Positions 1-64,000 of a stretch of DNA of 64,000 nucleotides are shown here, piece after piece. The notes under the pieces were generated by a model that did no database searches, was not told the DNA's origin, and was given only the letters and a program-made list of their open reading frames with translations. Made by a program: the position numbers and the translations under genes. Numbering within the stretch: position 1 is the stretch's first letter; each line of letters opens with the position of its first letter. Source of the stretch: Campylobacterales bacterium (GTDB lineage Bacteria; Campylobacterota; Campylobacteria; Campylobacterales; Sulfurimonadaceae); NCBI GenBank assembly GCA_026390115.1, contig JAPLGO010000034.1, positions 1-64,000 of the forward strand, written 5' to 3'.

Positions 1-159
1 ACTTTTGTAGGTGATGGCACTAGATTTATATATTTATGGAAAGATCCAAAAGGTAATGTACGCTATAGCTTTAATCTACTTGACTCTAAACCTTATTCTG
101 CCAAGATAGCGAATATAAATAGTGTACTAAATGAGCATTTTCATTTTAAGTTCCGTTGA
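1..159 (+). CDS. C-terminal fragment of an unidentified protein (cut by window edge)
   Basis: An open frame runs in from the left edge and stops at a TGA at 157-159, giving 52 visible residues. It includes a stretch like GTRFIYLWKDPKGNVRY. I do not recognise the family. The last few residues (after about position 148) are read through the broken end of an IS3-type transposase remnant, so the natural C-terminus may have been lost when that element inserted or was rearranged. A coding frame is plausible because it is open from base 1 and has ordinary composition, but 52 residues is weak evidence. It could equally be part of a type I secreted protein whose tail now lies at 471-566. Confidence 0.35.
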   Translation, partial: TFVGDGTRFIYLWKDPKGNVRYSFNLLDSKPYSAKIANINSVLNEHFHFKFR

Positions 160-414
160 GTTTAAGATAGAAGCAGTAAAGCAAGTTACAGTGAATGGTT
201 ATAGCATAAAAGAGACAGCCGAGCGTTTAGGCGTAAATATAGAGTCTTTGAGAAACTGGGTAAAGAAGTTTGAATCTCCAGAAGCAATAGCTAAGAATAA
301 TCAAGCATTATCCTCTCATGAGGAGATAAAATCCAAAAAGAGCTCAAAAGAGTTACAGAGGAGCGCGACATTTTAAAAAAGGCCGCAGCGTACTTTGCAA
401 GCCACCCAAATTAA
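149..414 (+). pseudogene. IS3-type OrfA transposase pseudogene, truncated and frameshifted
   Basis: This is the helix-turn-helix regulator/transposase subunit of an IS3 element. The recognition helix region RLGVNIESLRNWVKKF is intact, but the 5' end is missing (no native start codon; the ATG at 131 belongs to flanking DNA) and the reading frame shifts near position 330 within an A-rich tract. The leucine-zipper-like tail ERDILKKAAAYF follows in the shifted frame. IS3 elements use programmed -1 frameshifting between orfA and orfB, but the break here lies inside orfA, upstream of the orfA/orfB overlap, so I read it as decay. Confidence 0.75.
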
Positions 415-474
415 AGTATGCGTTTATAAAAGAATACAGCGAATATTACACAGTGAGAAGACTGTGTACTTTAG
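149..474 (+). mobile_element. Remnant of an IS3-family insertion sequence (orfA plus start of orfB)
   Basis: From about 149 the frame reads SVEFKIEAVKQVTVNG, the start of an IS3-type OrfA helix-turn-helix protein, and continues through ETAERLGVNIESLRNWVKKF. It breaks near 330 by a small deletion. In the next frame it resumes as KELKRVTEERDILKKAAAYF and stops at 412-414. The overlapping orfB frame starts at about 408 (KLKYAFIKEYSEYYTVRRL) and is lost after about 470. The first residues of OrfA, the catalytic DDE part of OrfB and both terminal inverted repeats are missing. The element is therefore dead. The presence of both orfA and orfB in the usual overlapping arrangement supports IS3 family assignment. 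Confidence 0.85.
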
Positions 475-566
475 CTGCAACATTAGATCAAATTGTTAAA
501 ATTACAGGTACTCATGACTTGTCAACTTCAACAATGAGTGCAGCTGCACTTCTTACAATAGCTTAA
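471..566 (+). pseudogene. Possible C-terminal tail of a disrupted protein
   Basis: After the IS3 orfB similarity ends, the same frame continues for about 31 residues (AATLDQIVKITGTHDLST then a Ser/Ala-rich tail) to a TAA at 564-566. A strong terminator follows 60 bp later, as expected after a real gene end. The small, hydroxyl-rich, aliphatic tail resembles C-termini of some type I secreted surface proteins, but this is a guess from composition. It may be the other half of the gene whose fragment ends near 150. Confidence 0.3.
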
Positions 567-627
567 TTCTTTTCTCTCGTTCCACCTCTCCTGAGGTGAA
601 ATGAATCCAAAAGCCCAAAAAGCTTTC

Positions 628-666
628 AAGCCTCACTTTCTCTTAGGAGTTGGTGAGGCTTTTTTC
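628..666 (+). terminator. Rho-independent terminator
   Basis: Perfect 9-bp inverted repeat AAGCCTCAC (628-636) and GTGAGGCTT (653-661) with a 16-nt loop, followed directly by a T-run on the plus strand. It closes whatever transcript carried the fragment ending at 566. A second small hairpin (CACCTC, 583-588, with GAGGTG, 593-598) lies just upstream and lacks a T-run. Confidence 0.8.
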
Positions 667-890
667 GTTTCTACTCAATTTTTACTCATCCCTCCACCAC
701 ATCCCATAAAACACTTTCATCAATACAAATCATTATCCAAACTCATTTCGTGATTCCTAGCGTCTCTTAGAACTTAACTGAACCTGAAACATAAAAATAA
801 GAAATTTGAAAGGATGGTTAATTAGTTGATACAATAATTTGGAGATTATTTATAAACTTTGTGCGATTGGTTTGTGGATGGTAATGTGGG
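667..890. other. Intergenic, no gene seen
   Basis: This stretch between the terminator at 628-666 and the hairpin at 891-914 is rich in stop codons in all frames. I see no RNA gene, repeat or convincing promoter in it. Confidence 0.5.
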
Positions 891-914
891 AAAGGCGATG
901 TATATGACGCCTTT
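891..914 (-). terminator. Hairpin behind first toxin-antitoxin cassette
   Basis: AAAGGCG (891-897) pairs with CGCCTTT (908-914) around a 10-nt loop. It lies 52 bp beyond the stop codon of the minus-strand RelE-type toxin gene and probably terminates that operon; the symmetric A/T flanks would allow use from either strand. A similar hairpin (1576-1599) follows the second cassette. Confidence 0.45.
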
Positions 915-965
915 TGATATATTTAGTAGTTAGAAATCTGCGATAGATTATTGAAATTTATACGG

Positions 966-1289
966 TTAAATCTGTTTAAGTAATTCGTTGATTCTTAATT
1001 CGCTAATACTATCTAATTCAGATTTTGAATAGATAGTGAGAAGATAAATGTTCTCTTCAGAATCAATATAATAAGTGATTACTCTAAATCCACCGCTCTT
1101 TCCTGTTGGAATAGATGAGTTTGCTAATCGTATTTTATAACAACCGTTGACAATATGAGTCCCACTTTTTGGATTCTCTTTTAACTCAGAAATTAGCTTA
1201 TTTAAATCAATTTTGATGTTACGATATTTTTTATGTAGTCTCTTAATATTATCATTAAATTCATCAATAGCTAAAACATTACAACTCAT
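966..1289 (-). CDS. RelE/HigB-type toxin (type II toxin-antitoxin)
   Basis: A 107-residue basic protein with the motif GKSGGFRVITYY followed by an acidic turn and LLTIYSKSE, typical of the RelE-like family (Pfam RelE, HigB-like) of ribosome-dependent or free mRNA endonucleases. Length matches the family. The gene overlaps the end of the upstream antitoxin frame by 11 bp (start at 1289, antitoxin stop at 1279), the usual translational coupling in such pairs. The Arg of FRV and the Lys-rich N-terminal half fit an RNA-binding toxin. Expected role: growth arrest by mRNA cleavage when the antitoxin is degraded. Whether it is active cannot be seen. Neighbouring cassette 1607-2092 carries an unrelated toxin subtype behind the same promoter block. 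Confidence 0.85.
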   Translation of the reverse strand: MSCNVLAIDEFNDNIKRLHKKYRNIKIDLNKLISELKENPKSGTHIVNGCYKIRLANSSIPTGKSGGFRVITYYIDSEENIYLLTIYSKSELDSISELRINELLKQI

Positions 1290-1500
1290 TCAATAACTCT
1301 TCAATCGGTCTCGCTTTAAGTTTACCTTCTTTGATAAGATTCATCTGTCTCACAGCTTCAGAGAGGCTATTCTCAACTTCTATCGGTGAGAGTGAATCAT
1401 CTTCTCTTATGACTACCCCCTCACTTTTAAAATTATTTAACATTGATAAAATTTTATTTAAGATACTCTCGTTTGGTATGTCAATTGTCACTGTATGCAT
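1279..1500 (-). CDS. Antitoxin of the first RelE-type cassette
   Basis: A small acidic protein (73 residues) starting at the ATG at 1500; an AAGGGG ribosome site lies 6-11 bases upstream. A longer TTG start at 1515 would sit on top of that site, so I reject it. The N-terminal half (TIDIPNESILNKILSMLNNFKSE) closely parallels that of the antitoxin at 1871-2092, whereas the C-terminal half (EAVRQMNLIKEGKLKARPIEELLNEL) differs. In type II antitoxins the N-terminus usually binds the operator and the C-terminus wraps the toxin, so the pattern fits shared regulation with different toxin partners. Transcribed from the TATAAT-containing block at 1501-1580. Confidence 0.8.
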   Translation of the reverse strand: MHTVTIDIPNESILNKILSMLNNFKSEGVVIREDDSLSPIEVENSLSEAVRQMNLIKEGKLKARPIEELLNEL

Positions 1501-1580
1501 CTTCAACCCCTTCAAGGAATTATTTTCTTAAATATCATTATACAGAAATTCAAATAACGAAATGATTATCAGAAGAAAGA
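1501..1580 (-). repeat. 80-bp promoter/leader repeat, copy A
   Basis: This block upstream of the first antitoxin is 78/80 identical to 2093-2172 upstream of the second. The only differences are at the two bases near 1536-1537. On the minus strand it holds a -10 box TATAAT (1542-1537), the AAGGGG ribosome site next to the ATG, and a short near-palindrome TGATAATCA that could be an operator. The identity ends at the start codon, so the block looks like a duplicated regulatory module. Confidence 0.85.
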
Positions 1581-1599
1581 CGACATATAGGTCGCCTTT
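1576..1599 (-). terminator. Hairpin behind second toxin-antitoxin cassette
   Basis: AAAGACGAC (1576-1584) pairs with GTCGCCTTT (1591-1599) with one A-C mismatch and a 6-nt loop. It lies 8 bp beyond the toxin stop at 1607 and partly overlaps the upstream end of repeat copy A. It resembles the hairpin at 891-914 in sequence and position, so both cassettes seem to have the same promoter-antitoxin-toxin-hairpin plan. Confidence 0.45.
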
Positions 1600-1606
1600 A
1601 ATGTAG

Positions 1607-1867
1607 TTAGTATATGTCACCTCTGTTGTCTGCATCCTCCATGTAGATGATTAATTGTTCATCTACAACATCGTACAAAAATTTATAGTCTCCTATTCTG
1701 AGTCTAAAACCTTTTTGATTTATCATCTTCTTAACATCAACTTCATTATTGGATGTATAAGGATTTATCATTAGTTGGTCAAACTTTTTTTTGATTCTCA
1801 ATTTATCTTTTTTGTTGCGACTATTGATAAATTTAATTACTTTTTTATGAGGAATTATTGAATACAC
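1607..1867 (-). CDS. ParE/RelE-type toxin (second cassette)
   Basis: An 86-residue basic protein. The C-terminal half FRLRIGDYKFLYDVVDEQ plus a terminal NRGDIY matches the RelE/ParE superfamily signature (RxGxYRxxYxxxD ... HRxxxY), and the length is typical. It starts 3 bp after the antitoxin stop. By family it either cleaves translated mRNA (RelE) or poisons gyrase (ParE); short proteins with RIGDYRxLY patterns are more often RelE-like, but I cannot decide. It is not closely similar to the toxin at 966-1289, even though the promoter blocks are nearly identical. Confidence 0.85.
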   Translation of the reverse strand: MYSIIPHKKVIKFINSRNKKDKLRIKKKFDQLMINPYTSNNEVDVKKMINQKGFRLRIGDYKFLYDVVDEQLIIYMEDADNRGDIY

Positions 1868-1870
1868 TAA

Positions 1871-2092
1871 TTAATTCCAGTTAATATCATTGAGATGACC
1901 ATAATTTTCTGGATGTGATTTTCTCTCTTCTCTGCCTCTTAAAATATATTTGTAATCTTCATCATCGGGTGTAACAACTTCAATATCTAAAGTATCACTT
2001 CTGTCAACAATTTTAACCTCTGATTTGAAACTATTTAACATATTCATAATCTTATCCAACGCAGATTCTTTAACATCTATGGTTAACAACAT
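1871..2092 (-). CDS. Antitoxin of the second cassette
   Basis: A 73-residue acidic protein starting at the ATG at 2092, directly behind the AAGGGG site of repeat copy B. Its first 30 residues (LLTIDVKESALDKIMNMLNS) parallel the first antitoxin; the tail is acidic then aromatic/Asn-rich (HPENYGHLNDINWN) and unlike the other. This fits duplication of the regulatory half with replacement of the toxin-binding half. It sits 3 bp from the toxin gene in one operon. Confidence 0.78.
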   Translation of the reverse strand: MLLTIDVKESALDKIMNMLNSFKSEVKIVDRSDTLDIEVVTPDDEDYKYILRGREERKSHPENYGHLNDINWN

Positions 2093-2172
2093 CTTCAACC
2101 CCTTCAAGGAATTATTTTCTTAAATATGGTTATACAGAAATTCAAATAACGAAATGATTATCAGAAGAAAGA
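2093..2172 (-). repeat. 80-bp promoter/leader repeat, copy B
   Basis: Second copy of the toxin-antitoxin promoter block (see 1501-1580); 78/80 identical. Its -10 box reads TATAAC on the minus strand instead of TATAAT, so this promoter may be slightly weaker. Confidence 0.85.
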
Positions 2173-2329
2173 TGTCTTTTAAAATACTTTTCATAACATA
2201 AAATAACTTTCCAACAACCTTACAGCTCCCTTAAAATTGAACTTCCGTCATAGGTATTTCGTAGGTGTGCTTTTATTGACTTATTTTCTTCGTCACTCTT
2301 TAATCCTATAAAGCAAAAGAGGTTATCCT

Positions 2330-2503
2330 ATGCCAAAAGTAAAACTCACTCCGACTTTCGTTAAAAAAACACTCTGTAGTGATGATAAATTAAAAGTTGA
2401 TTACTTTGATACTGATACCAGGAAAAAAAGTGTCAGGCACTCTTTTAAGCAACTCAGTTTATTAACCAACACCTTAATCTTTCTAAAATTTTTTTACGTG
2501 TAA
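2330..2503 (+). pseudogene. N-terminal stub of a tyrosine integrase
   Basis: A start ATG behind an AAGAGG site opens a 57-codon frame beginning MPKVKLTPTFVKKTLC and including KVDYFDTDTR, the usual beginning of phage/island integrases with the DUF4102 arm-binding domain. After about residue 31 the similarity stops abruptly at a small inverted repeat (AGTG/CACT around 2431-2442) and the frame closes at TAA 2501-2503. No core-binding or catalytic domain follows, so the gene is truncated. It suggests that 1-2.5 kb is the wreck of an older island. Confidence 0.65.
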
Positions 2504-2505
2504 AT

Positions 2506-2517
2506 ATGTTATAACAT
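2506..2517 (+). promoter_or_regulatory. Palindrome at the likely promoter of the DUF4214 gene
   Basis: ATGTTATAACAT is a perfect 12-bp palindrome that includes a TATAAC -10-like hexamer, 37 bp before the start codon at 2554. It could be a -10 box within an operator; no known regulator is assigned. Confidence 0.35.
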
Positions 2518-2553
2518 TATGTATTCGAATCAATAATAAAATAAGGATTTACC

Positions 2554-4345
2554 ATGTCATTCTTTAACGATGTTACGAAACTTTATGTGGCTACTTTCAA
2601 TCGGGCTCCAGATGCGGCGGGATTGAATTATTGGGTTTATGACTCTGGGCTTTCGATAGAAGGGATTGCTGCGAGCTTTTTTGATCAACCAGAAACGCAG
2701 CAACTCTATCCGGTAGGTACTGCGAATGAGAATTTTATAAATTCCGTATATGATAATCTTTTTAACAGAGCTGCTGAGCAGGAAGGCTTAGATTACTGGG
2801 TAGCAGAGCTTAACAGTGGCAACATTTCTAAACAAAAATTTATCTTAGCGGTAATCAATGGAGCTCAGAACACTGCTCTGGGGCAAGATGCCACTATTTT
2901 GACAAATAAACAAACGGTAGGATTGAGCTATGTCCTTCATGGGCTCGATGATGTAGCTCTGGCTAGCTCCGTTATGTCTGTTGTTGATGCATCAGATGCA
3001 TCAGTAGAAAGCGCAGTAACATCAATCAACCAAACAGCGCCACTCAGTGAAATGAATGTGGTAACAGCAAATATTGAGGGAACTTCTCTGCGAGGAGATA
3101 TATATGATATGTCTGCTGACGGTCGCTACATAGTTTTCAGTGGATTCTCCGATGAATATTTTACACAAAGCGCTGAGTATAGTTACTACGGAGGACTGTT
3201 TCGTAAAGATATGTTTACAGGAGAAATTGAAGTCGTATCTACGGATGCTACAGGTACTGCAGCGAACGGCAATGCGCTTTATGCCAATATGAGCGATGAT
3301 GGGCGTTATATTGTATTTCAAGGAAATACTAATAATCTTGTCGAAAGTGACACAAATAATTCAATTGATATTTTTCTCAAAGACATGGATACTGGAGTGC
3401 TGCAAATCATTTCACGCAGCAGTGTTGGGGTGCAGGGAAATAACGATAGCAATGCAGTTTCTATTTCAGGAGATGGTCATTATGCAGTCTTTATGAGTGA
3501 TGCGAACAATCTTGTGGATGGAGATACAAATGGTGTTGCCGATACTTTTATCAAAGATTTGCATACTGGTGATATTGCTCGTATTTCACTTGGTGAAACA
3601 GGTGCACAAGGCAATGCTACAAGTTATGGCGGAGTATCAAGCACAGATGGACGATATGTTGCTTTTGTGAGCATCTAACCTAGTTGCAGGGGATACTAAT
3701 GGTGTGACGGATATCTTTTTATGGGATAGACAAACAGGAGGTATCACGATTGTTTCAACAACTTCAGTAGGCGCGTTAGCCACAGGCGGAAGCTCCGGTG
3801 CTAGCTCAGTTTCTATCTCAGGTGATGGACGCTATGTTGCTTTCATAGATGATGCTACCAATCTTACTACTGGTCTTAGCGGCACAGAGAATCGCTCAAT
3901 GGCGATAGATGATGTTTTTGTAAAGGATACTCAAACTGGTATATTGAAGGTAGTTTCTACAACTGCACAGGGTGCTTTGACAACTTATGGCGGTTACGAT
4001 CCTTCGATATCTGGTGATGGGACATATGTAACTTTTTCAAGCAGTTCTGCATATGTTACAGGAGATACAAATTTTTATAGAGATATTTATGTCAAGAACG
4101 TCTTAACTGGAGCTATTGAAGAGGTTTCAGTTAGTTCCACAGGGCAACAAGGTAATGGAGAGTGTAATACACCGATTATTAGTAGTGATGGAAATTATAT
4201 AGCCTTTAATAGTTGGTCTACAAATTTCGCCCAAAATGATACAAATGGATATTCGGATGGCTTTAGAGTCGGCAATCCACTTAGCAGTACACATCTTTCA
4301 ATCATAGGTGTTGCTGAATTGGCTGATGGGTCAATAATAGTGTAA
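2554..4345 (+). pseudogene. DUF4214 / beta-propeller surface protein, split by a frameshift
   Basis: The first frame (2554-3678) starts with a good ribosome site (AAGGA). It has two DUF4214-type repeats (LYVATFNRAPDAAGLNYWV near residue 10; VYDNLFNRAAEQEGLDYWV near 70), a domain found in type I secreted and S-layer-like proteins. Then come TolB/WD40-like propeller repeats, each with SxDGRYVxFxS, NLVxGDTNGVxDxFxKD and TGxxxxVS. The frame breaks at about 3669: codons for AFVS run into a premature ATC TAA. The next repeat (ASNLVAGDTNGVTDIFL) continues in another frame from 3671, as if about 5 bases were lost. The second part runs to a TAA at 4343-4345 (GIVAELADG-like hydrophobic end). No homopolymer is present at the break, so slippage is unlikely. 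It is either a pseudogene or a sequence error. Probably the intended cargo of the type I exporter at 6497-10879. Confidence 0.75.
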
Positions 4346-4375
4346 ATTTGAATTTTGAGAAATTTTTGAACAAGG

Positions 4376-4452
4376 TGGTGCCGACACGAGGATTCGAACC
4401 CCGGGCCTGCTGATTACAAATCAGCTGCTCTAGCCAACTGAGCTATGTCGGC
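4376..4452 (-). tRNA. tRNA-Thr (anticodon TGT)
   Basis: The minus strand folds as a full cloverleaf. The acceptor arm is GCCGACA (4452-4446) with TGTCGGC (4386-4380), followed by discriminator A and an encoded CCA. The D-arm contains AGCTCAGTTGGCTAGAGC. The anticodon stem-loop is CTGATTTGTAATCAG with anticodon TGT, and the T-arm contains GGGTTCGAATCC. It sits alone between the frameshifted DUF4214 gene and a plus-strand hypothetical gene. I looked for a duplicated 3' end that would mark an integration site on the left and saw none. Confidence 0.97.
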
Positions 4453-4517
4453 AAATAGTGGAGCAGAATTTTATCTAATTAAACTTCAGTAAAACTTATC
4501 TGTGTACAATTGCGCCC

Positions 4518-4970
4518 ATGAAAAGAAACATTATTGCAAACACTTTCACCCCCTCCTACGATGAACTAGAAGACAGACTGCGGCTCGTCATTAATTATCA
4601 AGACATGCAAAACAGAGTTGAATTTATGATAACAAGAAGTTTTGTGCTTAATTTAATTCCTACGGCAGAAGAGTTTATAGAGAGGAATTACATGCATGTT
4701 GAACCTCAGATAATCCAGCAAGCAGAAAACAAAAATCAAGCAATCTCAAAAACAGATAACGTAAATTTAGAACTGCTGCGAACAAATGAAGAGCTATTAA
4801 CAGAGGTCACCTTCTCTTTTGATATAAATACAAAGTTAACTATAGTAACATTTAACTCCAAAAACAGTGCGGCACAGGCTAATTTAGATGCTGTTTTGTT
4901 GTCGCAGATATTCCAAATAATAAAATCGTCTATTCCATACATTAAGTGGGGAATATCAAGCCACTTTTAA
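4518..4970 (+). CDS. Hypothetical protein, 150 residues
   Basis: I do not recognise this protein. It begins MKRNIIANTFTPSYDELEDRL and has a polar, Asn/Glu-rich middle (residues about 70-100) and a mixed beta-like C-terminal half (LTIVTFNSKNSAAQANLDAV) ending in IKWGISSHF. No signal peptide or membrane segment is visible. It lies between tRNA-Thr and the Sap-type secretion genes, same strand, 112 bp before the next start, so it may belong to that locus. Codon use is like the surrounding core genes. The pattern VxFxIT..F..NLIPTAEEFIERN suggests a small regulatory or assembly protein, but no function can be assigned. Confidence 0.7.
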   Translation: MKRNIIANTFTPSYDELEDRLRLVINYQDMQNRVEFMITRSFVLNLIPTAEEFIERNYMHVEPQIIQQAENKNQAISKTDNVNLELLRTNEELLTEVTFSFDINTKLTIVTFNSKNSAAQANLDAVLLSQIFQIIKSSIPYIKWGISSHF

Positions 4971-5082
4971 TATGTGACTATGGCACCAATTAAAAAAATA
5001 TAAACTAGTGTCGTAGTGATTTAATCTTCTTTAAAGCTAAAAAAATATATAGTACGACTTGAATCTAAAAAAGGAAATATAT

Positions 5083-6471
5083 TTGGCACGAAAGCTGAGA
5101 ATTTTTGTTGAGAACACACCGCAGCATGTTATGCTCAAAAGCATAAATGAGATGGATGTTTTTATAGATAGCAGTGATTATGAAGAGTTTTTAAATATTG
5201 TTTCTGAAACTAGTCAAAGACATGGTTTAAAAATACACTCTTATATAGTCACGAAAAACTATTTTGAATTCTTGGCTACTCCGTCAGATGTTGAGTCGCT
5301 GCCTAAATTGATGCAAAGTTTAGGCAGGAGATATGTAGGTTATTTCAATAAGAAATATAGTCGCACCGGTACAATATGGGAAGGCAGATATAAAACATCT
5401 ATAGTGGAATCGGAGCTTTACCTTTTTGATGTAATGGCTTACATCGAAAAAAAGTCAAACGATTTGAACTACAGATACAGCAGCCTCTCTAAAAATTTGT
5501 ACGATAACACTGATAAATTAGTTACGTATCATGAACTGTATAAAAAATTGGGATTTACTCAAGAAGATAGAATAAGTCTCTACTCTAAAATCTTTTTTGC
5601 AAAAACAGAGGAAGAGAAAAATTTTTTTATACAAAGTTGTCTTGAAAAACAGACCATAACAAGCAGTGCTAAGTTTATTCGAAATTTAGAACTCTTAATC
5701 GGAATGACCCTTAGTGCAAAAAAGATAGGTCGTCCAAAAATTGAAAACACACAACAAAGGAAAAAAATGTACACAAATCTACAAGTATTAGACAAAGAGA
5801 AACACAAAGAGTTTAAGATTAATCCACTTGAAAACCTCAATTTTGCAAAGCAGACAGCTTTTTTACCGGTTGTAGCAAATGAAGCAGCACTTATCGCTGC
5901 AACTTTTCCGGTAGTTTTTACATCAGAAGAAAATGCATCACTCGTTGCATTAGTCTCTCTTGGCGGTGACAGTTTAGCAATAAACAGTGAGGGCAAATGG
6001 ATAACAAGTTATATTCCTAGTTTTTTAAGAAAATACCCTTTTTCAATGGCTAGCACAAAAGAAAATGCAGACCAGAAAGTGATTCTTATAGATGAAGATT
6101 CACATCTTTTCTCAAAGTCAAAAGGGAAACAGCTCTTTAAAAAAGATGGTGAAAAATCTGAGACTTTAGAACATGCAATCAATTTTTTAACATCCCATGA
6201 ACAACAGAGCATAGTTACTAAAAACATAGTAAATGAAATTGTTCAAAGCGGCATTTTAGATGATAGAGAGATTAGTGTTGGCGAAGGTGAAGAAAAAAAA
6301 GTTTTAGTAAACGGATTTAAAGTTGTTGACAGAGAAAAACTAAACAAGCTCAGCGATGATATTTTGGCTTCTTGGGTAAGAAGAGGAATCATTACTTTTA
6401 TAGATGCACATTTGAAGTCGCTTGAAAATATACAGACACTCTTCAACTTAGCAAACCAAAGACAAAGCTAA
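5083..6471 (+). CDS. Y1 (RAYT-type) transposase-like domain fused to a SapC domain
   Basis: I place the start at TTG 5083 (MARKLRIFVENTP, the usual RAYT opening) behind AAGGAAA; an upstream in-frame TTG at 5059 lies before that site. Residues 1-125 follow the Y1/IS200-like REP-associated transposase fold: QHVMLK, RHGLKIHSYIVTKNYFEFLATP, LMQSLGRRYVGYFNKKYSRTGT, WEGRYKTSIVE. The metal-binding HxH (normally NHVHLL) is replaced by NYFEFL at about 59-64, so cleavage activity should be lost, while the Tyr-bearing RRYVGYF helix remains. Residues about 240-455 match the SapC family (FLPVVANEAALIAATFPVVF, GDSLAINSEGKWITSYIP, FLRKYPFSMAS), which accompanies S-layer/type I secretion genes in Campylobacter fetus and Caulobacter-like loci. 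It lies 25 bp before the exporter ATPase. I infer a DNA- or RNA-binding regulator or assembly factor of the secretion locus. SapC biochemistry is unknown. Confidence 0.8.
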   Translation: MARKLRIFVENTPQHVMLKSINEMDVFIDSSDYEEFLNIVSETSQRHGLKIHSYIVTKNYFEFLATPSDVESLPKLMQSLGRRYVGYFNKKYSRTGTIWEGRYKTSIVESELYLFDVMAYIEKKSNDLNYRYSSLSKNLYDNTDKLVTYHELYKKLGFTQEDRISLYSKIFFAKTEEEKNFFIQSCLEKQTITSSAKFIRNLELLIGMTLSAKKIGRPKIENTQQRKKMYTNLQVLDKEKHKEFKINPLENLNFAKQTAFLPVVANEAALIAATFPVVFTSEENASLVALVSLGGDSLAINSEGKWITSYIPSFLRKYPFSMASTKENADQKVILIDEDSHLFSKSKGKQLFKKDGEKSETLEHAINFLTSHEQQSIVTKNIVNEIVQSGILDDREISVGEGEEKKVLVNGFKVVDREKLNKLSDDILASWVRRGIITFIDAHLKSLENIQTLFNLANQRQS

Positions 6472-6496
6472 AATAAAATAATACTTAAGGACTTCC

Positions 6497-8263
6497 ATGG
6501 CACAAGTACAAAAAAATCAAAAGAGTAAAGTTAGCGAACTCAAAAGTGCGATAATGCAATCTAAGAAATCATTTATTATAGTCGGTTTCTTCAGTTTGTT
6601 TATTAACCTGCTAATGCTGGTTCCATCCTTGTATATGTTACAGCTTTACGATAGAGTAATGACAAGCAGAAGTATAGAGACTCTTGTAATGCTTACTCTC
6701 ATTGTTCTTATTCTCTTCATTACAATGGCTACTTTAGAGATTGTCAGATCTAAAATACTTGTATTGGTAGGAAATAAATTAGATAATCTTTTAAGTAAAA
6801 GAGTTTTTGACTCACTCTTTGATTTAGCAAACGCACAGCCGGGAAAGGCATCTTCTATGCCTCTCAATGATTTAACTCAAATAAGACAATTTATGACAGG
6901 TAACGGTCTCTTTGCTTTTTTTGATGCGCCATGGATGCCGATATATATAGCAGTTCTTTTTATGTTTCATCCTTGGTTCGGGTATTTTGCGATTTTTGCA
7001 GGCATCGTTTTACTCATTCTTACCATTCTTAATGAGTATGACACAAAAGAAAAACTGCTGGAAGCTAATGTAATGAGCAGAGCCTCTACGATGTATGTTG
7101 ATTCAAACCTAAGAAATGCAGAAGTTGTAAATGCAATGGGTATGAAAGAAAGGATTCAACATATCTGGAGAGATAAATATTATGCTTTTTTAAATGCACA
7201 AACAGATGCAAGTAATAAAGCAGGTGTCTGGTCAAATGTTTCAAAAAGCTTAAGAATGCTTTTTCAATCACTCATGTTAGGACTTGGAGGATATCTTGCA
7301 ATAAAATCCGAGGTAAGCCCCGGTATGATGATAGCAGGCTCAATAATCATGGGTAGGGCATTGGCTCCTCTTGATCTGATGATTGGCAGCTGGAAAGGTT
7401 TTAGCAGTGCAAGAACATCATATGAAAGATTAGAGGGACTGCTAGAGAATTTTCCAAAAGATAAAGAGCACATGCAACTTCCTGCTCCTCAGGGTGAAAT
7501 ACTTCTTGAAGGGGTAGTTGTAATCCCTCCGAATGCACAACAGCCATCCATCAGAGGTATCTCTATGAAAATAGATAAAGGGGATGTTGTAGGTATAGTA
7601 GGACCAAGTGCTGCAGGAAAATCCTCTTTGGCCAGAATTATTCTGGGACTATGGCCATTATCTGCCGGTAAAGCAAGATTGGACAAAGCAGATATTTACC
7701 AGTGGGATAAAGTTGACTTAGGAAAGTATATAGGCTACTTGCCTCAGGATATAGAACTCTTTGAAGGAACTATCAGTCAAAATATATCTAGATTTGCCGA
7801 AGTAGATTCAGCAAAAGTTGTAGAAGCTGCAACAAAAGCCGGCGTACATGAGATGATATTGAGATTACCAAATGGATATGATACAAAAATAGGAGCAGGC
7901 GGAGAATCGCTATCAGGCGGACAGAGACAGCGAGTAGGTTTTGCGCGTGCTATCTATAATAATCCTGTTTTAGTTGTTCTTGATGAACCAAACTCAAATC
8001 TTGATGACCAAGGCGAAGCAGCTCTTGTTGAAGCTATAAAAGCACTCAAAGAGAGTAAAACAACAGTTATAATAATTACACACCGACCGAATATATTACA
8101 GGTTACAAACAAGTTAGCCGTAATAAAACAAGGGTTGTTAGAGTTGTACGGCGATACAAATGAAGTTTTGGCAAGATTGGCCGCTGCAGCTCCTCAGTCT
8201 CAAAAGCCGGCAGCAAACCCACAGCCAATGCAAACAATATCGCTCAGTAAACCAAGTAGTTAG
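6497..8263 (+). CDS. Type I secretion ABC exporter (PrtD/SapD family)
   Basis: A 588-residue half-size exporter. After a charged N-terminus there are membrane segments at about residues 25-48, 52-75 and further pairs near 135-175 and 250-290. The nucleotide-binding domain has Walker A GPSAAGKSSLAR at about 369, signature LSGGQRQR at about 471, Walker B VVLDEPNSNLD at about 492 and the H-loop THRPN at about 528. The exact GPSAAGKSS form and the length are typical of PrtD/AprD/SapD exporters that have no N-terminal C39-peptidase-like domain. It would move a C-terminally signalled protein such as the DUF4214 product directly to the outside with the next two genes. 25 bp after the SapC-fusion gene, 8 bp before the adaptor gene; one operon. 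Confidence 0.93.
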   Translation: MAQVQKNQKSKVSELKSAIMQSKKSFIIVGFFSLFINLLMLVPSLYMLQLYDRVMTSRSIETLVMLTLIVLILFITMATLEIVRSKILVLVGNKLDNLLSKRVFDSLFDLANAQPGKASSMPLNDLTQIRQFMTGNGLFAFFDAPWMPIYIAVLFMFHPWFGYFAIFAGIVLLILTILNEYDTKEKLLEANVMSRASTMYVDSNLRNAEVVNAMGMKERIQHIWRDKYYAFLNAQTDASNKAGVWSNVSKSLRMLFQSLMLGLGGYLAIKSEVSPGMMIAGSIIMGRALAPLDLMIGSWKGFSSARTSYERLEGLLENFPKDKEHMQLPAPQGEILLEGVVVIPPNAQQPSIRGISMKIDKGDVVGIVGPSAAGKSSLARIILGLWPLSAGKARLDKADIYQWDKVDLGKYIGYLPQDIELFEGTISQNISRFAEVDSAKVVEAATKAGVHEMILRLPNGYDTKIGAGGESLSGGQRQRVGFARAIYNNPVLVVLDEPNSNLDDQGEAALVEAIKALKESKTTVIIITHRPNILQVTNKLAVIKQGLLELYGDTNEVLARLAAAAPQSQKPAANPQPMQTISLSKPSS

Positions 8264-8271
8264 GAAAGATT

Positions 8272-9567
8272 ATGGATAATAAACAGATAAAAGTGCCATT
8301 AAGTGATGATACTTCAGTAATTAGATTTGGATTAGCGGTTATATTTGTAGTCTTTGTGCTGATGGGCGGCTGGATAACTTTTGCTCCGCTTGCAACCTCT
8401 TCGGTCGCTCCGGGAAAAGTTTCGGCAGATTTAGAAAAAAAAACCATTCAACATTTGGAGGGCGGAGTTATTGAAGCTATCTATGTGAAAGATGGAGACA
8501 GGGTGAAAAAAGATCAGGTTTTGATGAAGCTAAGCGATGTGCAGGTAAAAGCACAGCTCAATATTTTAAATGCACAATATCAAGATGTTATCGCTCAATT
8601 GGCAAGACTTAAAGCGCAGAGAGACGGTTTGAAGCAGATAGAGTTTCCAAAAGAGTTGACAGATGCAGATGCGATAAAAAATCAGACCAATATATTTATT
8701 TCAACAAATAAGTCTATTGATGATGAGGCTGAAATTGCAAAGAAGAAAGTTCTGCAACTACAAAGCCAGATTGAAGGAACAAGTTCACTGATTACGAGCA
8801 AGCAAAACAGATTGGTATCTATTGCAGAGGAGATTTCAGAGTGGGAAGATTTATATAAACAGAGGCTTGTTGATAAACAAAAAATCAGAGATCTGCAGCG
8901 AGACAGCAATACAATAGATGGAGATTTGGCGAATGCAAAATCTGAAATAGCGAGGTTAAATGAGCAGATAAATCAAGTCAGTACAGAAAAACTGCTTAAA
9001 GAAAAACAGTTCAAAAACGAGACTTTGCAAAAATTTGTAGAAGCAGAGACGCGTGAGTCTGACTTGAAATCAAAAATAATTGCGAATGAAGATATTATTA
9101 AAAGAACAACAATAACTTCTCCAATTGATGGTACGGTCGTGGGACTTAGCATGCATACTGTCGGCGGTGTAGTAAGCCCAAGTAAGCCAATTCTTGAAAT
9201 TATTCCTGAAGATGCAAAGCTTATTGTTGTTGCTCAGGTAAAAACAACAGATGTTGATAAAGTGGTGGTTGGACTAAAAGCAGAGATTAAATTTTCAGCT
9301 TTCAATCTAAAGCATGTCCTTGCTACTGATGGAAAAGTTGTTCATGTGTCAGCAGATATTTTTACAGATGAGACAACACATACTCCTTATTATGAAGCTA
9401 AAATAGAGGTTACAAAAGAGGGCAAGAAAATACTGGAAAAGAATAATTTTGTCCTAGTTTCAGGCATGCCGGCAGAAGTTATGATTAATATAGGAGATAG
9501 AACGGCACTTGATTATTTTATAAAACCTTTCCGAGAGATGCTAGGCAGGAGCTTAAATGAAGAGTAA
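8272..9567 (+). CDS. HlyD-family membrane fusion protein of the type I system
   Basis: A 431-residue periplasmic adaptor. It has one N-terminal membrane anchor at about residues 18-40 (LAVIFVVFVLMGGWITFAPL), the half-lipoyl motif GGVIEAIYVKDGDRVKKDQVL at about 62, and a long coiled-coil region (about 100-270). It has a second lipoyl half TSPIDGTVVGLSMHTVGGVV near 285 and a C-terminal beta barrel ending in YFIKPFREMLGRSLNEE, all typical of PrtE/HlyD. It bridges the exporter at 6497-8263 and the TolC-type channel. The start overlaps nothing upstream (8 bp gap), and the last 11 bp overlap the next gene. Confidence 0.93.
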   Translation: MDNKQIKVPLSDDTSVIRFGLAVIFVVFVLMGGWITFAPLATSSVAPGKVSADLEKKTIQHLEGGVIEAIYVKDGDRVKKDQVLMKLSDVQVKAQLNILNAQYQDVIAQLARLKAQRDGLKQIEFPKELTDADAIKNQTNIFISTNKSIDDEAEIAKKKVLQLQSQIEGTSSLITSKQNRLVSIAEEISEWEDLYKQRLVDKQKIRDLQRDSNTIDGDLANAKSEIARLNEQINQVSTEKLLKEKQFKNETLQKFVEAETRESDLKSKIIANEDIIKRTTITSPIDGTVVGLSMHTVGGVVSPSKPILEIIPEDAKLIVVAQVKTTDVDKVVVGLKAEIKFSAFNLKHVLATDGKVVHVSADIFTDETTHTPYYEAKIEVTKEGKKILEKNNFVLVSGMPAEVMINIGDRTALDYFIKPFREMLGRSLNEE

Positions 9568-10879
9568 TATTATGGCAAGATTTATATTGTTACTCACATT
9601 TGCTGTGGCTTATGCAAATGCGGCAGAAGTTCTTCTTTTTTCAAAAGTGTATGAACTCGCCCTTTTAAATACAAACTCAATTAAATCTTCAGCCTATAAA
9701 GCTGAAGCTGAGAAAGAAAAACTGAATCAGGAGTACTCTAAACTCTATCCTCAAATAAGTTTTTCAGCGAACTACGGAAAAACAGATTATCAGTATAATC
9801 CAAACTATGCCAGAATTGACCATGTGAGACAAGGTATGATTAGTAATACCCTGTCTCTGAGACAGTCGATATATAATGCAGATACATTCTCCAGGATAGA
9901 CATGGAGACATCAAGAGGCAGATTGTATGAGCTTGATTCAGATTTAAAAAAAGAGCAGTTGGCTCAAGATGTATTTAAGGCATATCTTGAGTTGCTTAAA
10001 TCACATAACAAAATAAAACTTCATGAATCAAATGTACAATTTACGAAGTCAAAACTTGATACATTGACGCAACGCTATGACATGAATTTGGCGAACAAGA
10101 TGGATCTGCTTCAGTTGCAGGTTGAGTATAGCACCGCTTTGATAAACCTAGATAAAGAAAAAAAGTCACTCAAAGTAAATGAACTGAAATTGACGCAGTT
10201 TATTGGTGATGTAGAGTATACATTACCGACTCTAGAAGTAAATAAACAAACATTAGAGAATATCAAAGCCATGAAAGATACAATTGTCATTAATGATAAT
10301 TTTGAAAAAAATCTAAAAGTACTTCAGGCACAAGTATCATTACAGTTATCAAAAGAGCAGATTACAAACGCATCGGATGCACATCTTCCTCGTTTAGACC
10401 TGCAGGCATCTGTTTCTAAATATAACACAGATGATCCAACAGTCGATGCCCCTTACAATAATGTGCAGCAAGTGGGAATTGTTCTTAATATTCCAATCTA
10501 TAGCGGTGGAATGGTTTCATCAATGGTTGCTTCATCGGAACTTCTAAGTAAATCTGCAGCTGAAGATTTGATAGATACTAAGAAACAGGTTCAAGTACAA
10601 TATAATGAATATCTGGTATCTTTTAACTCTTCTGCAGAGTCGGTATCGATGTATAAAAATGCAGTTGAATCAGCCGAACTTTATGTTAAATCTGTAGAAC
10701 AGGGCTATGAGCATGGCTTAAAAAGCATTATAGATTTAAACGAAGCAAACACTAAACTCTATGATGTGAAGTACAAATATCTTGATAATATACATGGAAT
10801 GGTTGACTCCTATATAGGGTTGCTCATTGTAAGTAACAATTTTGAGAATATAGGTTTATTAGATAAAATAGTTGAATAA
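9557..10879 (+). CDS. TolC-family outer membrane channel of the type I system
   Basis: A 440-residue protein with a signal peptide (ARFILLLTFAVAYANAAE, cleavage after about residue 23) and two homologous TolC-type coiled-coil halves (about 30-220 and 240-435). Signature-like stretches are LYPQISFSANYGKT, RYDMNLANKMDLLQLQ and ATIYSGG-like NIPIYSGGMVSSMV. The start at 9557 has AGGAG 8 bases upstream; a second ATG five codons on is possible. It completes the three-part type I machine with the two genes before it. The O-antigen-type genes start 57 bp downstream on the same strand. Confidence 0.92.
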   Translation: MKSNIMARFILLLTFAVAYANAAEVLLFSKVYELALLNTNSIKSSAYKAEAEKEKLNQEYSKLYPQISFSANYGKTDYQYNPNYARIDHVRQGMISNTLSLRQSIYNADTFSRIDMETSRGRLYELDSDLKKEQLAQDVFKAYLELLKSHNKIKLHESNVQFTKSKLDTLTQRYDMNLANKMDLLQLQVEYSTALINLDKEKKSLKVNELKLTQFIGDVEYTLPTLEVNKQTLENIKAMKDTIVINDNFEKNLKVLQAQVSLQLSKEQITNASDAHLPRLDLQASVSKYNTDDPTVDAPYNNVQQVGIVLNIPIYSGGMVSSMVASSELLSKSAAEDLIDTKKQVQVQYNEYLVSFNSSAESVSMYKNAVESAELYVKSVEQGYEHGLKSIIDLNEANTKLYDVKYKYLDNIHGMVDSYIGLLIVSNNFENIGLLDKIVE

Positions 10880-10936
10880 TTTAGAATCGGCTAAAAGCAG
10901 GTAAAGAAGAAATAAAATTTAATAGAGAGGGATTGA

Positions 10937-11980
10937 ATGTCAAATCTTAAAAAAGCAATAATTACCGGTATAACGGGGCAAGACGGAGCCTATCTCGCGG
11001 AGTTACTTTTAGAAAAAGGGTATAAGGTTTATGGAACCTACAGAAGAACATCCTCGGTAAACTTTTGGAGAATAGAAGAGTTAGGGATACAGAATCATGA
11101 AAATCTTCATTTAGTAGAGTATGATTTAACAGACCAAGCCAATAGTGTTCACATGGTTAAAAATATAGAGCCGGATGAGATTTATAACCTTGCAGCTCAG
11201 AGTTTTGTAGGCGTGTCATTTGAACAACCGCTCGCAACTGCTCATATTACGGGGCTTGGATGTGTTCATTTGCTTGAAGCGATTCGAATCGTAAATCCGA
11301 AGATAAAGTTTTATCAAGCAAGCACTTCAGAGATGTTCGGTGAGGTTCAAGAAATTCCGCAAAAAGAGAGTACTCCTTTTTACCCGCGAAGTCCTTACGG
11401 TGTGGCAAAACTCTATGCACATTGGATGGTAATAAATTATCGAGAGTCTTACAATATTTTTGGATGCAGCGGCATACTCTTCAATCATGAATCGCCTTTG
11501 CGAGGAAGAGAGTTTGTAACAAGAAAAATCACAGACAGCGTGGCAAAAATTAAGCTCGGCAAATTAGAGTGTTTAGAGCTTGGAAACATGGATGCAAAAA
11601 GAGATTGGGGATTTGCAAAAGATTATGTGGAAGGCATGTATTTAATGCTTCAGGCTTCTAAACCAGACACTTATGTACTGGCTACAAATAGAACAGAAAC
11701 CGTAAGAGATTTTGTGACTATGGCATTTAAAGCTGTTGGAATAGAGTTGGAATTTAGCGGCAGTGATGAAAATGAGATAGCAAAAGACAAAGCAACAGGC
11801 AAAACGGTTGTGAAAGTAAATCCAAAATTTTATAGACCATGTGAAGTTGAATTGCTCATAGGCAATCCGCAAAAAGCAAAAGATATCTTAGGCTGGGAAC
11901 CGAAATGCACACTTGAAGAGCTGTGTGGCATGATGGTGAAGGCAGACCTCAAAAGAAATGAGATAGGTTTCAGTTTTTAA
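10937..11980 (+). CDS. gmd: GDP-mannose 4,6-dehydratase
   Basis: A 347-residue extended SDR enzyme that converts GDP-D-mannose to GDP-4-keto-6-deoxy-D-mannose. The NADP-binding [20 protein letters not shown], the YGTYRRTSS stretch, the catalytic triad region (SEMFGEVQ Thr/Ser-Glu; [15 protein letters not shown] for Tyr-Lys) and the GMD-specific [16 protein letters not shown] are all present. Length fits. It opens the polysaccharide operon behind an AGAGAGGGA site, and the next gene (3 bp on) supplies a matching reductase. No JUMPstart/ops element is visible upstream. Confidence 0.95.
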
Positions 11981-11983
11981 GGT

Positions 11984-12862
11984 ATGAAAAAAGTTTTAAT
12001 AACCGGCATTGACAGCTTTACGGGAACGCATCTCTCTTCTTATCTTCAAGAGTGCGGTTATGAGGTGTTCGGAACCTCTTTTTTCGAGGGCGCAGATAAA
12101 AAATATAAGTGCGACATAACAGAAAAATTCGACATTGCAAATGTTCTAAAAGAGGTGCAACCCGATTTTGTGATACACCTCTCAGGCATCTCCTTTGCAG
12201 CGCATGGAGATAATGAAGCATTCTATAAAGTAAATACAATTGGTACTACAAATATTTTAGAAACTCTTGTAGAACTCGGGCTAAATCCATCCAAAATTAT
12301 TTTAGCAAGCAGTGCTACCATCTATGGAAATCAGGGTTTGGAGGTGCTGGATGAGTCACTCTGTCCAAAGCCTGCAAATCATTACGGAGCGAGCAAATAT
12401 GCCATGGAGTGTTTGGCTCAGGGCTATTTTGACAAGCTCAATATTCTAATCACGAGACCCTTTAACTATACGGGTAGCGGTCAGGCTGAACACTTTTTGA
12501 TACCGAAGATTGTTAAACATTTTAAGGAAAAAAGCCAAATCATAGAGCTTGGCAACCTTGATGTCGAGAGAGAGTTTAATGATATAAGTTTTGTGTGTGA
12601 AGTGTATAAAAGATTGTTAGAGTGCGATAAAAAGAGTGAACTCTTAAATATCGCAACAAACAGAGGAATAAAACTTCTCGATGTCATAGAAAACATGAAT
12701 GAGATTGCAGGGTATCAAATAAAAGTAGTCGTTAATCCTGACTTTGTGAGAAAAGATGAAATCAAAAGTTTGACAGGCTCGAGCGATAAGCTTTTTGATT
12801 CTATAGGTATAATTGAGTTAAAAGATTTTAAGCATACACTCAGAGAGATGTTTGAAGCCTAA
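11984..12862 (+). CDS. rmd: GDP-4-keto-6-deoxy-D-mannose reductase (GDP-rhamnose forming)
   Basis: A 292-residue SDR with LITGIDSFTGTHLSSYLQ as the nucleotide-binding loop, SSATIYG for the Ser and HYGASKYAMECLAQ for the catalytic Tyr-Lys pair, and RPFNYTGSGQAEHFLIPKIV, typical of the Rmd family that gives GDP-D-rhamnose. Adjacent to gmd, so the pair most likely makes GDP-D-rhamnose. Related reductases make GDP-6-deoxytalose; sequence alone does not fully exclude that. Its last 11 bp overlap the following glycosyltransferase start. Confidence 0.82.
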   Translation: MKKVLITGIDSFTGTHLSSYLQECGYEVFGTSFFEGADKKYKCDITEKFDIANVLKEVQPDFVIHLSGISFAAHGDNEAFYKVNTIGTTNILETLVELGLNPSKIILASSATIYGNQGLEVLDESLCPKPANHYGASKYAMECLAQGYFDKLNILITRPFNYTGSGQAEHFLIPKIVKHFKEKSQIIELGNLDVEREFNDISFVCEVYKRLLECDKKSELLNIATNRGIKLLDVIENMNEIAGYQIKVVVNPDFVRKDEIKSLTGSSDKLFDSIGIIELKDFKHTLREMFEA

Positions 12863-13964
12863 AATTGCACTTGTACATGACTGGCTGGTTACAGATGCCG
12901 GGGCGGAAAAGGTATTAAGAGCAATTATAGATATCTATCCGGATGCCGACATTTTTTCACTTGTTGACTTTTTGAGTGATGACGAAAGAGCGGTTGTTTT
13001 AAACGGCAAATATGCCAAAACCTCCTTTGTCCAAAATCTTCCTTTTGCCAAAAAACATTTCAGAAACTACCTTCCCCTTTTTCCCCTTGCCATAGAGGGT
13101 TTAGATGTTAGCGCGTATGATTTAGTCATAAGTTCATCATGGGCTGTTGCAAAGGGTGTGAAAACAACTAAAAATCAACTCCATATCTCCTACTGCCACA
13201 CACCGATACGCTATGCATGGGATTTGTATGATGAATATACTGCAAATCTCAAACAACCAAAAAAGTTCTTAGTAGAGCAGACGCTCAAATATATCAGAAA
13301 GTGGGACATGCAGAGTTTGGAGCGAGTGGATTATTTTATAGCAAATTCAAAATTCGTAGCAAATAGAATACAAAATAGCTATAACAGAGAGAGCAGTGTA
13401 ATCTACCCACCGGTTGAGACACAAAAATTTACTTTATGGGAAGAAAAAGAGGAATACTATCTTACAGCCTCAAGACTTGTTCCCTATAAAAAAACAAAAC
13501 TTATAGTAGAAGCTTTTAATGAGATGCCAACTAAAAAACTCTATATAATCGGGAGCGGCGAGGAGTTCGAAACAATAAAAAAAATTGCAAAAGAGAATGT
13601 GCTCATACTTGGCTATCAGGAAAAAAAAACAATGATAGAATACATGCAAAAAGCAAAAGGCTTTGTTTACGCTGCAATAGAGGATTTCGGAATTGTTCCG
13701 ATAGAAGCTCTTGCATGTGGAACTCCAGTTCTCGCTCTGAATGACGGCGGAACTCATGAGACTATAGAAGACGGCATAAACGGTGTTCATTTTGAACATC
13801 AGACAAAAGAGAACATAATGGATGCAGTAGAGAGATTTGAGACTTTGCAGTTCAATTATAAACAAATTTCAAAGTCGGCAGACTCCTACAATGAAGAGAG
13901 ATTTAAAAGTGAAGTTAGAGGGTTTATAGAAGAAAAATTAATAACAAATCTTAATAGATTTTAG
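12852..13964 (+). CDS. GT4-family glycosyltransferase (mannosyl/rhamnosyl type)
   Basis: A 370-residue GT-B enzyme read from TTG 12852, which has a GAGAGAT site upstream inside the end of rmd. The N-terminal ALVHDWLVTDAGAEKVLRAI and ISYCHTPIRYAWDLYDEY match the WbaZ-like family of mannosyl/rhamnosyltransferases. The C-terminal half has the nucleotide-sugar site ASRLVPYKKTKLIVEAF and EDFGIVPIEALACGTPVLAL (E-x7-E). Given the preceding gmd-rmd pair, GDP-rhamnose or GDP-mannose is the likely donor. Cytoplasmic face of the inner membrane. Confidence 0.88.
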   Translation: MKPKIALVHDWLVTDAGAEKVLRAIIDIYPDADIFSLVDFLSDDERAVVLNGKYAKTSFVQNLPFAKKHFRNYLPLFPLAIEGLDVSAYDLVISSSWAVAKGVKTTKNQLHISYCHTPIRYAWDLYDEYTANLKQPKKFLVEQTLKYIRKWDMQSLERVDYFIANSKFVANRIQNSYNRESSVIYPPVETQKFTLWEEKEEYYLTASRLVPYKKTKLIVEAFNEMPTKKLYIIGSGEEFETIKKIAKENVLILGYQEKKTMIEYMQKAKGFVYAAIEDFGIVPIEALACGTPVLALNDGGTHETIEDGINGVHFEHQTKENIMDAVERFETLQFNYKQISKSADSYNEERFKSEVRGFIEEKLITNLNRF

Positions 13965-13976
13965 TACAATAACTTT

Positions 13977-15311
13977 ATGAAAAAAAACAGCTTCAATATT
14001 GCAACCTATCTTTTAGCCCTGATTCTAATAGCAGTGGATTATTTTGTGCTTCTATTTGCTGTAAATATTACAATCTATTTAAGAAGTGATTTTTTTACAG
14101 AGCTCCCAAAATTTAATGCTACGAGCCATGATTACAGCTGGATGATATTAATTATCCTTTTTTTGTTTATTTATGAAAAAATATATACTAAACGATATGA
14201 CTATTGGAATGACACAAACAAGATTTTAAAAGCGTTACTCTACTCCTTTTTTACAATTTTTAGTTTTATAACCCTCTCTAAAGCATCGGATGACTACTCA
14301 AGACTTTTTATAGTACTGTTTTTTGCAATAGCAGTTGTTTTAATCCCTTTTACTAAGCGAATTACAAAAAATCTGCTTTTTAGAGTTGATTTTTTTAAGC
14401 TAAAAGTAAAAATTCTGGCAGAGGATGAAAAGTATGGGATTCTCAAAAAAGAAGTAGAGAAGAACTGGTATCTCGGATATAAAATAAGTGATACAAATTT
14501 TGACATGGTTCTTATATCTTCCAAAAAGTATGATGCAACAGAGCTGCAAAAAATTATAAATAAATATATCAATATAACAAAGGATATATATATTATTCCT
14601 TACTTAGAAAATATAGACTTTTCACATGCCGAGATGATTAGCTACTCAAACATCAGGCTCTCCTCCTTTCATATAGAAAACAGGCTCTTAAACTATAAAA
14701 ATATTGTTTTAAAATATCTCTTTGAAAGATTTTTGAGCCTGTTGATTTTACCTTTTGTATTGGCAGTGCATTTACTGATTTCTATACTTATAAAGTTCGA
14801 CTCTAAGGGCGATATACTTTTTAAACAAAAAAGACTCGGCAAAAATTCAAAGCTCTTTGAGTGCTATAAATACAGAAGCATGTATGAAAATGCTGATACC
14901 ATGTTGCAAGAGTATTTGCAAAAGAACCCGCAAGAGATTGAAAATTATAAGATTTTTCATAAGTATGAAAATGATCCGCGAATAACAAAAATCGGAAAGT
15001 TTTTAAGAGCTACTTCGTTAGATGAACTGCCGCAGTTTTACAATATTTTTAAAGGAGAGATGAACCTGATTGGTCCACGACCCTACATGAATGAAGAGAG
15101 CCCAAAAATAGGCGCGTTAAATCAAGAGCTTATCCTTAAAGTCGCTCCCGGAATAACAGGACTCTGGCAGGTAAGCGGAAGAAACGACCTTACCTTTGAG
15201 CAAAGAGTTGATTTGGATGTCTGGTACATACGCAACTGGTCTCTCTGGATGGATTTTGTTATATTTTTGAAAACAATCAAAGTTGTTTTATCTAAAGTTG
15301 GGGCTAGGTAA
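13977..15311 (+). CDS. Polyprenyl-phosphate sugar-phosphate transferase (WbaP/WcaJ type)
   Basis: A 444-residue protein that would put the first sugar-1-phosphate on undecaprenyl phosphate. Four N-terminal membrane segments (about residues 8-30, 55-70, 85-103, 108-125) precede a soluble linker. A re-entrant helix (FLSLLILPFVLAVHLLISIL, about 260-280) and the bacterial sugar transferase domain (Pfam PF02397) follow, with RLGKNSKLFECYKYRSM, DPRITKIGKFLRATSLDELPQ and the FKGEMNLIGPRPY core, then PGITGLWQVSGRNDL. Catalytic Asp-Glu (LDELPQ) present. A second, unrelated initiating transferase ends the operon (48375), which is unusual. Confidence 0.92.
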   Translation: MKKNSFNIATYLLALILIAVDYFVLLFAVNITIYLRSDFFTELPKFNATSHDYSWMILIILFLFIYEKIYTKRYDYWNDTNKILKALLYSFFTIFSFITLSKASDDYSRLFIVLFFAIAVVLIPFTKRITKNLLFRVDFFKLKVKILAEDEKYGILKKEVEKNWYLGYKISDTNFDMVLISSKKYDATELQKIINKYINITKDIYIIPYLENIDFSHAEMISYSNIRLSSFHIENRLLNYKNIVLKYLFERFLSLLILPFVLAVHLLISILIKFDSKGDILFKQKRLGKNSKLFECYKYRSMYENADTMLQEYLQKNPQEIENYKIFHKYENDPRITKIGKFLRATSLDELPQFYNIFKGEMNLIGPRPYMNEESPKIGALNQELILKVAPGITGLWQVSGRNDLTFEQRVDLDVWYIRNWSLWMDFVIFLKTIKVVLSKVGAR

Positions 15312-15356
15312 AGGCGGATTAGAAGTACAAAATAATATAATGTTGCGAGGTATCAA

Positions 15357-16607
15357 ATGAAGAGTAGTAAAATTTGTATAGTTGGTCTAGGATATGTTGG
15401 ATTACCCCTAGCCTATGCTTTTAATGAAAAATACGATGTTTTGGGTTACGATATAAATGTTAATAGGGTGAATGAACTCAACAATAGCTTTGACAGAACC
15501 TTAGAGTTAACCCAGAAGCAAATAACAGATGCTCTTGTAAGTGGTATAAGATTTACTACAAATATAGAGTTGATAAAAGATTATAATATTTACATTGTTA
15601 CTGTTCCTACCCCCATTGATAAAAATAATGAACCTGATTTAACTCCTATAATAAATTCAACAGAAGCCATAGCTTCGGTGATGACCGAGGGGAATATCGT
15701 TATTTATGAATCTACAGTTTACCCAGGTGTTACAGAAGAAATATGTGTACCTATTTTAGAAAAAATAAGTGGGCTTAAATATAATAAAAACTTTTTTTGT
15801 GGATATTCTCCCGAGAGAATAAACCCTGGTGATAGGGAACATACGGTTACAAAAATACTTAAAATAACTTCTGGCTCAACACCAAAAATTGCTATAAAAA
15901 TAGACGACCTATATAAGTCAATAATAGTCGCAGGAACACACTTGGCTCCTTCAATAAAAGTTGCAGAGGCTGCCAAGGTAATAGAAAACACTCAAAGAGA
16001 TGTAAATATAGCACTGATAAACGAGTTAGCAATTATATTTGATGTAATGGGTATAGATACTAAATCAGTTATAGAAGCTGCAGCCACAAAATGGAATTTT
16101 ATTAAATTTTCTCCCGGTTTAGTAGGTGGGCACTGTATAGGTGTTGACCCATATTATCTTACACATAAGGCGCAGATTTTAGGGTATGTACCAAATCTTA
16201 TCCTTGGAGCAAGGCAAATTAATAACAGTATGGGAAAATTTGTAGCTGAAAGAACAATTAAGCTTATGATAAAGAAGGGCATAAATATAAAGAACTCGAA
16301 AATTTTAATACTTGGTTTTGTATTTAAAGAAAATTGCCCAGACATTAGAAATACAAAAGTTATAGACATAATTACAGAATTAGAAGAATATGAGTGTCAA
16401 ATTGATATAAGTGATTATTGGGCAGATAAAAAAGAAGTTCAAAATGAATATAATATACATTTAATAGATGAATATAATACAAAAAATTATGATGCGGTGA
16501 TAGTAGCAGTAGGGCATGATAAGTATAAAACTTTGAAGTTTGAAAATAAAAAACAAGTTGTTTTTGATATAAAATCAATTCTTGATTATGCAGATGGCAG
16601 GTTGTGA
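15357..16607 (+). CDS. UDP-N-acetylhexosamine 6-dehydrogenase (TviB/WbpO-like)
   Basis: A 416-residue NAD-dependent nucleotide-sugar dehydrogenase. The Rossmann loop VGLGYVGLPLAYAF, the YIVTVPTPID stretch, the YESTVYPGVTEE helix and the catalytic Cys in GGHCIGVDPYYLTHKA are intact, as is the C-terminal domain (LGFVFKENCPDIRNTKV). The TviB/WbpO/CapL subgroup oxidises UDP-GlcNAc or UDP-GalNAc at C6 to the uronic acid. So the glycan probably contains an N-acetylhexosaminuronic acid. Separated by 45 bp from the previous gene; composition becomes more AT-rich from here. Confidence 0.9.
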   Translation: MKSSKICIVGLGYVGLPLAYAFNEKYDVLGYDINVNRVNELNNSFDRTLELTQKQITDALVSGIRFTTNIELIKDYNIYIVTVPTPIDKNNEPDLTPIINSTEAIASVMTEGNIVIYESTVYPGVTEEICVPILEKISGLKYNKNFFCGYSPERINPGDREHTVTKILKITSGSTPKIAIKIDDLYKSIIVAGTHLAPSIKVAEAAKVIENTQRDVNIALINELAIIFDVMGIDTKSVIEAAATKWNFIKFSPGLVGGHCIGVDPYYLTHKAQILGYVPNLILGARQINNSMGKFVAERTIKLMIKKGINIKNSKILILGFVFKENCPDIRNTKVIDIITELEEYECQIDISDYWADKKEVQNEYNIHLIDEYNTKNYDAVIVAVGHDKYKTLKFENKKQVVFDIKSILDYADGRL

Positions 16608-16611
16608 TTGT

Positions 16612-17301
16612 ATGAAAAAAGCAATTTTAATACAGGCTAGACTCTCTTCCTCAAGATTTCCAAACAAAATGTTGCAAGAAATCAATGGAATGACACTCGC
16701 AGAATTCGTTTATAACAGATGCAAAGAGTCTAAAAATTCAGATGATGTAATTATTATAACTTCAAAAGAAAGTAGTGATGATGCGCTCTATAACATGTGT
16801 ATAAATAAAAATATTACAGTTTTTCGAGGTGAGTTAGATGATGTATTGAAAAGATATATCGAAGCATCCAAATATCACAATATTGATATTGTATGTAGAG
16901 TATGTGGGGATTCTCCATTTGTGGACATTGCGGCTATTGATGACATGTTTTATAATTTTGAATATAGTAATGAAATAGAATACATAGCAACAACAAATTC
17001 TTTGAATGGTTTTATGTCGGAAATATTTAGATTAAACTTATTGGAGAGAATATATGATGAAAATTTATCTAAAGAAGATAAGGAACATGTTACAAAATAT
17101 ATCCGTGACAATATTTTAGATTTTCAGGCGAAAGAGTTGAATTTATTTTTAAAGCCTTTAGAGTTAGAAAAATACACATTAACAGTTGATTATCCTGATG
17201 ATATTGTACTGATAAAGAAGATAGCGAGCAGTCTAAATGATTTTCATTTTACTTCTAATGATATAATAAATATTTTAAAACAAATGGAAAATAATAAATG
17301 A
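16612..17301 (+). CDS. Cytidylyltransferase-family protein (SpsF/PtmE-like)
   Basis: The start is placed at ATG 16612 (MKKAILIQARLSSSRFPNKML), just after the previous stop; an upstream in-frame ATG at 16582 lies inside the previous gene and adds a non-homologous leader. The opening QARLSSSRFPNKML, VIIITSKESSDDALY, GELDDVLKRYIEA and CRVCGDSPFVD are the hallmarks of the SpsF/NeuA superfamily (Pfam PF02348). Members make CMP-nonulosonates or other NDP-sugars. With NeuB- and PseG-like genes downstream it may activate the nonulosonate, or act like PtmE on an earlier aminosugar phosphate. 229 residues, normal for the family. Overlaps the next gene by 4 bp. Confidence 0.8.
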   Translation: MKKAILIQARLSSSRFPNKMLQEINGMTLAEFVYNRCKESKNSDDVIIITSKESSDDALYNMCINKNITVFRGELDDVLKRYIEASKYHNIDIVCRVCGDSPFVDIAAIDDMFYNFEYSNEIEYIATTNSLNGFMSEIFRLNLLERIYDENLSKEDKEHVTKYIRDNILDFQAKELNLFLKPLELEKYTLTVDYPDDIVLIKKIASSLNDFHFTSNDIINILKQMENNK

Positions 17302-18158
17302 AATATATAGCACCAAACTTTCCCAAAAGATTAGAACTAGAACTTGTAAGCGATTGCAATTTGAAGTGTACTTATTGCCCTAGGCATTATGTAAATAATT
17401 TAAGCGGTTATATGGATATTGAACTTTTTAAAAAAATAATAGATGAAGCAAGTGAATATCCGGATATGGTTTTTGTACTACACAGAAGAGGTGAAAGTAT
17501 GCTTCATCCGAAATTTAATGAAATGCTAAATCATATTGCAGGTAAATTTAAAGAAGTTCAAATGGCTACAAATGCAACCATGCTAACAAGTGAAAAGTTT
17601 GAAGCTATTGTTAATGGTTTGGATTTTTTATCTTTTAGTTTGGACACCCCTGAGAGATTTAATCGAACACGACTGCCGGCAAAATATGAAAAAGTAGAAG
17701 AAAAAATTTTAAAATTTTTAGAATTTAATCAAGGAAGGGTAAAAACGCAAGCTTCTATGGTAAAAACTTCAGATACTACAGATGAAATGTGCATAGAATT
17801 TACTGAGATATGGAAAGATAGGGTGGATAGAGTAAGAATTTATGAAGAGCATTCAGCTGATGGAGAATTTGGTTCTTTGAAGAATCCAAGAAAAGAGCGA
17901 AAGCCTTGTGTTATGCCAATATATGAAATGCTTATATATGACAATGGAATTGTTGCTAGGTGTAATCATGATTGGGACAGTGACGGGATGGGCGATATGA
18001 CCAAAAATTCATTGAAAGAAGTTTGGATGAATCCAAAATATATAGATCTCAGACAACAGCATCTGACACAAAAACTTACAGACCCGGTTTGCAGTAAATG
18101 TGATAGTTGGTATCCTGAAATTGGAAATCAAGATACGGGGAAGGTGATTGAAAAATGA
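17298..18158 (+). CDS. Radical SAM protein with SPASM-like C-terminus
   Basis: A 286-residue enzyme with C20-x3-C24-x2-C27 (SDCNLKCTYC), which binds the [4Fe-4S] cluster that splits S-adenosylmethionine. It has the usual GExxLHP variant (RRGESMLHPKFNEML), and a Cys-rich C-terminus (KPCVMPIYEM, VARCNHDWDSDG, DPVCSKCDSW) for auxiliary clusters. Such enzymes are found in surface-sugar clusters, but the substrate is unknown. It sits, ATGA-coupled, between a cytidylyltransferase and a sugar aminotransferase, which suggests a radical step on a sugar nucleotide (dehydration, epimerisation or deoxygenation). Confidence 0.85.
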   Translation: MKYIAPNFPKRLELELVSDCNLKCTYCPRHYVNNLSGYMDIELFKKIIDEASEYPDMVFVLHRRGESMLHPKFNEMLNHIAGKFKEVQMATNATMLTSEKFEAIVNGLDFLSFSLDTPERFNRTRLPAKYEKVEEKILKFLEFNQGRVKTQASMVKTSDTTDEMCIEFTEIWKDRVDRVRIYEEHSADGEFGSLKNPRKERKPCVMPIYEMLIYDNGIVARCNHDWDSDGMGDMTKNSLKEVWMNPKYIDLRQQHLTQKLTDPVCSKCDSWYPEIGNQDTGKVIEK

Positions 18159-19288
18159 ATAACTTTATTCCATTAGCAAGACCGGACATTGGAGATGAAG
18201 AGATAGATTTGGTTGTTGAAGCCATTAAATCAGGTTGGCTTACAACAGGTCCAAAAGTTACAGAGTTTGAAAATAAATTATCAGAGTATTTAAAAGCGGA
18301 TGATGAAATTTTTTCAGTTGGTTTAAATTCATGTACATCAGCGCTTTTTTTGGCTCTCAAGGCTCTAGATATAAAGGCAGATGATGAAGTTATTGTTCCA
18401 ACATGGACATTTGCGGCAACTGCGCAAGTAGTTGATTGGATTGGGGCGAAAGTTGTTTTATGCGACATTGAAGAAAACAGTTTAAATATTGATGTGAGAA
18501 AAGCCGAGAAGTTGATTACAAATAAAACAAAAGCCATTATCCCCGTACATATTGCAGGCTATCCATGCGATATGGAAGCGGTTTCCAAATTGGCAAGAAA
18601 ATATAATTTAAAAGTCATAGAAGATGCCGCTCATGCAATAGGAACAAGTTATAGAGATAAAAAAATAGGTAACTTTTCAGATGTTACATGTTTTAGTTTT
18701 TATGCTACGAAAAATTTAGCGATGGGTGAAGGTGGAGCTGCTGTTTCAAAAAATAATAATATAATTGAAAAAATTAGAAAATTGAGTTATTTTGGAATCA
18801 ATAAAGAAGCATTCAAGAGATATGAAAAATCAGGCAGATGGTTTTATGACATAGAAGAAATTGGTTATAAAGCAAACCTAGATAGTATTCATGCTGCATT
18901 AGGAATAGTGCAGTTGAAGAAATTAGATTATATGAATCAAAGAAGAAGAGAAATAGCTTCATATTACAGAAAAAATTTGTCTAATAAATTAGTTTTTAAT
19001 GAAGACTCAAATGAGCATTATCATACCTATCATCTTTTTCCGATTAGACTGCCGGAGAGTATTAAAAGAGATGATTTTATTGAAGAATTAAAAGAAAATA
19101 ATATTGGTGCAAGTGTTCATTTTATACCTTTGCATTTACATACTTTTTACAAAAATAGGTCTAATAACAGTTTTGAAGTAGCAGACAAAGTTTATAAAAG
19201 TATTTTGTCCATTCCAATGTGTTCAGCTATGAGTGATGCTGAAGTAAAGTATGTAGTTGAAACTATAAACAAAATAATAGGTCAATAA
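18155..19288 (+). CDS. DegT/DnrJ/EryC1-family sugar aminotransferase
   Basis: A 377-residue PLP enzyme. The opening PLARPDIGDEEIDLVVEAIKSGWLTTGP, the VGLNSCTSALFLAL cofactor-phosphate loop, EDAAHAIGTSY, and the Schiff-base Lys in FYATKNLAMGEGG are all present; it ends with a normal FIPLHLHTFY stretch. It transaminates a keto-sugar nucleotide, commonly at C3 or C4 (ArnB/PseC/LegC-like). A matching 4,6-dehydratase of the PseB/LegB kind is not seen near it, so its keto-sugar source is unclear. Coupled by 4 bp to the radical SAM gene. Confidence 0.92.
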   Translation: MNNFIPLARPDIGDEEIDLVVEAIKSGWLTTGPKVTEFENKLSEYLKADDEIFSVGLNSCTSALFLALKALDIKADDEVIVPTWTFAATAQVVDWIGAKVVLCDIEENSLNIDVRKAEKLITNKTKAIIPVHIAGYPCDMEAVSKLARKYNLKVIEDAAHAIGTSYRDKKIGNFSDVTCFSFYATKNLAMGEGGAAVSKNNNIIEKIRKLSYFGINKEAFKRYEKSGRWFYDIEEIGYKANLDSIHAALGIVQLKKLDYMNQRRREIASYYRKNLSNKLVFNEDSNEHYHTYHLFPIRLPESIKRDDFIEELKENNIGASVHFIPLHLHTFYKNRSNNSFEVADKVYKSILSIPMCSAMSDAEVKYVVETINKIIGQ

Positions 19289-19289
19289 A

Positions 19290-20591
19290 ATGAATACTTT
19301 TAAAGAACTGCTTTTAAATACAAAAAGAGTCTCTGTTTGGGGTGTGGGGTACTTAGGCTACACAACAATTTTAAGATTACAGGAAAATGGCTTCTGCTCA
19401 GTTGTTTATGATTTTAATGAAGATAGATTAGACGATTTAAAGAATAATCTATATCCTGAAAAAGAGCAAATCAATAGCTGGTCAAAGCGCGGTAAAATCC
19501 CTGCAATAAATCTTGAAAAAATAAGCATAGTTCAAGATAAAAATTTATTGTTTAAAAATAAGATTCATATTGTTTCCTTTCCAAATAGTGATGGCTTCGG
19601 TTATTCTGCTTTAGCTGATCTGTTTATTAAAAATAAAAATGAGCTAGAAAACAGTTTGATACTATTTCAGTCTGCCGGAGCTCCAAAAACTATAGAAAAC
19701 AATTTTTGTAATTCACTCATAAAAAATAATTTAGATGTTGAAATAGCAACTGTTTTTAGAAGTGACTGGACAATAGAAGATTTTTTTAATAAAAATGTTC
19801 AAAGAGTTGTCTCAGGAAATAATCAAAAAGCAATAGATAAAACAGATTTTTTTCTTCAATTGTTAGGACTAGAGTCAATAAAACTAGGTAAATTGGAGGA
19901 AGCAGAACTTTATGAAAATGTAAAAAATGCACTTAGTTATACTACAGTCGCTTTTTTTAACCAGTTGTCTTTATCGTATCCACACATAAATATGAATGAA
20001 TTATCTAAAAAATTATTACATGAGATGCACTTTGATAATCTTACATTGGGTGTTAGCAGTGTGGATTATAAATCTGAACAGTCTATTGAGAATATACTTC
20101 GAGGTTCTACGGGAGATTTTTTGTCAATCTTAAAAGAAGCAAATAGCACTAATATTTCATTTTTATTCTATTATGTAAATTTGTTAAAAAATAAACATGT
20201 TACTTCTGTCACGATTCTTGGTCTCTCTTCTTATAACAGCATGGGAGATTTAAGGTTCTCCCCGTCAGTTATGTTAGCTGAATATCTCAACAAAGAAAAT
20301 ATAAAAGTTTATATTCATGATGAAAATTTTAGTCAAGAAGAGTTACAAAAGATATTGCCATATTCTGAATTTATTGATTTAAATACAGAGTCCATAAGCT
20401 CAGATGTTGTTTTTGTTATGAGCTTATCTCAAAAGTATAGGTTTTTTACGCAAAACGAAATGGATACAATAGGTTTATCTAAAGTAAGATATGTATTGGA
20501 TAATACAGGTTTTTTTAAACATTTTAAATACAGTGATAAAACTTTATACCATCAACTATGCGATGAAAATTTGGTAAAGGTAATGAACTAG
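19290..20591 (+). CDS. Divergent UDP-sugar dehydrogenase-like protein without the catalytic Cys motif
   Basis: A 433-residue protein laid out like a UDP-glucose/GDP-mannose dehydrogenase: Rossmann loop VWGVGYLGYTTILRLQENG, an FPNSDGFGYSAL segment in place of VPTP, a helical middle (ENVKNALSYTTVAFFNQLSL), and a C-terminal LGLSSYNSMGDLRFSPSVMLAEYL resembling the third domain (FKxxxxDxRxSP). The GGHCIxxDPYYL catalytic box is replaced by LGVSSVDYKSEQ, so oxidation by the usual thiohemiacetal route seems impossible. It may do a single two-electron oxidation, a reduction, or have a regulatory role. Conserved position between an aminotransferase and an AsnB-like enzyme suggests a real step in the pathway. 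Confidence 0.65.
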   Translation: MNTFKELLLNTKRVSVWGVGYLGYTTILRLQENGFCSVVYDFNEDRLDDLKNNLYPEKEQINSWSKRGKIPAINLEKISIVQDKNLLFKNKIHIVSFPNSDGFGYSALADLFIKNKNELENSLILFQSAGAPKTIENNFCNSLIKNNLDVEIATVFRSDWTIEDFFNKNVQRVVSGNNQKAIDKTDFFLQLLGLESIKLGKLEEAELYENVKNALSYTTVAFFNQLSLSYPHINMNELSKKLLHEMHFDNLTLGVSSVDYKSEQSIENILRGSTGDFLSILKEANSTNISFLFYYVNLLKNKHVTSVTILGLSSYNSMGDLRFSPSVMLAEYLNKENIKVYIHDENFSQEELQKILPYSEFIDLNTESISSDVVFVMSLSQKYRFFTQNEMDTIGLSKVRYVLDNTGFFKHFKYSDKTLYHQLCDENLVKVMN

Positions 20592-20594
20592 CAC

Positions 20595-22256
20595 ATGTGC
20601 GGAATAGCAGGTTTTATATCTCTCAATAAAAGTTATGATGCAAAAAAAATAGTATCAAACATGTTGAAAATAATATCTTACAGGGGACCGGATCAAAAAG
20701 GTCTTGAAACCTACGACAACACAACCATGGGAATGGTGAGATTAAGTATTATAGATTGCAAAAATCATGATATTCCAATTGTTGATAGCAGTGAAAACTA
20801 TGCCATAGTCTATAACGGCGAGATATATAATCATGATTCAATACGAAGTACATTGAAAGCTAAGTATAGATTTAAAACAAACTCAGATACAGAAACAGCT
20901 TTAGTGAGCTATATAGAAAATGGTGTCAAATCCTTTAGTGAGCATAATGGCATGTATGCTTTTTCTATTTATGATAAACAAAAAAAAGAAACAATTATAG
21001 TAAGAGACAAATCAGGAGAAAAGCCTTTATATTATACGCAAGGAAAAGATTTTTTTGCATATGCAAGTGAAATGAAATGTTTACTTGAACTCGTTGAACC
21101 TAGGTTTAACGATGAAGCAATCTCTTATGATGCATACGAATTTACAGTTGGAAAAGAGACACTTTTTAGAAATATATATCAGTTAGAACCGGGTGAATAT
21201 ATTAAAGTAAAAGATGCAAAATATCAAATATTCAGTTATTGGAAGATTTGGGAGAATCTTATTGATGTGCCTGATGATGAAGAGAAAATAATTACTGATT
21301 TAAGTGAATTAGTAGAAGACTCTATTCTTTTAAGAACAAAAAATGCGGCACATCAATATAGTGCTTTTATTAGTGGGGGCGTTGATAGTTCCCTCATTGC
21401 ATGTATTGCAAAACCGGATTATTTATATACGGCACATTACAATTATAGTGATTTTGATGAGTTGGATTATGCTAAATTAGTAGCTAAACAGATTAATAAA
21501 GAGTTGATTATCGTGTCTCCAACTAAAGAAGATTTTGTAAGAACAAGAGAGGATATTGCGTATCATTTAGATACTCCTTGTACTTGGACAAGTTTTACAT
21601 TGTGGATGTTGCTTGAGAGAGTAAAAAAAGACGGGGTAAAAATTGTTATGACAGGAGAGGGTGCAGATGAGATGTTTGGAGGATATCACAGATACCATCT
21701 GCTTCACCATGATGAGCAAATATATAAACTCGAAGCGATGAAGCAATACTCCTATTTGATAGGAAAATATCACGGTTCTGCAAGTAGCAGATATGCCAAA
21801 CTTGTAAACAGATGTGAAAATCCTTATAATGAAAAAGTAAACAGATATTTAGATGAGACCATAGGGACCTATGCCAGTAAAATGAGCGAAGATATAGTAC
21901 ACTTTATGGGTTTAAATGATTTTTACAGCACTATGCAAGTACTTTTACAAATGAGCGACAGGTTAAATATGGCACATAGTATAGAAAATCGTTCACCTTT
22001 TTTAGATTACAGATTAGTTCAGTACGCTTTTTCCATACAATCAAAATACAAAATTAAAAATGGAATAACAAAATGGATACTTAAAGAGGTGTCAAAAAAA
22101 TTCATACCAAATGAAATAAGCAATAGAATAGATAAAAGAGGCTTCGCAGCCCCTATAAATAAATGGTACGAATGGGATAAAAATGGAAAATACAATAGAA
22201 GCGCATATAAAAATATGGTTTTTGAAGATTGGAAAAAATCTTTTGGAGTTAAGTAA
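20595..22256 (+). CDS. Asparagine synthetase-like amidotransferase, copy 1
   Basis: A 553-residue AsnB-type protein. The mature N-terminus MCGIAGFISLN supplies the nucleophilic Cys2 of a class II glutaminase, with SYRGPDQKG, AIVYNGEIYNH and SDTETALVSY. The synthetase half has the PP-loop FISGGVDSSLIACI (about residue 262) and MTGEGADEMFGGYHRY. Both active sites look intact. In polysaccharide loci such proteins often amidate a carboxyl group (uronic or ulosonic acid) or feed ammonia to a partner. A second copy lies at 25063; the two flank an amidotransferase. 1-bp overlap with the next gene. Confidence 0.88.
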   Translation: MCGIAGFISLNKSYDAKKIVSNMLKIISYRGPDQKGLETYDNTTMGMVRLSIIDCKNHDIPIVDSSENYAIVYNGEIYNHDSIRSTLKAKYRFKTNSDTETALVSYIENGVKSFSEHNGMYAFSIYDKQKKETIIVRDKSGEKPLYYTQGKDFFAYASEMKCLLELVEPRFNDEAISYDAYEFTVGKETLFRNIYQLEPGEYIKVKDAKYQIFSYWKIWENLIDVPDDEEKIITDLSELVEDSILLRTKNAAHQYSAFISGGVDSSLIACIAKPDYLYTAHYNYSDFDELDYAKLVAKQINKELIIVSPTKEDFVRTREDIAYHLDTPCTWTSFTLWMLLERVKKDGVKIVMTGEGADEMFGGYHRYHLLHHDEQIYKLEAMKQYSYLIGKYHGSASSRYAKLVNRCENPYNEKVNRYLDETIGTYASKMSEDIVHFMGLNDFYSTMQVLLQMSDRLNMAHSIENRSPFLDYRLVQYAFSIQSKYKIKNGITKWILKEVSKKFIPNEISNRIDKRGFAAPINKWYEWDKNGKYNRSAYKNMVFEDWKKSFGVK

Positions 22257-22885
22257 TGTTTGAATTTTTAGCCTTGATTACTAATAAACATTATTGGAAA
22301 CTTCATAGTTGTATTATAAAATTCATACTATTAATTTATGGTATTAAAGTCGGAAAGAATTTTTATTGTGAAGGTGTACCAAAACTTAAAATAAGAGGCA
22401 AAGCCGAAAATATTGTTATTGGAGATAATGTAAGTTTTTTCGGTAATGTTGATATTCGAAATCGGGAAGATGGTAAAATTATTATTTGTGATAATGTAAG
22501 TATCGATAACGATACAAGATTTGTATCTGCCAATGATACGGTTTTGACTATTGAAAAAGGAACAGGGATAGGACCTTTTTGTGTTTTTAATTGTGGAGTT
22601 AATGTAAGTATTGGAAAAAATTGTCTAATTTCTGGACATATTTATATCCAATCATCAGAACATGGAGTAGAAAAAGGCAAGCTAATTAAAGAGCAAAATC
22701 ATTCATACGGTGAGATAGTTATCGGCGATGATTGTTGGCTTGCAGCAAATGTTATGATAGCAAAAAATGTTAAATTAGGTAATGGATGTATTGTTGGAGC
22801 CAAAGCATTTTTACGCAATATTGCGTATGAAGATAATAGTATTATTGCAGGTATTCCAAGTAAAAAAATTGGAGAAAGAAAATGA
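22256..22885 (+). CDS. Left-handed beta-helix acyltransferase, copy in nonulosonate-like block
   Basis: A 209-residue hexapeptide-repeat acyltransferase (WbbJ/LegH-like). Repeats such as IVIGDNVSFFGNVDI, IGPFCVFNCGVNVSIGKNCLI and GEIVIGDDCWLAANVMIAKNVKLG end in the cap IAGIPSKKIGERK. The His in SSEHGVEK is a candidate catalytic base. It probably O- or N-acetylates a sugar intermediate using acetyl-CoA. It overlaps both neighbours by 1-4 bp. Confidence 0.85.
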   Translation: MFEFLALITNKHYWKLHSCIIKFILLIYGIKVGKNFYCEGVPKLKIRGKAENIVIGDNVSFFGNVDIRNREDGKIIICDNVSIDNDTRFVSANDTVLTIEKGTGIGPFCVFNCGVNVSIGKNCLISGHIYIQSSEHGVEKGKLIKEQNHSYGEIVIGDDCWLAANVMIAKNVKLGNGCIVGAKAFLRNIAYEDNSIIAGIPSKKIGERK

Positions 22886-24012
22886 AATATTGTAAAAAAT
22901 GCATAATGCCGACGAGCAGACCTGGTATAGTTTTGGATGAAAATGGAATGTGTGGTGGTTGTTTAGGGTTTAAAGAAAAAAAAGAAGAAATCAACTGGGC
23001 GGCTAGAGGCAAGGAGTTAGATAAAATATTAGATAACTTTAGAGGAAAATGTGGTTATGACTGTTTAATTCCTGTCAGTGGCGGAAAAGATAGTACATGG
23101 CAGGTATATTCAATGCTTCAGCGAGGAATGAAACCTTTAGCAATTACAATAAAATGCCAATATAGAACAGAATTAGGACAAAGAAATTTAGACAATTTAA
23201 TTAATTTAGGGGTTGATCATATAGATTTTACAGTTAACCCAAAAATAGATTCTAATTTTATGCTAAAAACATTTGAACAAAATGGCAATCCATCTCTTGT
23301 GGAGCATTTAATTATGTGGTCAACAATTATTAATACAGCTTTGAGATATGACATAAACTTAATTGTTTGGGCAGAAAATTCAGCATTAGAATATGGTGGC
23401 AGTAAAGATGATAGAAATAAATTTAGAATGGATTATGACTGGATAAAAAAATATGGTGTTACAAATGGAACAGTTGCAGAAGATTGGGTAGATGAAAATT
23501 TAACTTTAAAAGATCTAGAAAGCTATAGATTACCTGTTGAATCTAAACTAAATGAGGCTGGCATTGAAAATTTATTTTTAGGTATGTATATGGAGTGGGA
23601 ACCGGAAGATATAGCAAAAAAATCACAAACTGTTGGTTTTGAATGGGCAGAAAATCCTGTTCTTGGACTTCATCCCTTTGTTGGAGTTGATTGTGATTTT
23701 AGAGTTGTTCATCATTTTATGAAATGGTATAAATTTGGAGTAACAAAACTTTGGGACAATTTAGCAATAGAAATTCGTGAAGGAAGAATGAGCAGACAAG
23801 AGGCAGTCTCATTTTTAAAGAATAATACTGAGCCTGTACCAAATAAAGAGATAGAAAGTTTTTGTGCATATTTAAAAATATCGAAAGAAAGATTTTTTGA
23901 AATAGCAGAATCCCATAGAAATTTAGATATATGGAAAAAAGATACCAATAATAATTGGTGTCTTCCTGCATTTAAAAATGAATTTGGATTTTGGAGAGAA
24001 TTTTTACAATGA
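22882..24012 (+). CDS. N-acetyl sugar amidotransferase (PseA/WbpG family)
   Basis: A 376-residue ATP-dependent amidotransferase. The N-terminal Cys pairs (YCKKCIMPTSRPGI and MCGGCLGF) are the family's metal-site signature; the PP-loop PVSGGKDSTWQ lies at residues 64-74. The body (GVDHIDFTVNP, IVWAENSALEYGG, LGMYMEWEPED) matches the TIGR03573-type enzymes that convert an acetamido to an acetamidino group (PseA, WbpG, probably PtmG). In Pseudomonas WbpG takes ammonia from HisH/HisF-like partners; none is present here, but two AsnB-like glutaminases are. ATGA-coupled to both neighbours. Confidence 0.9.
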   Translation: MKYCKKCIMPTSRPGIVLDENGMCGGCLGFKEKKEEINWAARGKELDKILDNFRGKCGYDCLIPVSGGKDSTWQVYSMLQRGMKPLAITIKCQYRTELGQRNLDNLINLGVDHIDFTVNPKIDSNFMLKTFEQNGNPSLVEHLIMWSTIINTALRYDINLIVWAENSALEYGGSKDDRNKFRMDYDWIKKYGVTNGTVAEDWVDENLTLKDLESYRLPVESKLNEAGIENLFLGMYMEWEPEDIAKKSQTVGFEWAENPVLGLHPFVGVDCDFRVVHHFMKWYKFGVTKLWDNLAIEIREGRMSRQEAVSFLKNNTEPVPNKEIESFCAYLKISKERFFEIAESHRNLDIWKKDTNNNWCLPAFKNEFGFWREFLQ

Positions 24013-24359
24013 AATTGAAATTAGAAGAGCATCCAAGAGTTTTTGGAGTCAAGCGACATGAAGTAAAAGATTTTGGAAAGATTTTTTTGGATAATGATGA
24101 AATGGTTTCTTTTAAGACAAAAAGTGGAAAAGAGTATGATTTTGTTGCAAAAGAATGGGGTTTTTATGCTTCACCATCAGTTAACTCAAGATTAAAAAAA
24201 GAGGGATTTAAAACCGCATTAGTGGTAAATGAAAATAATCAGTTGTATGTAATGGCAGTAGAAGAAAATAAAATACCGGAATTTAAGAAGTATTTAAAAG
24301 ATAATCAAGATAACAGAATTGTATGTTGGTTAGATCAATTTTTTATGGAAGAGGATTAA
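24009..24359 (+). CDS. Small protein paired with the amidotransferase
   Basis: A 116-residue protein whose start I place at ATG 24009, overlapping the amidotransferase stop by 4 bp; the longer reading from 23991 lies wholly inside the upstream gene. It is rich in beta-like stretches (HEVKDFGKIFLDNDEMVSFK, YDFVAKEWGFYASPSVNSRL) and has a C-terminal WLDQFFMEED. No motif for catalysis is visible. A small protein is commonly found beside PseA-like genes in Campylobacter-type clusters, so it may be an accessory subunit. That role is inference. Confidence 0.75.
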   Translation: MKLKLEEHPRVFGVKRHEVKDFGKIFLDNDEMVSFKTKSGKEYDFVAKEWGFYASPSVNSRLKKEGFKTALVVNENNQLYVMAVEENKIPEFKKYLKDNQDNRIVCWLDQFFMEED

Positions 24360-24368
24360 AATAACCAA

Positions 24369-25061
24369 ATGAATAATTCAATAGAAAACTACAAGCTTTT
24401 TGATTACGAAAAATTTAAAAATTATGATAGATTTAAGTTTTTAGTATCAATGATGGAACAAAAATTAAATGATAGTGATACGCTTTTAGATATTGGGTGT
24501 GCAAAAGCAGAATTAATTTATTGTTTAAAAGAGAAATTTCCTCACATACAATATACTGGATTGGAATTCTCACAAGATTTGATTGATATGGCAAGTAGTC
24601 AATCTTTTTTAAAGGATGTAAAATTGATTCAAGGAGATGCTCAGAATTTTAATATAAATAAAAAATTTGATATTGTTGTAATGTCAGGTGTTCTATCTAT
24701 TTTTGATGAGATTGAAGTTGTATTAACTAATTTTATATCCCATCTGACCAATAAAGGAAAAGGTTATATTTTTGGAATGTTTAATTCCAATGATATTGAT
24801 GTATTGATTAAATTTAGAAATAATTATATTAACTCTAATCAATGGGAAACAGGCTTAAATAATTTTAGTATAAACACAGTGGATAGTTATTTAAAACAAT
24901 ATTTTTCAATTATAAAATGGACAAAATTTGATTTATCGGTTGATTTACCAAAAACAGAAAATCCAATTAATAGCTATACCTTGAATTGTAATGAAGGTAA
25001 AGTTATCACAAACGGCACAGGATTGATAACAGATTTTTATTTAATAGAATTAGAATTTTAA
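24369..25061 (+). CDS. Class I SAM-dependent methyltransferase
   Basis: A 230-residue methyltransferase. Motif I LLDIGCAKAELIYCL (about 38-52), motif II TGLEFSQDLIDMA, and FDIVVMSGVLSIFDEIE for motif IV are clear. Such genes accompany nonulosonate loci and methylate hydroxyl groups or amidino nitrogens. Strongly AT-rich composition, like its neighbours from 16.6 to 31.5 kb. Lies 9 bp after the small partner gene and 1 bp before the second AsnB-like gene. Confidence 0.85.
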   Translation: MNNSIENYKLFDYEKFKNYDRFKFLVSMMEQKLNDSDTLLDIGCAKAELIYCLKEKFPHIQYTGLEFSQDLIDMASSQSFLKDVKLIQGDAQNFNINKKFDIVVMSGVLSIFDEIEVVLTNFISHLTNKGKGYIFGMFNSNDIDVLIKFRNNYINSNQWETGLNNFSINTVDSYLKQYFSIIKWTKFDLSVDLPKTENPINSYTLNCNEGKVITNGTGLITDFYLIELEF

Positions 25062-25062
25062 C

Positions 25063-26937
25063 ATGTGTGGGATAGTCGGATTTATCTCAAATGAGAAAAT
25101 AAATGAAGACATTTTATCTAACATGCTTCATTCAATAGACCACAGAGGTCCAAATGATAATGGATACCAGTATAGTGAAGTGTTGAATAAAAATATTTTT
25201 CTAGGGCATACTAGATTATCAATATTGGATACTTCTAATCATGCTCATCAACCAATGATAAGCGAAGATAAAAATTTTATTCTCATTTACAATGGAGAAG
25301 TTTACAATTACATTGAAATTAAAGAGGAATTGATAATCAAAGGGTACACTTTTGAATCAAGTGGTGATACAGAAGTCGTTTTAAAAGCTTTTATAGAGTG
25401 GGGAAATGATTGTTTTACTAAGTTTAATGGAATGTGGGCACTTGCAATATATGACAAGGCAAGTAAAAAAATGACATTATCAAGAGATAGAGTCGGTAAG
25501 AAACCTTTGTACTATTATAAAGATAAAGAAAAATTTATTTTTGCATCAGAAATTAAAGCAATATTACAATATCCAAATATAACTATAAAACCTAATTTAA
25601 AAAAAGTGTACAGATATTTGTCAACAAATTATAGATATATCGATATAGATACTGAATCTTTTTTTGAAAATATTTATCAAATAGAAAAATCTAGTTTTGT
25701 TGAAATTAATTTAGACTTTGATATGGCAACAAAAAAATATTGGGAATTAAAAGAGTTTAATACCAATCATAAAAATGAAAATGATACTATAGATGAGTTC
25801 AGAGAGTTAATGATTGATTCAGTAAGACTTAGATTAAGAAGTGATGTTCCGATAGGGTGTTTTTTAAGTGGTGGAATGGATTCTACTTCTATTATGTCAA
25901 TTGCTTATAAAATTTTAAAAACACCTATTATGGCATTTTCCGGTATTACAGGTGAAGAAAAAGGTATCTATGACGAAAGCGAATATATTAATGAAGTAAT
26001 CAAAGATACAAATGCTCAATATAAATTTATTAAACCTGATCCAGCAGATATATTTGAAACTGTTGAAGAGATGTTAGGTTACCATGACGAACCAATATGT
26101 ACTGTAACTTGGTATAGTCTATATTTAATAGTTAAGAATATCAAGGATGCTAATGTACCGGTTGTTTTAAATGGGCATGGTGGAGATGAACTTTTAGCTG
26201 GGTATTGGGATCATTATCAGTATAACTTCTACGATCTTAAAAATGACGACAGATTAAAGTCGGAGATAGAGCAGTGGCATATCAATCATAATAGAGATAT
26301 GAACGAAATACAAAAACATCAATCTATGATAGAAAAAGTTCTTAATAAACAGCAAAAAGAGATTGATAGATTTCCAAATTATTCATATGTGTTCAATCAA
26401 GATTTTAATGCAAAATATAACCTAGACATTGAAATTAAGAATATAAAATGTGATTCTCTTCTTACTCAAAGAATGTACAAAGAGCTTTTTTATGAAACTG
26501 TTCCGGCTTCTTTGAGAGCAGAGGATAGAAATACAATGGCTCATTCTATTGAATCAAGGTCGCCTTTTTTAGACCATAGATTAATAGAATATAGTTATGC
26601 ATTAGATAATAAATATAAAATTAGAGACGGAGTAGGGAAATGGATACTAAGAGAGTCCATGAAAGGTATATTGCCAGAAAAAGTCAGAACCAGAAAAGAT
26701 AAAGCTGGATTTATAGCACCTGCAGATGAGTGGTTTAGAACAATAAACAAAGATCAAATATTGGATATGTTAGATTCAAAAGAGTTTGCAGATATTGGTA
26801 TTTTTAATTTAACAGCAATAAAAGAATTATATAATGAACATTTAAGCAATAAAAAAAATCATCAAATGTTTTTGTGGCAATTGATTAATGTGTTTATTTG
26901 GTATAACAAATTTTTTGTTAAAAATGGAGAAAAATAA
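25063..26937 (+). CDS. Asparagine synthetase-like amidotransferase, copy 2
   Basis: A 624-residue AsnB-type enzyme with Cys2 (MCGIVGFISNEK), DHRGPNDNGYQ, LIYNGEVYNYIEIKE and SGDTEVVLKAF in the glutaminase half. The synthetase half has FLSGGMDSTSIMSIAYK (about residue 268) and LNGHGGDELLAGYWDHY. Longer than copy 1 and only distantly similar, so not a recent tandem duplicate. Probably forms an amide on a sugar acid or supplies ammonia. It abuts the NeuB-like gene (stop and start adjacent), so the product may be a nonulosonate amide. Confidence 0.88.
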   Translation: MCGIVGFISNEKINEDILSNMLHSIDHRGPNDNGYQYSEVLNKNIFLGHTRLSILDTSNHAHQPMISEDKNFILIYNGEVYNYIEIKEELIIKGYTFESSGDTEVVLKAFIEWGNDCFTKFNGMWALAIYDKASKKMTLSRDRVGKKPLYYYKDKEKFIFASEIKAILQYPNITIKPNLKKVYRYLSTNYRYIDIDTESFFENIYQIEKSSFVEINLDFDMATKKYWELKEFNTNHKNENDTIDEFRELMIDSVRLRLRSDVPIGCFLSGGMDSTSIMSIAYKILKTPIMAFSGITGEEKGIYDESEYINEVIKDTNAQYKFIKPDPADIFETVEEMLGYHDEPICTVTWYSLYLIVKNIKDANVPVVLNGHGGDELLAGYWDHYQYNFYDLKNDDRLKSEIEQWHINHNRDMNEIQKHQSMIEKVLNKQQKEIDRFPNYSYVFNQDFNAKYNLDIEIKNIKCDSLLTQRMYKELFYETVPASLRAEDRNTMAHSIESRSPFLDHRLIEYSYALDNKYKIRDGVGKWILRESMKGILPEKVRTRKDKAGFIAPADEWFRTINKDQILDMLDSKEFADIGIFNLTAIKELYNEHLSNKKNHQMFLWQLINVFIWYNKFFVKNGEK

Positions 26938-27999
26938 ATGAAAACATATGTCATAGCAGAAATTGGAATTAATTTTAATGGCAGCTTAGATAACTGTTAT
27001 AAGATGATAGATGTATCAGTTGATGCCGGTTGTGATGCAGCAAAATTTCAAATATTTAGTGCCAAAAATTTGTACCCAAAAAGTGCGGGTGAATTGGACT
27101 GGAAAGATGATAAAAAAGAGTATAGCTATGATATTTATGAGGCTGTTGAGAAGTTTGAATTACCAATAGAGTGGATAGAGAAATTAATCACTTATTGTGA
27201 AAATAAAAGTATTGATTTTATGGCTTCAGTATTTGATACTGAAGGTTTGAACTTAATGGTTGAAAAGGGAATGAAAATTATAAAGTTGTCCTCATATACT
27301 ATTACAAATATTCCTCTGATAGAAGCATCTGCAAAAACAGGTTTGCCTATTATTATGAGTACAGGCGGAGCAACCATTGGAGAGACAGAGGAAGCCGTAA
27401 ATACGGTTTTAAAATACCACAATGATTTGACACTTTTACATTGTTCTATACAGTATCCTACACAGTTAAAAGATGTAAATATGGGTGTGATGGACACATT
27501 TGCTAAAGTTTTTCCAAAAATCAAAATCGGATATTCTGATCATACGGAAGAAGTATCAGATGCGCCTATCCAGTCAACCTATTTGGGTGGAACAGTTATA
27601 GAAAAACACATTACATTAGATAAAAATATGGATGGTCCTGACCATTTCTTTGCACTTGAGCCGGATGAACTTAAAAAGATGGTTGCAGATATAAGAGAAG
27701 CTGAAACGAATTATAAAAACGGAAATTTTGAAATAGATAAAACAATATATGGGGATAGTGAAAAAATATGTCATGAGCATGAACAGTATTTAAGAGATTT
27801 TTGTTATATGACACTTTTTTCAAAAAGCGATATAAAAAAGGGTGAAATAATTAAAGCCGAAGATATTTCAATTTTAAGAGCAGGAAAAAAAGAGAAAGGG
27901 TTAGAACCGAAATATTTACAACTGTTTGAAAAAAATGAAATTACTGCTTCAAAAGATATTCATTTTGAAGACCCTATAAAGTGGGAGTCAATACTTTAG
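26938..27999 (+). CDS. neuB: NeuB-family nonulosonic acid synthase
   Basis: A 353-residue enzyme condensing phosphoenolpyruvate with a six-carbon N-acyl sugar to give a nine-carbon 3-deoxy-ulosonic acid. The TIM-barrel opening EIGINFNGSLDNCYKMID, AGCDAAKFQIFS, IKLSSYTITNIPLIEA, IMSTGGATIGETEEA, HCSIQYPT, GYSDHTEEV and EKHITLDKNMDGPDHFFALEP are all present. A C-terminal SAF (antifreeze-like) domain (IKKGEIIKAEDISILRAG) completes it. Whether the product is of the legionaminic, pseudaminic or another type cannot be told. Directly abuts the PseG-like gene. Confidence 0.93.
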   Translation: MKTYVIAEIGINFNGSLDNCYKMIDVSVDAGCDAAKFQIFSAKNLYPKSAGELDWKDDKKEYSYDIYEAVEKFELPIEWIEKLITYCENKSIDFMASVFDTEGLNLMVEKGMKIIKLSSYTITNIPLIEASAKTGLPIIMSTGGATIGETEEAVNTVLKYHNDLTLLHCSIQYPTQLKDVNMGVMDTFAKVFPKIKIGYSDHTEEVSDAPIQSTYLGGTVIEKHITLDKNMDGPDHFFALEPDELKKMVADIREAETNYKNGNFEIDKTIYGDSEKICHEHEQYLRDFCYMTLFSKSDIKKGEIIKAEDISILRAGKKEKGLEPKYLQLFEKNEITASKDIHFEDPIKWESIL

Positions 28000-28983
28000 G
28001 TGAAAAAAATTCTTTTTAGGGCAGACGCAGCTCCTCATATTGGTATCGGTGACTTAATGTCTCTTATAAATATTTCAAGATATTTTGATGAAAAGTATGA
28101 AAAATATTTTATAATTAAGAATTATAAGGCAGGTGTTGATTTAATCAACAAATATGATGTAAAAAATTGTTTTATTATTGATTCTGAATGTTCACTAGAA
28201 GAAGAAATTGCTTATATAAATGATGTTATCTCCAAAAAAAGTATATCAATACTATTTTTGGAGATAACAGAAAGAAAATTATCTAATTATATTGGTATAA
28301 GCAAAAAGGTAAGAAAAGTTTGTATTAATTTTGATGGATATATTTTAGATGATTTAGATTTAGTGATTGATTGGGATGCAGAAGCAGATAAGTTTTTTGA
28401 TGTTAGTAAATATCCAAATACAAAATTTCTTTTAGGTCCGCAATATGTTATTTTACCTAAAGAGTTTTATTCTGAAAAAGTGGTACATAAAAAAAATAGT
28501 TCAACATATAAAAAAGTACTTATTGCAATGGGTGGCGCAGATGAATTTGATTTTACAGGTAAAGTTGTGGATAGTATTATTAAATCCAATTTGGAAGTAA
28601 CATTGAATATTATTGTCGGCTCAGGTTATGAATATAAAAAAACATTGGAAGAAAAACTAAACAATAGTGACATGAAATATAATATAAAACAAAATATTAC
28701 AAACATGTTGGATGAATATTTGAATTGTGACATAGGCATAGGAGCTGGTGGGCTTACATCGAGTGAACTCGTAGCTGCAAAAGTTTCAACAATCTTAATA
28801 GCGACTTATGAGCATCAGATCGCTAGATGTAAATATTTTAATGAAAGAGGCTGGGTCAGATATCTTGGATATAGGGAGTTTAATGATACGGATTTAATTG
28901 ACGCTATTTTAAATTCGATTCAGCCATGTGAGAACAATATTTTTAACACGCAAGTTATAGTTGATGAAATCAAAAAAATTTAA
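28000..28983 (+). CDS. PseG-like GT-B nucleotide-sugar hydrolase, altered active site
   Basis: A 327-residue protein from GTG 28000, immediately after the neuB stop. The start ILFRADAAPHIGIGDLMSL aligns with the PseG opening (RxDxSxxIGxGHxxR). The body has VLIAMGGADEFDFT and GAGGLTSSELVAAKVSTILI, the UDP-binding half of the family. In Campylobacter PseG the His of GxGH is the catalytic base; here that place is Asp18, with a His at 13. So it either hydrolyses a different NDP-sugar with Asp as base or has lost activity. Placed next to NeuB, as expected for the enzyme that frees its sugar substrate. Confidence 0.8.
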   Translation: MKKILFRADAAPHIGIGDLMSLINISRYFDEKYEKYFIIKNYKAGVDLINKYDVKNCFIIDSECSLEEEIAYINDVISKKSISILFLEITERKLSNYIGISKKVRKVCINFDGYILDDLDLVIDWDAEADKFFDVSKYPNTKFLLGPQYVILPKEFYSEKVVHKKNSSTYKKVLIAMGGADEFDFTGKVVDSIIKSNLEVTLNIIVGSGYEYKKTLEEKLNNSDMKYNIKQNITNMLDEYLNCDIGIGAGGLTSSELVAAKVSTILIATYEHQIARCKYFNERGWVRYLGYREFNDTDLIDAILNSIQPCENNIFNTQVIVDEIKKI

Positions 28984-29623
28984 ATATTTAGATATTATTA
29001 TTGATAATTCTAACTCTTGGATGTGGAGTTACATTTATATATTGGAAGCAATTTTAAGTGATTTTTCTGATAATGTAAGAGTATTTAAAAATATTAAAGA
29101 CATCAAAAGTGGTGATATACTGTTTATTTTAAGTTGTGATAGAATTTTGAAAGTTGAGGATTTAGATAAACACAAAAATAACATTGTTATTCATGCAAGT
29201 GATTTACCTAAAGGGAAAGGTTGGTCTCCATGGAGTTGGGAGATAGAAAATGGTGCTAACTTCTTAACATTAACATTATTTGAAGCAAAGTTAGAATTGG
29301 ATTCAGGGGATTGGTACCTAAAAGTACAAATCGATTTAAATGCTTCTGAGTTGATAAATGATATTAGAAAAATATTAGCTTTAAATGAATTCGAGATGAT
29401 AAAGAAGTATCTGTCCATGTATCCAATCCCATCAAAACAACAGATTGGAATTGAAACATTTTATCAAAAAAGAACATCAAAAAATCAAGAACTGGATATA
29501 GATAAAAGTATTAAAGAACAATTTAATTTATTGAGAATTTGTGATAATGAAAATTATCCTGCACATTTTTACATAAATAATAAAAAGTATATTATAAAAA
29601 TATATAAGGAACATGATCAATAA
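28964..29623 (+). CDS. Formyltransferase-like protein (PseJ type)
   Basis: A 219-residue protein, start ATG 28964 inside the end of the PseG-like gene (a TTG one codon earlier is also possible). The motif VIHASDLPKGKGWSPWSWEI matches N-formyltransferases of the sugar/methionyl-tRNA type, found in pseudaminic-acid-type loci. The catalytic Asn-x-His is here V-x-H, while His and the downstream Asp (ELDSGDWYLK) remain. The C-terminal part ends with a domain containing AHFYINNKKYIIKIYKE. Probable role: N-formylation of an aminosugar intermediate using 10-formyl-THF. Substrate not known. Confidence 0.75.
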   Translation: MKSKKFKYLDIIIDNSNSWMWSYIYILEAILSDFSDNVRVFKNIKDIKSGDILFILSCDRILKVEDLDKHKNNIVIHASDLPKGKGWSPWSWEIENGANFLTLTLFEAKLELDSGDWYLKVQIDLNASELINDIRKILALNEFEMIKKYLSMYPIPSKQQIGIETFYQKRTSKNQELDIDKSIKEQFNLLRICDNENYPAHFYINNKKYIIKIYKEHDQ

Positions 29624-29729
29624 TTTAATGCTATTGGCATATCATTACAAAGAAGTTAGATTAAATAATAATGATTTAGTTTTTGATACACAAGATTTTA
29701 AAATAAGGCTAATTGATTTTGAAAAATAA
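29613..29729 (+). CDS. Possible 38-residue small ORF
   Basis: An ATG at 29613 with AAGGA 6-10 bases upstream opens a 38-codon frame (MINNLMLLAYHYKEVRL then NNNDLVFDTQDFKIRL) ending at TAA 29729. It bridges the end of the formyltransferase-like gene and the start of the next, overlapping both. The ribosome site and the otherwise unusual 90-bp gap argue for it; the small size argues against. No family recognised. Confidence 0.3.
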   Translation: MINNLMLLAYHYKEVRLNNNDLVFDTQDFKIRLIDFEK

Positions 29730-31488
29730 TATAAATGTTTTTGTTCATACATTAGAAGATATTGGCTACTTCTTTAAGGAGTTATATGATAAAAACAATA
29801 ACTATGTTATATATGCTACACATGCAGGTGTAGTGGAATATATAAAAGAAAAGTACAATGCTGACGCTGTCTTGTTATCAAGCTTAATAACACAGCAGGA
29901 GATAGATAGCATAAATGTATATACAAATGAACTTTGTCAAGAAACTATTCGTAGCCTTGATAAAGAGTATTCACAAGCTATCTCAAAAAAATTCAATATA
30001 AGTAATTTAAATTTTTTTGCTCCACTTTATTCTTATCATCTCCCTTATATATTGTCTGGATTATTTATATTTAAAGAGTTATTGCTTAAGATAGATAAAA
30101 GGAATGAAAATATTATTTTTGATTATACGGATTCGTTTTATGGGGTCTTTACTTTAAGAGAGTTCATCGGTTCTTCATTGAAAAATAACAGTGTAAAATT
30201 GAATTGGTATAAAGCGAATAAAACACAAAAAAATAAAAGTAAATTAATTATAAAAATAATAAAAAATTTAGATAAAGTTTACAATAGATTTTTAGATATT
30301 GTGAATGAATATTTAGCGTATATCTCCGTAAATAAAAAGACTATACTGTATATGGATGGGTTGTATGACTTTAGTTTTATAAAAAGCGTGCATAAATTTA
30401 GGTTGATACCTTATGGTTACCAAGCGTTAAGTCATAAATTCACTACAACAACACGAGAAGACATTGTGGCGGAAGATATTAGTAAAATCTTTAAAGTAGT
30501 AAATTCGGTCAAACAAGAAAATGATATAGAATGGTTTATTGCAAATTTATTGATGAAAGATTTTGTTAAAAAGAGTCAAACTTACCAAACAGGCTTGAAA
30601 ATTTTAGATAATTTAATGAAAAAAAATACTATAAATTTGGCGATTTGGGGAAATCCTCCTGTTTTTGGTTTTAAGGCACTATTTTATGAATATTGCATGG
30701 CAAAAGGTATTAAGGTACTAGGTGTGCAGCACGGAGCAAATTATATAGATCAAAATTTTCAGCAGCAACATTATTATTCTGATTTTATAAGATGTAGTCA
30801 TTACATCAGTTATGGCTTTAAACAAGAAGATTTAAAAAGAAATTTTAGTAGCTTTAACATTAAAAATTTAACAGTATATTCATTGGGTAGTACTAAATCT
30901 TTTAAATCTAATTTAAAATTTAAGAAGCAGGAAGTAGATGTGCTGTTTCCTGTAACTAATTCAATTTCTATGTTAGAGGGAGCATTTTTGAGAGTAAAGC
31001 CAGATATATTACATAGTAATCAAATGAGTATCTTGAGTCTGCTTGAAGAGGAAAGTAAAAAAAACAGTATCTCCTCTTTGGTTAAACCATTTAGAAATAC
31101 AAGTATTTTGCAAACTTCCGTCTTCTTTGAACTTAAAAAGTTAAGATATGCTAAAGTCGATTGGAATAAAAATTTTACAAAAATATTAGAAGAAGTAAAT
31201 GCTAAATGTGTCATACTAGAGCTGATGAGTACTCCACTTTATGAAGTAATAGGGCATGACATAGAGATTTTCTTGTTTGTTGCAGATACTGATAATTTAA
31301 CAGATAAAGCGAAAGAAATGTTGGAAAAAAGAGTGTATATTGTTGCAAATTTTGATGAGTTCAAAGTTGTTTTTCAAAAATGGATAGAGAAAAATTTACC
31401 AAAAAAAAGAGATTCTAGCTATTATGATTATTATGTGCATAAAGACAACTCTAAATCTAATATTTTAGAACTACTGAAAAATATATAA
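29713..31488 (+). CDS. LIC12162-like putative transferase
   Basis: A 591-residue protein starting at one of two TTG codons (29713 or 29719) behind an AAGG site. Its C-terminal half resembles the LIC12162-type transferases found in spirochaete and epsilonproteobacterial surface loci: IWGNPPVFGFKALFYEYC, VLGVQHGANYIDQNFQQ, YISYGFKQEDLKR. The QHG motif is a hallmark of GT-B/CDP-polyol transferase folds. It may transfer the CMP-nonulosonate made by the preceding genes. No membrane segments. Very AT-rich, and the last gene of the AT-rich block before a change of composition at 31490. Confidence 0.7.
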   Translation: MILKNNINVFVHTLEDIGYFFKELYDKNNNYVIYATHAGVVEYIKEKYNADAVLLSSLITQQEIDSINVYTNELCQETIRSLDKEYSQAISKKFNISNLNFFAPLYSYHLPYILSGLFIFKELLLKIDKRNENIIFDYTDSFYGVFTLREFIGSSLKNNSVKLNWYKANKTQKNKSKLIIKIIKNLDKVYNRFLDIVNEYLAYISVNKKTILYMDGLYDFSFIKSVHKFRLIPYGYQALSHKFTTTTREDIVAEDISKIFKVVNSVKQENDIEWFIANLLMKDFVKKSQTYQTGLKILDNLMKKNTINLAIWGNPPVFGFKALFYEYCMAKGIKVLGVQHGANYIDQNFQQQHYYSDFIRCSHYISYGFKQEDLKRNFSSFNIKNLTVYSLGSTKSFKSNLKFKKQEVDVLFPVTNSISMLEGAFLRVKPDILHSNQMSILSLLEEESKKNSISSLVKPFRNTSILQTSVFFELKKLRYAKVDWNKNFTKILEEVNAKCVILELMSTPLYEVIGHDIEIFLFVADTDNLTDKAKEMLEKRVYIVANFDEFKVVFQKWIEKNLPKKRDSSYYDYYVHKDNSKSNILELLKNI

Positions 31489-31489
31489 T

Positions 31490-32989
31490 ATGGAAGATAG
31501 CCTCAAAAAGCGCTACGCAATAAAACTCTTTGCAAATGTAATAACTGCTCTGTTTGGTGCTGTACTTGTTGCTGTTGTTCCCAAAGCTCTTGGACCTTTG
31601 GCGTATGGGCAGTTTGTCTATTTGCAAGATTTTTTTATGAAGCTTATCAGCTTTTTGGATATGGGAAGTTCTATAGCTTTCTTTACTAAACTCAGTGCTC
31701 GACATGCCAGAAAAGAGTTAATCTCTTTTTATTTTATCTACTCTTTTGCGGTGTTGTTATTAGTTTTTGGGTTTATATTTGCTCTTGTACATTTTGGGCT
31801 TGTCTCGCATGTGATTCCGGATATTCCAAACGAGCTTATCTATATGGGTCTGTTTTTTGGATTTTTTACTTGGTTTACGCAGATTTTTATCAAAATCTCC
31901 GATGCGTATGCCTTGACTGTTTCTGTGGAACTTTTAAAAATAGCGCATAGAGCTGTTTCGCTTCTGCTGCTTCTTTTCTTTGTCTATCAGTTGGCGTTTG
32001 ATTTGGAAATCTACTTTTATTTCAACTACATTGCACTCCTCTCATTTTTGTTCATTGTCTCTTGGCTTTTTTTCAAAAAAGGTATATTTACCTCTGCACT
32101 TTTCAAAGTGCAACATTTGCAGCTGAGAGTTTTAACAAAAGAGTTCATAGAGTACTGCCACCCTTTAGTTATTTCCAGCGTGATTGGCATTGTCGCGGGC
32201 ATCTTCGATATTTGGTTTTTGCAGACTATGGCGGGGAGTGAGCAGACTGGTTTTTATGGTTTGGCTTACAGTCTGGCTGCTATGTGTTTTTTGTTTACAA
32301 GTGCAATGACTCCTATTATCACAAGAGAATTTGCAAAATCTTATGAACAAAAAGATTTAGAACAGATGAGGAGCCTCTTTCACAGATACATCCCCATGCT
32401 TTACAGCATAGCTGCTTTTTTCGCTGTTTTTATCTCCATGCAGAGTGAAAATGTATTGGCAATTTTTACAGACGAAAAATTTAAAGACGCATTTTTGGTT
32501 CTCGTGGTTATGGCTCTTTACCCCATGCATCAAACTTACGGGCAGTTAAGCGGCAGTATTTTTTACGCTACCGGACAAACAAAACTTATGAGAAACATGG
32601 CTTTATTTACTATGCCATTTGGAATGGCTATCTCTTTTGGAACCATATATGTTTTGGATTTGGGGGCTGTGGGTTTAGCTTATAAGATGATACTCGGGCA
32701 GTTGATTGGTGTAAATATTCAACTCTATTTCAACTCAAAGTTTTTAAATTTAGAGATGAAATATTTTGTGTGGCATCAACTTTATACAGTTGTATTTTTT
32801 GCAATTTTAGCTTTCATAGCTTCAAATTTTTTCTCTTTCGAGTCAGCACTCTTAGAATTGCTTATCTCAGGTTTTATATATACCGTTTTAGTTACAATCT
32901 TTGTCTATATTTTCCCACAGATTTTTGCCACAACAAGGTATGAGATAAAAGAGAATCTAATAAGGTTAAAAAATGTCATTAAAAAATAA
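31490..32989 (+). CDS. wzx: Wzx-type oligosaccharide flippase
   Basis: A 499-residue integral membrane protein with about 12-14 hydrophobic segments spread along its length (for example ANVITALFGAVLVAVVP, FYFIYSFAVLLLVFGFIFAL, LISGFIYTVLVTIFVYIF) and the Wzx/MATE-like opening KALGPLAYGQFVYLQDFF. It would flip the undecaprenyl-linked repeat to the periplasm. It is the only flippase in the locus. No gene with the profile of a Wzy polymerase or a WaaL ligase is visible in the window. Composition is visibly less AT-rich than the gene before. Confidence 0.9.
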   Translation: MEDSLKKRYAIKLFANVITALFGAVLVAVVPKALGPLAYGQFVYLQDFFMKLISFLDMGSSIAFFTKLSARHARKELISFYFIYSFAVLLLVFGFIFALVHFGLVSHVIPDIPNELIYMGLFFGFFTWFTQIFIKISDAYALTVSVELLKIAHRAVSLLLLLFFVYQLAFDLEIYFYFNYIALLSFLFIVSWLFFKKGIFTSALFKVQHLQLRVLTKEFIEYCHPLVISSVIGIVAGIFDIWFLQTMAGSEQTGFYGLAYSLAAMCFLFTSAMTPIITREFAKSYEQKDLEQMRSLFHRYIPMLYSIAAFFAVFISMQSENVLAIFTDEKFKDAFLVLVVMALYPMHQTYGQLSGSIFYATGQTKLMRNMALFTMPFGMAISFGTIYVLDLGAVGLAYKMILGQLIGVNIQLYFNSKFLNLEMKYFVWHQLYTVVFFAILAFIASNFFSFESALLELLISGFIYTVLVTIFVYIFPQIFATTRYEIKENLIRLKNVIKK

Positions 32990-33725
32990 ACTAAAAAACA
33001 ATCAACTCACTATTGGTTCATGGGTTACAATAGGTCATCCCTCAGTCATAGATATTATGTCGAGTGCCGGCTTTGAGTGGTTGGTTGTAGATATGGAACA
33101 TACATCAATAGATTTAACGATGGCACATAACCTCATTGCGACTATTCAGGCAAACGGAATGAAAGCATTGGTCAGAGTGAGCAAAAACGAAGAGGTTATC
33201 ATAAAACGCATCTTGGACATGGGTGCTGACGGCATAGTCGTACCTATGGTTAAGTCTAAGGCTGATGCACTTGAAGCTATAGATTATGCAAAATATCCTC
33301 CTGTGGGGAAAAGAGGGGTTGGGCTCTTTCGTGCTCAAAAATATGGTTTAGGATTTGATGAATACAAAAAATGGGTCAATGAAGAACTTGTAATTATCGC
33401 CCAAATAGAGCACATTGAAGCCGTTGAAAATATAGAAGAGATTATCACTACGGACGGGATAGACGGGGTGATAATAGGACCTTACGATTTGTCGGGGAGC
33501 ATGGGTTTTCCCGGCGAGTACAATAGAGATGATGTTAAAGAGGCGATTGCAAAAGTACTGAAAGTTTGTAAAGAAAATAATGTGCCCTCAGGGTTCCATG
33601 TCATAGAATCAGACCCGTCAAAACTTCAGCAAAGAATAGAGGAAGGGTGTACATTTTTAGCCTATAGTCTGGATTTTTTCTTTTTGGGAGACTGTGCAAG
33701 AGAAGGGATGAAAAAGATAAGATGA
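32973..33725 (+). CDS. HpcH/HpaI-family class II pyruvate aldolase
   Basis: A 250-residue metal-dependent aldolase. LTIGSWVTIGHPSVIDIMSS, GFEWLVVDMEHTSID, ALVRVSKNEEVIIKRILDMG, GADGIVVPMV, QIEHIEAVENIEEI (metal Glu) and IGPYDLSGSMGFPGEY (metal Asp) are the family pattern. It adds pyruvate or a similar donor to an aldehyde, giving a 2-keto-3-deoxy (or 2-keto-4-hydroxy) acid. Its start overlaps the flippase end by 17 bp. With the KdsB-like enzyme at 34464 this suggests a 3-deoxy-ulosonic acid made from pyruvate, rather than from PEP as by NeuB/KdsA. Substrate unknown. Confidence 0.88.
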   Translation: MSLKNKLKNNQLTIGSWVTIGHPSVIDIMSSAGFEWLVVDMEHTSIDLTMAHNLIATIQANGMKALVRVSKNEEVIIKRILDMGADGIVVPMVKSKADALEAIDYAKYPPVGKRGVGLFRAQKYGLGFDEYKKWVNEELVIIAQIEHIEAVENIEEIITTDGIDGVIIGPYDLSGSMGFPGEYNRDDVKEAIAKVLKVCKENNVPSGFHVIESDPSKLQQRIEEGCTFLAYSLDFFFLGDCAREGMKKIR

Positions 33726-34018
33726 GACTTTCAGAATACGAACAGCAGTCTATAAAAGAGACTTTTGCAAATGTTTTTCAGCAAGGCAAAATATATTTAT
33801 TTGGAAGTCGTGTGGACGACAGTAAAAAAGGCGGGGATATAGATTTGTACATAGAGCCGGAGAAAAAAGAAAGCTTATCAAGCAAAAAAATTGATTTTTT
33901 AGTGCAACTTAAACGAGCCATAGGAGAACAAAAAATAGATGTAGTGATAGACAGAGGCGAAAATAGGCTGATTGATACCATGGCAAAAGAAAAAAGGGTG
34001 CTGTTGTGGAAGAGTTAG
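33722..34018 (+). CDS. mntA: MntA-type minimal nucleotidyltransferase (antitoxin)
   Basis: A 98-residue MNT-fold protein with GSR at 28-30 and the metal-binding D39-x-D41 (GSRVDDSKKGGDIDL), followed by KIDVVIDRGEN. In HEPN/MNT toxin-antitoxin pairs this enzyme AMPylates and silences the HEPN toxin. It overlaps the aldolase stop by 4 bp and the next gene by 13 bp, so it is translated within the polysaccharide operon. All catalytic residues seem kept. Confidence 0.88.
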   Translation: MRLSEYEQQSIKETFANVFQQGKIYLFGSRVDDSKKGGDIDLYIEPEKKESLSSKKIDFLVQLKRAIGEQKIDVVIDRGENRLIDTMAKEKRVLLWKS

Positions 34019-34464
34019 AAGAGATTATAAAAGCGATAGACCTTATGATGGTTGGATGTGAAATTGACTATAAAGAGTTAAAGGAACAACCAATTGCGAG
34101 TGATTTTTTTGATAATTATAGTAACACAAGAATAGTAAATAGTTTTTTGTTTAATTATTCAAAAATTCAAGATAAAATAGGTGCAAAACTTTTTAGAAAA
34201 GTTTTATATGTTCAAAAAGAGATTGATAGTGAAACTTTGCCTATGAAAGATGTTTTAAATATTCTTGAAAAATTACAAATCATTGAAAGCGTGTATGAAT
34301 GGGATAGAATTAGAGAGATAAGGAATAATTTATCACATGAATATCCTTATTGTATAGATGAAAGAATAGAAAATATCGAGTTAGCCATAGAGGGTTATGA
34401 GTTGTTGAAAAAAATTTATGAGAATATAAAAAAGTATTGTAATCTGAACAGGGAAAATAAATAA
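34006..34464 (+). CDS. hepT: HepT-like HEPN toxin
   Basis: A 152-residue helical protein from GTG 34006 (AGGG upstream). Near the C-terminus it has R106-N-x3-H111-x-Y113 (RNNLSHEY), the Rx4HxY motif of HepT-type HEPN RNases, where the Tyr is the AMPylation target of MntA. Partner of the gene just upstream. By family knowledge it cleaves RNA when released. Its stop overlaps the start of the KdsB-like gene by 1 bp, so the pair is embedded within the operon and is not a stand-alone cassette. Confidence 0.85.
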   Translation: MEELEEIIKAIDLMMVGCEIDYKELKEQPIASDFFDNYSNTRIVNSFLFNYSKIQDKIGAKLFRKVLYVQKEIDSETLPMKDVLNILEKLQIIESVYEWDRIREIRNNLSHEYPYCIDERIENIELAIEGYELLKKIYENIKKYCNLNRENK

Positions 34465-35231
34465 TGAATATAATATCAATAATACCGGCAAGAATGGGTT
34501 CAAGCAGATTCCCCGGCAAGCCTATGGCTGATATACTTGGAATGCCTATGATTGGGCATGTGTACAAAAGAGTGAAGATGAGTAAAACTCTGAGCGAGGT
34601 GTATGTTGCTACATGTGATAAGGAAATTTATGACTATATAGAGTCTATCGGTGGAAAAGCTGTTATGACAAGTGACTGCCATGAGCGATGTTCTGACAGA
34701 TGTGCTGAAGCCATGTTGAAAATAGAAAAGCAAGAGAATATTAAAGTAGATATTATGGTAATGGTTCAGGGTGATGAGCCGCTCACATTTCCTCAAATGA
34801 TAGACGAAGCAGTGCAACCGATGCTGAATGATAAAACTATAAAAATCACAAATCTGGTGGCGGATTTAGCTACGGTTAAAGAATTTGAAGACCCAAATGA
34901 AGTTAAAGTTGTGATGGATAAATTTTCTAATGCTATATACTTCAGTCGAGAGGCAATCCCAAGCAGAAAAAAAGGGGTTCTTGATGTTCCTATGAAGAAG
35001 CAAGTATGTGTGATACCTTTCACAAGAGACTTTTTGCTAGAATACAACGAAATGGAGCCAAGACCTTTGGAGATAATAGAATCGGTTGACATGATGAGAA
35101 TCATTGAAAATGGAATGAAAGTAAAAATGGTACCAACTATTTATAAAACTAAAGCTGTTGATACAAAAGATGATTTAGATAGGGTGTGTGAGATGATGAA
35201 AAAGGATATTTTATATGAAAGTTATAAATAA
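34464..35231 (+). CDS. KdsB-like CMP-ulosonate cytidylyltransferase
   Basis: A 255-residue nucleotidyltransferase. The start SIIPARMGSSRFPGKPMADI, VYVATCDKEIYDYIES, MTSDCHERCSDRCAEA, MVQGDEPLTFPQMIDEAV and EAIPSRKKGV match the CMP-KDO synthetase family. Because it lies in a surface-sugar operon downstream of a pyruvate aldolase, it probably activates a special 3-deoxy-ulosonate and is not the housekeeping KdsB. Overlaps the acyltransferase start by 17 bp. Confidence 0.88.
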   Translation: MNIISIIPARMGSSRFPGKPMADILGMPMIGHVYKRVKMSKTLSEVYVATCDKEIYDYIESIGGKAVMTSDCHERCSDRCAEAMLKIEKQENIKVDIMVMVQGDEPLTFPQMIDEAVQPMLNDKTIKITNLVADLATVKEFEDPNEVKVVMDKFSNAIYFSREAIPSRKKGVLDVPMKKQVCVIPFTRDFLLEYNEMEPRPLEIIESVDMMRIIENGMKVKMVPTIYKTKAVDTKDDLDRVCEMMKKDILYESYK

Positions 35232-35796
35232 GATTTTTAGACTTTTATTTCAACTTTATATTTTTATTTTTTCTATAATACCTACGGAAGTAGGGGTGCA
35301 TTTAAGATATTATGCATATAGGCCTTTTTTTAAAAGTACAAAAGGAAGATTTAGAATAGGTACTGGTGTTACAATTCTTGGTTTTAAAAATATTGAAATT
35401 GGAGATGATGTACATATCCAAATGAATAGCTATTTATTTGCAATTAATGCTCAAATAAAGTTGGGATATAAGTTTTTTCTGGGAACAAATTCTCAATTAG
35501 ATGCAGTAAGAGAAGATATTATTATAGGTGATTATTGCATGATAGCTTCGAATTGTGTGTTGGTATCGGATAATCATAATTTTGATAATATTAAGATTCC
35601 AATTATGGATCAGGGATTTGATGCAGGAAAAATAATCATTGAAGATAATGTATGGATAGCATCCAATTGTGTAGTATTAAAGGGTGTGACAATAAAAACG
35701 GGAAGTGTTGTTGCAGCTGGAAGTGTTGTTAATAAAGATGTAGAAGTCAATTCTGTAGTAGGTGGAGTTCCTGCAAAATTAATTAAAAAGAGATAA
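35215..35796 (+). CDS. Membrane-anchored hexapeptide acyltransferase, tandem copy 1
   Basis: A 193-residue left-handed beta-helix acyltransferase. A hydrophobic N-terminus (FRLLFQLYIFIFSIIPTEVG) probably anchors it to the membrane. Hexapeptide repeats follow, with the catalytic-type SDNHNFDN (His) and the cap SVVAAGSVVNKDVEVNSVVGG then VPAKLIKKR. Its neighbour at 35798 is a clear paralogue, so the two arose by tandem duplication. Likely acetylates the sugar built by the surrounding genes. Confidence 0.88.
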   Translation: MKVINKIFRLLFQLYIFIFSIIPTEVGVHLRYYAYRPFFKSTKGRFRIGTGVTILGFKNIEIGDDVHIQMNSYLFAINAQIKLGYKFFLGTNSQLDAVREDIIIGDYCMIASNCVLVSDNHNFDNIKIPIMDQGFDAGKIIIEDNVWIASNCVVLKGVTIKTGSVVAAGSVVNKDVEVNSVVGGVPAKLIKKR

Positions 35797-35797
35797 A

Positions 35798-36370
35798 ATG
35801 ATGAAAAAAATATATTTACTTTTATTAACTATTTTTATTGTTCCAATCCCAACATTCTTTGGTGAAAAATTGAGATACTTTTTATACAAAAAATTATTTA
35901 AAAATGTAAAGGGCTCATTTAAAATTGGTAAACATGTAAATATAATGGGATTCGAAAATATTGAGATTGGAAGTAACATTTATTTTGCTGATTATTCTCA
36001 AGTGTTTGCTCATGATAATGGTTTCATAAAGATAGGTGATAATTTTGGTATGAATTATAATTCTCAACTCGGTGCTTCGTTTGGAAAGATAGTGATAGGT
36101 AATAATTGTGCCATAGCTTCTAATTGTGTATTGAGGGCTTCAAATCACAATTTTGAAAATCCAGATATTCCATTTAGAGAACAAGGTCATAATTATGGTG
36201 AGATTATTATTGAAGATGATGTATGGATAGCATCAAACTGTGTAATTACTGCAAATACTAAAATTGGATATAGTTCAATTATTGGTGCTGGAAGTGTTGT
36301 TACTAAAGATATTGAACCCTATTCTATTGTTGGTGGGGTACCTGCAAAGTTAATAAAAAAACGAAAATAA
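35798..36370 (+). CDS. Membrane-anchored hexapeptide acyltransferase, tandem copy 2
   Basis: A 190-residue paralogue of the preceding gene with the same plan: hydrophobic start (KIYLLLLTIFIVPIPTFFGE), KNVKGSFKIGKHVNIMGFEN repeats, ASNHNFENPD around the candidate catalytic His, WIASNCVITANTKIG and the same VGGVPAKLIKKRK end. One bp separates the two genes. Different positions or different acyl groups on the same sugar are likely. Confidence 0.88.
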   Translation: MMKKIYLLLLTIFIVPIPTFFGEKLRYFLYKKLFKNVKGSFKIGKHVNIMGFENIEIGSNIYFADYSQVFAHDNGFIKIGDNFGMNYNSQLGASFGKIVIGNNCAIASNCVLRASNHNFENPDIPFREQGHNYGEIIIEDDVWIASNCVITANTKIGYSSIIGAGSVVTKDIEPYSIVGGVPAKLIKKRK

Positions 36371-36381
36371 AGGAAAAAAAT

Positions 36382-37398
36382 TTGAAAACTTTAAAAGAGA
36401 AACAGGAAGAGAGATTCAATAATATATCTTATTCCCTTACCCCACCTTTCCCAAGAGAAATTTTTTTGGAAGTCAATAACACATGCAATCATAAATGTTT
36501 CTTTTGTGCAAATGAAAAAATGACAAGAGATAAATCTTTTATTGATGATAAATTAGCAAAAAGAATTATGCAAGAATCTTTTGAAGCAGGTTCAAGAGAC
36601 ATAACTTTTTATGCTACAGGGGAACCATTAATTTTTCCATTGCTAGATGAGTACATAAAGTTTGCAAAACAAATTGGTTACGAATATGTGTTTTTGACAT
36701 CCAATGGAGCACTGTCTACAACCTCTAAAATGAAAGATATAATTGATGCTGGATTAGACAGTATAAAGTTTTCAGTTAATGCCGGAACAAGAAAAAGCTA
36801 TAAGCAAGTACATGGAAAAGATGATTTTGATAAAGTAATTGACACTATCATAGAATGGGATAAGTATAGAAAGGCATCTGGTGCAAAACTGAAAATGTTT
36901 GTTTCTTTCATACCAACACAGATTACCAAAGATGAATATCATCTATTGCTAGAAATTATTGGTAATTATATAGATCAAGAAGTTGATCAAAGAGTGTGCA
37001 GTAATCAAGGTGGAAATATGCTTGAAAATAACAAGTATGAGGAAATTAACCCAGAAAATATTTTGGGTACACTGAAAATTCATCAGCTTACTACTATCTG
37101 TCCTGATCCATTTAATAGGCTTACAATAAGCTCCGAAGGGTATTTAACTGCTTGTGTGGTAGATTACCAAAATGCTCTTGTAACGGCTGATCTAAGTAAG
37201 GTCACTATTGTTGAAGCTTGGAATAATGAAGAGTTTCAAAAACTTAGAAAAAAACATTTAGAAGATAATTTAGAAGGGACATTATGCTATAACTGTCTAA
37301 AAAATAAAAATGCACAATTTGAGCCATTAAATAAAGAGATTTTTAAACCACTAAAAGAAACAAAGGATATGGAGAGTATATATGAAAAAAAGGTTTAA
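36382..37398 (+). CDS. Radical SAM/SPASM protein, second locus copy
   Basis: A 338-residue enzyme from TTG 36382 behind AAAGGAAA. The cluster motif C35-x3-C39-x2-C42 (NNTCNHKCFFCAN), YATGEPLIFPLLDEYI and VFLTSNGAL are typical. A SPASM-like tail has TICPDPFNRLTISSEGYLTAC and GTLCYNCLKNKNAQF. Not close to the radical SAM gene at 17298. It is followed, with a 17-bp overlap, by an aminotransferase, so a radical modification then transamination (or the reverse) is possible. Substrate unknown. Confidence 0.85.
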   Translation: MKTLKEKQEERFNNISYSLTPPFPREIFLEVNNTCNHKCFFCANEKMTRDKSFIDDKLAKRIMQESFEAGSRDITFYATGEPLIFPLLDEYIKFAKQIGYEYVFLTSNGALSTTSKMKDIIDAGLDSIKFSVNAGTRKSYKQVHGKDDFDKVIDTIIEWDKYRKASGAKLKMFVSFIPTQITKDEYHLLLEIIGNYIDQEVDQRVCSNQGGNMLENNKYEEINPENILGTLKIHQLTTICPDPFNRLTISSEGYLTACVVDYQNALVTADLSKVTIVEAWNNEEFQKLRKKHLEDNLEGTLCYNCLKNKNAQFEPLNKEIFKPLKETKDMESIYEKKV

Positions 37399-38488
37399 TG
37401 AAAATTTTAACAAATTGAATAGAATAAGAATTGCTTTAAATAGAGATTTAAGTAATGGTTTAAGACTTGATAGAAATGAAAAAGTTGATGATTATTCACC
37501 TGAAGTTATACAAGGTATTTTGGATAGCTTTACAGCATATGATTTTAGTGCTTATCCTGAAATAAATAGTTTATATGAAAAGCTTGCCAAATGGATGGAA
37601 GTAAATCAAGAATGTATTCTTTTGTCATCAGGAAGTGATGCAGGCATAAAACAAATAATAGAAATGCTTAGTAATGAAAATGAAAAAATACTTGTACCAT
37701 CACCCACTTTTGCTATGTACGAAGTGTATTGTAATATGTATAATAGGGAGTTTATCGAAATTTCTTATTCTCCAAATGATTTTTTAATTGATTTAGAATC
37801 AGTATATAGTCAGATAGATGAAAAGACAGCATTAGTATTTTTACCTAATCCAAATCAACCAATAGATACATTGAATTCGATTGAAATTATAGAAAAATTG
37901 GCACAACACTGCTTAAAATATAATACTTTTTTAGTTGTAGATGAGGCTTATTATTTATTTTCAGATATCACAGCTGTTGGATTGACACAGCGATATGATA
38001 ATGTATTGGTACTAAGAACTTTCTCTAAGGCTTTTGGATTAGCTGGGGTAAGATTAGGATACATAGTGGGGAACAAGGAAAATATTCATTATCTTGAAAA
38101 AACAAGACATATGATTGAAGCGAATACATTATCAATAAAGTCCGCAGAATATCTATTAGATAATATGCATTTTGTTCATGATTATGTTTCAACAATAAAG
38201 TTAAGTCAAGAGTACTTAAAAAAAGAATTAATGGATATCGGTATTAAATGTACAGGTGCAAATGCAAATTTTATTTTTATTAATTTACAAACCCAAGATA
38301 ATAGAGATGATGCAATTGCATACCTAAAAAGTAAAAGTATATATGTTCGAGGTGGATTTAAAGAACCTTGGAATTCATTTATCCGAGTTTCTATAGGAAC
38401 AAAAGAAAAAATGGAAATTTTTATAAAAGAATTTAAGGAATGGTATAAAAACTATGAAAATTTCAAGTACAACTTGCCCATTATGTGA
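37382..38488 (+). CDS. HisC-like class I/II aminotransferase
   Basis: A 368-residue PLP-dependent enzyme of the histidinol-phosphate aminotransferase subgroup. LSSGSDAGIKQIIEML (phosphate loop), VFLPNPNQPIDTLNS, LVVDEAYYLFSD and the Lys of RTFSKAFGLAGVRLGYIVG are present. HisC-like enzymes with altered substrates occur in sugar, phosphonate and cofactor pathways, and some are C-P or C-C lyases or decarboxylases (CobD-like). It is not the biosynthetic HisC by context. Overlaps the next gene by 35 bp. Confidence 0.85.
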   Translation: MKKRFNENFNKLNRIRIALNRDLSNGLRLDRNEKVDDYSPEVIQGILDSFTAYDFSAYPEINSLYEKLAKWMEVNQECILLSSGSDAGIKQIIEMLSNENEKILVPSPTFAMYEVYCNMYNREFIEISYSPNDFLIDLESVYSQIDEKTALVFLPNPNQPIDTLNSIEIIEKLAQHCLKYNTFLVVDEAYYLFSDITAVGLTQRYDNVLVLRTFSKAFGLAGVRLGYIVGNKENIHYLEKTRHMIEANTLSIKSAEYLLDNMHFVHDYVSTIKLSQEYLKKELMDIGIKCTGANANFIFINLQTQDNRDDAIAYLKSKSIYVRGGFKEPWNSFIRVSIGTKEKMEIFIKEFKEWYKNYENFKYNLPIM

Positions 38489-39362
38489 AACAGATTATGA
38501 ACAGTCTGTAGAATCTGAATATGTTTATGGTGGGAAAGAAATTCAGAATTATATTTATTGCAAAAATTGTGACTTGTATTATATAACACCAAAGCCATCA
38601 GAAGAAGAACTTCAGGAGTTTTACATAAATAATTTTGAAGATTTTATGGATAAGCGTTCCGGAACTGATTCTAACTGGAAAGAAGAGAAGGTTCATTTTG
38701 AAATTCAAAAAAGAGAAGCTCAAAGGAGAATGCCTTTTCTGTTAAGTGCTATCAAAAAAAATATTTCTGTTTTAGAAGTTGGTGCATCTACAGGTTTTAT
38801 GTTAAACGCTATTAAAGAGGCTGAGCCGAATGTGATGCTGTATGCACTTGAACCATCAAAGCAGTTTAGCTCGTATTTAGAAAAATTAGGTTTTGAGTGC
38901 TATAGAAAGTTTGAAGAGATTGCTCAAGAGAAAAAGTTCGATTTAATTATACATTTTTTTGTTATTGCACATGTTCATAACTTTGAAAGTTTTTTATTGA
39001 ATTATTTATCAAAACTGAACAAAGGTGGACAGATGATATTTGAAACCCCTAGTGCTACAGATGCTTTATATCAAGTATATGATATTCCGGAATTTAAAAA
39101 ATTTTATTGGCAAGTCGCACATCTTGTAACTTTTACGAATAAATCTATGAAATATCTTCTTGATAAACATCATTTAAAGTATGAAATCATCCCACATCAA
39201 CGATATGATTTGTCAAATCATATGGTATGGATGCAAAATGGAAAACCAGGCGGAAGAGAAAAATATAAAGAAATTTTCTCAAATAATCTAGAGATAGAGT
39301 ATAGAAAATCACTTGAAGAAAAGTGGCATTGTGATTCAATGATTGTAAAAATATATAGGTAA
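38454..39362 (+). CDS. SAM methyltransferase with N-terminal zinc-ribbon
   Basis: A 302-residue protein. Two Cys pairs at the N-terminus (TCPLCETDYEQ and YCKNCDLYYITPKPSEEEL) form a zinc-ribbon as seen in sugar C-methyltransferases and related O-antigen enzymes. Motif I is VLEVGASTGFMLNAI (about 103-117); DLIIHFFVIAHVHNFESFL and GGQMIFETPS complete the fold. It would methylate a sugar intermediate. The 35-bp overlap with the aminotransferase gene implies co-translation. Confidence 0.85.
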   Translation: MKISSTTCPLCETDYEQSVESEYVYGGKEIQNYIYCKNCDLYYITPKPSEEELQEFYINNFEDFMDKRSGTDSNWKEEKVHFEIQKREAQRRMPFLLSAIKKNISVLEVGASTGFMLNAIKEAEPNVMLYALEPSKQFSSYLEKLGFECYRKFEEIAQEKKFDLIIHFFVIAHVHNFESFLLNYLSKLNKGGQMIFETPSATDALYQVYDIPEFKKFYWQVAHLVTFTNKSMKYLLDKHHLKYEIIPHQRYDLSNHMVWMQNGKPGGREKYKEIFSNNLEIEYRKSLEEKWHCDSMIVKIYR

Positions 39363-39366
39363 ATTT

Positions 39367-40287
39367 ATGAAAATTATTGCTGTATCACCATCCTTTTCAA
39401 ACAATAAAGTATTGCAAGATGAAATTTACAAATATTTTCCACATGCCAAGTTAAATCTTGAAGGAAAGCGGTTTAATCAGAATGAATTGATTGAGTATAT
39501 AAAAGAGGCAGATGCCGTTATTGTAGGGTTAGAGCCTATAAATGAAGAGGTTCTGAATCAATGCAAAAATCTTAAGATAGTCTCAAAATATGGTGTCGGT
39601 TTAAACAATATTGATTTAGATGCGTGTGAAAAGAGAGATATTGCCATAGGCTGGACTGGCGGAGTCAACAAACTCTCAGTCGCTGAAATGACTTTGGGTT
39701 ACATGCTTATGCTTTGCAGAAATTTATTTGTAACTACAAATGAGCTTAAAAACGGTATTTGGAACAAGTCGGGCGGATTTCAACTGAGCGGTAAAACAGT
39801 CGGAGTTATAGGAGTTGGATATATAGGCAAGGAACTCATAAGAATTCTCGAACCTTTCGGCTGTAAAGTTCTGGTAAATGACATAATAAATCAAGATGAT
39901 TATTATGCGAAAAACAATTTAATAGAAGTTTCAAAAGAAGAGATTTTTAAGAGTGCAGATATAGTAACGATACACACACCTTATGACGATACAACCCATA
40001 ATTTAGTAAATAAAGAGATATTTGAGATGATGAAAAAGGGTGCATTTGTTATCAATAGTGCCAGAGGCGGCATCATCAATGAGCATGATTTAAAAATAGC
40101 ACTGCAAGAGAATAAAATAGCCGGTGCGGCCATAGATGCATATGTGGAAGAGCCACCGACAGATGAAGAGTTGCTAAGTTTACCAAATCTTATCTGCACT
40201 CCGCATATTGGCGGAAATTCAAAAGAGGCTGTTGAAGCTATGGGTATGAGTGCCATAAAACATTTGCGGGAGTTTTTTAAAGTATGA
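39367..40287 (+). CDS. D-2-hydroxyacid dehydrogenase (SerA-like)
   Basis: A 306-residue NAD-dependent dehydrogenase. KIVSKYGVGLNNIDLDACE, the Rossmann loop GKTVGVIGVGYIGKELIRIL, INSARGGIINEHDLKIAL (Arg), AAIDAYVEEPPTDEELLSLP (Glu) and CTPHIGGNSKEAVEAM (His) give the complete Arg-Glu-His set. Shorter than housekeeping SerA and without the ACT domain. In this operon it probably oxidises or reduces a hydroxy/keto acid made from or feeding the pyruvate aldolase. Confidence 0.9.
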   Translation: MKIIAVSPSFSNNKVLQDEIYKYFPHAKLNLEGKRFNQNELIEYIKEADAVIVGLEPINEEVLNQCKNLKIVSKYGVGLNNIDLDACEKRDIAIGWTGGVNKLSVAEMTLGYMLMLCRNLFVTTNELKNGIWNKSGGFQLSGKTVGVIGVGYIGKELIRILEPFGCKVLVNDIINQDDYYAKNNLIEVSKEEIFKSADIVTIHTPYDDTTHNLVNKEIFEMMKKGAFVINSARGGIINEHDLKIALQENKIAGAAIDAYVEEPPTDEELLSLPNLICTPHIGGNSKEAVEAMGMSAIKHLREFFKV

Positions 40288-41162
40288 AAAAAGTAATTAT
40301 TTTTGGTGGCAGTGGATTTTTAGGATCTTATGTGGCTGATGAACTTACCCGTAGAGATTATAATGTAACTATTGCCGATATAACCCAATCAAAATATATT
40401 CAAAAAAATCAGAACTTTATAAAAGTAGATATTTTGGATATGAAAAATATTGAATCAATCATAAAAGATGCAGATATCGTCTATAACTTTGTAGCAATCG
40501 CAAACTTAGATGAAGCCATCCATGACCCTATAAATGCTATGAAGATTAATGTAATGGGTAACTTAAATCTATTGGAAGCTTGCAAAAAAAATGGAAATAT
40601 AAAAAGATTCGTGTATGCAAGCAGTGCGTATGCTCTGAGCAGCGAAGGCTCGTTTTACGGTATTAGCAAACAAAGTTCAGAAAAATTAACCGAGGAATAT
40701 TATAAAAGATACGGACTTAAATATACCGTTATAAGATATGGTTCCTTATATGGCGAGCGGGCAAGTCATAATAACTACATTTATAATTTATTGAGCGAAG
40801 CTATAGAAATTGGTGAGCTGAACTATAAGGGCGACGGAGAGGATTTAAGAGAGTATATTCATGCCGCAGATGCAGCGAAACTTTCTGTAGATATTTTAGA
40901 AGATACGCAGTATGAGAATGAGCACATTATTTTAACCGGTATAGAAAAACTTAAAAGAATCGAATTGCTTACTATGATAAATGAAATAATGCAAAACAAA
41001 TTAAGTTTAAATCAAATTTCTGATGATAATATGGGACACTATAAAATAACTCCCTATACCTTTCACCCTACAACGGCAAAGAAGCTTGTAGCTAATCCCT
41101 ACATTGACTTAGGGCAGGGGCTGTTAGAGTGTATTCAAGCCATATTCAAAGAAAAAGAATGA
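40284..41162 (+). CDS. NAD-dependent epimerase/dehydratase (extended SDR)
   Basis: A 292-residue SDR with IIFGGSGFLGSYVADELTRR, YASSAYALSSEGSFYGISK (Ser; Tyr-x3-Lys) and VIRYGSLYGERAS. Active-site residues are intact. It could epimerise or reduce the sugar of this block; the exact reaction is not readable. ATGA-coupled on both sides. Confidence 0.88.
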   Translation: MKKVIIFGGSGFLGSYVADELTRRDYNVTIADITQSKYIQKNQNFIKVDILDMKNIESIIKDADIVYNFVAIANLDEAIHDPINAMKINVMGNLNLLEACKKNGNIKRFVYASSAYALSSEGSFYGISKQSSEKLTEEYYKRYGLKYTVIRYGSLYGERASHNNYIYNLLSEAIEIGELNYKGDGEDLREYIHAADAAKLSVDILEDTQYENEHIILTGIEKLKRIELLTMINEIMQNKLSLNQISDDNMGHYKITPYTFHPTTAKKLVANPYIDLGQGLLECIQAIFKEKE

Positions 41163-41827
41163 AAATGCTTTTTTTGTCATATATTGTAGATGCCGATACA
41201 CCTACATATGGCAATAGAAATAAGTTTGAACAAGTTAAAAAAAGCAATATGTTAAATGGTGATGTTGCCAACGACACATCTATTGCAACGACTGTGCATG
41301 TAGGCACACACATAGATATGCCGTATCATTTTTACGAGAATGGACAAACCATCGAAGATTATAGTGCCGATTATTGGCTGTTTGGAAGTGTATTAATTGT
41401 GGAAATTAAGCCTGAAAGTTTAGTTATAAAAGATGAATTAATCTCTAAACTTGATAAAATAAAAGACAATAGCTATGAAATTTTAATTGTTAAAACAGGA
41501 ATTTGCAGAATGAGAGGGAGTGACAAATTTTGGCAAGAGAATTACGGTTTTCATCCTGATTTATATGACACTTTAATTAAGAAATTTCCAAATATGAGAG
41601 TATTCGGGTTTGATTCTATCTCTGTGTCGAGTTTTACTGAGAGAATGATAGGAAGAGAAGCACATAAAAAATTTCTAAATCCAGACAAGCCGATACTGCT
41701 TTTAGAAGATATGGATTTAACAAGTGTTGATGAGCAGACAAGTTTTAAAAAAATAATTATCGCACCGCTGAGAATATCTAAAAGCGACGGTTTGCCATGT
41801 ACGGTTTTTGGATTTTTAAATGATTAA
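41159..41827 (+). CDS. Metal-dependent cyclase/arylformamidase-like hydrolase
   Basis: A 222-residue protein from ATG 41159, which overlaps the previous stop by 4 bp; the GTG at 41129 lies within the previous gene. It contains the cyclase-family signature HxGTHxDxPxH (HVGTHIDMPYHFYENG at about 45) and FGFDSISVSSF, as in kynurenine formamidases. It should hydrolyse an amide or lactone, or close a ring. Its place between an SDR and a HAD phosphatase suggests a step such as lactone opening or deformylation on the sugar acid of this block. It is an unusual partner in an O-antigen locus. Confidence 0.85.
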   Translation: MKMLFLSYIVDADTPTYGNRNKFEQVKKSNMLNGDVANDTSIATTVHVGTHIDMPYHFYENGQTIEDYSADYWLFGSVLIVEIKPESLVIKDELISKLDKIKDNSYEILIVKTGICRMRGSDKFWQENYGFHPDLYDTLIKKFPNMRVFGFDSISVSSFTERMIGREAHKKFLNPDKPILLLEDMDLTSVDEQTSFKKIIIAPLRISKSDGLPCTVFGFLND

Positions 41828-42437
41828 AAATATTTTATGGGATTTTGACGGTGTCATCTTAGACAGCATGAAAATAAAAGGGGATGGGTTTGTCGCACTT
41901 TTTGACGCATACGAGAAAGAAAAAGTAAAACTTTTAGAGGAGTACCACTATGCAAATGGCGGTGTTTCGAGATTTGAGAAGATAAAATATTTTTTTAATT
42001 CTATTTTAGGGCAAGAGATTTCTAAAGAAATGATTGAGGAATTTGCATTTAAATTCGCGACTATTATCGAGCAAAAGCTTTACGACAAAAGCAATCTCAT
42101 CGAGGAAACATTAAACTTTATAGAAAACAACTATCAAAAGTATAATTTTCACATAGTTTCAGGTGCAGAGCATGACGAGCTTAATGAATTATGTAAATAT
42201 TTTGAGTTGAGTAAATATTTTAAGTCTATTGATGGAAGCCCGACAAAAAAAGATATTTTAGTTAAAAATATTTTAAAAAAATATGAGTATAAAAAAGAAG
42301 AAACTGTGCTGATAGGGGATGCAATGACTGACTATAATGCCTCTGCAGCAAATGAAATAAAGTTTTATGGATTTAACAATAGTGACTTAAAAAGGTTTGG
42401 AAACTACATAGATAGATTCGAGGATTTGAAATTATGA
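41820..42437 (+). CDS. HAD-superfamily phosphatase
   Basis: A 205-residue HAD hydrolase. Motif I ILWDFDGVILDSMKIKG, motif II HIVSGAEH, motif III with the Lys of GSPTKKDILVKNI and motif IV VLIGDAMTDYNAS are complete. The small helical cap is of the phosphoglycolate phosphatase type. Probably removes phosphate from the sugar (acid) phosphate before cytidylyl activation. It overlaps neighbours by 4-8 bp. Confidence 0.88.
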   Translation: MIKNILWDFDGVILDSMKIKGDGFVALFDAYEKEKVKLLEEYHYANGGVSRFEKIKYFFNSILGQEISKEMIEEFAFKFATIIEQKLYDKSNLIEETLNFIENNYQKYNFHIVSGAEHDELNELCKYFELSKYFKSIDGSPTKKDILVKNILKKYEYKKEETVLIGDAMTDYNASAANEIKFYGFNNSDLKRFGNYIDRFEDLKL

Positions 42438-43945
42438 ATCCGAGAGAACTACAGAACTCATATCTAAAAAATAAGCAAAAATTTCATGATTATATAGATA
42501 CTATCAAAAAAAATAGTCCATGGGATATTTATACAATTATTAATCCAACGCTAATAAAAAACCCGTATACCAGTGATTTTCCAAAAAAATATTTTATAAA
42601 CGGTTCTGAGTTTTCAAATAGAATAATGATTTTCACAAAAAACATTTTTAAGTTTTACATCAAAAACTTTTACCTGCTCCTTTCTTATTTCATAGCTTTT
42701 GTTTTGTACAAGATATATTTCAAAAAACAGAGAAAAAATGAGCCTAAAATCATTATAGATACTTTTGGACTTGTGGATAAAACAAATACTGAAAATATTT
42801 TTAATGAAAACTATTTTGCAGGCATATATAAAACATTTGAGCGATTTGAAATACAATATGCGATATTGCCGAGACTTTACGGAGTCGGTAAAAATCCATG
42901 GAAGCTAGTGAAATTTTTTAGCATCATAAATCAAGATAGCAGAGATTTTATATTTGAATATGAGCTTTTAGAGTTGAAAGATTTTGCTTTCTTATCTATT
43001 TTAACAGTCTTGTATCCATTTAAAACTTTAAGATTATTGCAAAAAGAGAGAACAATCGATGATAAAATCTTTAATAACTCTTTGCTAGAAGATATAAAAC
43101 ATTTTAGTTTTGATAGTTTGACTCGATATATTTTAGGTGAAAATTTGGCAAAGATTCAGTCAATAGAAAGAATTTACTCGTGGAGTGAATTTCAAGTTAT
43201 TGAGAGGGGCTTTAATTTTGCAGTAAGAAAAAATAGTAGTGCTATTAAACTAGTAGGATGCCAGTTTTATTTAAACTACGAAACATACTTTAACACTTAT
43301 GTGGATGACTTAGACTATGAGATGCTCAGCGCACCTCATGAAGTTTTTGTAAATGGAACGTACTATCTACTTGATAGACAAAAAGTTGAATATAATACCG
43401 GAGTATCACTCAGATATAAAAATATTTTTGACTTTAAGGGCATAAAAGAAGAAAAAAATATTTTACTTCTGGGCTCATATATAGAAAAAGATACAAAGCA
43501 TATGCTTGAAAGTGTCAAAGAGTTTGACAATGTGATATTCAAGAATCATCCGGCAGTAGATATAAAAAAGTTCGGAGTTTTGCCAAAAAATGTTACAGTC
43601 TCAAATGAAAATATTTATAAGCTTTTTGAACATGCAAAGCTTGTTATAGGAACGGCATCCGGCACTTCTGTAGAATCCTTGGCATGTGGAATTTCAGTTA
43701 TAATAATAGCCAGTTTGGATAACCTGACAGCAAACCCTTTGGTTGCACATGGGCAAGGTAAAATTTGGGATATAGCCTTTGAAAGAGAGGATGTCAACGC
43801 CATCTACGCAAATCTTATGGAGTTTAGGGTAAATCATAAAAATGAGATAAAAGAAATTTCTGCATGGTACAGAGATAATTTTTTTGTAGAGCCGACAGAA
43901 GAGAATATTGTAGAAGTATTTGAATTAAAGATGAAGGTAAGTTAA
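42434..43945 (+). CDS. Putative GT-B glycosyltransferase of unknown family
   Basis: A 503-residue protein. One hydrophobic segment near residues 72-95 (FYLLLSYFIAFVLYKIYF) probably inserts in or lies on the membrane. The C-terminal half looks like a capsule-type GT-B domain: NILLLGSYIEKDTKHML, VIFKNHPAVDIKKFGVLP and KLVIGTASGTSVESLACGISVII, which resemble KpsS/KpsC-like or sialyltransferase-like nucleotide-binding ends. It may transfer the CMP-ulosonate of this block. I cannot name the family. Confidence 0.6.
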   Translation: MNPRELQNSYLKNKQKFHDYIDTIKKNSPWDIYTIINPTLIKNPYTSDFPKKYFINGSEFSNRIMIFTKNIFKFYIKNFYLLLSYFIAFVLYKIYFKKQRKNEPKIIIDTFGLVDKTNTENIFNENYFAGIYKTFERFEIQYAILPRLYGVGKNPWKLVKFFSIINQDSRDFIFEYELLELKDFAFLSILTVLYPFKTLRLLQKERTIDDKIFNNSLLEDIKHFSFDSLTRYILGENLAKIQSIERIYSWSEFQVIERGFNFAVRKNSSAIKLVGCQFYLNYETYFNTYVDDLDYEMLSAPHEVFVNGTYYLLDRQKVEYNTGVSLRYKNIFDFKGIKEEKNILLLGSYIEKDTKHMLESVKEFDNVIFKNHPAVDIKKFGVLPKNVTVSNENIYKLFEHAKLVIGTASGTSVESLACGISVIIIASLDNLTANPLVAHGQGKIWDIAFEREDVNAIYANLMEFRVNHKNEIKEISAWYRDNFFVEPTEENIVEVFELKMKVS

Positions 43946-44692
43946 GTGAAAGAAATAGAATATTGGATGGGTAAAAAAGAAATTGAAGGTATGTACACCT
44001 CTGACTATTGGAATAATATAGAAGAAGAAAAAACAAAAGAGTGGTGGATAGAAGATTCAAAGGATAAAAAGGTCGAACAGTATCTTCTACGAAGTGGTTT
44101 AAAAGAAGAATTTGATTTAGCATTGAAAAATTCTGAGATTAAGGGGAAAGTGCTTGATTTAGCAGCAGGAACATGTTGGACATCTGCTGAATTGTCAAAG
44201 TATGACAATGTGTCCGAGATAGATGCTGTAGAATTTTCTTATCATAGAATAAATGATTTAGCACCTAAAACTATTGAATCACTGGGTGGTAAGAAAGAAA
44301 AAATTAATAGAATATTAGGTAGTTTTTATGATATAAAAAGAGATGATGAAACTTACGATGTAGTTGTTTTATCACAAGCATATCATCATGCGCAGTATCC
44401 TTTAAAGCTATTTCATGAATGTAATAGGGTCTTGAAAAAAGGAGGATATATTTTAATTATAGGTGAGCATATTGTGGATAAGAAAAGAATTTTTCGTAGG
44501 TTAATAAAGAATATATTAAATCGCAAATTTTCATTTGATATTTTCAAAGAATTTTATAATCATAATGATCCATTAGGAGATCACTCTTATCTACTTCAGG
44601 ATTACAAATTTACTTTTTATGCATATGGGTATGATTATAAATTATTAAGTTCAGGGGTTAGAGGTTCATCAATTTTTATAGGCAAAAAATAA
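43946..44692 (+). CDS. SAM-dependent methyltransferase
   Basis: A 248-residue class I methyltransferase from GTG 43946 (GAAGGT upstream, immediately after the previous stop). Motif I VLDLAAGTCWTSAELSK (about residue 68), DVVVLSQAYHHAQYPLKLF and RVLKKGGYILIIGEH are clear. The N-terminus (YWMGKKEIEGMYTSDYWNNI) is typical of sugar-pathway methyltransferases. It is again strongly AT-rich relative to its flanks, a small AT-rich patch within the less AT-rich 39-49 kb part. Confidence 0.85.
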   Translation: MKEIEYWMGKKEIEGMYTSDYWNNIEEEKTKEWWIEDSKDKKVEQYLLRSGLKEEFDLALKNSEIKGKVLDLAAGTCWTSAELSKYDNVSEIDAVEFSYHRINDLAPKTIESLGGKKEKINRILGSFYDIKRDDETYDVVVLSQAYHHAQYPLKLFHECNRVLKKGGYILIIGEHIVDKKRIFRRLIKNILNRKFSFDIFKEFYNHNDPLGDHSYLLQDYKFTFYAYGYDYKLLSSGVRGSSIFIGKK

Positions 44693-44723
44693 AGTTAACA
44701 AAAATTATAATCAGAGCATACTA

Positions 44724-45530
44724 ATGAAAAATAAAAATCAACCTCTAGTGACGGTTATAACGCCGTTGTATAATGCAGAAAAATATATTGCCCAAACTAT
44801 TGAGAGTGTTTTAAACCAAACATATATAAACTGGGAAATGATTATTGTGGATGATTGCTCTACAGATGTAAGCAGAAAAATCGTTAAAACGTATGAAAAA
44901 GAAGATAACAGAGTAATATTGCTGGAGTCTTCAATAAACTTTGGTGGTCCGGCAAAACCCAGAAACAGAGGCTTAGAAAATGCTAAAGGGGAGTATGTGG
45001 CTTTTTTAGATGCCGATGATGTTTGGTTGCCTGAGAAATTAGAAAAACAGCTGGATTTTATAAGAAGTACAAATGCAGATATTGTACATACTCTGGCGAA
45101 TGTAATAGATGAAAACTCCATACATCAAGGATTTTTAAATGGGCATAGGGTTTATAACAAGCTGAAATATTTATTTAATGAAAAAAGTGTTTTATACTAT
45201 ACAAATTTTATAAATATTAATTCAGTTCTCATGAAGACAAATCAACAGATAAAATTTAGTGAAGATAAAAATTTAGTAGCACTCGAAGATTGGAATTATT
45301 GGATTGATAATTTATATTCAGGATTAACAGTGAAACTTTTAGAAGAAAGGCTCTTAAATTATAGAGTGCATTCAGCTTCTATATCCTCTAGAGAAACTGA
45401 CACCGGCTATAGAAAAGGGTTGTATTTGCTCTCTTTTTTGCTTTTAAATAAAAAAATCTCAATAGGTCACTATGTATTAAGTTCAACTCTTTGGGTAGTG
45501 AAGTTAATACTAAAGAATAGTAAACTTTAG
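44724..45530 (+). CDS. GT2-family glycosyltransferase
   Basis: A 268-residue inverting GT-A transferase. VTVITPLYNAEKYIAQTIES and MIIVDDCSTDVSRKIV bind the nucleotide; AKPRNRGLENAKGEYVAFLD then ADDVW gives the DxD metal site; LVALEDWNYW supplies the ED general base. A C-terminal hydrophobic stretch (LYLLSFLLLNKKISIG) may touch the membrane. One of the assembly transferases for the repeat unit; sugar unknown. Confidence 0.92.
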   Translation: MKNKNQPLVTVITPLYNAEKYIAQTIESVLNQTYINWEMIIVDDCSTDVSRKIVKTYEKEDNRVILLESSINFGGPAKPRNRGLENAKGEYVAFLDADDVWLPEKLEKQLDFIRSTNADIVHTLANVIDENSIHQGFLNGHRVYNKLKYLFNEKSVLYYTNFININSVLMKTNQQIKFSEDKNLVALEDWNYWIDNLYSGLTVKLLEERLLNYRVHSASISSRETDTGYRKGLYLLSFLLLNKKISIGHYVLSSTLWVVKLILKNSKL

Positions 45531-45559
45531 TTGCGTACATTTAAAGTAAAGGAGCTTTT

Positions 45560-46378
45560 TTGGCACTGAATATCATCATTGGTAAAAGCAGTAACCTCTC
45601 AAATGCATTGAGTGTGGCACTAAATAATGCTGTTACAGTATCTTCGCGAGAACTCATGGAAGATGTAAACATTTTAGAAAAATATAAAAATCAAAATATT
45701 AATCTTATTTTTAACAACTTCCAACCTGCAACAGAGTTGAATACTCTTCATAGTGCCGAGAAATATATTACAAATGCCATTTTAATAACAGCAAAAGTAT
45801 TAGATTATTTTAAAACCAGCAGTATCAATAAAATAATTTATACCAGCAGCAGCTCCGTTTATGGGAACAATATTTTATGCCATGAAAAAGATGAGCTGAA
45901 GCCCATGAATCTGCATGCCTCACTCAAAGTGGCAAATGAAAAACTTATAGAGAAATATTGCAGTGACAATAACATCGACTATACAATTGCCAGAATATTC
46001 AACATGTATGGCGGGCATGATAATTTTTCAATCATCAGTAAAATAGTCAAATCATATAAAACCCATCAACAACTCACAATTGTCAATAATGGCAATGCTA
46101 TAAGAGATTTTATACATATTGACGATGTGGTTGAGGTATATGCAAAGCTTTTAAATAGTAAAAATGTTCCTATTTTAAATATAGGCATAGGGAACGGTAT
46201 CTCGATTAAAACTATTCTAGACTATCTGAAAAATAATAAGATTGATATTTCTGTAGATAATATAACAAAAAATGAATTGAAAATTTCTACAGCCGATAAT
46301 CAGCTGTTGATAAATTTAACAGGCAAAAAAACATTTAAAGAAGTGCAACAATTTTTGAAAGAAGAACTGCAAACATGA
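45560..46378 (+). CDS. SDR-like protein with altered active site
   Basis: A 272-residue extended-SDR-like protein from TTG 45560, behind AAAGGAG. IIYTSSSSVYGNN and VANEKLIEKY, ARIFNMYGGHDNF and IRDFIHIDDVVEVY place it in the NAD-dependent epimerase family. The glycine loop is eroded (IIIGKSSNLSNALS), and the catalytic Tyr-x3-Lys reads LHASLK, with His in place of Tyr. So it may bind substrate without normal catalysis or use another mechanism. ATGA-coupled to the next glycosyltransferase. Confidence 0.78.
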   Translation: MALNIIIGKSSNLSNALSVALNNAVTVSSRELMEDVNILEKYKNQNINLIFNNFQPATELNTLHSAEKYITNAILITAKVLDYFKTSSINKIIYTSSSSVYGNNILCHEKDELKPMNLHASLKVANEKLIEKYCSDNNIDYTIARIFNMYGGHDNFSIISKIVKSYKTHQQLTIVNNGNAIRDFIHIDDVVEVYAKLLNSKNVPILNIGIGNGISIKTILDYLKNNKIDISVDNITKNELKISTADNQLLINLTGKKTFKEVQQFLKEELQT

Positions 46379-47520
46379 ACAAGTTGGTTATTGTCGTAAC
46401 TGTTCCGGTCGTGCTGGAGACATGGCTTAAAGGACAGGCGAAATTTTTATCCAACTATTATGAAGTAGAAATAATTACATCAAATTCTGAAAATATAAAA
46501 AGTATCGAAAACTTTGAAAATGTTTCCATTACAGTGGTTGATTTTAATAGGAAAATAAATTTCTTCAAAGATTTGAAAGTGTTGATACAATTGTTTTTTT
46601 ATTTTATAAAGAAACGCCCATCCATTGTATATACATTGACGCCAAAAGCCGGACTGCTGGGCATGATTGCTTCTTATATGGCTATGGTGCCAAATAGAAT
46701 TCACTGCGTGGTAGGACTGCCGCACTTAGAAGCGAAAGGCAGAAGAAAAAAATTTTTAATCTTAACAGAAAAACTAACATATTTATTTGCAACGAACCTT
46801 TTTTGCAATAGTTTTAATCTGATTGCCGAAATAAAGAAGTTAACTGCTAAAAATATAAATGTGATTGCTCAAGGTTCTGTAAATGGTGTTGATACAGACT
46901 ATTTTAATAATACTTTCACCCAAGAAGAAAAGCAGCAAATAAGAGTTAAAAATAAGATTCTTGAAAATGATTTTGTCTTAACTTTTGTCGGAAGAATTGT
47001 TAAAGATAAAGGGATAGATGAACTTCTGAATGTTTTTATGGAGTTGAAAAAAAAGTATGCAAATCTGAAATTACTGCTTATAGGCGATTATGAAAATGAG
47101 TCAGACCCTATCTCAGATGAGGGTAAAAAAATCATGGAGTCGGATGAAGATGTAATCTATATCAAATTTCAAGAAGATATCAGAAAATTTTTAGCTATCT
47201 CGGATTTGTTTGTTTTACCTTCTTACAGAGAAGGATTGCCAAATGTTTTAATTGAAGCCGGAAGTTACGGCATACCGCTTGTAGCTACAAACATTAACGG
47301 TTGCAATGAAATAATCCAGCATGGAGAGAACGGAGCACTGGTAAATAAAAAAGATGAAGCAAGTCTCTATAATGAAATTGAAAAGTTTATTACAGACAAA
47401 AAATATTACAGCTCCATCAAAAACAGTGTAAGAAAGAGTATTGTGGATAGATATTCCCAAAAATATTTTTATGATGCGTTGCATAAGGAATTTTCAAACA
47501 TACAAATGAGTAAAAGATGA
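46375..47520 (+). CDS. GT4-family glycosyltransferase (CapM/PglA-like)
   Basis: A 381-residue GT-B transferase. YTLTPKAGLLGMIASYMA, VVGLPHLEAKGRRKK, GSVNGVDTDYFNN, FVGRIVKDKGIDELL and the C-terminal PSYREGLPNVLIEAGSYGIP (E-x7-E) match the CapM/PglA/WbpT group that adds GalNAc or related sugars to a lipid-linked acceptor. It precedes the WbpV/WbpL-like pair, so it may add the second sugar of the repeat. Confidence 0.9.
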   Translation: MNKLVIVVTVPVVLETWLKGQAKFLSNYYEVEIITSNSENIKSIENFENVSITVVDFNRKINFFKDLKVLIQLFFYFIKKRPSIVYTLTPKAGLLGMIASYMAMVPNRIHCVVGLPHLEAKGRRKKFLILTEKLTYLFATNLFCNSFNLIAEIKKLTAKNINVIAQGSVNGVDTDYFNNTFTQEEKQQIRVKNKILENDFVLTFVGRIVKDKGIDELLNVFMELKKKYANLKLLLIGDYENESDPISDEGKKIMESDEDVIYIKFQEDIRKFLAISDLFVLPSYREGLPNVLIEAGSYGIPLVATNINGCNEIIQHGENGALVNKKDEASLYNEIEKFITDKKYYSSIKNSVRKSIVDRYSQKYFYDALHKEFSNIQMSKR

Positions 47521-48374
47521 ATAAAATCTTGCTCACCGGCTCAAATGGTTTCATCGGGAGTTATTTTTTAGATAATTACAGCAGCGTGCATGAGATACAT
47601 AAATTTTCATTTTTAAAAGATGATATAACTAAATTAGATTTAGAGACTATAGATGTGGTTGTTCACCTCTCAGCGTTGGTACACAGAATGGGTGGAGCGA
47701 GTGCTGAGGAGTATGAAAAAGTAAATGTGATGCAAACCTTGGAACTAGCAAAAAAAACAAAAGCTTCCGGTGTAAAGCAGTTTGTGTTTATGAGTACGGT
47801 TAAAGTTTACGGGGAAGAGACAGAGACAGTTTATAATGAGATAAGTGAGTGCAAACCTGAAGATGAGTATGGAAAGAGTAAACTAAAGGCAGAGCGAGAA
47901 CTCCAAAAACTCGAGAGTGAGAATTTCAAAATCACTATAATAAGAACACCGATTGTTTATGGTCATGGAGTAAAAGCAAATATCAAGAATCTTCTGAATT
48001 TAGTTAAAAAAGTCTCAATCTTACCATTCGCTGAGATACGAAACAGAAGAAGCATGGTGTATGTAGGAAATCTTTCTCATTTGATAAATGAGGTGATTAT
48101 TCAGAGAAAAAGCGGAATATTTTTGGCAAGCGATGATGCGCCGCTCAGCACCACTAAATTAATAGAACTGATAGTAGACGGCTTAGGCAAAAAAGTTTAT
48201 CTTCTTAAAATACCGTTTTTTGAAACGCTTTTAAGACTGCTCAAACCATCCTTTCATAAAAGGCTTTATGGAAGTTTAGAGGTGGATAATAGCATCACAA
48301 AAGAGAAACTTAATCTGAAGAATCCATATACGGCAGAAGAGGGAATTGTACTTATGATAAAAGGGGAGAAGTAG
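47517..48374 (+). CDS. WbpV-like nucleotide-sugar 4-reductase/epimerase
   Basis: A 285-residue SDR. ILLTGSNGFIGSYFL, VHLSALVHRMGGASAEEYEK, FMSTVKVYGEET and EYGKSKLKAERELQ (Tyr-x3-Lys) follow the WbpV/WreQ subgroup, which makes UDP-QuiNAc from the 4-keto sugar. It is directly followed by a WecA/WbpL-type initiating transferase, the same order as at the end of several Pseudomonas O-antigen loci. Product could be UDP-D-QuiNAc or UDP-D-FucNAc. Confidence 0.82.
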   Translation: MNKILLTGSNGFIGSYFLDNYSSVHEIHKFSFLKDDITKLDLETIDVVVHLSALVHRMGGASAEEYEKVNVMQTLELAKKTKASGVKQFVFMSTVKVYGEETETVYNEISECKPEDEYGKSKLKAERELQKLESENFKITIIRTPIVYGHGVKANIKNLLNLVKKVSILPFAEIRNRRSMVYVGNLSHLINEVIIQRKSGIFLASDDAPLSTTKLIELIVDGLGKKVYLLKIPFFETLLRLLKPSFHKRLYGSLEVDNSITKEKLNLKNPYTAEEGIVLMIKGEK

Positions 48375-49340
48375 TTGATTTATTTACTTTTATTTTTACT
48401 CTCTTTCATCATGACATATCTTATAAAAAATCACGCTCTCAAAAACTCTTTAGTAGCCGAGGTGAATGAGAGAAGTTCTCATATAACTCCAACCCCGCAT
48501 GGAGGCGGAATTGCTATTGCATTTACATGGTTTTCCGGTCTTCTTTATCTCTATTTTTATGAGCAGATTGAACCAAAACTCTTCTATGCTTTGATGATTG
48601 GTGTAGTTATTTCTGCTGTTAGTTATGCAGATGATTTGTTTGAATTGAGTGCAAAATTGAGGCTTATGGTGCAGGGAGGTGTCGCTCTTTTAGGGCTTTT
48701 TGCTCTTGGTGGATTAGAATCAATTGATTTTGGAATCTTTGTTGTAAAAAATCAAATCATCACAAATCTGTTTGCTTTTTTTCTTATTGTTTGGTTTATA
48801 AATCTTTACAACTTTTTAGATGGAATTGATGGTTATGCGGGCAGTGAAGCTCTCTTCTTGGCACTTGCTGGAGTAACGCTTTTCGGCGGAGCACATTTTG
48901 CAGTTTTAGCTGTATCGGTTCTTGGCTTTTTGGTGTGGAACTGGCATAAAGCTAAAATATTTATGGGTGATGTAGGAAGTACGTTGTTGGGATATACAGT
49001 TGCTGTTTTTACACTTTATTATACAAATCAAGAGAGTTCAAACATGTGGGTATGGATAGTTCTTTTTGGGCTCTTCTGGTTTGATGCAACTTTGACACTT
49101 TTTCGGAGATACAAAAATGGCGAAAAACTGAGTAAAGCTCATAAAAAGCATGCCTACCAAAGACTCATCCAAAGTGGATGGAGCCATGACAAGGTTGTAA
49201 AATATTCTATAATTGTAAATCTGTTTTTTTTAATTTCGGTAGAGTTTATAGTCAATAGAACTGCTGTTTTTTTTGTGAGTATTGTAGTGCTATATGGCAT
49301 TGTGAAATTTATTGATAGCAAAAAAAGATTCGAAAAGTAA
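48375..49340 (+). CDS. WecA/WbpL-type UDP-HexNAc:undecaprenyl-P transferase
   Basis: A 321-residue integral membrane enzyme from TTG 48375, abutting the previous stop, with about 9-11 hydrophobic segments. The MraY/WecA family motifs are present: TPHGGGIAIAFTW near residue 37, SYADDLFELSAKLR (DD, Mg site) near 77, YNFLDGIDGYAG near 143, FMGDVGSTLLGY near 196, and the HxxH-like KAHKKHAYQRL loop. It starts the lipid-linked repeat with a HexNAc-1-phosphate. This is the second initiating enzyme in the operon (see 13977). Last gene before the serS remnant. Confidence 0.93.
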   Translation: MIYLLLFLLSFIMTYLIKNHALKNSLVAEVNERSSHITPTPHGGGIAIAFTWFSGLLYLYFYEQIEPKLFYALMIGVVISAVSYADDLFELSAKLRLMVQGGVALLGLFALGGLESIDFGIFVVKNQIITNLFAFFLIVWFINLYNFLDGIDGYAGSEALFLALAGVTLFGGAHFAVLAVSVLGFLVWNWHKAKIFMGDVGSTLLGYTVAVFTLYYTNQESSNMWVWIVLFGLFWFDATLTLFRRYKNGEKLSKAHKKHAYQRLIQSGWSHDKVVKYSIIVNLFFLISVEFIVNRTAVFFVSIVVLYGIVKFIDSKKRFEK

Positions 49341-49404
49341 TATTTACGAAAGAGCTGTTTCTTGATTTGCTTCCAGATTAACCTCTTTTTATTAAAAGAA
49401 GAAC

Positions 49405-49442
49405 ATTAAAAACCCAATAAATCTAGGCAGCCTATAGGCACT
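49405..49442. repeat. Element-end-like sequence beyond the displaced serS end
   Basis: About 29 of 36 bases match the sequence between the integrase and serS near 59090-59125, including a GGCAGC-CTATAGGCACT motif (49426-49442). So the DNA beyond the displaced serS end itself looks like the outer end of a related element, perhaps left by an earlier insertion. Confidence 0.5.
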
Positions 49443-49469
49443 CATTTGCATATTTAAAGTAGTATAAAG

Positions 49470-50041
<572 letters not shown>

Positions 50042-52258
50042 TCAATCAAATAAATTTAAGGCACTTTTCTCACTAGTTATATGCTTATAGCCCATCTGGG
50101 TGTATCCCTTAAGTCTCTTAGTGAAACTAGATTTGAGCATCGCTACATTCTCATCCACAAAATCAATAGCTAAACATTTCTGCCCTCTTCTTCCAACTCT
50201 TCCTAAATACTGAATAATTCTGCCTTGGTAAGATATTGGCATAGTAAATACAATAGTATCAAGATGGGCAAAATCAATACCCTCTCCGATATATCCACTT
50301 GTAGATAAAATTATATTGGCTTCATGAGCCTCAGCTAAAGCCACTCTTTGAATTTTCGTGCCCATCCCGCCATACAATAGTGTTGATTTGATATTTTTAC
50401 TTTTGAGCCCATGATAGAGTATATTTAAGTGCTCTATTCTCTCGCTAATAATAAGCACTTTTCGACCGTGTAGCTTTTCAATCTCACTAATGATTAATTC
50501 ATTTCTATCAAAGTCTTCTATAAGTTCACCAAGTATCATTGTAAATTCATTTTTATATGCTTCAAAATTTGTACGGATACTTTTTAATATATTGGTTTGT
50601 TCTTTATTTCTTTTTACTTCATGTACTATCTCACCACATTGCATCGACATAATCGGATGCATACCATCTTGCCTTTTTGGTGTAGCACTTAAAGCAACAA
50701 CAAATTTACCTTTAAATTTTTTAAGAGGCACTTCAAAAGATACTGCTGGTATGTGATGTGCTTCATCTATGATGATTTGCGAATAATCTTCGATAAGCTC
50801 AGGTTTATTTTTTAGTGATTGCAACATCGCTATATCAATATTTGATGTTAACTTCTTTTTACCTTTGCCAAGCTGTCCAATAATTTTCTTATCAATTTCA
50901 AAATATTCACTAAGTCTATCTGCCCATTGTTCCAGTAAAGTAATTTTATGTACCAATATAAGAGTGTTAACGCCCCTCTTTGCAATAACTGCAGAAGCTA
51001 TCGCAGTTTTTCCAAACCCCGGAGGTGCTATTAAAATTGAGTAATTATTTTTCAGAATTTTATCAAATGCAATTTTTTGCTCATCTCTCAGCTTTATAAT
51101 AAACTTTGGTTTATCTATATTTTTTGTAAACCTTTCATCTTCAATGGTAAGTGTTGCATTATTGGATGTAAATAAATCTTGTACTTTTGTAATTAACCCT
51201 CTTGGTAAAATCACATATCTTTCATTTAAATCAAAAAGTGAAATGACTCTTGGCGTATTAAATGTTGATTTTCTCAGGTTTTGACGAATATAAAATTCTG
51301 GGTTTGTAAAAGATGCCAATCTTTGAAGAGTATTTAAAAGTGTTTTTGACAACTCCATTTTTTCAATATAGAGTGCCTCGTAAATAATAGCTTTAGTTGT
51401 TTTTGGGAATGAGATAGGTTTAGATTGTTTAATTTCCCATGGCATTAATGAGTCTACTTCACCTGTATTTGAAACTATAGTATTTTGTAAAATATTTAAT
51501 AATTTTGAGGAAGATATTTTTGATACATTTTTTAGAATACTCCACTGGTCTGGAAACGGCTGCATGGTATCAATATCTATAAATACCGTTTTATTTTCTA
51601 TTCGTGAAGTATATTGAAGTGGAAGTGCGACTAAATTACCAAGTGCGTCTGTAGCCACAAAATCTTGATTTGGAAACATTCTATCGTAACTGCTCATATC
51701 TATGCCATTTCCAATATCCATCGCCTTTGTAATTAAAATATCACCAAGTTTCCTAACACTGCTAGCCAATACCAAACCATCAAAGAAAAACCAGATATGG
51801 ATACCATTACCTGATTTGGAGAGTTCTATCAATGGAAGTATATTGAACTCTTTACAAATCTGATTGATAGCTCTTGTATCTTCAATGAAACTTGCTTTAT
51901 CCAAATCTATAACCAAAAATTTAGCCATGGTTTGGTTTATAACAGCATAAGTACCAAGTCTTATTTTTCCTTCTAAGTGTTTTTGGATTATGTTATCATC
52001 TATGGGAACATAATCGTTACCCCTAAAAGTATATGCTACGGGAGAGTATCCTTTTTTTGTGCCATCTTTACTTATCCAGTAAGTTGGAAATACATCTTCG
52101 CGGGCTATAAAAAGTGATTTAAATAGGGAGATTTTTTGTTGTTTTGAGAATGGGGATAACTTTTCTATAATCTGTTTGGTTTGCAGTATCTCTTTCTCAA
52201 TTGATTGTTTTTGTGATTCTAATGAATTTAATTTAGAGTAGAGTTCGTTTAATTGCAT
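50042..52258 (-). CDS. AEP primase-like domain fused to an SF2 helicase (TOTE-like)
   Basis: A 738-residue protein. Residues 1-40 are coiled-coil. Residues about 50-260 form an archaeo-eukaryotic primase-type domain: metal-binding D118-x-D120 in FLVIDLD, then SKSGNGIHIWFFFD with His154, and ATDALGNLVALPLQ. The C-terminal half is a superfamily II helicase: Walker A APPGFGKTA (about 407), LVHKITLLEQW, IIIDEAHHIP (about 496), SATPKRQDGM (about 523), and motif VI QYLGRVGRRGQ (about 684). This AEP+SF2 layout is known from TOTE-type conflict systems, thought to act against mobile DNA; the mechanism is unproven. The gene starts 18 bp after the YafQ-like toxin gene and has no clear ribosome site, so it probably shares the toxin-antitoxin promoter. 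Confidence 0.85.
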   Translation of the reverse strand: MQLNELYSKLNSLESQKQSIEKEILQTKQIIEKLSPFSKQQKISLFKSLFIAREDVFPTYWISKDGTKKGYSPVAYTFRGNDYVPIDDNIIQKHLEGKIRLGTYAVINQTMAKFLVIDLDKASFIEDTRAINQICKEFNILPLIELSKSGNGIHIWFFFDGLVLASSVRKLGDILITKAMDIGNGIDMSSYDRMFPNQDFVATDALGNLVALPLQYTSRIENKTVFIDIDTMQPFPDQWSILKNVSKISSSKLLNILQNTIVSNTGEVDSLMPWEIKQSKPISFPKTTKAIIYEALYIEKMELSKTLLNTLQRLASFTNPEFYIRQNLRKSTFNTPRVISLFDLNERYVILPRGLITKVQDLFTSNNATLTIEDERFTKNIDKPKFIIKLRDEQKIAFDKILKNNYSILIAPPGFGKTAIASAVIAKRGVNTLILVHKITLLEQWADRLSEYFEIDKKIIGQLGKGKKKLTSNIDIAMLQSLKNKPELIEDYSQIIIDEAHHIPAVSFEVPLKKFKGKFVVALSATPKRQDGMHPIMSMQCGEIVHEVKRNKEQTNILKSIRTNFEAYKNEFTMILGELIEDFDRNELIISEIEKLHGRKVLIISERIEHLNILYHGLKSKNIKSTLLYGGMGTKIQRVALAEAHEANIILSTSGYIGEGIDFAHLDTIVFTMPISYQGRIIQYLGRVGRRGQKCLAIDFVDENVAMLKSSFTKRLKGYTQMGYKHITSEKSALNLFD

Positions 52259-52276
52259 GTTGAATATTTGTGATGG

Positions 52277-52552
52277 TTAATCAAACAGCTCACTATGAGA
52301 GCCTATATCTACTAATTTTAAAACATCATTCTCTATCATGTAAATTAATAATAAGTCAGGCTTAACATGACATTCTCTAAACTCTTTCATACTTCCTAAA
52401 AGTTGATGGTCTTTATATTTTTCGACGAGTTTAATATTACACAGTAAATTGTATACCACTTCAATATATGCTAAATCTTCTTCATCAGTTAATCTTAACT
52501 TTTTATAGCTTCTTTTAAATGAGTTAGTTTTAAATAAACGATACTTAATCAA
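52277..52552 (-). CDS. YafQ-family mRNA endonuclease toxin
   Basis: A 91-residue basic toxin. The four residues needed in E. coli YafQ are all present at nearly the same positions: H49 (KYKDHQLLG), H62 and D66 (CHVKPD), H86 (GSHSELF). It should cut mRNA at the ribosome. It overlaps the antitoxin gene by 4 bp. Order antitoxin, toxin, AEP-helicase, all on the minus strand with small gaps, suggests one operon. Confidence 0.93.
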   Translation of the reverse strand: MIKYRLFKTNSFKRSYKKLRLTDEEDLAYIEVVYNLLCNIKLVEKYKDHQLLGSMKEFRECHVKPDLLLIYMIENDVLKLVDIGSHSELFD

Positions 52553-52806
52553 GATTTTAAATCTCTCATCATATCATCTACATCATCATGATATGCGCCA
52601 TCATTATTTTTAGCTTCATCCATTGCCAACTTTAATCTTGCGCTTGGGACTTTCAATTCAAATGGAATACCATGTTCTGCCACAACTTTTTTTAAGAATA
52701 TATTTATTGCCTGTGATGTATTTAGCCCTATTTCATGCAATATATTTTCTGCTTCAAATTTTAGTGACTCATCTACTCTTGCTCTTACTGTTGCACTTAA
52801 AGACAT
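52549..52806 (-). CDS. DinJ/RelB-family antitoxin
   Basis: An 85-residue antitoxin starting at ATG 52806 behind GAGGAG; a longer reading from 52845 lacks a ribosome site and begins upstream of it. TVRARVDESLKFEAENILHE then IGLNTSQAINIFLKKV is the ribbon-helix-helix DNA-binding part; the acidic tail (NNDGAYHDDVDDMMRDLKS) wraps the toxin. The promoter with an operator palindrome lies just upstream, fitting autoregulation. Confidence 0.92.
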   Translation of the reverse strand: MSLSATVRARVDESLKFEAENILHEIGLNTSQAINIFLKKVVAEHGIPFELKVPSARLKLAMDEAKNNDGAYHDDVDDMMRDLKS

Positions 52807-52835
52807 ATTGAGCTCCTCGTATTTATTAATTGCGT

Positions 52836-52864
52836 ATTGTAGCACATCATTGCTACAAAGCCAA
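52836..52864 (-). promoter_or_regulatory. Promoter and operator of the DinJ/YafQ-like operon
   Basis: On the minus strand a -35 TTGGCT (52864-52859) and -10 TACAAT (52841-52836) are separated by exactly 17 bp. A perfect 8-bp inverted repeat TTGTAGCA / TGCTACAA with a 6-bp centre (52837-52858) fills the spacer and covers the -10. This is the expected operator for a ribbon-helix-helix antitoxin. Confidence 0.75.
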
Positions 52865-53210
52865 TATCATAAATTCTCACATAACAATATATCTTCTTTA
52901 GTGTCTTTTACTTCTGTCTATTAGTTCTTGAAAATAAAAGATAGTCTTATTCAATCACTATAAATTACTATAAAACCTAATCATTGAAGCTATCAGGCAC
53001 TTTACTCCCTCTTTGGTATCAGTATAGAAAGTATTTTTTCCGGATGCAAATGAATACCAAGTTAGGCAGATAATATATTTAAATAGAAAAGTACATGTAA
53101 ATTTCAACTCTTCTTCTGACAAAAGAACACAAATTGCAAAAATTACTGTTGGTGAGTGGGTGATTAGATATAATTCTAAACAATTAAATCATTATAGGTA
53201 CGCCAATTAA
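52865..53210 (+). other. Intergenic region with a possible gene remnant
   Basis: No complete gene. A plus-strand frame without a start codon (about 53027-53210) reads KVFFPDANEYQVRQIIYL and ITVGEWVIRYNSKQLNHY before a TAA directly in front of the methyltransferase ATG. It could be the tail of a lost gene or chance. A TCAGGCACTTTA motif at about 52992 resembles half of the arm-type repeats. Confidence 0.35.
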
Positions 53211-54398
53211 ATGCCAAATACTTTTACTAACTTAGAAACCAAAATAAAATACATTGATATCACAGACGTAGTGCCTTATGGTAATTATAAACCTACCGTC
53301 ATAAGCTTATTTAGTGGAGCCGGGGGGCTGGATATAGGCTTGGAAGAAGCTGGATTCGAAACAAAGGTTTGTGTAGAAATTGATCAACACTGCCGCGAAA
53401 CATTAAAATATAATAGACCCGGATGGAAGATATTTGAAAAACATGATAATAGAGCTGCTGGTGACATTAGAGATATCACGCCGGAAGAGCTTTTAGAGTT
53501 TGCCAGTTTGACAAAAGGAGAGGTTGCCCTTGTTGTAGGTGGAGCACCATGCCAGCCTTTTAGTAACATTGGTAAAAAGCTTGGAGAAGATGACCCAACT
53601 AATGGTGATTTATTCTTAGAATTTGTAAAAATAATCCGTGGAATAAGACCTAAGGCATTTATTTTTGAAAATGTTGTTGGAATCACTCAGAAAAAGCATG
53701 CCAATGTAATTGACTATATGAAAAATCAATTCGCAGGATTAGGTTATGGTTTATCTTTTTCCGTACTGAACTCCGCAGATTACGGAGTGGCGCAGAAACG
53801 TGAACGTTTCTTTATGATTGGCATACAAGGTGTTGAGAGCCCTGCATTCCCTTTACCAACGCATATGAAGAACCAGAAAGAATGGGACTCTTTTATAAAA
53901 AATTTAGATAACGTTCCAAAGTCTAAACCTAAGGTATGGTCTACGGTTGCAAAAGCATTTAGTACAATTACTGCTAACGATTATACGCGTTCAGATTACA
54001 CGGTGATGAACTGTTCCGATATGGTTGTAGAAAGAATGACATATATTCAACAAGGTGAAAATTTCAAAGTCCTACCAATGGAGTTGCGTCCGAACTGCTG
54101 GAAAAATGGGAAGCACCAAGGTCATGATACATTCGGTCGACTAAAAGAAAATGAGCCCTCTGTGACAATTAGGACAGCTGCGTATAATCCTTCAAAAGGG
54201 CGATATATTCATCCTACTGAAAATAGAGGCTTGAATACTTTGGAGCTAGCTGCATTACAGTCTTTTCCAAAAAAGTGGGTGTTTAGAACAAAAGGTAGGG
54301 AGAAGGTTACTCTGGCTAGTAGTGGTAAGCAGATAGGGAATGCAGTTCCCCCTGCTTTAGCAAAAGCAATAGGATTAGCTCTACTTCTACAACTTTGA
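53211..54398 (+). CDS. C5-cytosine DNA methyltransferase (RCCGGY-type predicted)
   Basis: A 395-residue m5C methyltransferase. Motif I ISLFSGAGGLDIGLEEAGF (about 31), catalytic PCQPFSNIGKKLG (about 113), FENV (motif VI), VAQKRERFFMIG (motif VIII) and QIGNAVPPALAKAI (motif X) are all intact. Between VIII and X lies the target-recognition region. Its end is 1 bp from the end of the convergent endonuclease gene. Because that endonuclease is a Cfr10I/Bse634I homologue, the protected site is probably RCCGGY. The start lies in an AT-rich context without a strong ribosome site. Confidence 0.94.
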   Translation: MPNTFTNLETKIKYIDITDVVPYGNYKPTVISLFSGAGGLDIGLEEAGFETKVCVEIDQHCRETLKYNRPGWKIFEKHDNRAAGDIRDITPEELLEFASLTKGEVALVVGGAPCQPFSNIGKKLGEDDPTNGDLFLEFVKIIRGIRPKAFIFENVVGITQKKHANVIDYMKNQFAGLGYGLSFSVLNSADYGVAQKRERFFMIGIQGVESPAFPLPTHMKNQKEWDSFIKNLDNVPKSKPKVWSTVAKAFSTITANDYTRSDYTVMNCSDMVVERMTYIQQGENFKVLPMELRPNCWKNGKHQGHDTFGRLKENEPSVTIRTAAYNPSKGRYIHPTENRGLNTLELAALQSFPKKWVFRTKGREKVTLASSGKQIGNAVPPALAKAIGLALLLQL

Positions 54399-54399
54399 G

Positions 54400-55236
54400 T
54401 TAGAGAATAATACTATCCATTTGATCAACAATATTTTGAAATGAATTGATTTCAAACACATCATCAACTGCTGATTGTGGTTTACTTTGAACAGTCGTAA
54501 TTGAGTGTGTTGCAACTGTTTTTAAAGCTCGACGATCAGCACTATTAACTTTTCTAGATATAGCATAGTATTTTAATCCTATGGGCTCAATAATCCACTC
54601 TCTTGTTTGAAGATGCACATAGAGAGCTTTCATCAAACTTCCTTCATGTGCTAATTGAAGTCTTCTATCAGGACGTAAAGATGTTTTAACTGAAACATAG
54701 CCAATTAATTGTTCAAAATCACATTGATGAATAAAGTCTTCATATGCTGTAGTAAGCATGTTGATGATTTCAGGGGTTACCTCGGTAATTAATTCTGTGA
54801 ATTTTACATCTAAAATCATGTTTGAGGTATCAATAATTACATAATCAGGATTAGAAGAGATTAATTCAACTCCTGACGCCACATATACTTTTTCTTTTAA
54901 GTTATCAATAAAACCAGATAATGTTTCATTATAAAGTTTTGAACAATCAAATTGAGAAACATTCGGTAGATTTAAAATTAAATAATTTCGGTTATGTCTA
55001 ATTCTGAAATTCCAAAACTCTATAGCCAACAGCCATTCATACCAATCACCATGAATTTTATTGAGTGCACCCTCCTTGATTGAAGTGTTTAAATTTCTTA
55101 TAGTAGTATCAAATCCTTCAAACAATGTTGATAAATCTTGAGTCATTCCCGGAATTGCATTTGCTAACAGCTCAGCCAATGCATCTTTAGGTTTAATCTG
55201 AGGGGTTCCATTAGGTAGTATTTCAATAAAGGGCAT
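54400..55236 (-). CDS. Cfr10I/Bse634I-family type II restriction endonuclease
   Basis: A 278-residue protein that closely follows what I recall of Cfr10I: GDWYEWL (63-69), SSNPDYVIID (PD at 130-131), SVKTSLRPDRRLQLAHEGS (SVK at 182-184, E198), LMKALYVHLQTREW and LKTVATHSIT. In Cfr10I the active site is D134, S188-x-K190 and E204, the same spacing. This family cuts R-CCGGY as a tetramer. Same site is expected here. Converges on the methyltransferase gene and overlaps the upstream Vsr-like gene by 14 bp, so endonuclease and Vsr are co-transcribed. Confidence 0.92.
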   Translation of the reverse strand: MPFIEILPNGTPQIKPKDALAELLANAIPGMTQDLSTLFEGFDTTIRNLNTSIKEGALNKIHGDWYEWLLAIEFWNFRIRHNRNYLILNLPNVSQFDCSKLYNETLSGFIDNLKEKVYVASGVELISSNPDYVIIDTSNMILDVKFTELITEVTPEIINMLTTAYEDFIHQCDFEQLIGYVSVKTSLRPDRRLQLAHEGSLMKALYVHLQTREWIIEPIGLKYYAISRKVNSADRRALKTVATHSITTVQSKPQSAVDDVFEINSFQNIVDQMDSIIL

Positions 55237-55636
55237 TTTTTTCCTTATAAATTTTTTTTATTTCATCTGCGATTTCATTTGCGTTACTTCGAATATCTTT
55301 TTCCCAGTAACGTAATACAGTCCAGCCTTGTTCTTTGAGTCTTTTACTAACTTCTTGATCCCGTTCAATATTTCTTGTTAATTTTTTTATCCAAAAGTCT
55401 GTATTAGTTTTTGGAACTTCACCACTGAGTAATTTATTACCATGCCAAAATTTGCTATCACAGAATATAGCAATCTTTTTTCTTTTAAAAACGATATCAG
55501 GTGTTCCAAAAATACTTTTGTCATTTAGACGATATCTAAGTCCTCTTTTCCAAAGTTCTTTACGTAAGATTAATTCGATTGATGTGCTTTTACCTTTTAT
55601 CCTAGACATATTCTCTGAACGTGATATTTTTTTCAT
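55223..55636 (-). CDS. vsr: Vsr-like mismatch-repair endonuclease
   Basis: A 137-residue nuclease; start at ATG 55636 behind AGGTG (an in-frame GTG at 55648 is also possible). SRSENMSRIKGKSTSIELIL, FGTPDIVFKRKKIAIFCD and SKFWHGN, then RDQEVSKRLKEQGWTVLRYW, match the very-short-patch repair family. Asp47 and the FWHG motif are present, but the Cys residues of the zinc site found in E. coli Vsr (GCFWHxC) are replaced (DSKFWHGN). It should nick T:G mismatches created when the m5C made by the neighbouring methyltransferase deaminates. Confidence 0.88.
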   Translation of the reverse strand: MKKISRSENMSRIKGKSTSIELILRKELWKRGLRYRLNDKSIFGTPDIVFKRKKIAIFCDSKFWHGNKLLSGEVPKTNTDFWIKKLTRNIERDQEVSKRLKEQGWTVLRYWEKDIRSNANEIADEIKKIYKEKNALY

Positions 55637-55649
55637 AAAAAAGTTCACC

Positions 55650-56043
55650 TGATAATATCATTCAATTCTTTTATATCTTGCACATATACACCCACTAAAA
55701 AATATTCTGTATTTGTAGGGTATCTAAAAATTAATAAAATATTTCACTATATATAGATATCTTACTAAGTGTACGACCTGCCATATTAATTTTAATAAGT
55801 TTAAAATTTCTTACTCGCAGCCTAATTATTGGAATAAATGCAAGAAATTAAAAATAAGCTTTTCTTTATAAACCTCTACAGTTTAAATGAGTTACCTATC
55901 TCGCTAAGTCAACTTCCAAATACACTTTTTATAAAATCCTCAAATCTACCAATCAATATGTCTCTGTAAGTGTCTTATGGCAGTGTATCTGAACCTTTAA
56001 GTGATGATAATACAACTATATCACAAAAATAGAAGGATTTATC
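55650..56043. other. Intergenic, no gene seen
   Basis: About 390 bp of AT-rich DNA between the Vsr-like gene and the truncated recombinase. All frames are closed. It must carry the promoter for the Vsr/endonuclease operon and for the recombinase fragment (AGAAGGA site at about 56032), but I cannot fix either. No repeat or RNA gene seen. Confidence 0.5.
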
Positions 56044-56346
56044 ATGTTAGTAGGATATGCAAGAGTTTCAAGTACAGGACAAAACCTAAACAGTCAAATT
56101 GAAGCATTAGAAAAAGCAGGATGTGACAAGATTTTTCAAGAAAAGAAAAGTGGTACTCAATATGCAAACAGAGAAGAGTTACAAAACGCTCTAGATTTTG
56201 TAAGAAGTGGAGACCATCTTTGCCTATATCCATATAAGTACTTATACGCATTGCTAAAACCCCACTCTACTAGAAAACATTTTACTGTTCTGTTCACCAT
56301 TGCATCTAGCATAGAACTCACTAAGGTTTATAGACTCAGTTTGTAA
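56044..56346 (+). pseudogene. Truncated serine recombinase (resolvase N-terminus)
   Basis: Starts well (AGAAGGA then ATG) and reads MLVGYARVSSTGQNLNSQIE, with the catalytic Ser of the resolvase family, through KKSGTQYANREELQNALDFV. After about residue 57 the expected continuation (DTLVVTKLDRLARS) is replaced by unrelated residues and the frame closes at 56346. The DNA-binding tail and the rest of the catalytic domain are gone. Its dead tail overlaps the end of the convergent AAA+ gene, so a deletion or rearrangement joined the two. Confidence 0.8.
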
Positions 56347-57324
56347 GTTCAAATCTTTTGCACAACTATCACAAAGGTTATCAATCTCTATACCTTCTAA
56401 TTTTCTAAATGGAATTACATCATAACATCTGCCCGGTCTTAGGAGTGCTTGATTTATCTGGTGTTTACTCTCAATGTTTGTAGTGATGATTATCTTTTTG
56501 TATTTAGATATTAGCCCATCCGTTACAGAGAGAAACTTATTTATAGGGTTTAACTTCCCATCATCTTGATTTTTATGAAGGACTTGATTTATATCTTCAA
56601 GCACTAATACATCATAATCATAAAAATCACTCATATAAAAAATATTTTCATCAAAGCTATACATAACTTGAAAGTTGTCTCTCTTTTTTAACACTCTCTC
56701 TTGCATCGCTTTTAGAATATATTTCACCAAAGTAGTTTTTCCTGTACCTGGTTCACCTTGGAGTATTAAAACTGGTACATTTGAGTTTAGAAATTTTTCT
56801 ATATAATCGTCTACATCATCAATAAAAGGGGTAGCAACAGGGTTATATGCAACATCTAAAATCTCTTGATAAAATGTTTCGTTTAGAGTTTCACTATTAT
56901 CGTTTTGAAGTATTGAATATGTTACTTTAGTAGAGTCCTTTAGAATGAATTGTGATAGTGTCTGTTCTAATTTTTTAATGGAGTCTCTACACTGTTGAAT
57001 ATTCCTAGACGTTACGATTATATATAGTCCAATAAATGAAGATTGAAATTGCCAATTTATAGTTGCTATAAAGTCTTTTTCAATGATTATACATCTATAC
57101 TCATCAATGCTATAACAAAAAAATTTTGTTTCAAGAGTACACCAAATATCTTCAATATTATCAACTTCAATATTTATAACTTTAGCTCGTCGAGCTCTCA
57201 TTAGTTCAGCATTTGAAGAGGAACCAATCAAATTATTAATAAATAACCTCTGATATTCCCCGTGAGAGTCCATTCTTGCAATATTAGTTGAATCAATATG
57301 CATTAGGTTTGTTTGTTCTTTCAT
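56254..57324 (-). CDS. AAA+ ATPase of the island
   Basis: A 356-residue protein from ATG 57324 (AAGGGA upstream). The first 180 residues are not recognised. The AAA+ core has Walker A LILQGEPGTGKTTLVKYIL (about 187), Walker B VLVLEDINQVLH (about 235), sensor 1 IIITTNIE (about 280) and the arginine-bearing LLRPGRCYDVIPFRKL, as in BCS1/Cdc48-like ATPases. The tail FYARCNGEQNSKMFSSRVGF may be natural or cut by the junction with the recombinase fragment. It reads away from the tandem repeats at 57381-57870, so it could be a replication, excision or defence ATPase acting there. Confidence 0.78.
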   Translation of the reverse strand: MKEQTNLMHIDSTNIARMDSHGEYQRLFINNLIGSSSNAELMRARRAKVINIEVDNIEDIWCTLETKFFCYSIDEYRCIIIEKDFIATINWQFQSSFIGLYIIVTSRNIQQCRDSIKKLEQTLSQFILKDSTKVTYSILQNDNSETLNETFYQEILDVAYNPVATPFIDDVDDYIEKFLNSNVPVLILQGEPGTGKTTLVKYILKAMQERVLKKRDNFQVMYSFDENIFYMSDFYDYDVLVLEDINQVLHKNQDDGKLNPINKFLSVTDGLISKYKKIIITTNIESKHQINQALLRPGRCYDVIPFRKLEGIEIDNLCDSCAKDLNLQTESINLSEFYARCNGEQNSKMFSSRVGF

Positions 57325-57380
57325 TCTATTCCCTTGTACTTTTTATTTTATAGAAGTATAGATGCAACATTTGCCAACTT

Positions 57381-57870
57381 CATGTCGTATTATCAAAATA
57401 TGAATATGAAGTTTTGATGAAAATAAATATTGAAAATATTAAAATGTGGGTAATGTGTTTACGGTCTACAAGGTGTTTAACTGATATTTTGTTTTTAAAC
57501 ACGTTAAACACCGTACTCACCATAAACACTTTTAAGTGGTATTTATCATGTCGTATCAAAATATCAATATGAAATTTTTAGTGAAATAAATTCTGAAAAT
57601 ATTGAAATGTGGGTAACGTGTTTATGGTGTACAGGGTGTTTAACTGATATTCTATTTTAAACACCGTAGACACCGTATTCACCTTAAACACTTTTAAGTG
57701 GTATTTATCATGTCGTATAAAAATATCAATAAGAAGTTTTTAGTGAAATAAATTCTGAAAATATTGAAATGTGGATAAGGTATTTATGGTGTACAGGGTG
57801 TTTAACTTATATTCTATTTTTAAACACGTTAAACACCGTACTCACATTAAACACTTTTATAGATGTATTT
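57381..57870 (+). repeat. Three tandem 162-166-bp iteron-like units
   Basis: Units begin with CATGTCGTAT at 57381, 57547 and 57709. Each holds two facing half-palindromes: an outer GTGTTTA(T/C)GGT and an inner GGTGTTTAAC on the left, then GTTAAACACC and an ACC(A/T)TAAACAC on the right, followed by AAACACTTTTA. That gives about four related sites per unit and twelve in the array. Unit 3 runs into the integrase leader. The layout suggests a replication origin, integrase arm/excision region or operator array. Not CRISPR: no short uniform repeat with unique spacers. Confidence 0.88.
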
Positions 57871-57905
57871 TTACAAAAAAACCTTTTTTTTACCTACTAT
57901 AACGG

Positions 57906-57937
57906 CTTCTTCCATGATAATACATCCATGGAAGAAG
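57906..57937 (+). promoter_or_regulatory. Hairpin over the integrase start codon
   Basis: CTTCTTCCATG (57906-57916) is perfectly complementary to CATGGAAGAAG (57927-57937), with a 10-nt loop. The right arm contains the ATG at 57928, so in the mRNA the stem would hide the start codon. This may throttle integrase translation. Confidence 0.55.
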
Positions 57938-59055
57938 AAAAAAATAAACTCACAAAGTCCAATAAATACGTTGGCGTCTATACAAAGCAAGTCAAAAATG
58001 ATACAAAAATTTACATCAGTTACCATGATGGTAAAAATTATTCGAGGCATCTGGTAGGACTAGTAAGTACAGGTGTGACTCAAGCTTATGCTTTTGAGCT
58101 ACGCAACCAAGAGATAGCAAAATTAAAACTAGGTGAAGACCCAAAACTTATTCGCAAAAAAGATGTCATATTATTTGGTGAATTAGCTAAAGATTGGATG
58201 GAGAAGCAACGCTTAGAACAACTCTCAGATGCAAAACAAAATTCTCAGCGATACTACAATCACATCCACAAAGTGTTTGAAAAAACACCTATAAAAGATA
58301 TAAAACCCCATATGATACTAGAGTTCAAACAGGAGAAACTGAAAACTCTTCAACCAGCAACCGTGTATCACCTTTGCGGTATTATAAACTCTATCTTTCA
58401 TAACGCAATCCACAGAACAGGTAAGATGGCAGGCAAAGTCAACCCAGCTTATAAAATATTTACAAAATCAGAGTTCAATAATAAAAGAGAGAGGTGGTTG
58501 ACACTTGAAGAGATACAGCTACTTCTAAAAACAGTTCAAGAGATAGACCACCCAATGAGCTTTATAGTGGAAGCATTTATCAGATTGAGTCTTGCAACTG
58601 GTATTCGCGTGACTTCATGCTTAACCTTGCAGAGAAAACACATAAATCTCGAGACAAGAGAGTTAACTTGCTGGGATGCTAAAAATAAAGAGTTTTATAA
58701 AATATATCTTAATGAGAAGATGCTACCAGATGAATTCCTACATAAGCTCACAGACGGTTTAAAACCTGAGCATTATCTCTTATATTTGAAGAACCGTAGA
58801 TTACTCATTAAAAAACTCCATAGATTCACATATCCCATATTTAAAATGCTTTTTAACGCTGATATTGACGATGCAAATGAGAAACAAAAAGTTTGCCACC
58901 ATACTCTAAGACATACCTTCGCTACTCATGCCGTAATGCACAATGATATTTTTATAGTCCAAAAGATGATGAATCATAAAGACATAAACCAAACTTTGAG
59001 GTATGCAAAGACGGATGATAAAAAGAAAGCTGAGGCTGTATCGAAGATGTTTTAA
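57928..59055 (+). CDS. int: Tyrosine site-specific integrase of the island
   Basis: A 375-residue integrase. I take ATG 57928 (MEEEKNKLTKSNKYVGVYTK); the longer reading from 57769 is the third tandem repeat read as protein. An N-terminal arm-binding part (YVGVYTKQVKNDTKIYISY) is followed by a SAM-like core-binding domain (about 70-155). The catalytic domain has Arg in SLATGIRVTSCLTL (about 226), HHTLRHTFATHAV (His-x-x-Arg and His, about 325) and the Tyr in MNHKDINQTLRYAKT (about 357). The gene points at, and lies 91 bp from, the 3' end of serS, its attachment site. Confidence 0.93.
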   Translation: MEEEKNKLTKSNKYVGVYTKQVKNDTKIYISYHDGKNYSRHLVGLVSTGVTQAYAFELRNQEIAKLKLGEDPKLIRKKDVILFGELAKDWMEKQRLEQLSDAKQNSQRYYNHIHKVFEKTPIKDIKPHMILEFKQEKLKTLQPATVYHLCGIINSIFHNAIHRTGKMAGKVNPAYKIFTKSEFNNKRERWLTLEEIQLLLKTVQEIDHPMSFIVEAFIRLSLATGIRVTSCLTLQRKHINLETRELTCWDAKNKEFYKIYLNEKMLPDEFLHKLTDGLKPEHYLLYLKNRRLLIKKLHRFTYPIFKMLFNADIDDANEKQKVCHHTLRHTFATHAVMHNDIFIVQKMMNHKDINQTLRYAKTDDKKKAEAVSKMF

Positions 59056-59108
59056 GTATTTAAAAAAAGTTTTTTCAAAAAACCCACTATAAAAACCCAC
59101 TAAAACAG

Positions 59109-59125
59109 GGCAGCTAATAGGCAGT
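59109..59125 (+). repeat. Arm-type repeat at the island's right end
   Basis: GGCAGCTAATAGGCAGT, matching the left-end copies (49426-49442, 49794-49811, 49990-50007). It lies between the integrase stop and the serS stop. Just before it two AAAAACCCACTA direct repeats occur (59081-59101). Confidence 0.5.
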
Positions 59126-59146
59126 TGAATCTGCCTATTTACTAAT

Positions 59147-60397
59147 TTATATGCCCAAATAAGGTTCTAAAACTTTCGGAATGGTAATTGTTCCATCCTC
59201 GTTTTGGAAGTTCTCCATGATGGCAACCAATGTCCTGCCGACCGCCAAAGATGAGCCGTTTAGCGTGTGAACCATGCTGTTTTTATCACCGTCTTTGTAT
59301 CTTATTTTTGCGCGTCTTGCCTGAAAATCTCTTGTGTTTGAGACCGAACTTATCTCTCTGTATGTGTTTTGCCCTGGGAGCCAAACTTCTATGTCCACAG
59401 TTCTTGCGGCACTGAAACCTAAGTCTCCCGTGCAGAGGGTAACAAGACGGTGAGGGAGTTCGAGTGCGGTTAATATATCTGAAGCACATGCGAGCATCTC
59501 ATCAAAAACTTTATCGCTTGTTTGCGGTGTTGTGATGGCAACAAGTTCGACTTTATGAAACTGATGCTGTCGTATCATGCCTCTTGTGTCTCGCCCCGCT
59601 GCACCTGCCTCCTTTCTAAAACATGGAGTATAGGCAGTCATTTTTATAGGGAGCTGCGACTCCTCTAAAATCTCATCGGCAAAGAGATTTGTAACTGGAA
59701 CCTCTGCAGTTGGGATTAAAAAGAGCTCTTGAGAATCTATTTTATACAAATCATCTTCAAACTTTGGAAGCTGTCCCGTGCCTTTGAGGGCATTTCTGTT
59801 TACAATAACGGGCACGCTTACCTCTTCAAACCCTCGTTTTGAGTTGAAATTCAACATAAAGTTTATAAGTGCTCGCTCAAGTTTTGCACCCATTCCAAAA
59901 GAGACGCTAAAGCGGCTTGTTGCCAGTTTCACCCCTCTCTCAAAGTCTATCCAGCCGTTTTGCTCTGCCAGTTCCCAATGTTCTTTTGGAGTAAAAGTAA
60001 ACTCACGAGGTGCTAAAACTTTTTTAATTTCGATATTGTCGTTTTCATCTGCACCATCGGGAACATTGTCATCGGGCATGTTAGGTATAGACATGGCAAG
60101 AGTTTCTAACTCCTCTTGTCTCTCTCTTTGCATCTCAAGTGCTGCGGCAATATTTATTTTATTTGCATCCACTTTCTCTTTGAGCTCGCTAACATCTCTG
60201 CCCTCTTTTTTGTAAATACCAAACTCTCTGCTCATACTATTCTGCATAGCTTGGAGTGTCTCAAACTCAGTTTTTGCTTTTTTTAGTTCTTCGTTTTTCT
60301 TTTTCAAATCTGCGATTAAAGAGGTGTCAACTTTTTTGCGAGAGAGTTTCGCACTCATGGCATCAAAATCTTTTTGCAGTAGTTTTAAATCAATCAT
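59147..60397 (-). CDS. serS: Seryl-tRNA synthetase
   Basis: A 416-residue class II synthetase; start ATG 60397 behind GAGGA (an upstream reading from 60475 is not supported). The N-terminal coiled-coil arm (about 30-105) binds tRNA-Ser. The catalytic core has the usual [35 protein letters not shown] (motif 2) and motif 3 in [20 protein letters not shown]. Its last about 70 codons lie left of the att core and so came with the island; the protein is almost unchanged (ends EPYLGI in place of EAYVN in the displaced copy). Essential housekeeping gene. Confidence 0.97.
59352..59383. other. Right attachment site (att core)
   Basis: Second copy of the 32-bp identical run (see 49672-49703), inside intact serS. 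To its right lies host serS; to its left the element-borne serS tail. Confidence 0.75.
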
Positions 60398-60424
60398 AAA
60401 TATCCTCTTAAAATAAGTAGTGAG

Positions 60425-60430
60425 ATTATA
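60425..60430 (-). promoter_or_regulatory. Likely -10 box of serS
   Basis: The minus strand reads TATAAT at 60430-60425, 27 bp before the serS start codon, with no good -35, as is usual in Campylobacterota. The region is shared with the divergent GGDEF-EAL gene. Confidence 0.45.
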
Positions 60431-60522
60431 TCGAAAATTAAAAGTGATTTTAACTGATAGTAAGATAACATTCACAACTAAATAGAGCTTGTAAAATATT
60501 GTAAACTAAAAGAAGGTCTAGA

Positions 60523-62607
60523 ATGTCATCATCTTTTGAGAATGAGTTAATAGAAGAAAGAAAGCAACTAAAAAAACTAAAATTTGGACTCAATAAAGCC
60601 CAAGAGTTGGCTCATATCGGCCACTGGGAACTTGATATTTCATCGGGAGAACTTTTTTGGTCTGACGAGGTTTATCGTATTTTTGGTTACGCTCCTCAAG
60701 AGTTTGCTGCAACCTACGAGCTTTTTTTAAAGCATATTCATCCTGATGATATTGAGCTTGTAAATAAAAGCTACATGGACTCCGTGAATGAAAAACGGGG
60801 ATACCATATAACCCATCGCATTATTCGAAAAGATTCAAAAATGGGTTTTGTTGAAGAGAGATGCGAACATGAATTTGATGCTGATGGTAATGTCATCCGT
60901 TCTATAGGAACGGTGCATGATATAACAAAGCAAAAAATTGCACAAAACGAAGTTATGTTAGCCTCTGAAGTTTTTTCAAAAATGAGTGATGGAATCGTTA
61001 TAACCGATTCATCCCAAAAAATTATTAAGGTGAATAAAGCTTTTTCTAAAATAAGTGGATACTCAGCCGAGGAGCTTTATGGACAAACACCAAAAGCACT
61101 TAGTTCCGGCTGGCACAATCATGAATTTTATGGGTCGATGTGGGCATCCATCATGACACATGGCTATTGGAATGGCGAGATTATTGACCGTAAAAAAAAT
61201 GGTGAACTCTATACAGCAGAAATCAATATAATTGCTTTGCACAATGATGAAGGTATCCTGACAAATTTTATAAGTATTGCGAATGATGTAACCAAAAAAA
61301 AAGAGCAAGAAGATTTGATACACAATCTTGCATATTTTGATTCTCTAACAACTCTTCCAAACAGAGTGCTATTTCAGGAGAGGGTTGTGAGCAGAATACC
61401 ATTCATAAAACGAAATAAAAAAAAGATGGCTCTGCTTTTTATTGATATGGATAATTTTAAAAATGTGAATGATACGCTCGGTCATGTTATGGGTGATAAA
61501 TTTTTAGTTGAAGTCTCTAAAATTATTAAAAAAGCTATTCGAGAACAAGATACGCTCTCACGTTTGGGTGGAGATGAATTTACCGTAATTATAGAAGATA
61601 TTGATACGGTTATGGATGTTGTCTCTATCGCAGAAAATATCATAAACGCTTTTAGACAGCCACTCATCATAGAAGCAAATAAACTCTATACCGGAGTTAG
61701 TATGGGCATCAGTATCTATCCTGATGACGGGCAAAGTTATGAAGAGCTTGTAAAAGCTGCGGATACTGCCATGTATCAGGTTAAAGCGTCAGGAAAAAAC
61801 AGTTTTCAGTTTTATACCCAGTCTATGAATGAGAAACTCACAGAGAGAATAGATATAGAAAATCATCTTCGCAGCGCAATTGAGAATAATGAGTTCTTTT
61901 TAGTTTATCAGCCAAAGGTCAATCTCGACACAAAGAGCGTCTATGGCATGGAAGCACTTATAAGATGGAAGCATCCTGAACTTGGGCTCGTGAGACCAGA
62001 TAAGTTTATAAATATTTCTGAAGAGACAGGGCAAATATATGAGATTGGGTTATGGGTTGCAAAACAGGCACTACTTGACACAAAAGCACTGCATGAAACC
62101 GGAAATATGCTCACTGTATCTATAAATGTATCAAGTAAGCAGTTGGAGAATGAAAATTTTATACGTGATATTTGCCGTGAAGTAGGTGAGATTGGAGTCG
62201 ATATTCAGTATATAGAGCTTGAAATTACAGAATCACATATTATGAGCAACATAGATAAGACACTCTCTATTCTTAATGAGTTGCATTTTATCGGCTTTTT
62301 GCTCTCTATTGATGACTTTGGAACGGGATACTCATCTCTGAGTTATCTAAAAAAGCTGCCGGTTCAAACAATTAAGATTGATAGAAGTTTTGTTCTTGAT
62401 ATTGAAACGGATGAGGATGACCGTTCTATTGTTGCCACAATTATAGCCATGGCTAGAGCTTTAGGTAAAGATGTTATTGCCGAGGGTTCTGAGACACAAG
62501 GGCATGTAAATACGCTTAAACTCTTAAACTGCAATAAAATACAGGGCTATTTTTTTAGTAAACCAATAGAAATAGATACGTTTAAAGAGTTTATTTACAA
62601 CTTTTAG
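60523..62607 (+). CDS. PAS-PAS-GGDEF-EAL signalling protein
   Basis: A 694-residue soluble c-di-GMP enzyme. A PAS domain lies at about 18-140 (WELDISSGELFWSDEVYRIF, PAC-type GTVHDITKQK). A second PAS is at about 145-262 (SDGIVITDSSQKIIKVNKAF, SIANDVTKKKEQ). The GGDEF domain has SRLGGDEFTVI (about 348). The EAL domain has YGMEALIRWKHPE (about 483), ELEITESHIM, SIDDFGTGYSSLSYL and IAEGSETQG. Both catalytic motifs are complete, so it could make or break c-di-GMP according to the PAS signal. No membrane segment. Divergent from serS; ends 35 bp from the convergent reductase gene. Confidence 0.93.
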   Translation: MSSSFENELIEERKQLKKLKFGLNKAQELAHIGHWELDISSGELFWSDEVYRIFGYAPQEFAATYELFLKHIHPDDIELVNKSYMDSVNEKRGYHITHRIIRKDSKMGFVEERCEHEFDADGNVIRSIGTVHDITKQKIAQNEVMLASEVFSKMSDGIVITDSSQKIIKVNKAFSKISGYSAEELYGQTPKALSSGWHNHEFYGSMWASIMTHGYWNGEIIDRKKNGELYTAEINIIALHNDEGILTNFISIANDVTKKKEQEDLIHNLAYFDSLTTLPNRVLFQERVVSRIPFIKRNKKKMALLFIDMDNFKNVNDTLGHVMGDKFLVEVSKIIKKAIREQDTLSRLGGDEFTVIIEDIDTVMDVVSIAENIINAFRQPLIIEANKLYTGVSMGISIYPDDGQSYEELVKAADTAMYQVKASGKNSFQFYTQSMNEKLTERIDIENHLRSAIENNEFFLVYQPKVNLDTKSVYGMEALIRWKHPELGLVRPDKFINISEETGQIYEIGLWVAKQALLDTKALHETGNMLTVSINVSSKQLENENFIRDICREVGEIGVDIQYIELEITESHIMSNIDKTLSILNELHFIGFLLSIDDFGTGYSSLSYLKKLPVQTIKIDRSFVLDIETDEDDRSIVATIIAMARALGKDVIAEGSETQGHVNTLKLLNCNKIQGYFFSKPIEIDTFKEFIYNF

Positions 62608-62642
62608 AACTTCTGAGATGAAATTTTAAATAGATACTATTT

Positions 62643-63554
62643 TTATACCAAAATATCTTTGGCTATCTGAAACTGATTTGCAGTCATGAGATGAATTTTT
62701 GGATGAAATGCTTTTAGCTCATCAAAGAGATTTTTGCTAAGTTCAAATCCGACTTTATATTCCTCTTCAACTCCTCTTTCGCTTGCGACTCTTAGAGCTT
62801 CCAGCCAAGAATTAGGAACATCTATTCCGGGAACATGTGCCGCCAAGAATTGAGCGGTGCGAAGCTTTGTGATAGGAAAAATTCCTAAAATAAGTTCTGC
62901 ATTTTTATGCTCGCCGCAACACTCCCTGTTTGCCACATCGCATAAATCTAACAACTTTTTAGCATTTTCCAAATCATAAATCGGTTGTGTAATAATTCCG
63001 CAAGCCCCATGCTTAATCTTTTTTTGCATCTTTTTTTGAAGGGTTTTAGGATTTTTTGAATAGGCGTTAACTACTGCAAAGGGGTAAATCTCTTTTGGCT
63101 TTTGTGCCAGAGGCTTTCCTGCATAATTTATGCCGCTGTTAAAACAAGAAATCATGTCTAGCAAAAGAGAACTGTCTGACTCAAAAACACCTTTTGTATG
63201 CGGTTGGTCGGAGATAGTTGCGGGGTCACCGGTAAGAGCCAAGATAGCTCTTACCTCCACTTCATTCGCACCGAGAAGGTCTGACTGAAGAGCGATTTTG
63301 TTTCTGTCTCGCATGCTCATGGTTGCAATAACAGGTTTGCCAAATCTGTCCTGCAGCATCTTTGCTGCAAAAAGTGAATTGTATTTTAGTTTTGCAAGAG
63401 GGTTGTCTGTCGTTGAGAATGCATCCACCAGCTTGTCTAAACCTAACTCCGCAATTTTATCGATAGTGGGTGTAAAAACAGGAGAGTGTCCAGGAGTGGT
63501 CTCGAGCGTGATATAAATGCCATTTTTTAATTTATCCATGAGTTTGTCAAACAA
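62643..63554 (-). CDS. Methylenetetrahydrofolate reductase family protein
   Basis: A 303-residue TIM-barrel protein of the MetF family. Opening ITLETTPGHSPVFTPTIDKI in place of the SxExxPP of MetF, ATMSMRDRNKIALQSDLLGA, ILALTGDPATISDQPHTKGV (flavin/folate loop) and GIITQPIYDLENAKKLLDLC are visible. The start is TTG 63554 (AGGA upstream) or ATG 63539. It may be the cell's 5,10-methylene-THF reductase or a paralogue with another role; the divergent N-terminus leaves this open. Divergent from serB. Confidence 0.8.
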   Translation of the reverse strand: MFDKLMDKLKNGIYITLETTPGHSPVFTPTIDKIAELGLDKLVDAFSTTDNPLAKLKYNSLFAAKMLQDRFGKPVIATMSMRDRNKIALQSDLLGANEVEVRAILALTGDPATISDQPHTKGVFESDSSLLLDMISCFNSGINYAGKPLAQKPKEIYPFAVVNAYSKNPKTLQKKMQKKIKHGACGIITQPIYDLENAKKLLDLCDVANRECCGEHKNAELILGIFPITKLRTAQFLAAHVPGIDVPNSWLEALRVASERGVEEEYKVGFELSKNLFDELKAFHPKIHLMTANQFQIAKDILV

Positions 63555-63571
63555 AAAAAATCCTAATTCGC

Positions 63572-63577
63572 TATAAT
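63572..63577 (+). promoter_or_regulatory. Possible -10 box of serB
   Basis: TATAAT, 33 bp before the serB start codon; a second AT-rich TATAAC follows at 63586. No clear -35. Confidence 0.35.
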
Positions 63578-63609
63578 TGCGACATTATAACAAAGAGAGA
63601 AAAAATATA

Positions 63610-64000
63610 TGTTGAAATTGGCAGTTTTTGATTTTGATTCAACACTGATGGACGGCGAAACGATTGATTTTTTTGCAGAGGAGCTTGGCATTGGCGAAAA
63701 GGTGAGTCGCATAACCGAGGAGGCGATGAGCGGAAGGCTCGATTTTTTTGAGTCGCTTCAGCAGAGAGTAGGGCTTTTAAAAGGGCTCGATTTTTCTATA
63801 GTTGAGAAAATCTCTCATAATCTACCTTACATGAATGGCGCGAAAGAGACAATTGCAGAGCTTAAAAGCAGAGGCATGAAAGTTGTCTGTTTCAGCGGCG
63901 GTTTTAGAACTGCTACGACTTATGCGAAAGATATTTTGGGTTATGATGCAGATTTTTCAAATGCACTGCATGTGAAGGATGGAAAGCTAACAGGGCTTGT
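63610..64000 (+). CDS. serB: Phosphoserine phosphatase, 5' part (cut by window edge)
   Basis: 130 visible codons from ATG 63610 (AGAGAG upstream). HAD motif I LAVFDFDSTLMDGETIDFF, SRITEEAMSGRLDFFESL and motif II VVCFSGGFRTATTYAKDILG are typical of SerB, which makes serine from phosphoserine. The Lys and DD motifs lie beyond the window. Confidence 0.92.

Follow-up and report, generated by a model that had tools for sequence, protein, structure and literature searches.

The first gene of a type I secretion operon in the window (the whole 64,000-nucleotide stretch of DNA analysed) encodes a RAYT-derived Y1 transposase domain joined to SapC, and the view of this fused Y1 domain as a domesticated RAYT without catalysis, carried in a secretion protein, is strongly supported. 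The protein, Y1-SapC, most likely recognises a hairpin upstream of its own gene and controls its own operon; domain and hairpin would have been domesticated together, probably with an autoregulatory function. The fusion itself, the loss of catalytic residues, the selection on the Y1 part, the linkage of site and gene, and the promoter-like position of the site were all obtained by computation.

Table 1. Positions of the fusion gene, its upstream elements and the adjoining operon genes in the window
Feature	Position	Strand	Remarks
u150, conserved 150-aa protein upstream of the fusion	4518..4970	+	present at 21/37 complete-fusion loci
REP-like imperfect hairpin, proposed operator	4969..5025	+	5' arm GACTATGGCACC at 4976-4987, 3' arm TAGTGTCGTAGT
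Putative -10 element TATAGT	5048..5053	+	29 nt before the start codon, about 30 nt past the hairpin 3' arm
RAYT-derived Y1 domain	5083..5454	+	residues 1-124; HxH changed to YFE, Tyr kept; Pfam, Foldseek, omega
Linker matching the RAYT C-terminal part	5455..5766	+	GRPK motif at residues 216-219
SapC domain	5767..6471	+	begins at M229, where standalone SapC begins; PF07277, 4e-59
SapD-like type I secretion permease/ATPase, PrtD type	6497..8263	+	TIGR01842, 768 bits
SapE-like HlyD-family adaptor	8272..9567	+	TIGR01843, 343.9 bits
SapF-like TolC-family outer membrane protein	9557..10879	+	OEP, 1.4e-50

A Y1-SapC fusion heading an exporter operon

A single forward frame at 5083-6471 encodes 462 residues, in which Pfam recognised Y1_Tnp (RAYT; residues 11-123; E value, 1.5e-8; 35.2 bits against a cut-off of 23) and SapC (PF07277; residues 236-453; E value, 4e-59; 200.3 bits against a cut-off of 28.9), bearing out the 462-residue fusion claimed in the original prediction. 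Against the NCBIfam equivalog NF047646 (RAYT), the protein scored 18.9 bits, below the cut-off of 80. Judging from the LARK start common to most aligned relatives, the TTG at 5083 is most likely the start codon; the frame stays open upstream as far as a TTG at 5059. M229 was invariant in the aligned fusions, and the standalone SapC of locus L090 begins with MYKN. The linker gave a weak hhalign match to the C-termini of solo RAYTs (44.6%), and plasmid proteins annotated as "transposase" matched residues 1-219 of the query. GRP was present in the linker of 37/37 fusions, compared with 2/24 solo RAYTs and 0/8 Campylobacter-type SapCs. We take the GRPK of the linker to be AT-hook-like; one weak AT-hook match was obtained from Pfam, in L098 (E value, 0.37).

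The predicted structure of the window protein had a mean pLDDT of 51, with most blocks of residues 11-150 at 59-89. Of the two folds whose prediction had been proposed as a check, the Y1 fold was recovered, with 4er8, a REP-associated transposase with bound REP hairpin, as the top PDB match in Foldseek (E value, 1.5e-4); the SapC half was modelled poorly, in blocks of pLDDT 24-57. A PDB sequence search with the window protein returned weak IS200-type matches only (best E value, 0.013).

Of 200 genomes from the window's family, 20 held a full-length fusion and two more held one cut by a contig end. Among named Campylobacterota genomes, many of which overlap the 200-genome family set, the fusion occurred at 14 loci (three cut), and SapC searches across the phylum and its families located fusions in three further families (f4, f7, and f10). 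The search for such fusions in Campylobacterota that had been suggested thus yielded 37 complete non-identical fusions. The non-identical set also comprised eight Campylobacter-type long SapCs (family f3), 24 standalone RAYTs, and 27 SapCs without a Y1 match; five of the 27 are fusions truncated by a stop codon or by the end of a contig, leaving 22 Y1-less genes, and these 22 and 20 of the 24 solo RAYTs were chosen by hand from longer lists. The conservation across families indicates an old gene and not a local frameshift. Two separate genes in relatives, with a frameshift in the window, had been named as the finding that would count against the fusion, and the 20 family genomes carry it end to end; chance or a frameshift artefact as its origin is ruled out by these full-length relatives. 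One of the 20 (G164; L013 10001-11383) has an in-frame TAG at codon 109, within the Y1 part. The SapC half downstream of this TAG keeps its own open frame. No relative of the window protein was present among 141 pattern matches in viral_contigs, PHROGs held no family for it, and among 72,556 plasmid records 67 matched, none covering more than 80% of the query, so that no fusion was seen there.

The gene order at 5083-10879 is sapC-D-E-F, with the fusion first, and the products encoded at 6497-10879 (a PrtD-type ABC permease/ATPase, an HlyD adaptor, and a TolC-type protein) agree with the adjoining Sap-type type I exporter described earlier. The sapD gene lay directly downstream of 44/44 testable Y1-SapC genes (36/36 complete fusions and 8/8 Campylobacter-type genes; L119 was too short to be counted) and was also next in 5/5 genes cut by a stop or contig end, which were tallied apart (L013, L015, L016, L017, and L100). 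Of these, the visible part is SapC alone in L017 and includes the linker in L015 and L016, whereas the Y1 half of L100 was found on another contig; L103 lacks its first residues, as its record starts inside the gene. By comparison, sapD was next in 0/22 sampled Y1-less sapC genes, with exporter genes elsewhere nearby in three (L090, L136, and L124). The Y1 part is therefore a feature of exporter operons that begin with sapC and not of SapC as a whole. The upstream protein u150, which matched no Pfam family above cut-off, also adjoins standalone SapC in L088 and L089, and is thus linked with SapC itself.

Several arrangements near these operons were observed in passing. In L090 and L136, a Y1-less SapC follows sapF (order D-E-F-C), a second way of combining SapC with an exporter, and the hairpin covariance model found no match in either locus. 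L124 (8182-10387) carries a Y1-less SapC and a Y1-SapC in tandem ahead of the exporter genes. Upstream of the fusion in the window, a DUF4214/PD40 protein (2554-4345), which may be a secreted substrate, is split between two frames near 3678-3704, a possible pseudogene or sequence error. An Rfam tRNA match on the reverse strand (4400-4452), cut by the end of the searched stretch, adjoins u150.

Catalytic residues, selection and the N-terminus of Campylobacter SapC

The HxH metal site was intact in 24/24 sampled solo RAYTs, as against 3/37 fusions and 0/8 Campylobacter-type SapCs. The change to NYFEFL noted in the original prediction was seen in the window protein at the place where standalone RAYTs show NH[YF]H. 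The three fusions that keep HxH (L014, L097, and L118) all belong to family f10; in the other 34, the first His was replaced by Tyr in 25 and the second by Glu in 32, usually giving YxE. The catalytic Tyr was present in the window protein, in 24/24 solo RAYTs, in 29/34 HxH-lost fusions, and in 3/8 Campylobacter-type SapCs; where HxH is lost, no activity is expected of this Tyr. A further metal ligand of RAYTs is the Asn of Y---NP (N119), as given in the excerpted text of a survey of Y1 transposases (PMC6006769). This Asn was found in 24/24 solo RAYTs and in two of the three HxH-intact fusions (L097 and L118), and it is absent from the window protein. Asn is not among the six commonest residues of the column across the 34 HxH-lost fusions, residues that account for 32 rows; in 6/8 Campylobacter-type rows the column holds N, where the alignment is loose. 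With HxH and Asn lost in most descendants, the Y1 domain would be unable to cut by the known mechanism. The basic motifs were retained in the HxH-lost fusions (NKKY in 34/34 and the Arg of GRYK in 34/34). In the Campylobacter-type proteins the basic motif is largely lost, leaving an N in 8/8, a K in 6/8, and the Arg of GRYK in 8/8.

The Y1 part is under purifying selection. Over seven close pairs, omega was 0.03-0.12 in the Y1 part, with synonymous change saturated there in one of the pairs, 0.04-0.12 in SapC, and 0.08-0.26 in the linker. A Y1 tree built on 113 columns separated the 24 solo rows from the 45 fused and Campylobacter-type rows with support of 100/97. The branch leading to the Campylobacter-type rows was very long, and the placement of the HxH-intact rows inside the fusions had weak support, which fits one or several losses of HxH. 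The SapC tree contained 64 rows (34 of 41 fusion rows, 8 Campylobacter-type, and 22 Y1-less); seven fusion rows were dropped, their SapC match having been split by HMMER and so falling below the 180-residue limit, as were L017 and four exact duplicates. Here, the 34 fusion rows stood on one side of a branch (97/93) and joined the Campylobacter clade at 93/85, in a set that also includes four Y1-less SapCs: L093, L134, and L135 of the Campylobacter family, and the tandem copy of L124. The original proposal that a secretion protein had taken in a RAYT as a domesticated, non-catalytic part is therefore strongly supported by the lost HxH, the omega of 0.03-0.12, the Y1 tree, and the sapD linkage.

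To our knowledge, no role has been assigned to SapC in Campylobacter S-layer export. The eight Campylobacter-type SapCs (352-395 residues, one cut by the record end) carry an N-terminal extension. A Pfam scan of four of them gave Y1_Tnp with an E value of 0.17 in one and no Y1_Tnp match in three. When searched in the ORF set with a model built from the Y1 part of the fusions, all eight matched (E values, 1e-4 to 4e-8), and the profile of the extension aligned with the standalone-RAYT profile over 114 columns in hhalign (97.1% probability; E value, 7.6e-11), compared with E values of 0.04-0.8 for 12 column-shuffled profiles and 0.28-0.7 for three unrelated profiles. By these profile comparisons, the N-terminus of Campylobacter-type SapC is recognisable as an eroded RAYT domain. 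In L104, sapCDEF lies between 745-nt inverted repeats (2341-3085 and 9242-9986) that are 99% identical and 6156 nt apart, an arrangement that presumably resembles the invertible sap element known in C. fetus. Plasmid p16187MP2 of Campylobacter sp. RM16187 (loci L103, L163, and L164) carries an exporter operon of the sap type, in which the Y1-derived SapC spans the record start.

The upstream hairpin and the putative promoter

Comparison of the upstream regions revealed an inverted repeat ahead of nearly every fusion, just upstream of its likely promoter. In the alignment of 37 loci, the 16-pair structure gave a covariation of 0.276 against 0.174 ± 0.015 after shuffling, 80.2% paired cells against 73.2 ± 1.1, and 47 double-change cells against 26.1 ± 3.8, values each reached by 0 of 500 shuffles; the structure was drawn by hand, the segments were chosen by likeness to the arms, which favours pairing, and the shuffles ignore relatedness. 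When the pairing partners were slid, covariation was at most 0.111. The number of pairs with double changes and the number of further pair types were not above the shuffles (222/500 and 85/500), and RNAalifold returned no structure for the 37-locus alignment. A blind palindrome finder scored far above shuffles at some loci only (best at L014, L078, L097, L118, L119, and L123), and in the window it missed the hairpin, with its best match elsewhere upstream (z, -0.1). Two G-U wobbles, U19-G53 (18/37) and G21-U51 (23/37), occur on the mRNA-sense strand only, which favours the sense strand as the folded one.

With a covariance model, the hairpin was the only strong place in the window (64.7 bits, matched on both strands as expected of an inverted repeat; the one other match had an E value of 1.2), and in a search of its own genome with stricter filters at E 0.1, none of the matches listed lay outside the window hairpin. 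Strong matches (E < 1e-4) occurred in 17 of 100 genus genomes, all upstream of fusions; G765 is new among these, G758 and G768 are contigs of L008 and L004, and the others are known fusion genomes. A second match in G093 precedes a broken fusion copy at a contig end, and of two weak genus matches, the one in G168 fell on REP repeats of the solo type and the one in G103 within a frame. Of 397 phylum genomes, 12 matched at E 0.01, and these are exactly the 12 with a non-Campylobacter fusion; the phylum searches for SapC and hairpin shared one draw of genomes by genome labels, and the genus and phylum hairpin searches used stricter filters. In G541, the fusion is cut by a contig end, and the hairpin match on another contig precedes fusion residues 1-157. 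Matches outside the model-building set are those in G075, G164, G765, and G541 and the second copy in G093, the others matching by construction. Campylobacter-type genomes gave no match to the covariance model at E 0.01. A weak match was found in L106 (E value, 0.088 over 493 kb), 24 nt before the sapC frame, and the best score in the upstream region of L102 was 10.1 bits, with no hairpin.

Repeats upstream of some solo RAYTs resemble the hairpin, namely GGGTGTCAGGCAC in L005, L007, and L013 and GGGGTCAGGCACC in L097. The standalone RAYT of L097 (11494-12354) is intact, has two GGGGTCAGGCAC repeats upstream, and lies close to the HxH-intact fusion, whose own palindrome shares GGGTCAG. Other identities for the hairpin were also considered. 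As a terminator of the upstream gene it was rejected, since a scan found no terminator-like site there and the upstream genes vary by locus, and as a known RNA family it was rejected, since Rfam yielded only the tRNA at 4400-4452.

The putative -10 element, assigned by a six-base score in AT-rich DNA, stands at a steady distance from the start codon. The best TATAAT match lay exactly 29 nt before the start in 16/37 fusions (at most 4 in 300 shuffles) and 27-31 nt before it in 24/37 (at most 10 in 300 shuffles). A general promoter consensus scan did not list the TATAGT at 5048-5053. Given this putative -10, the hairpin would sit just upstream of the -35 region. In Campylobacter-type regions, the 29-nt spacing of TATAAT was found in 2/7, the others having it at 38-42. 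The binding target, placed near the DUF4214 gene in the original prediction, would more exactly be the likely promoter of the fusion itself.

One arm of the hairpin extends to Campylobacter. The half-site ACTNTGRCAC was found exactly, within about 260 nt upstream, in 27/38 fusions, 7/8 Campylobacter-type sapC genes, and 0/22 Y1-less sapC genes; it was picked after viewing the first two groups, the Y1-less group being unused in the choice, and L015, L016, L017, and L100 were excluded, as these genes start off the contig. Allowing one mismatch added seven fusions and two of the 22 Y1-less genes (L090 and L136). The sequence ACTYTGGCACTTTTT occurred in 6/162 loci, all six upstream of Campylobacter-type sapC; the other two Campylobacter-type genes have ACTYTGGCACTTTTT with one mismatch, which in L104 lies 242 nt from the start and is weak evidence. 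Campylobacter-type genes keep one arm, so no hairpin would be needed there.

Proposed control of the operon and related systems

The simplest account of the retained motifs, the lost catalysis, the linkage, the site, and the promoter is recognition without cutting, with the site as an operator. In an ancestor of these Campylobacterota, a complete RAYT gene may have been joined end to end with the sapC heading sapCDEF, after which most descendants would have lost the metal-binding HxH and Asn. Outside Campylobacter, the Y1 fold and basic motifs would have been kept, and the operon would have kept its REP-like hairpin by the likely promoter. Y1-SapC could bind that single site either as a hairpin, extruded or formed by a single strand, or as an inverted repeat in duplex form, and the bound protein would control transcription of its own operon, the SapC half perhaps coupling this control to the state of the exporter or substrate. 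In Campylobacter, domain and site would have eroded further, to a largely lost basic motif and one half-site. We infer the binding, the direction of control, and the role of the SapC half from these sequence patterns. The nucleic-acid binding originally claimed for the Y1 part thus gains indirect support, from the kept basic motifs and the one-to-one occurrence of the hairpin, and is itself a probable property. Held more tentatively, it is quite possible that transposase and recognition hairpin were co-domesticated as protein and operator of a feedback switch that ties exporter expression to secretion. The same module would then be the hidden first third of Campylobacter SapC, which would make SapC a regulator and not a part of the channel.

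The hairpin could instead work as RNA, lying in the 5' leader of read-through transcripts where the Y1 part would bind it and control translation or stability of sapCDEF. The wobbles on the mRNA-sense strand and the position of the hairpin directly after the u150 stop, in the window and at several other loci, are consistent with this. However, single-strand DNA would give the same wobbles, the upstream genes vary between loci, and the -10-like element at a steady distance between hairpin and start would leave the hairpin outside the main transcript; an RNA site is therefore considered unlikely. Less probable still is that the hairpin and the Y1 part were carried over from the transposase gene as relics, the Y1 part serving SapC in a structural or protein-binding capacity only. 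REP-type repeats also stand just upstream of some solo RAYT genes, so the site could simply be inherited, and the Campylobacter-type domains are heavily eroded yet kept. Against such relics stand the compensating changes in the arms, the strict co-occurrence of site and gene over four families, the half-site kept while its surroundings changed, and the invariant basic motifs.

Continued enzymatic activity, as a REP nuclease or transposase directed at its own flank, is very improbable for the fused domain. HxH and Tyr are both present in L014, L097, and L118, with Asn as well in L097 and L118; all three fusions have strong palindromes and could still cut. In 34/37 fusions, the window included, both His are missing. 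The arm pattern occurred solely at the hairpin in G389 and G562, G561 having two further one-mismatch matches, and the reversed control pattern gave 0, 1, and 3 matches in these genomes, so that no spread of REPs was seen. The least probable of the readings considered is that the protein controls S-layer gene switching through DNA inversion or recombination. The repeats around the L104 operon would fit such switching, but no inverted repeats of at least 60 nt were found in the 16-kb stretches of L101 and L102, and the longest among 25 pairs listed for window positions 1-16000 had imperfect 31-nt arms. With no long inverted repeats flanking the window operon among these pairs and the catalytic residues gone, the S-layer gene switching suggested earlier, taken as DNA rearrangement, is unsupported.

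Compared with RAYT/TnpA-REP proteins (PF01797), the window protein has a homologous Y1 domain and fold, and a palindromic repeat likewise marks the upstream gene flank, with a GTCAG core common to several loci. It differs in the HxH lost across most fusions, in going with one site per genome where RAYTs have dispersed REPs, and in being joined to SapC within a secretion operon. RAYT genes are described, in partial texts, as lying between a pair of inverted REPs, which occur scattered through the genome (PMC2817692; for further background, PMC8266576), whereas the window fusion has one upstream hairpin and no other own-genome match listed at E 0.1, its downstream flank being covered by a general repeat finder. 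In the excerpted survey of Y1 transposase subclasses, SapC goes unmentioned and proteins longer than expected were left aside (PMC6006769). No paper joining SapC, transposase, and IS200 was found among the open-access papers searched, of which a few name SapC; subscription papers lie mostly outside this set, so the connection may already be published.

TldRs are RNA-guided, nuclease-dead repressors derived from TnpB, according to an excerpt (PMC13418256). Y1-SapC resembles them, as far as that text goes, as the remnant of an IS200/IS605-type protein that is dead as a nuclease and associated with a gene for a surface structure; the difference is that it derives from a TnpA-like protein and stands beside its own hairpin, whereas TldR comes from TnpB and uses a guide RNA (PMC13418256). 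Its control of the neighbouring gene is suggested by the position and conservation of the site. If the proposed control is correct, Y1-SapC would be a TnpA counterpart of the nuclease-dead TnpB regulators and would give Campylobacter SapC a testable role. It would also display rarely visible stages, from an HxH-intact fusion with a near-perfect palindrome, through HxH loss with a covarying hairpin, to an eroded domain with a half-site.

The S-layer operon of Campylobacter shares with these loci the C-D-E-F order and, in Campylobacter-type SapC, the Y1-derived N-terminus; Sulfurimonas and relatives differ in keeping the Y1 part well, with a full hairpin site (background on the C. fetus sap locus in partial texts: PMC3887049; PMC4943207). 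After sapF, the window contains GDP-mannose dehydratase-, epimerase-, and glycosyltransferase-like genes (10937-13964), as do many fusion loci. These recall the glycosylation genes that adjoin the C. fetus sap locus in the excerpted description (PMC4943207).
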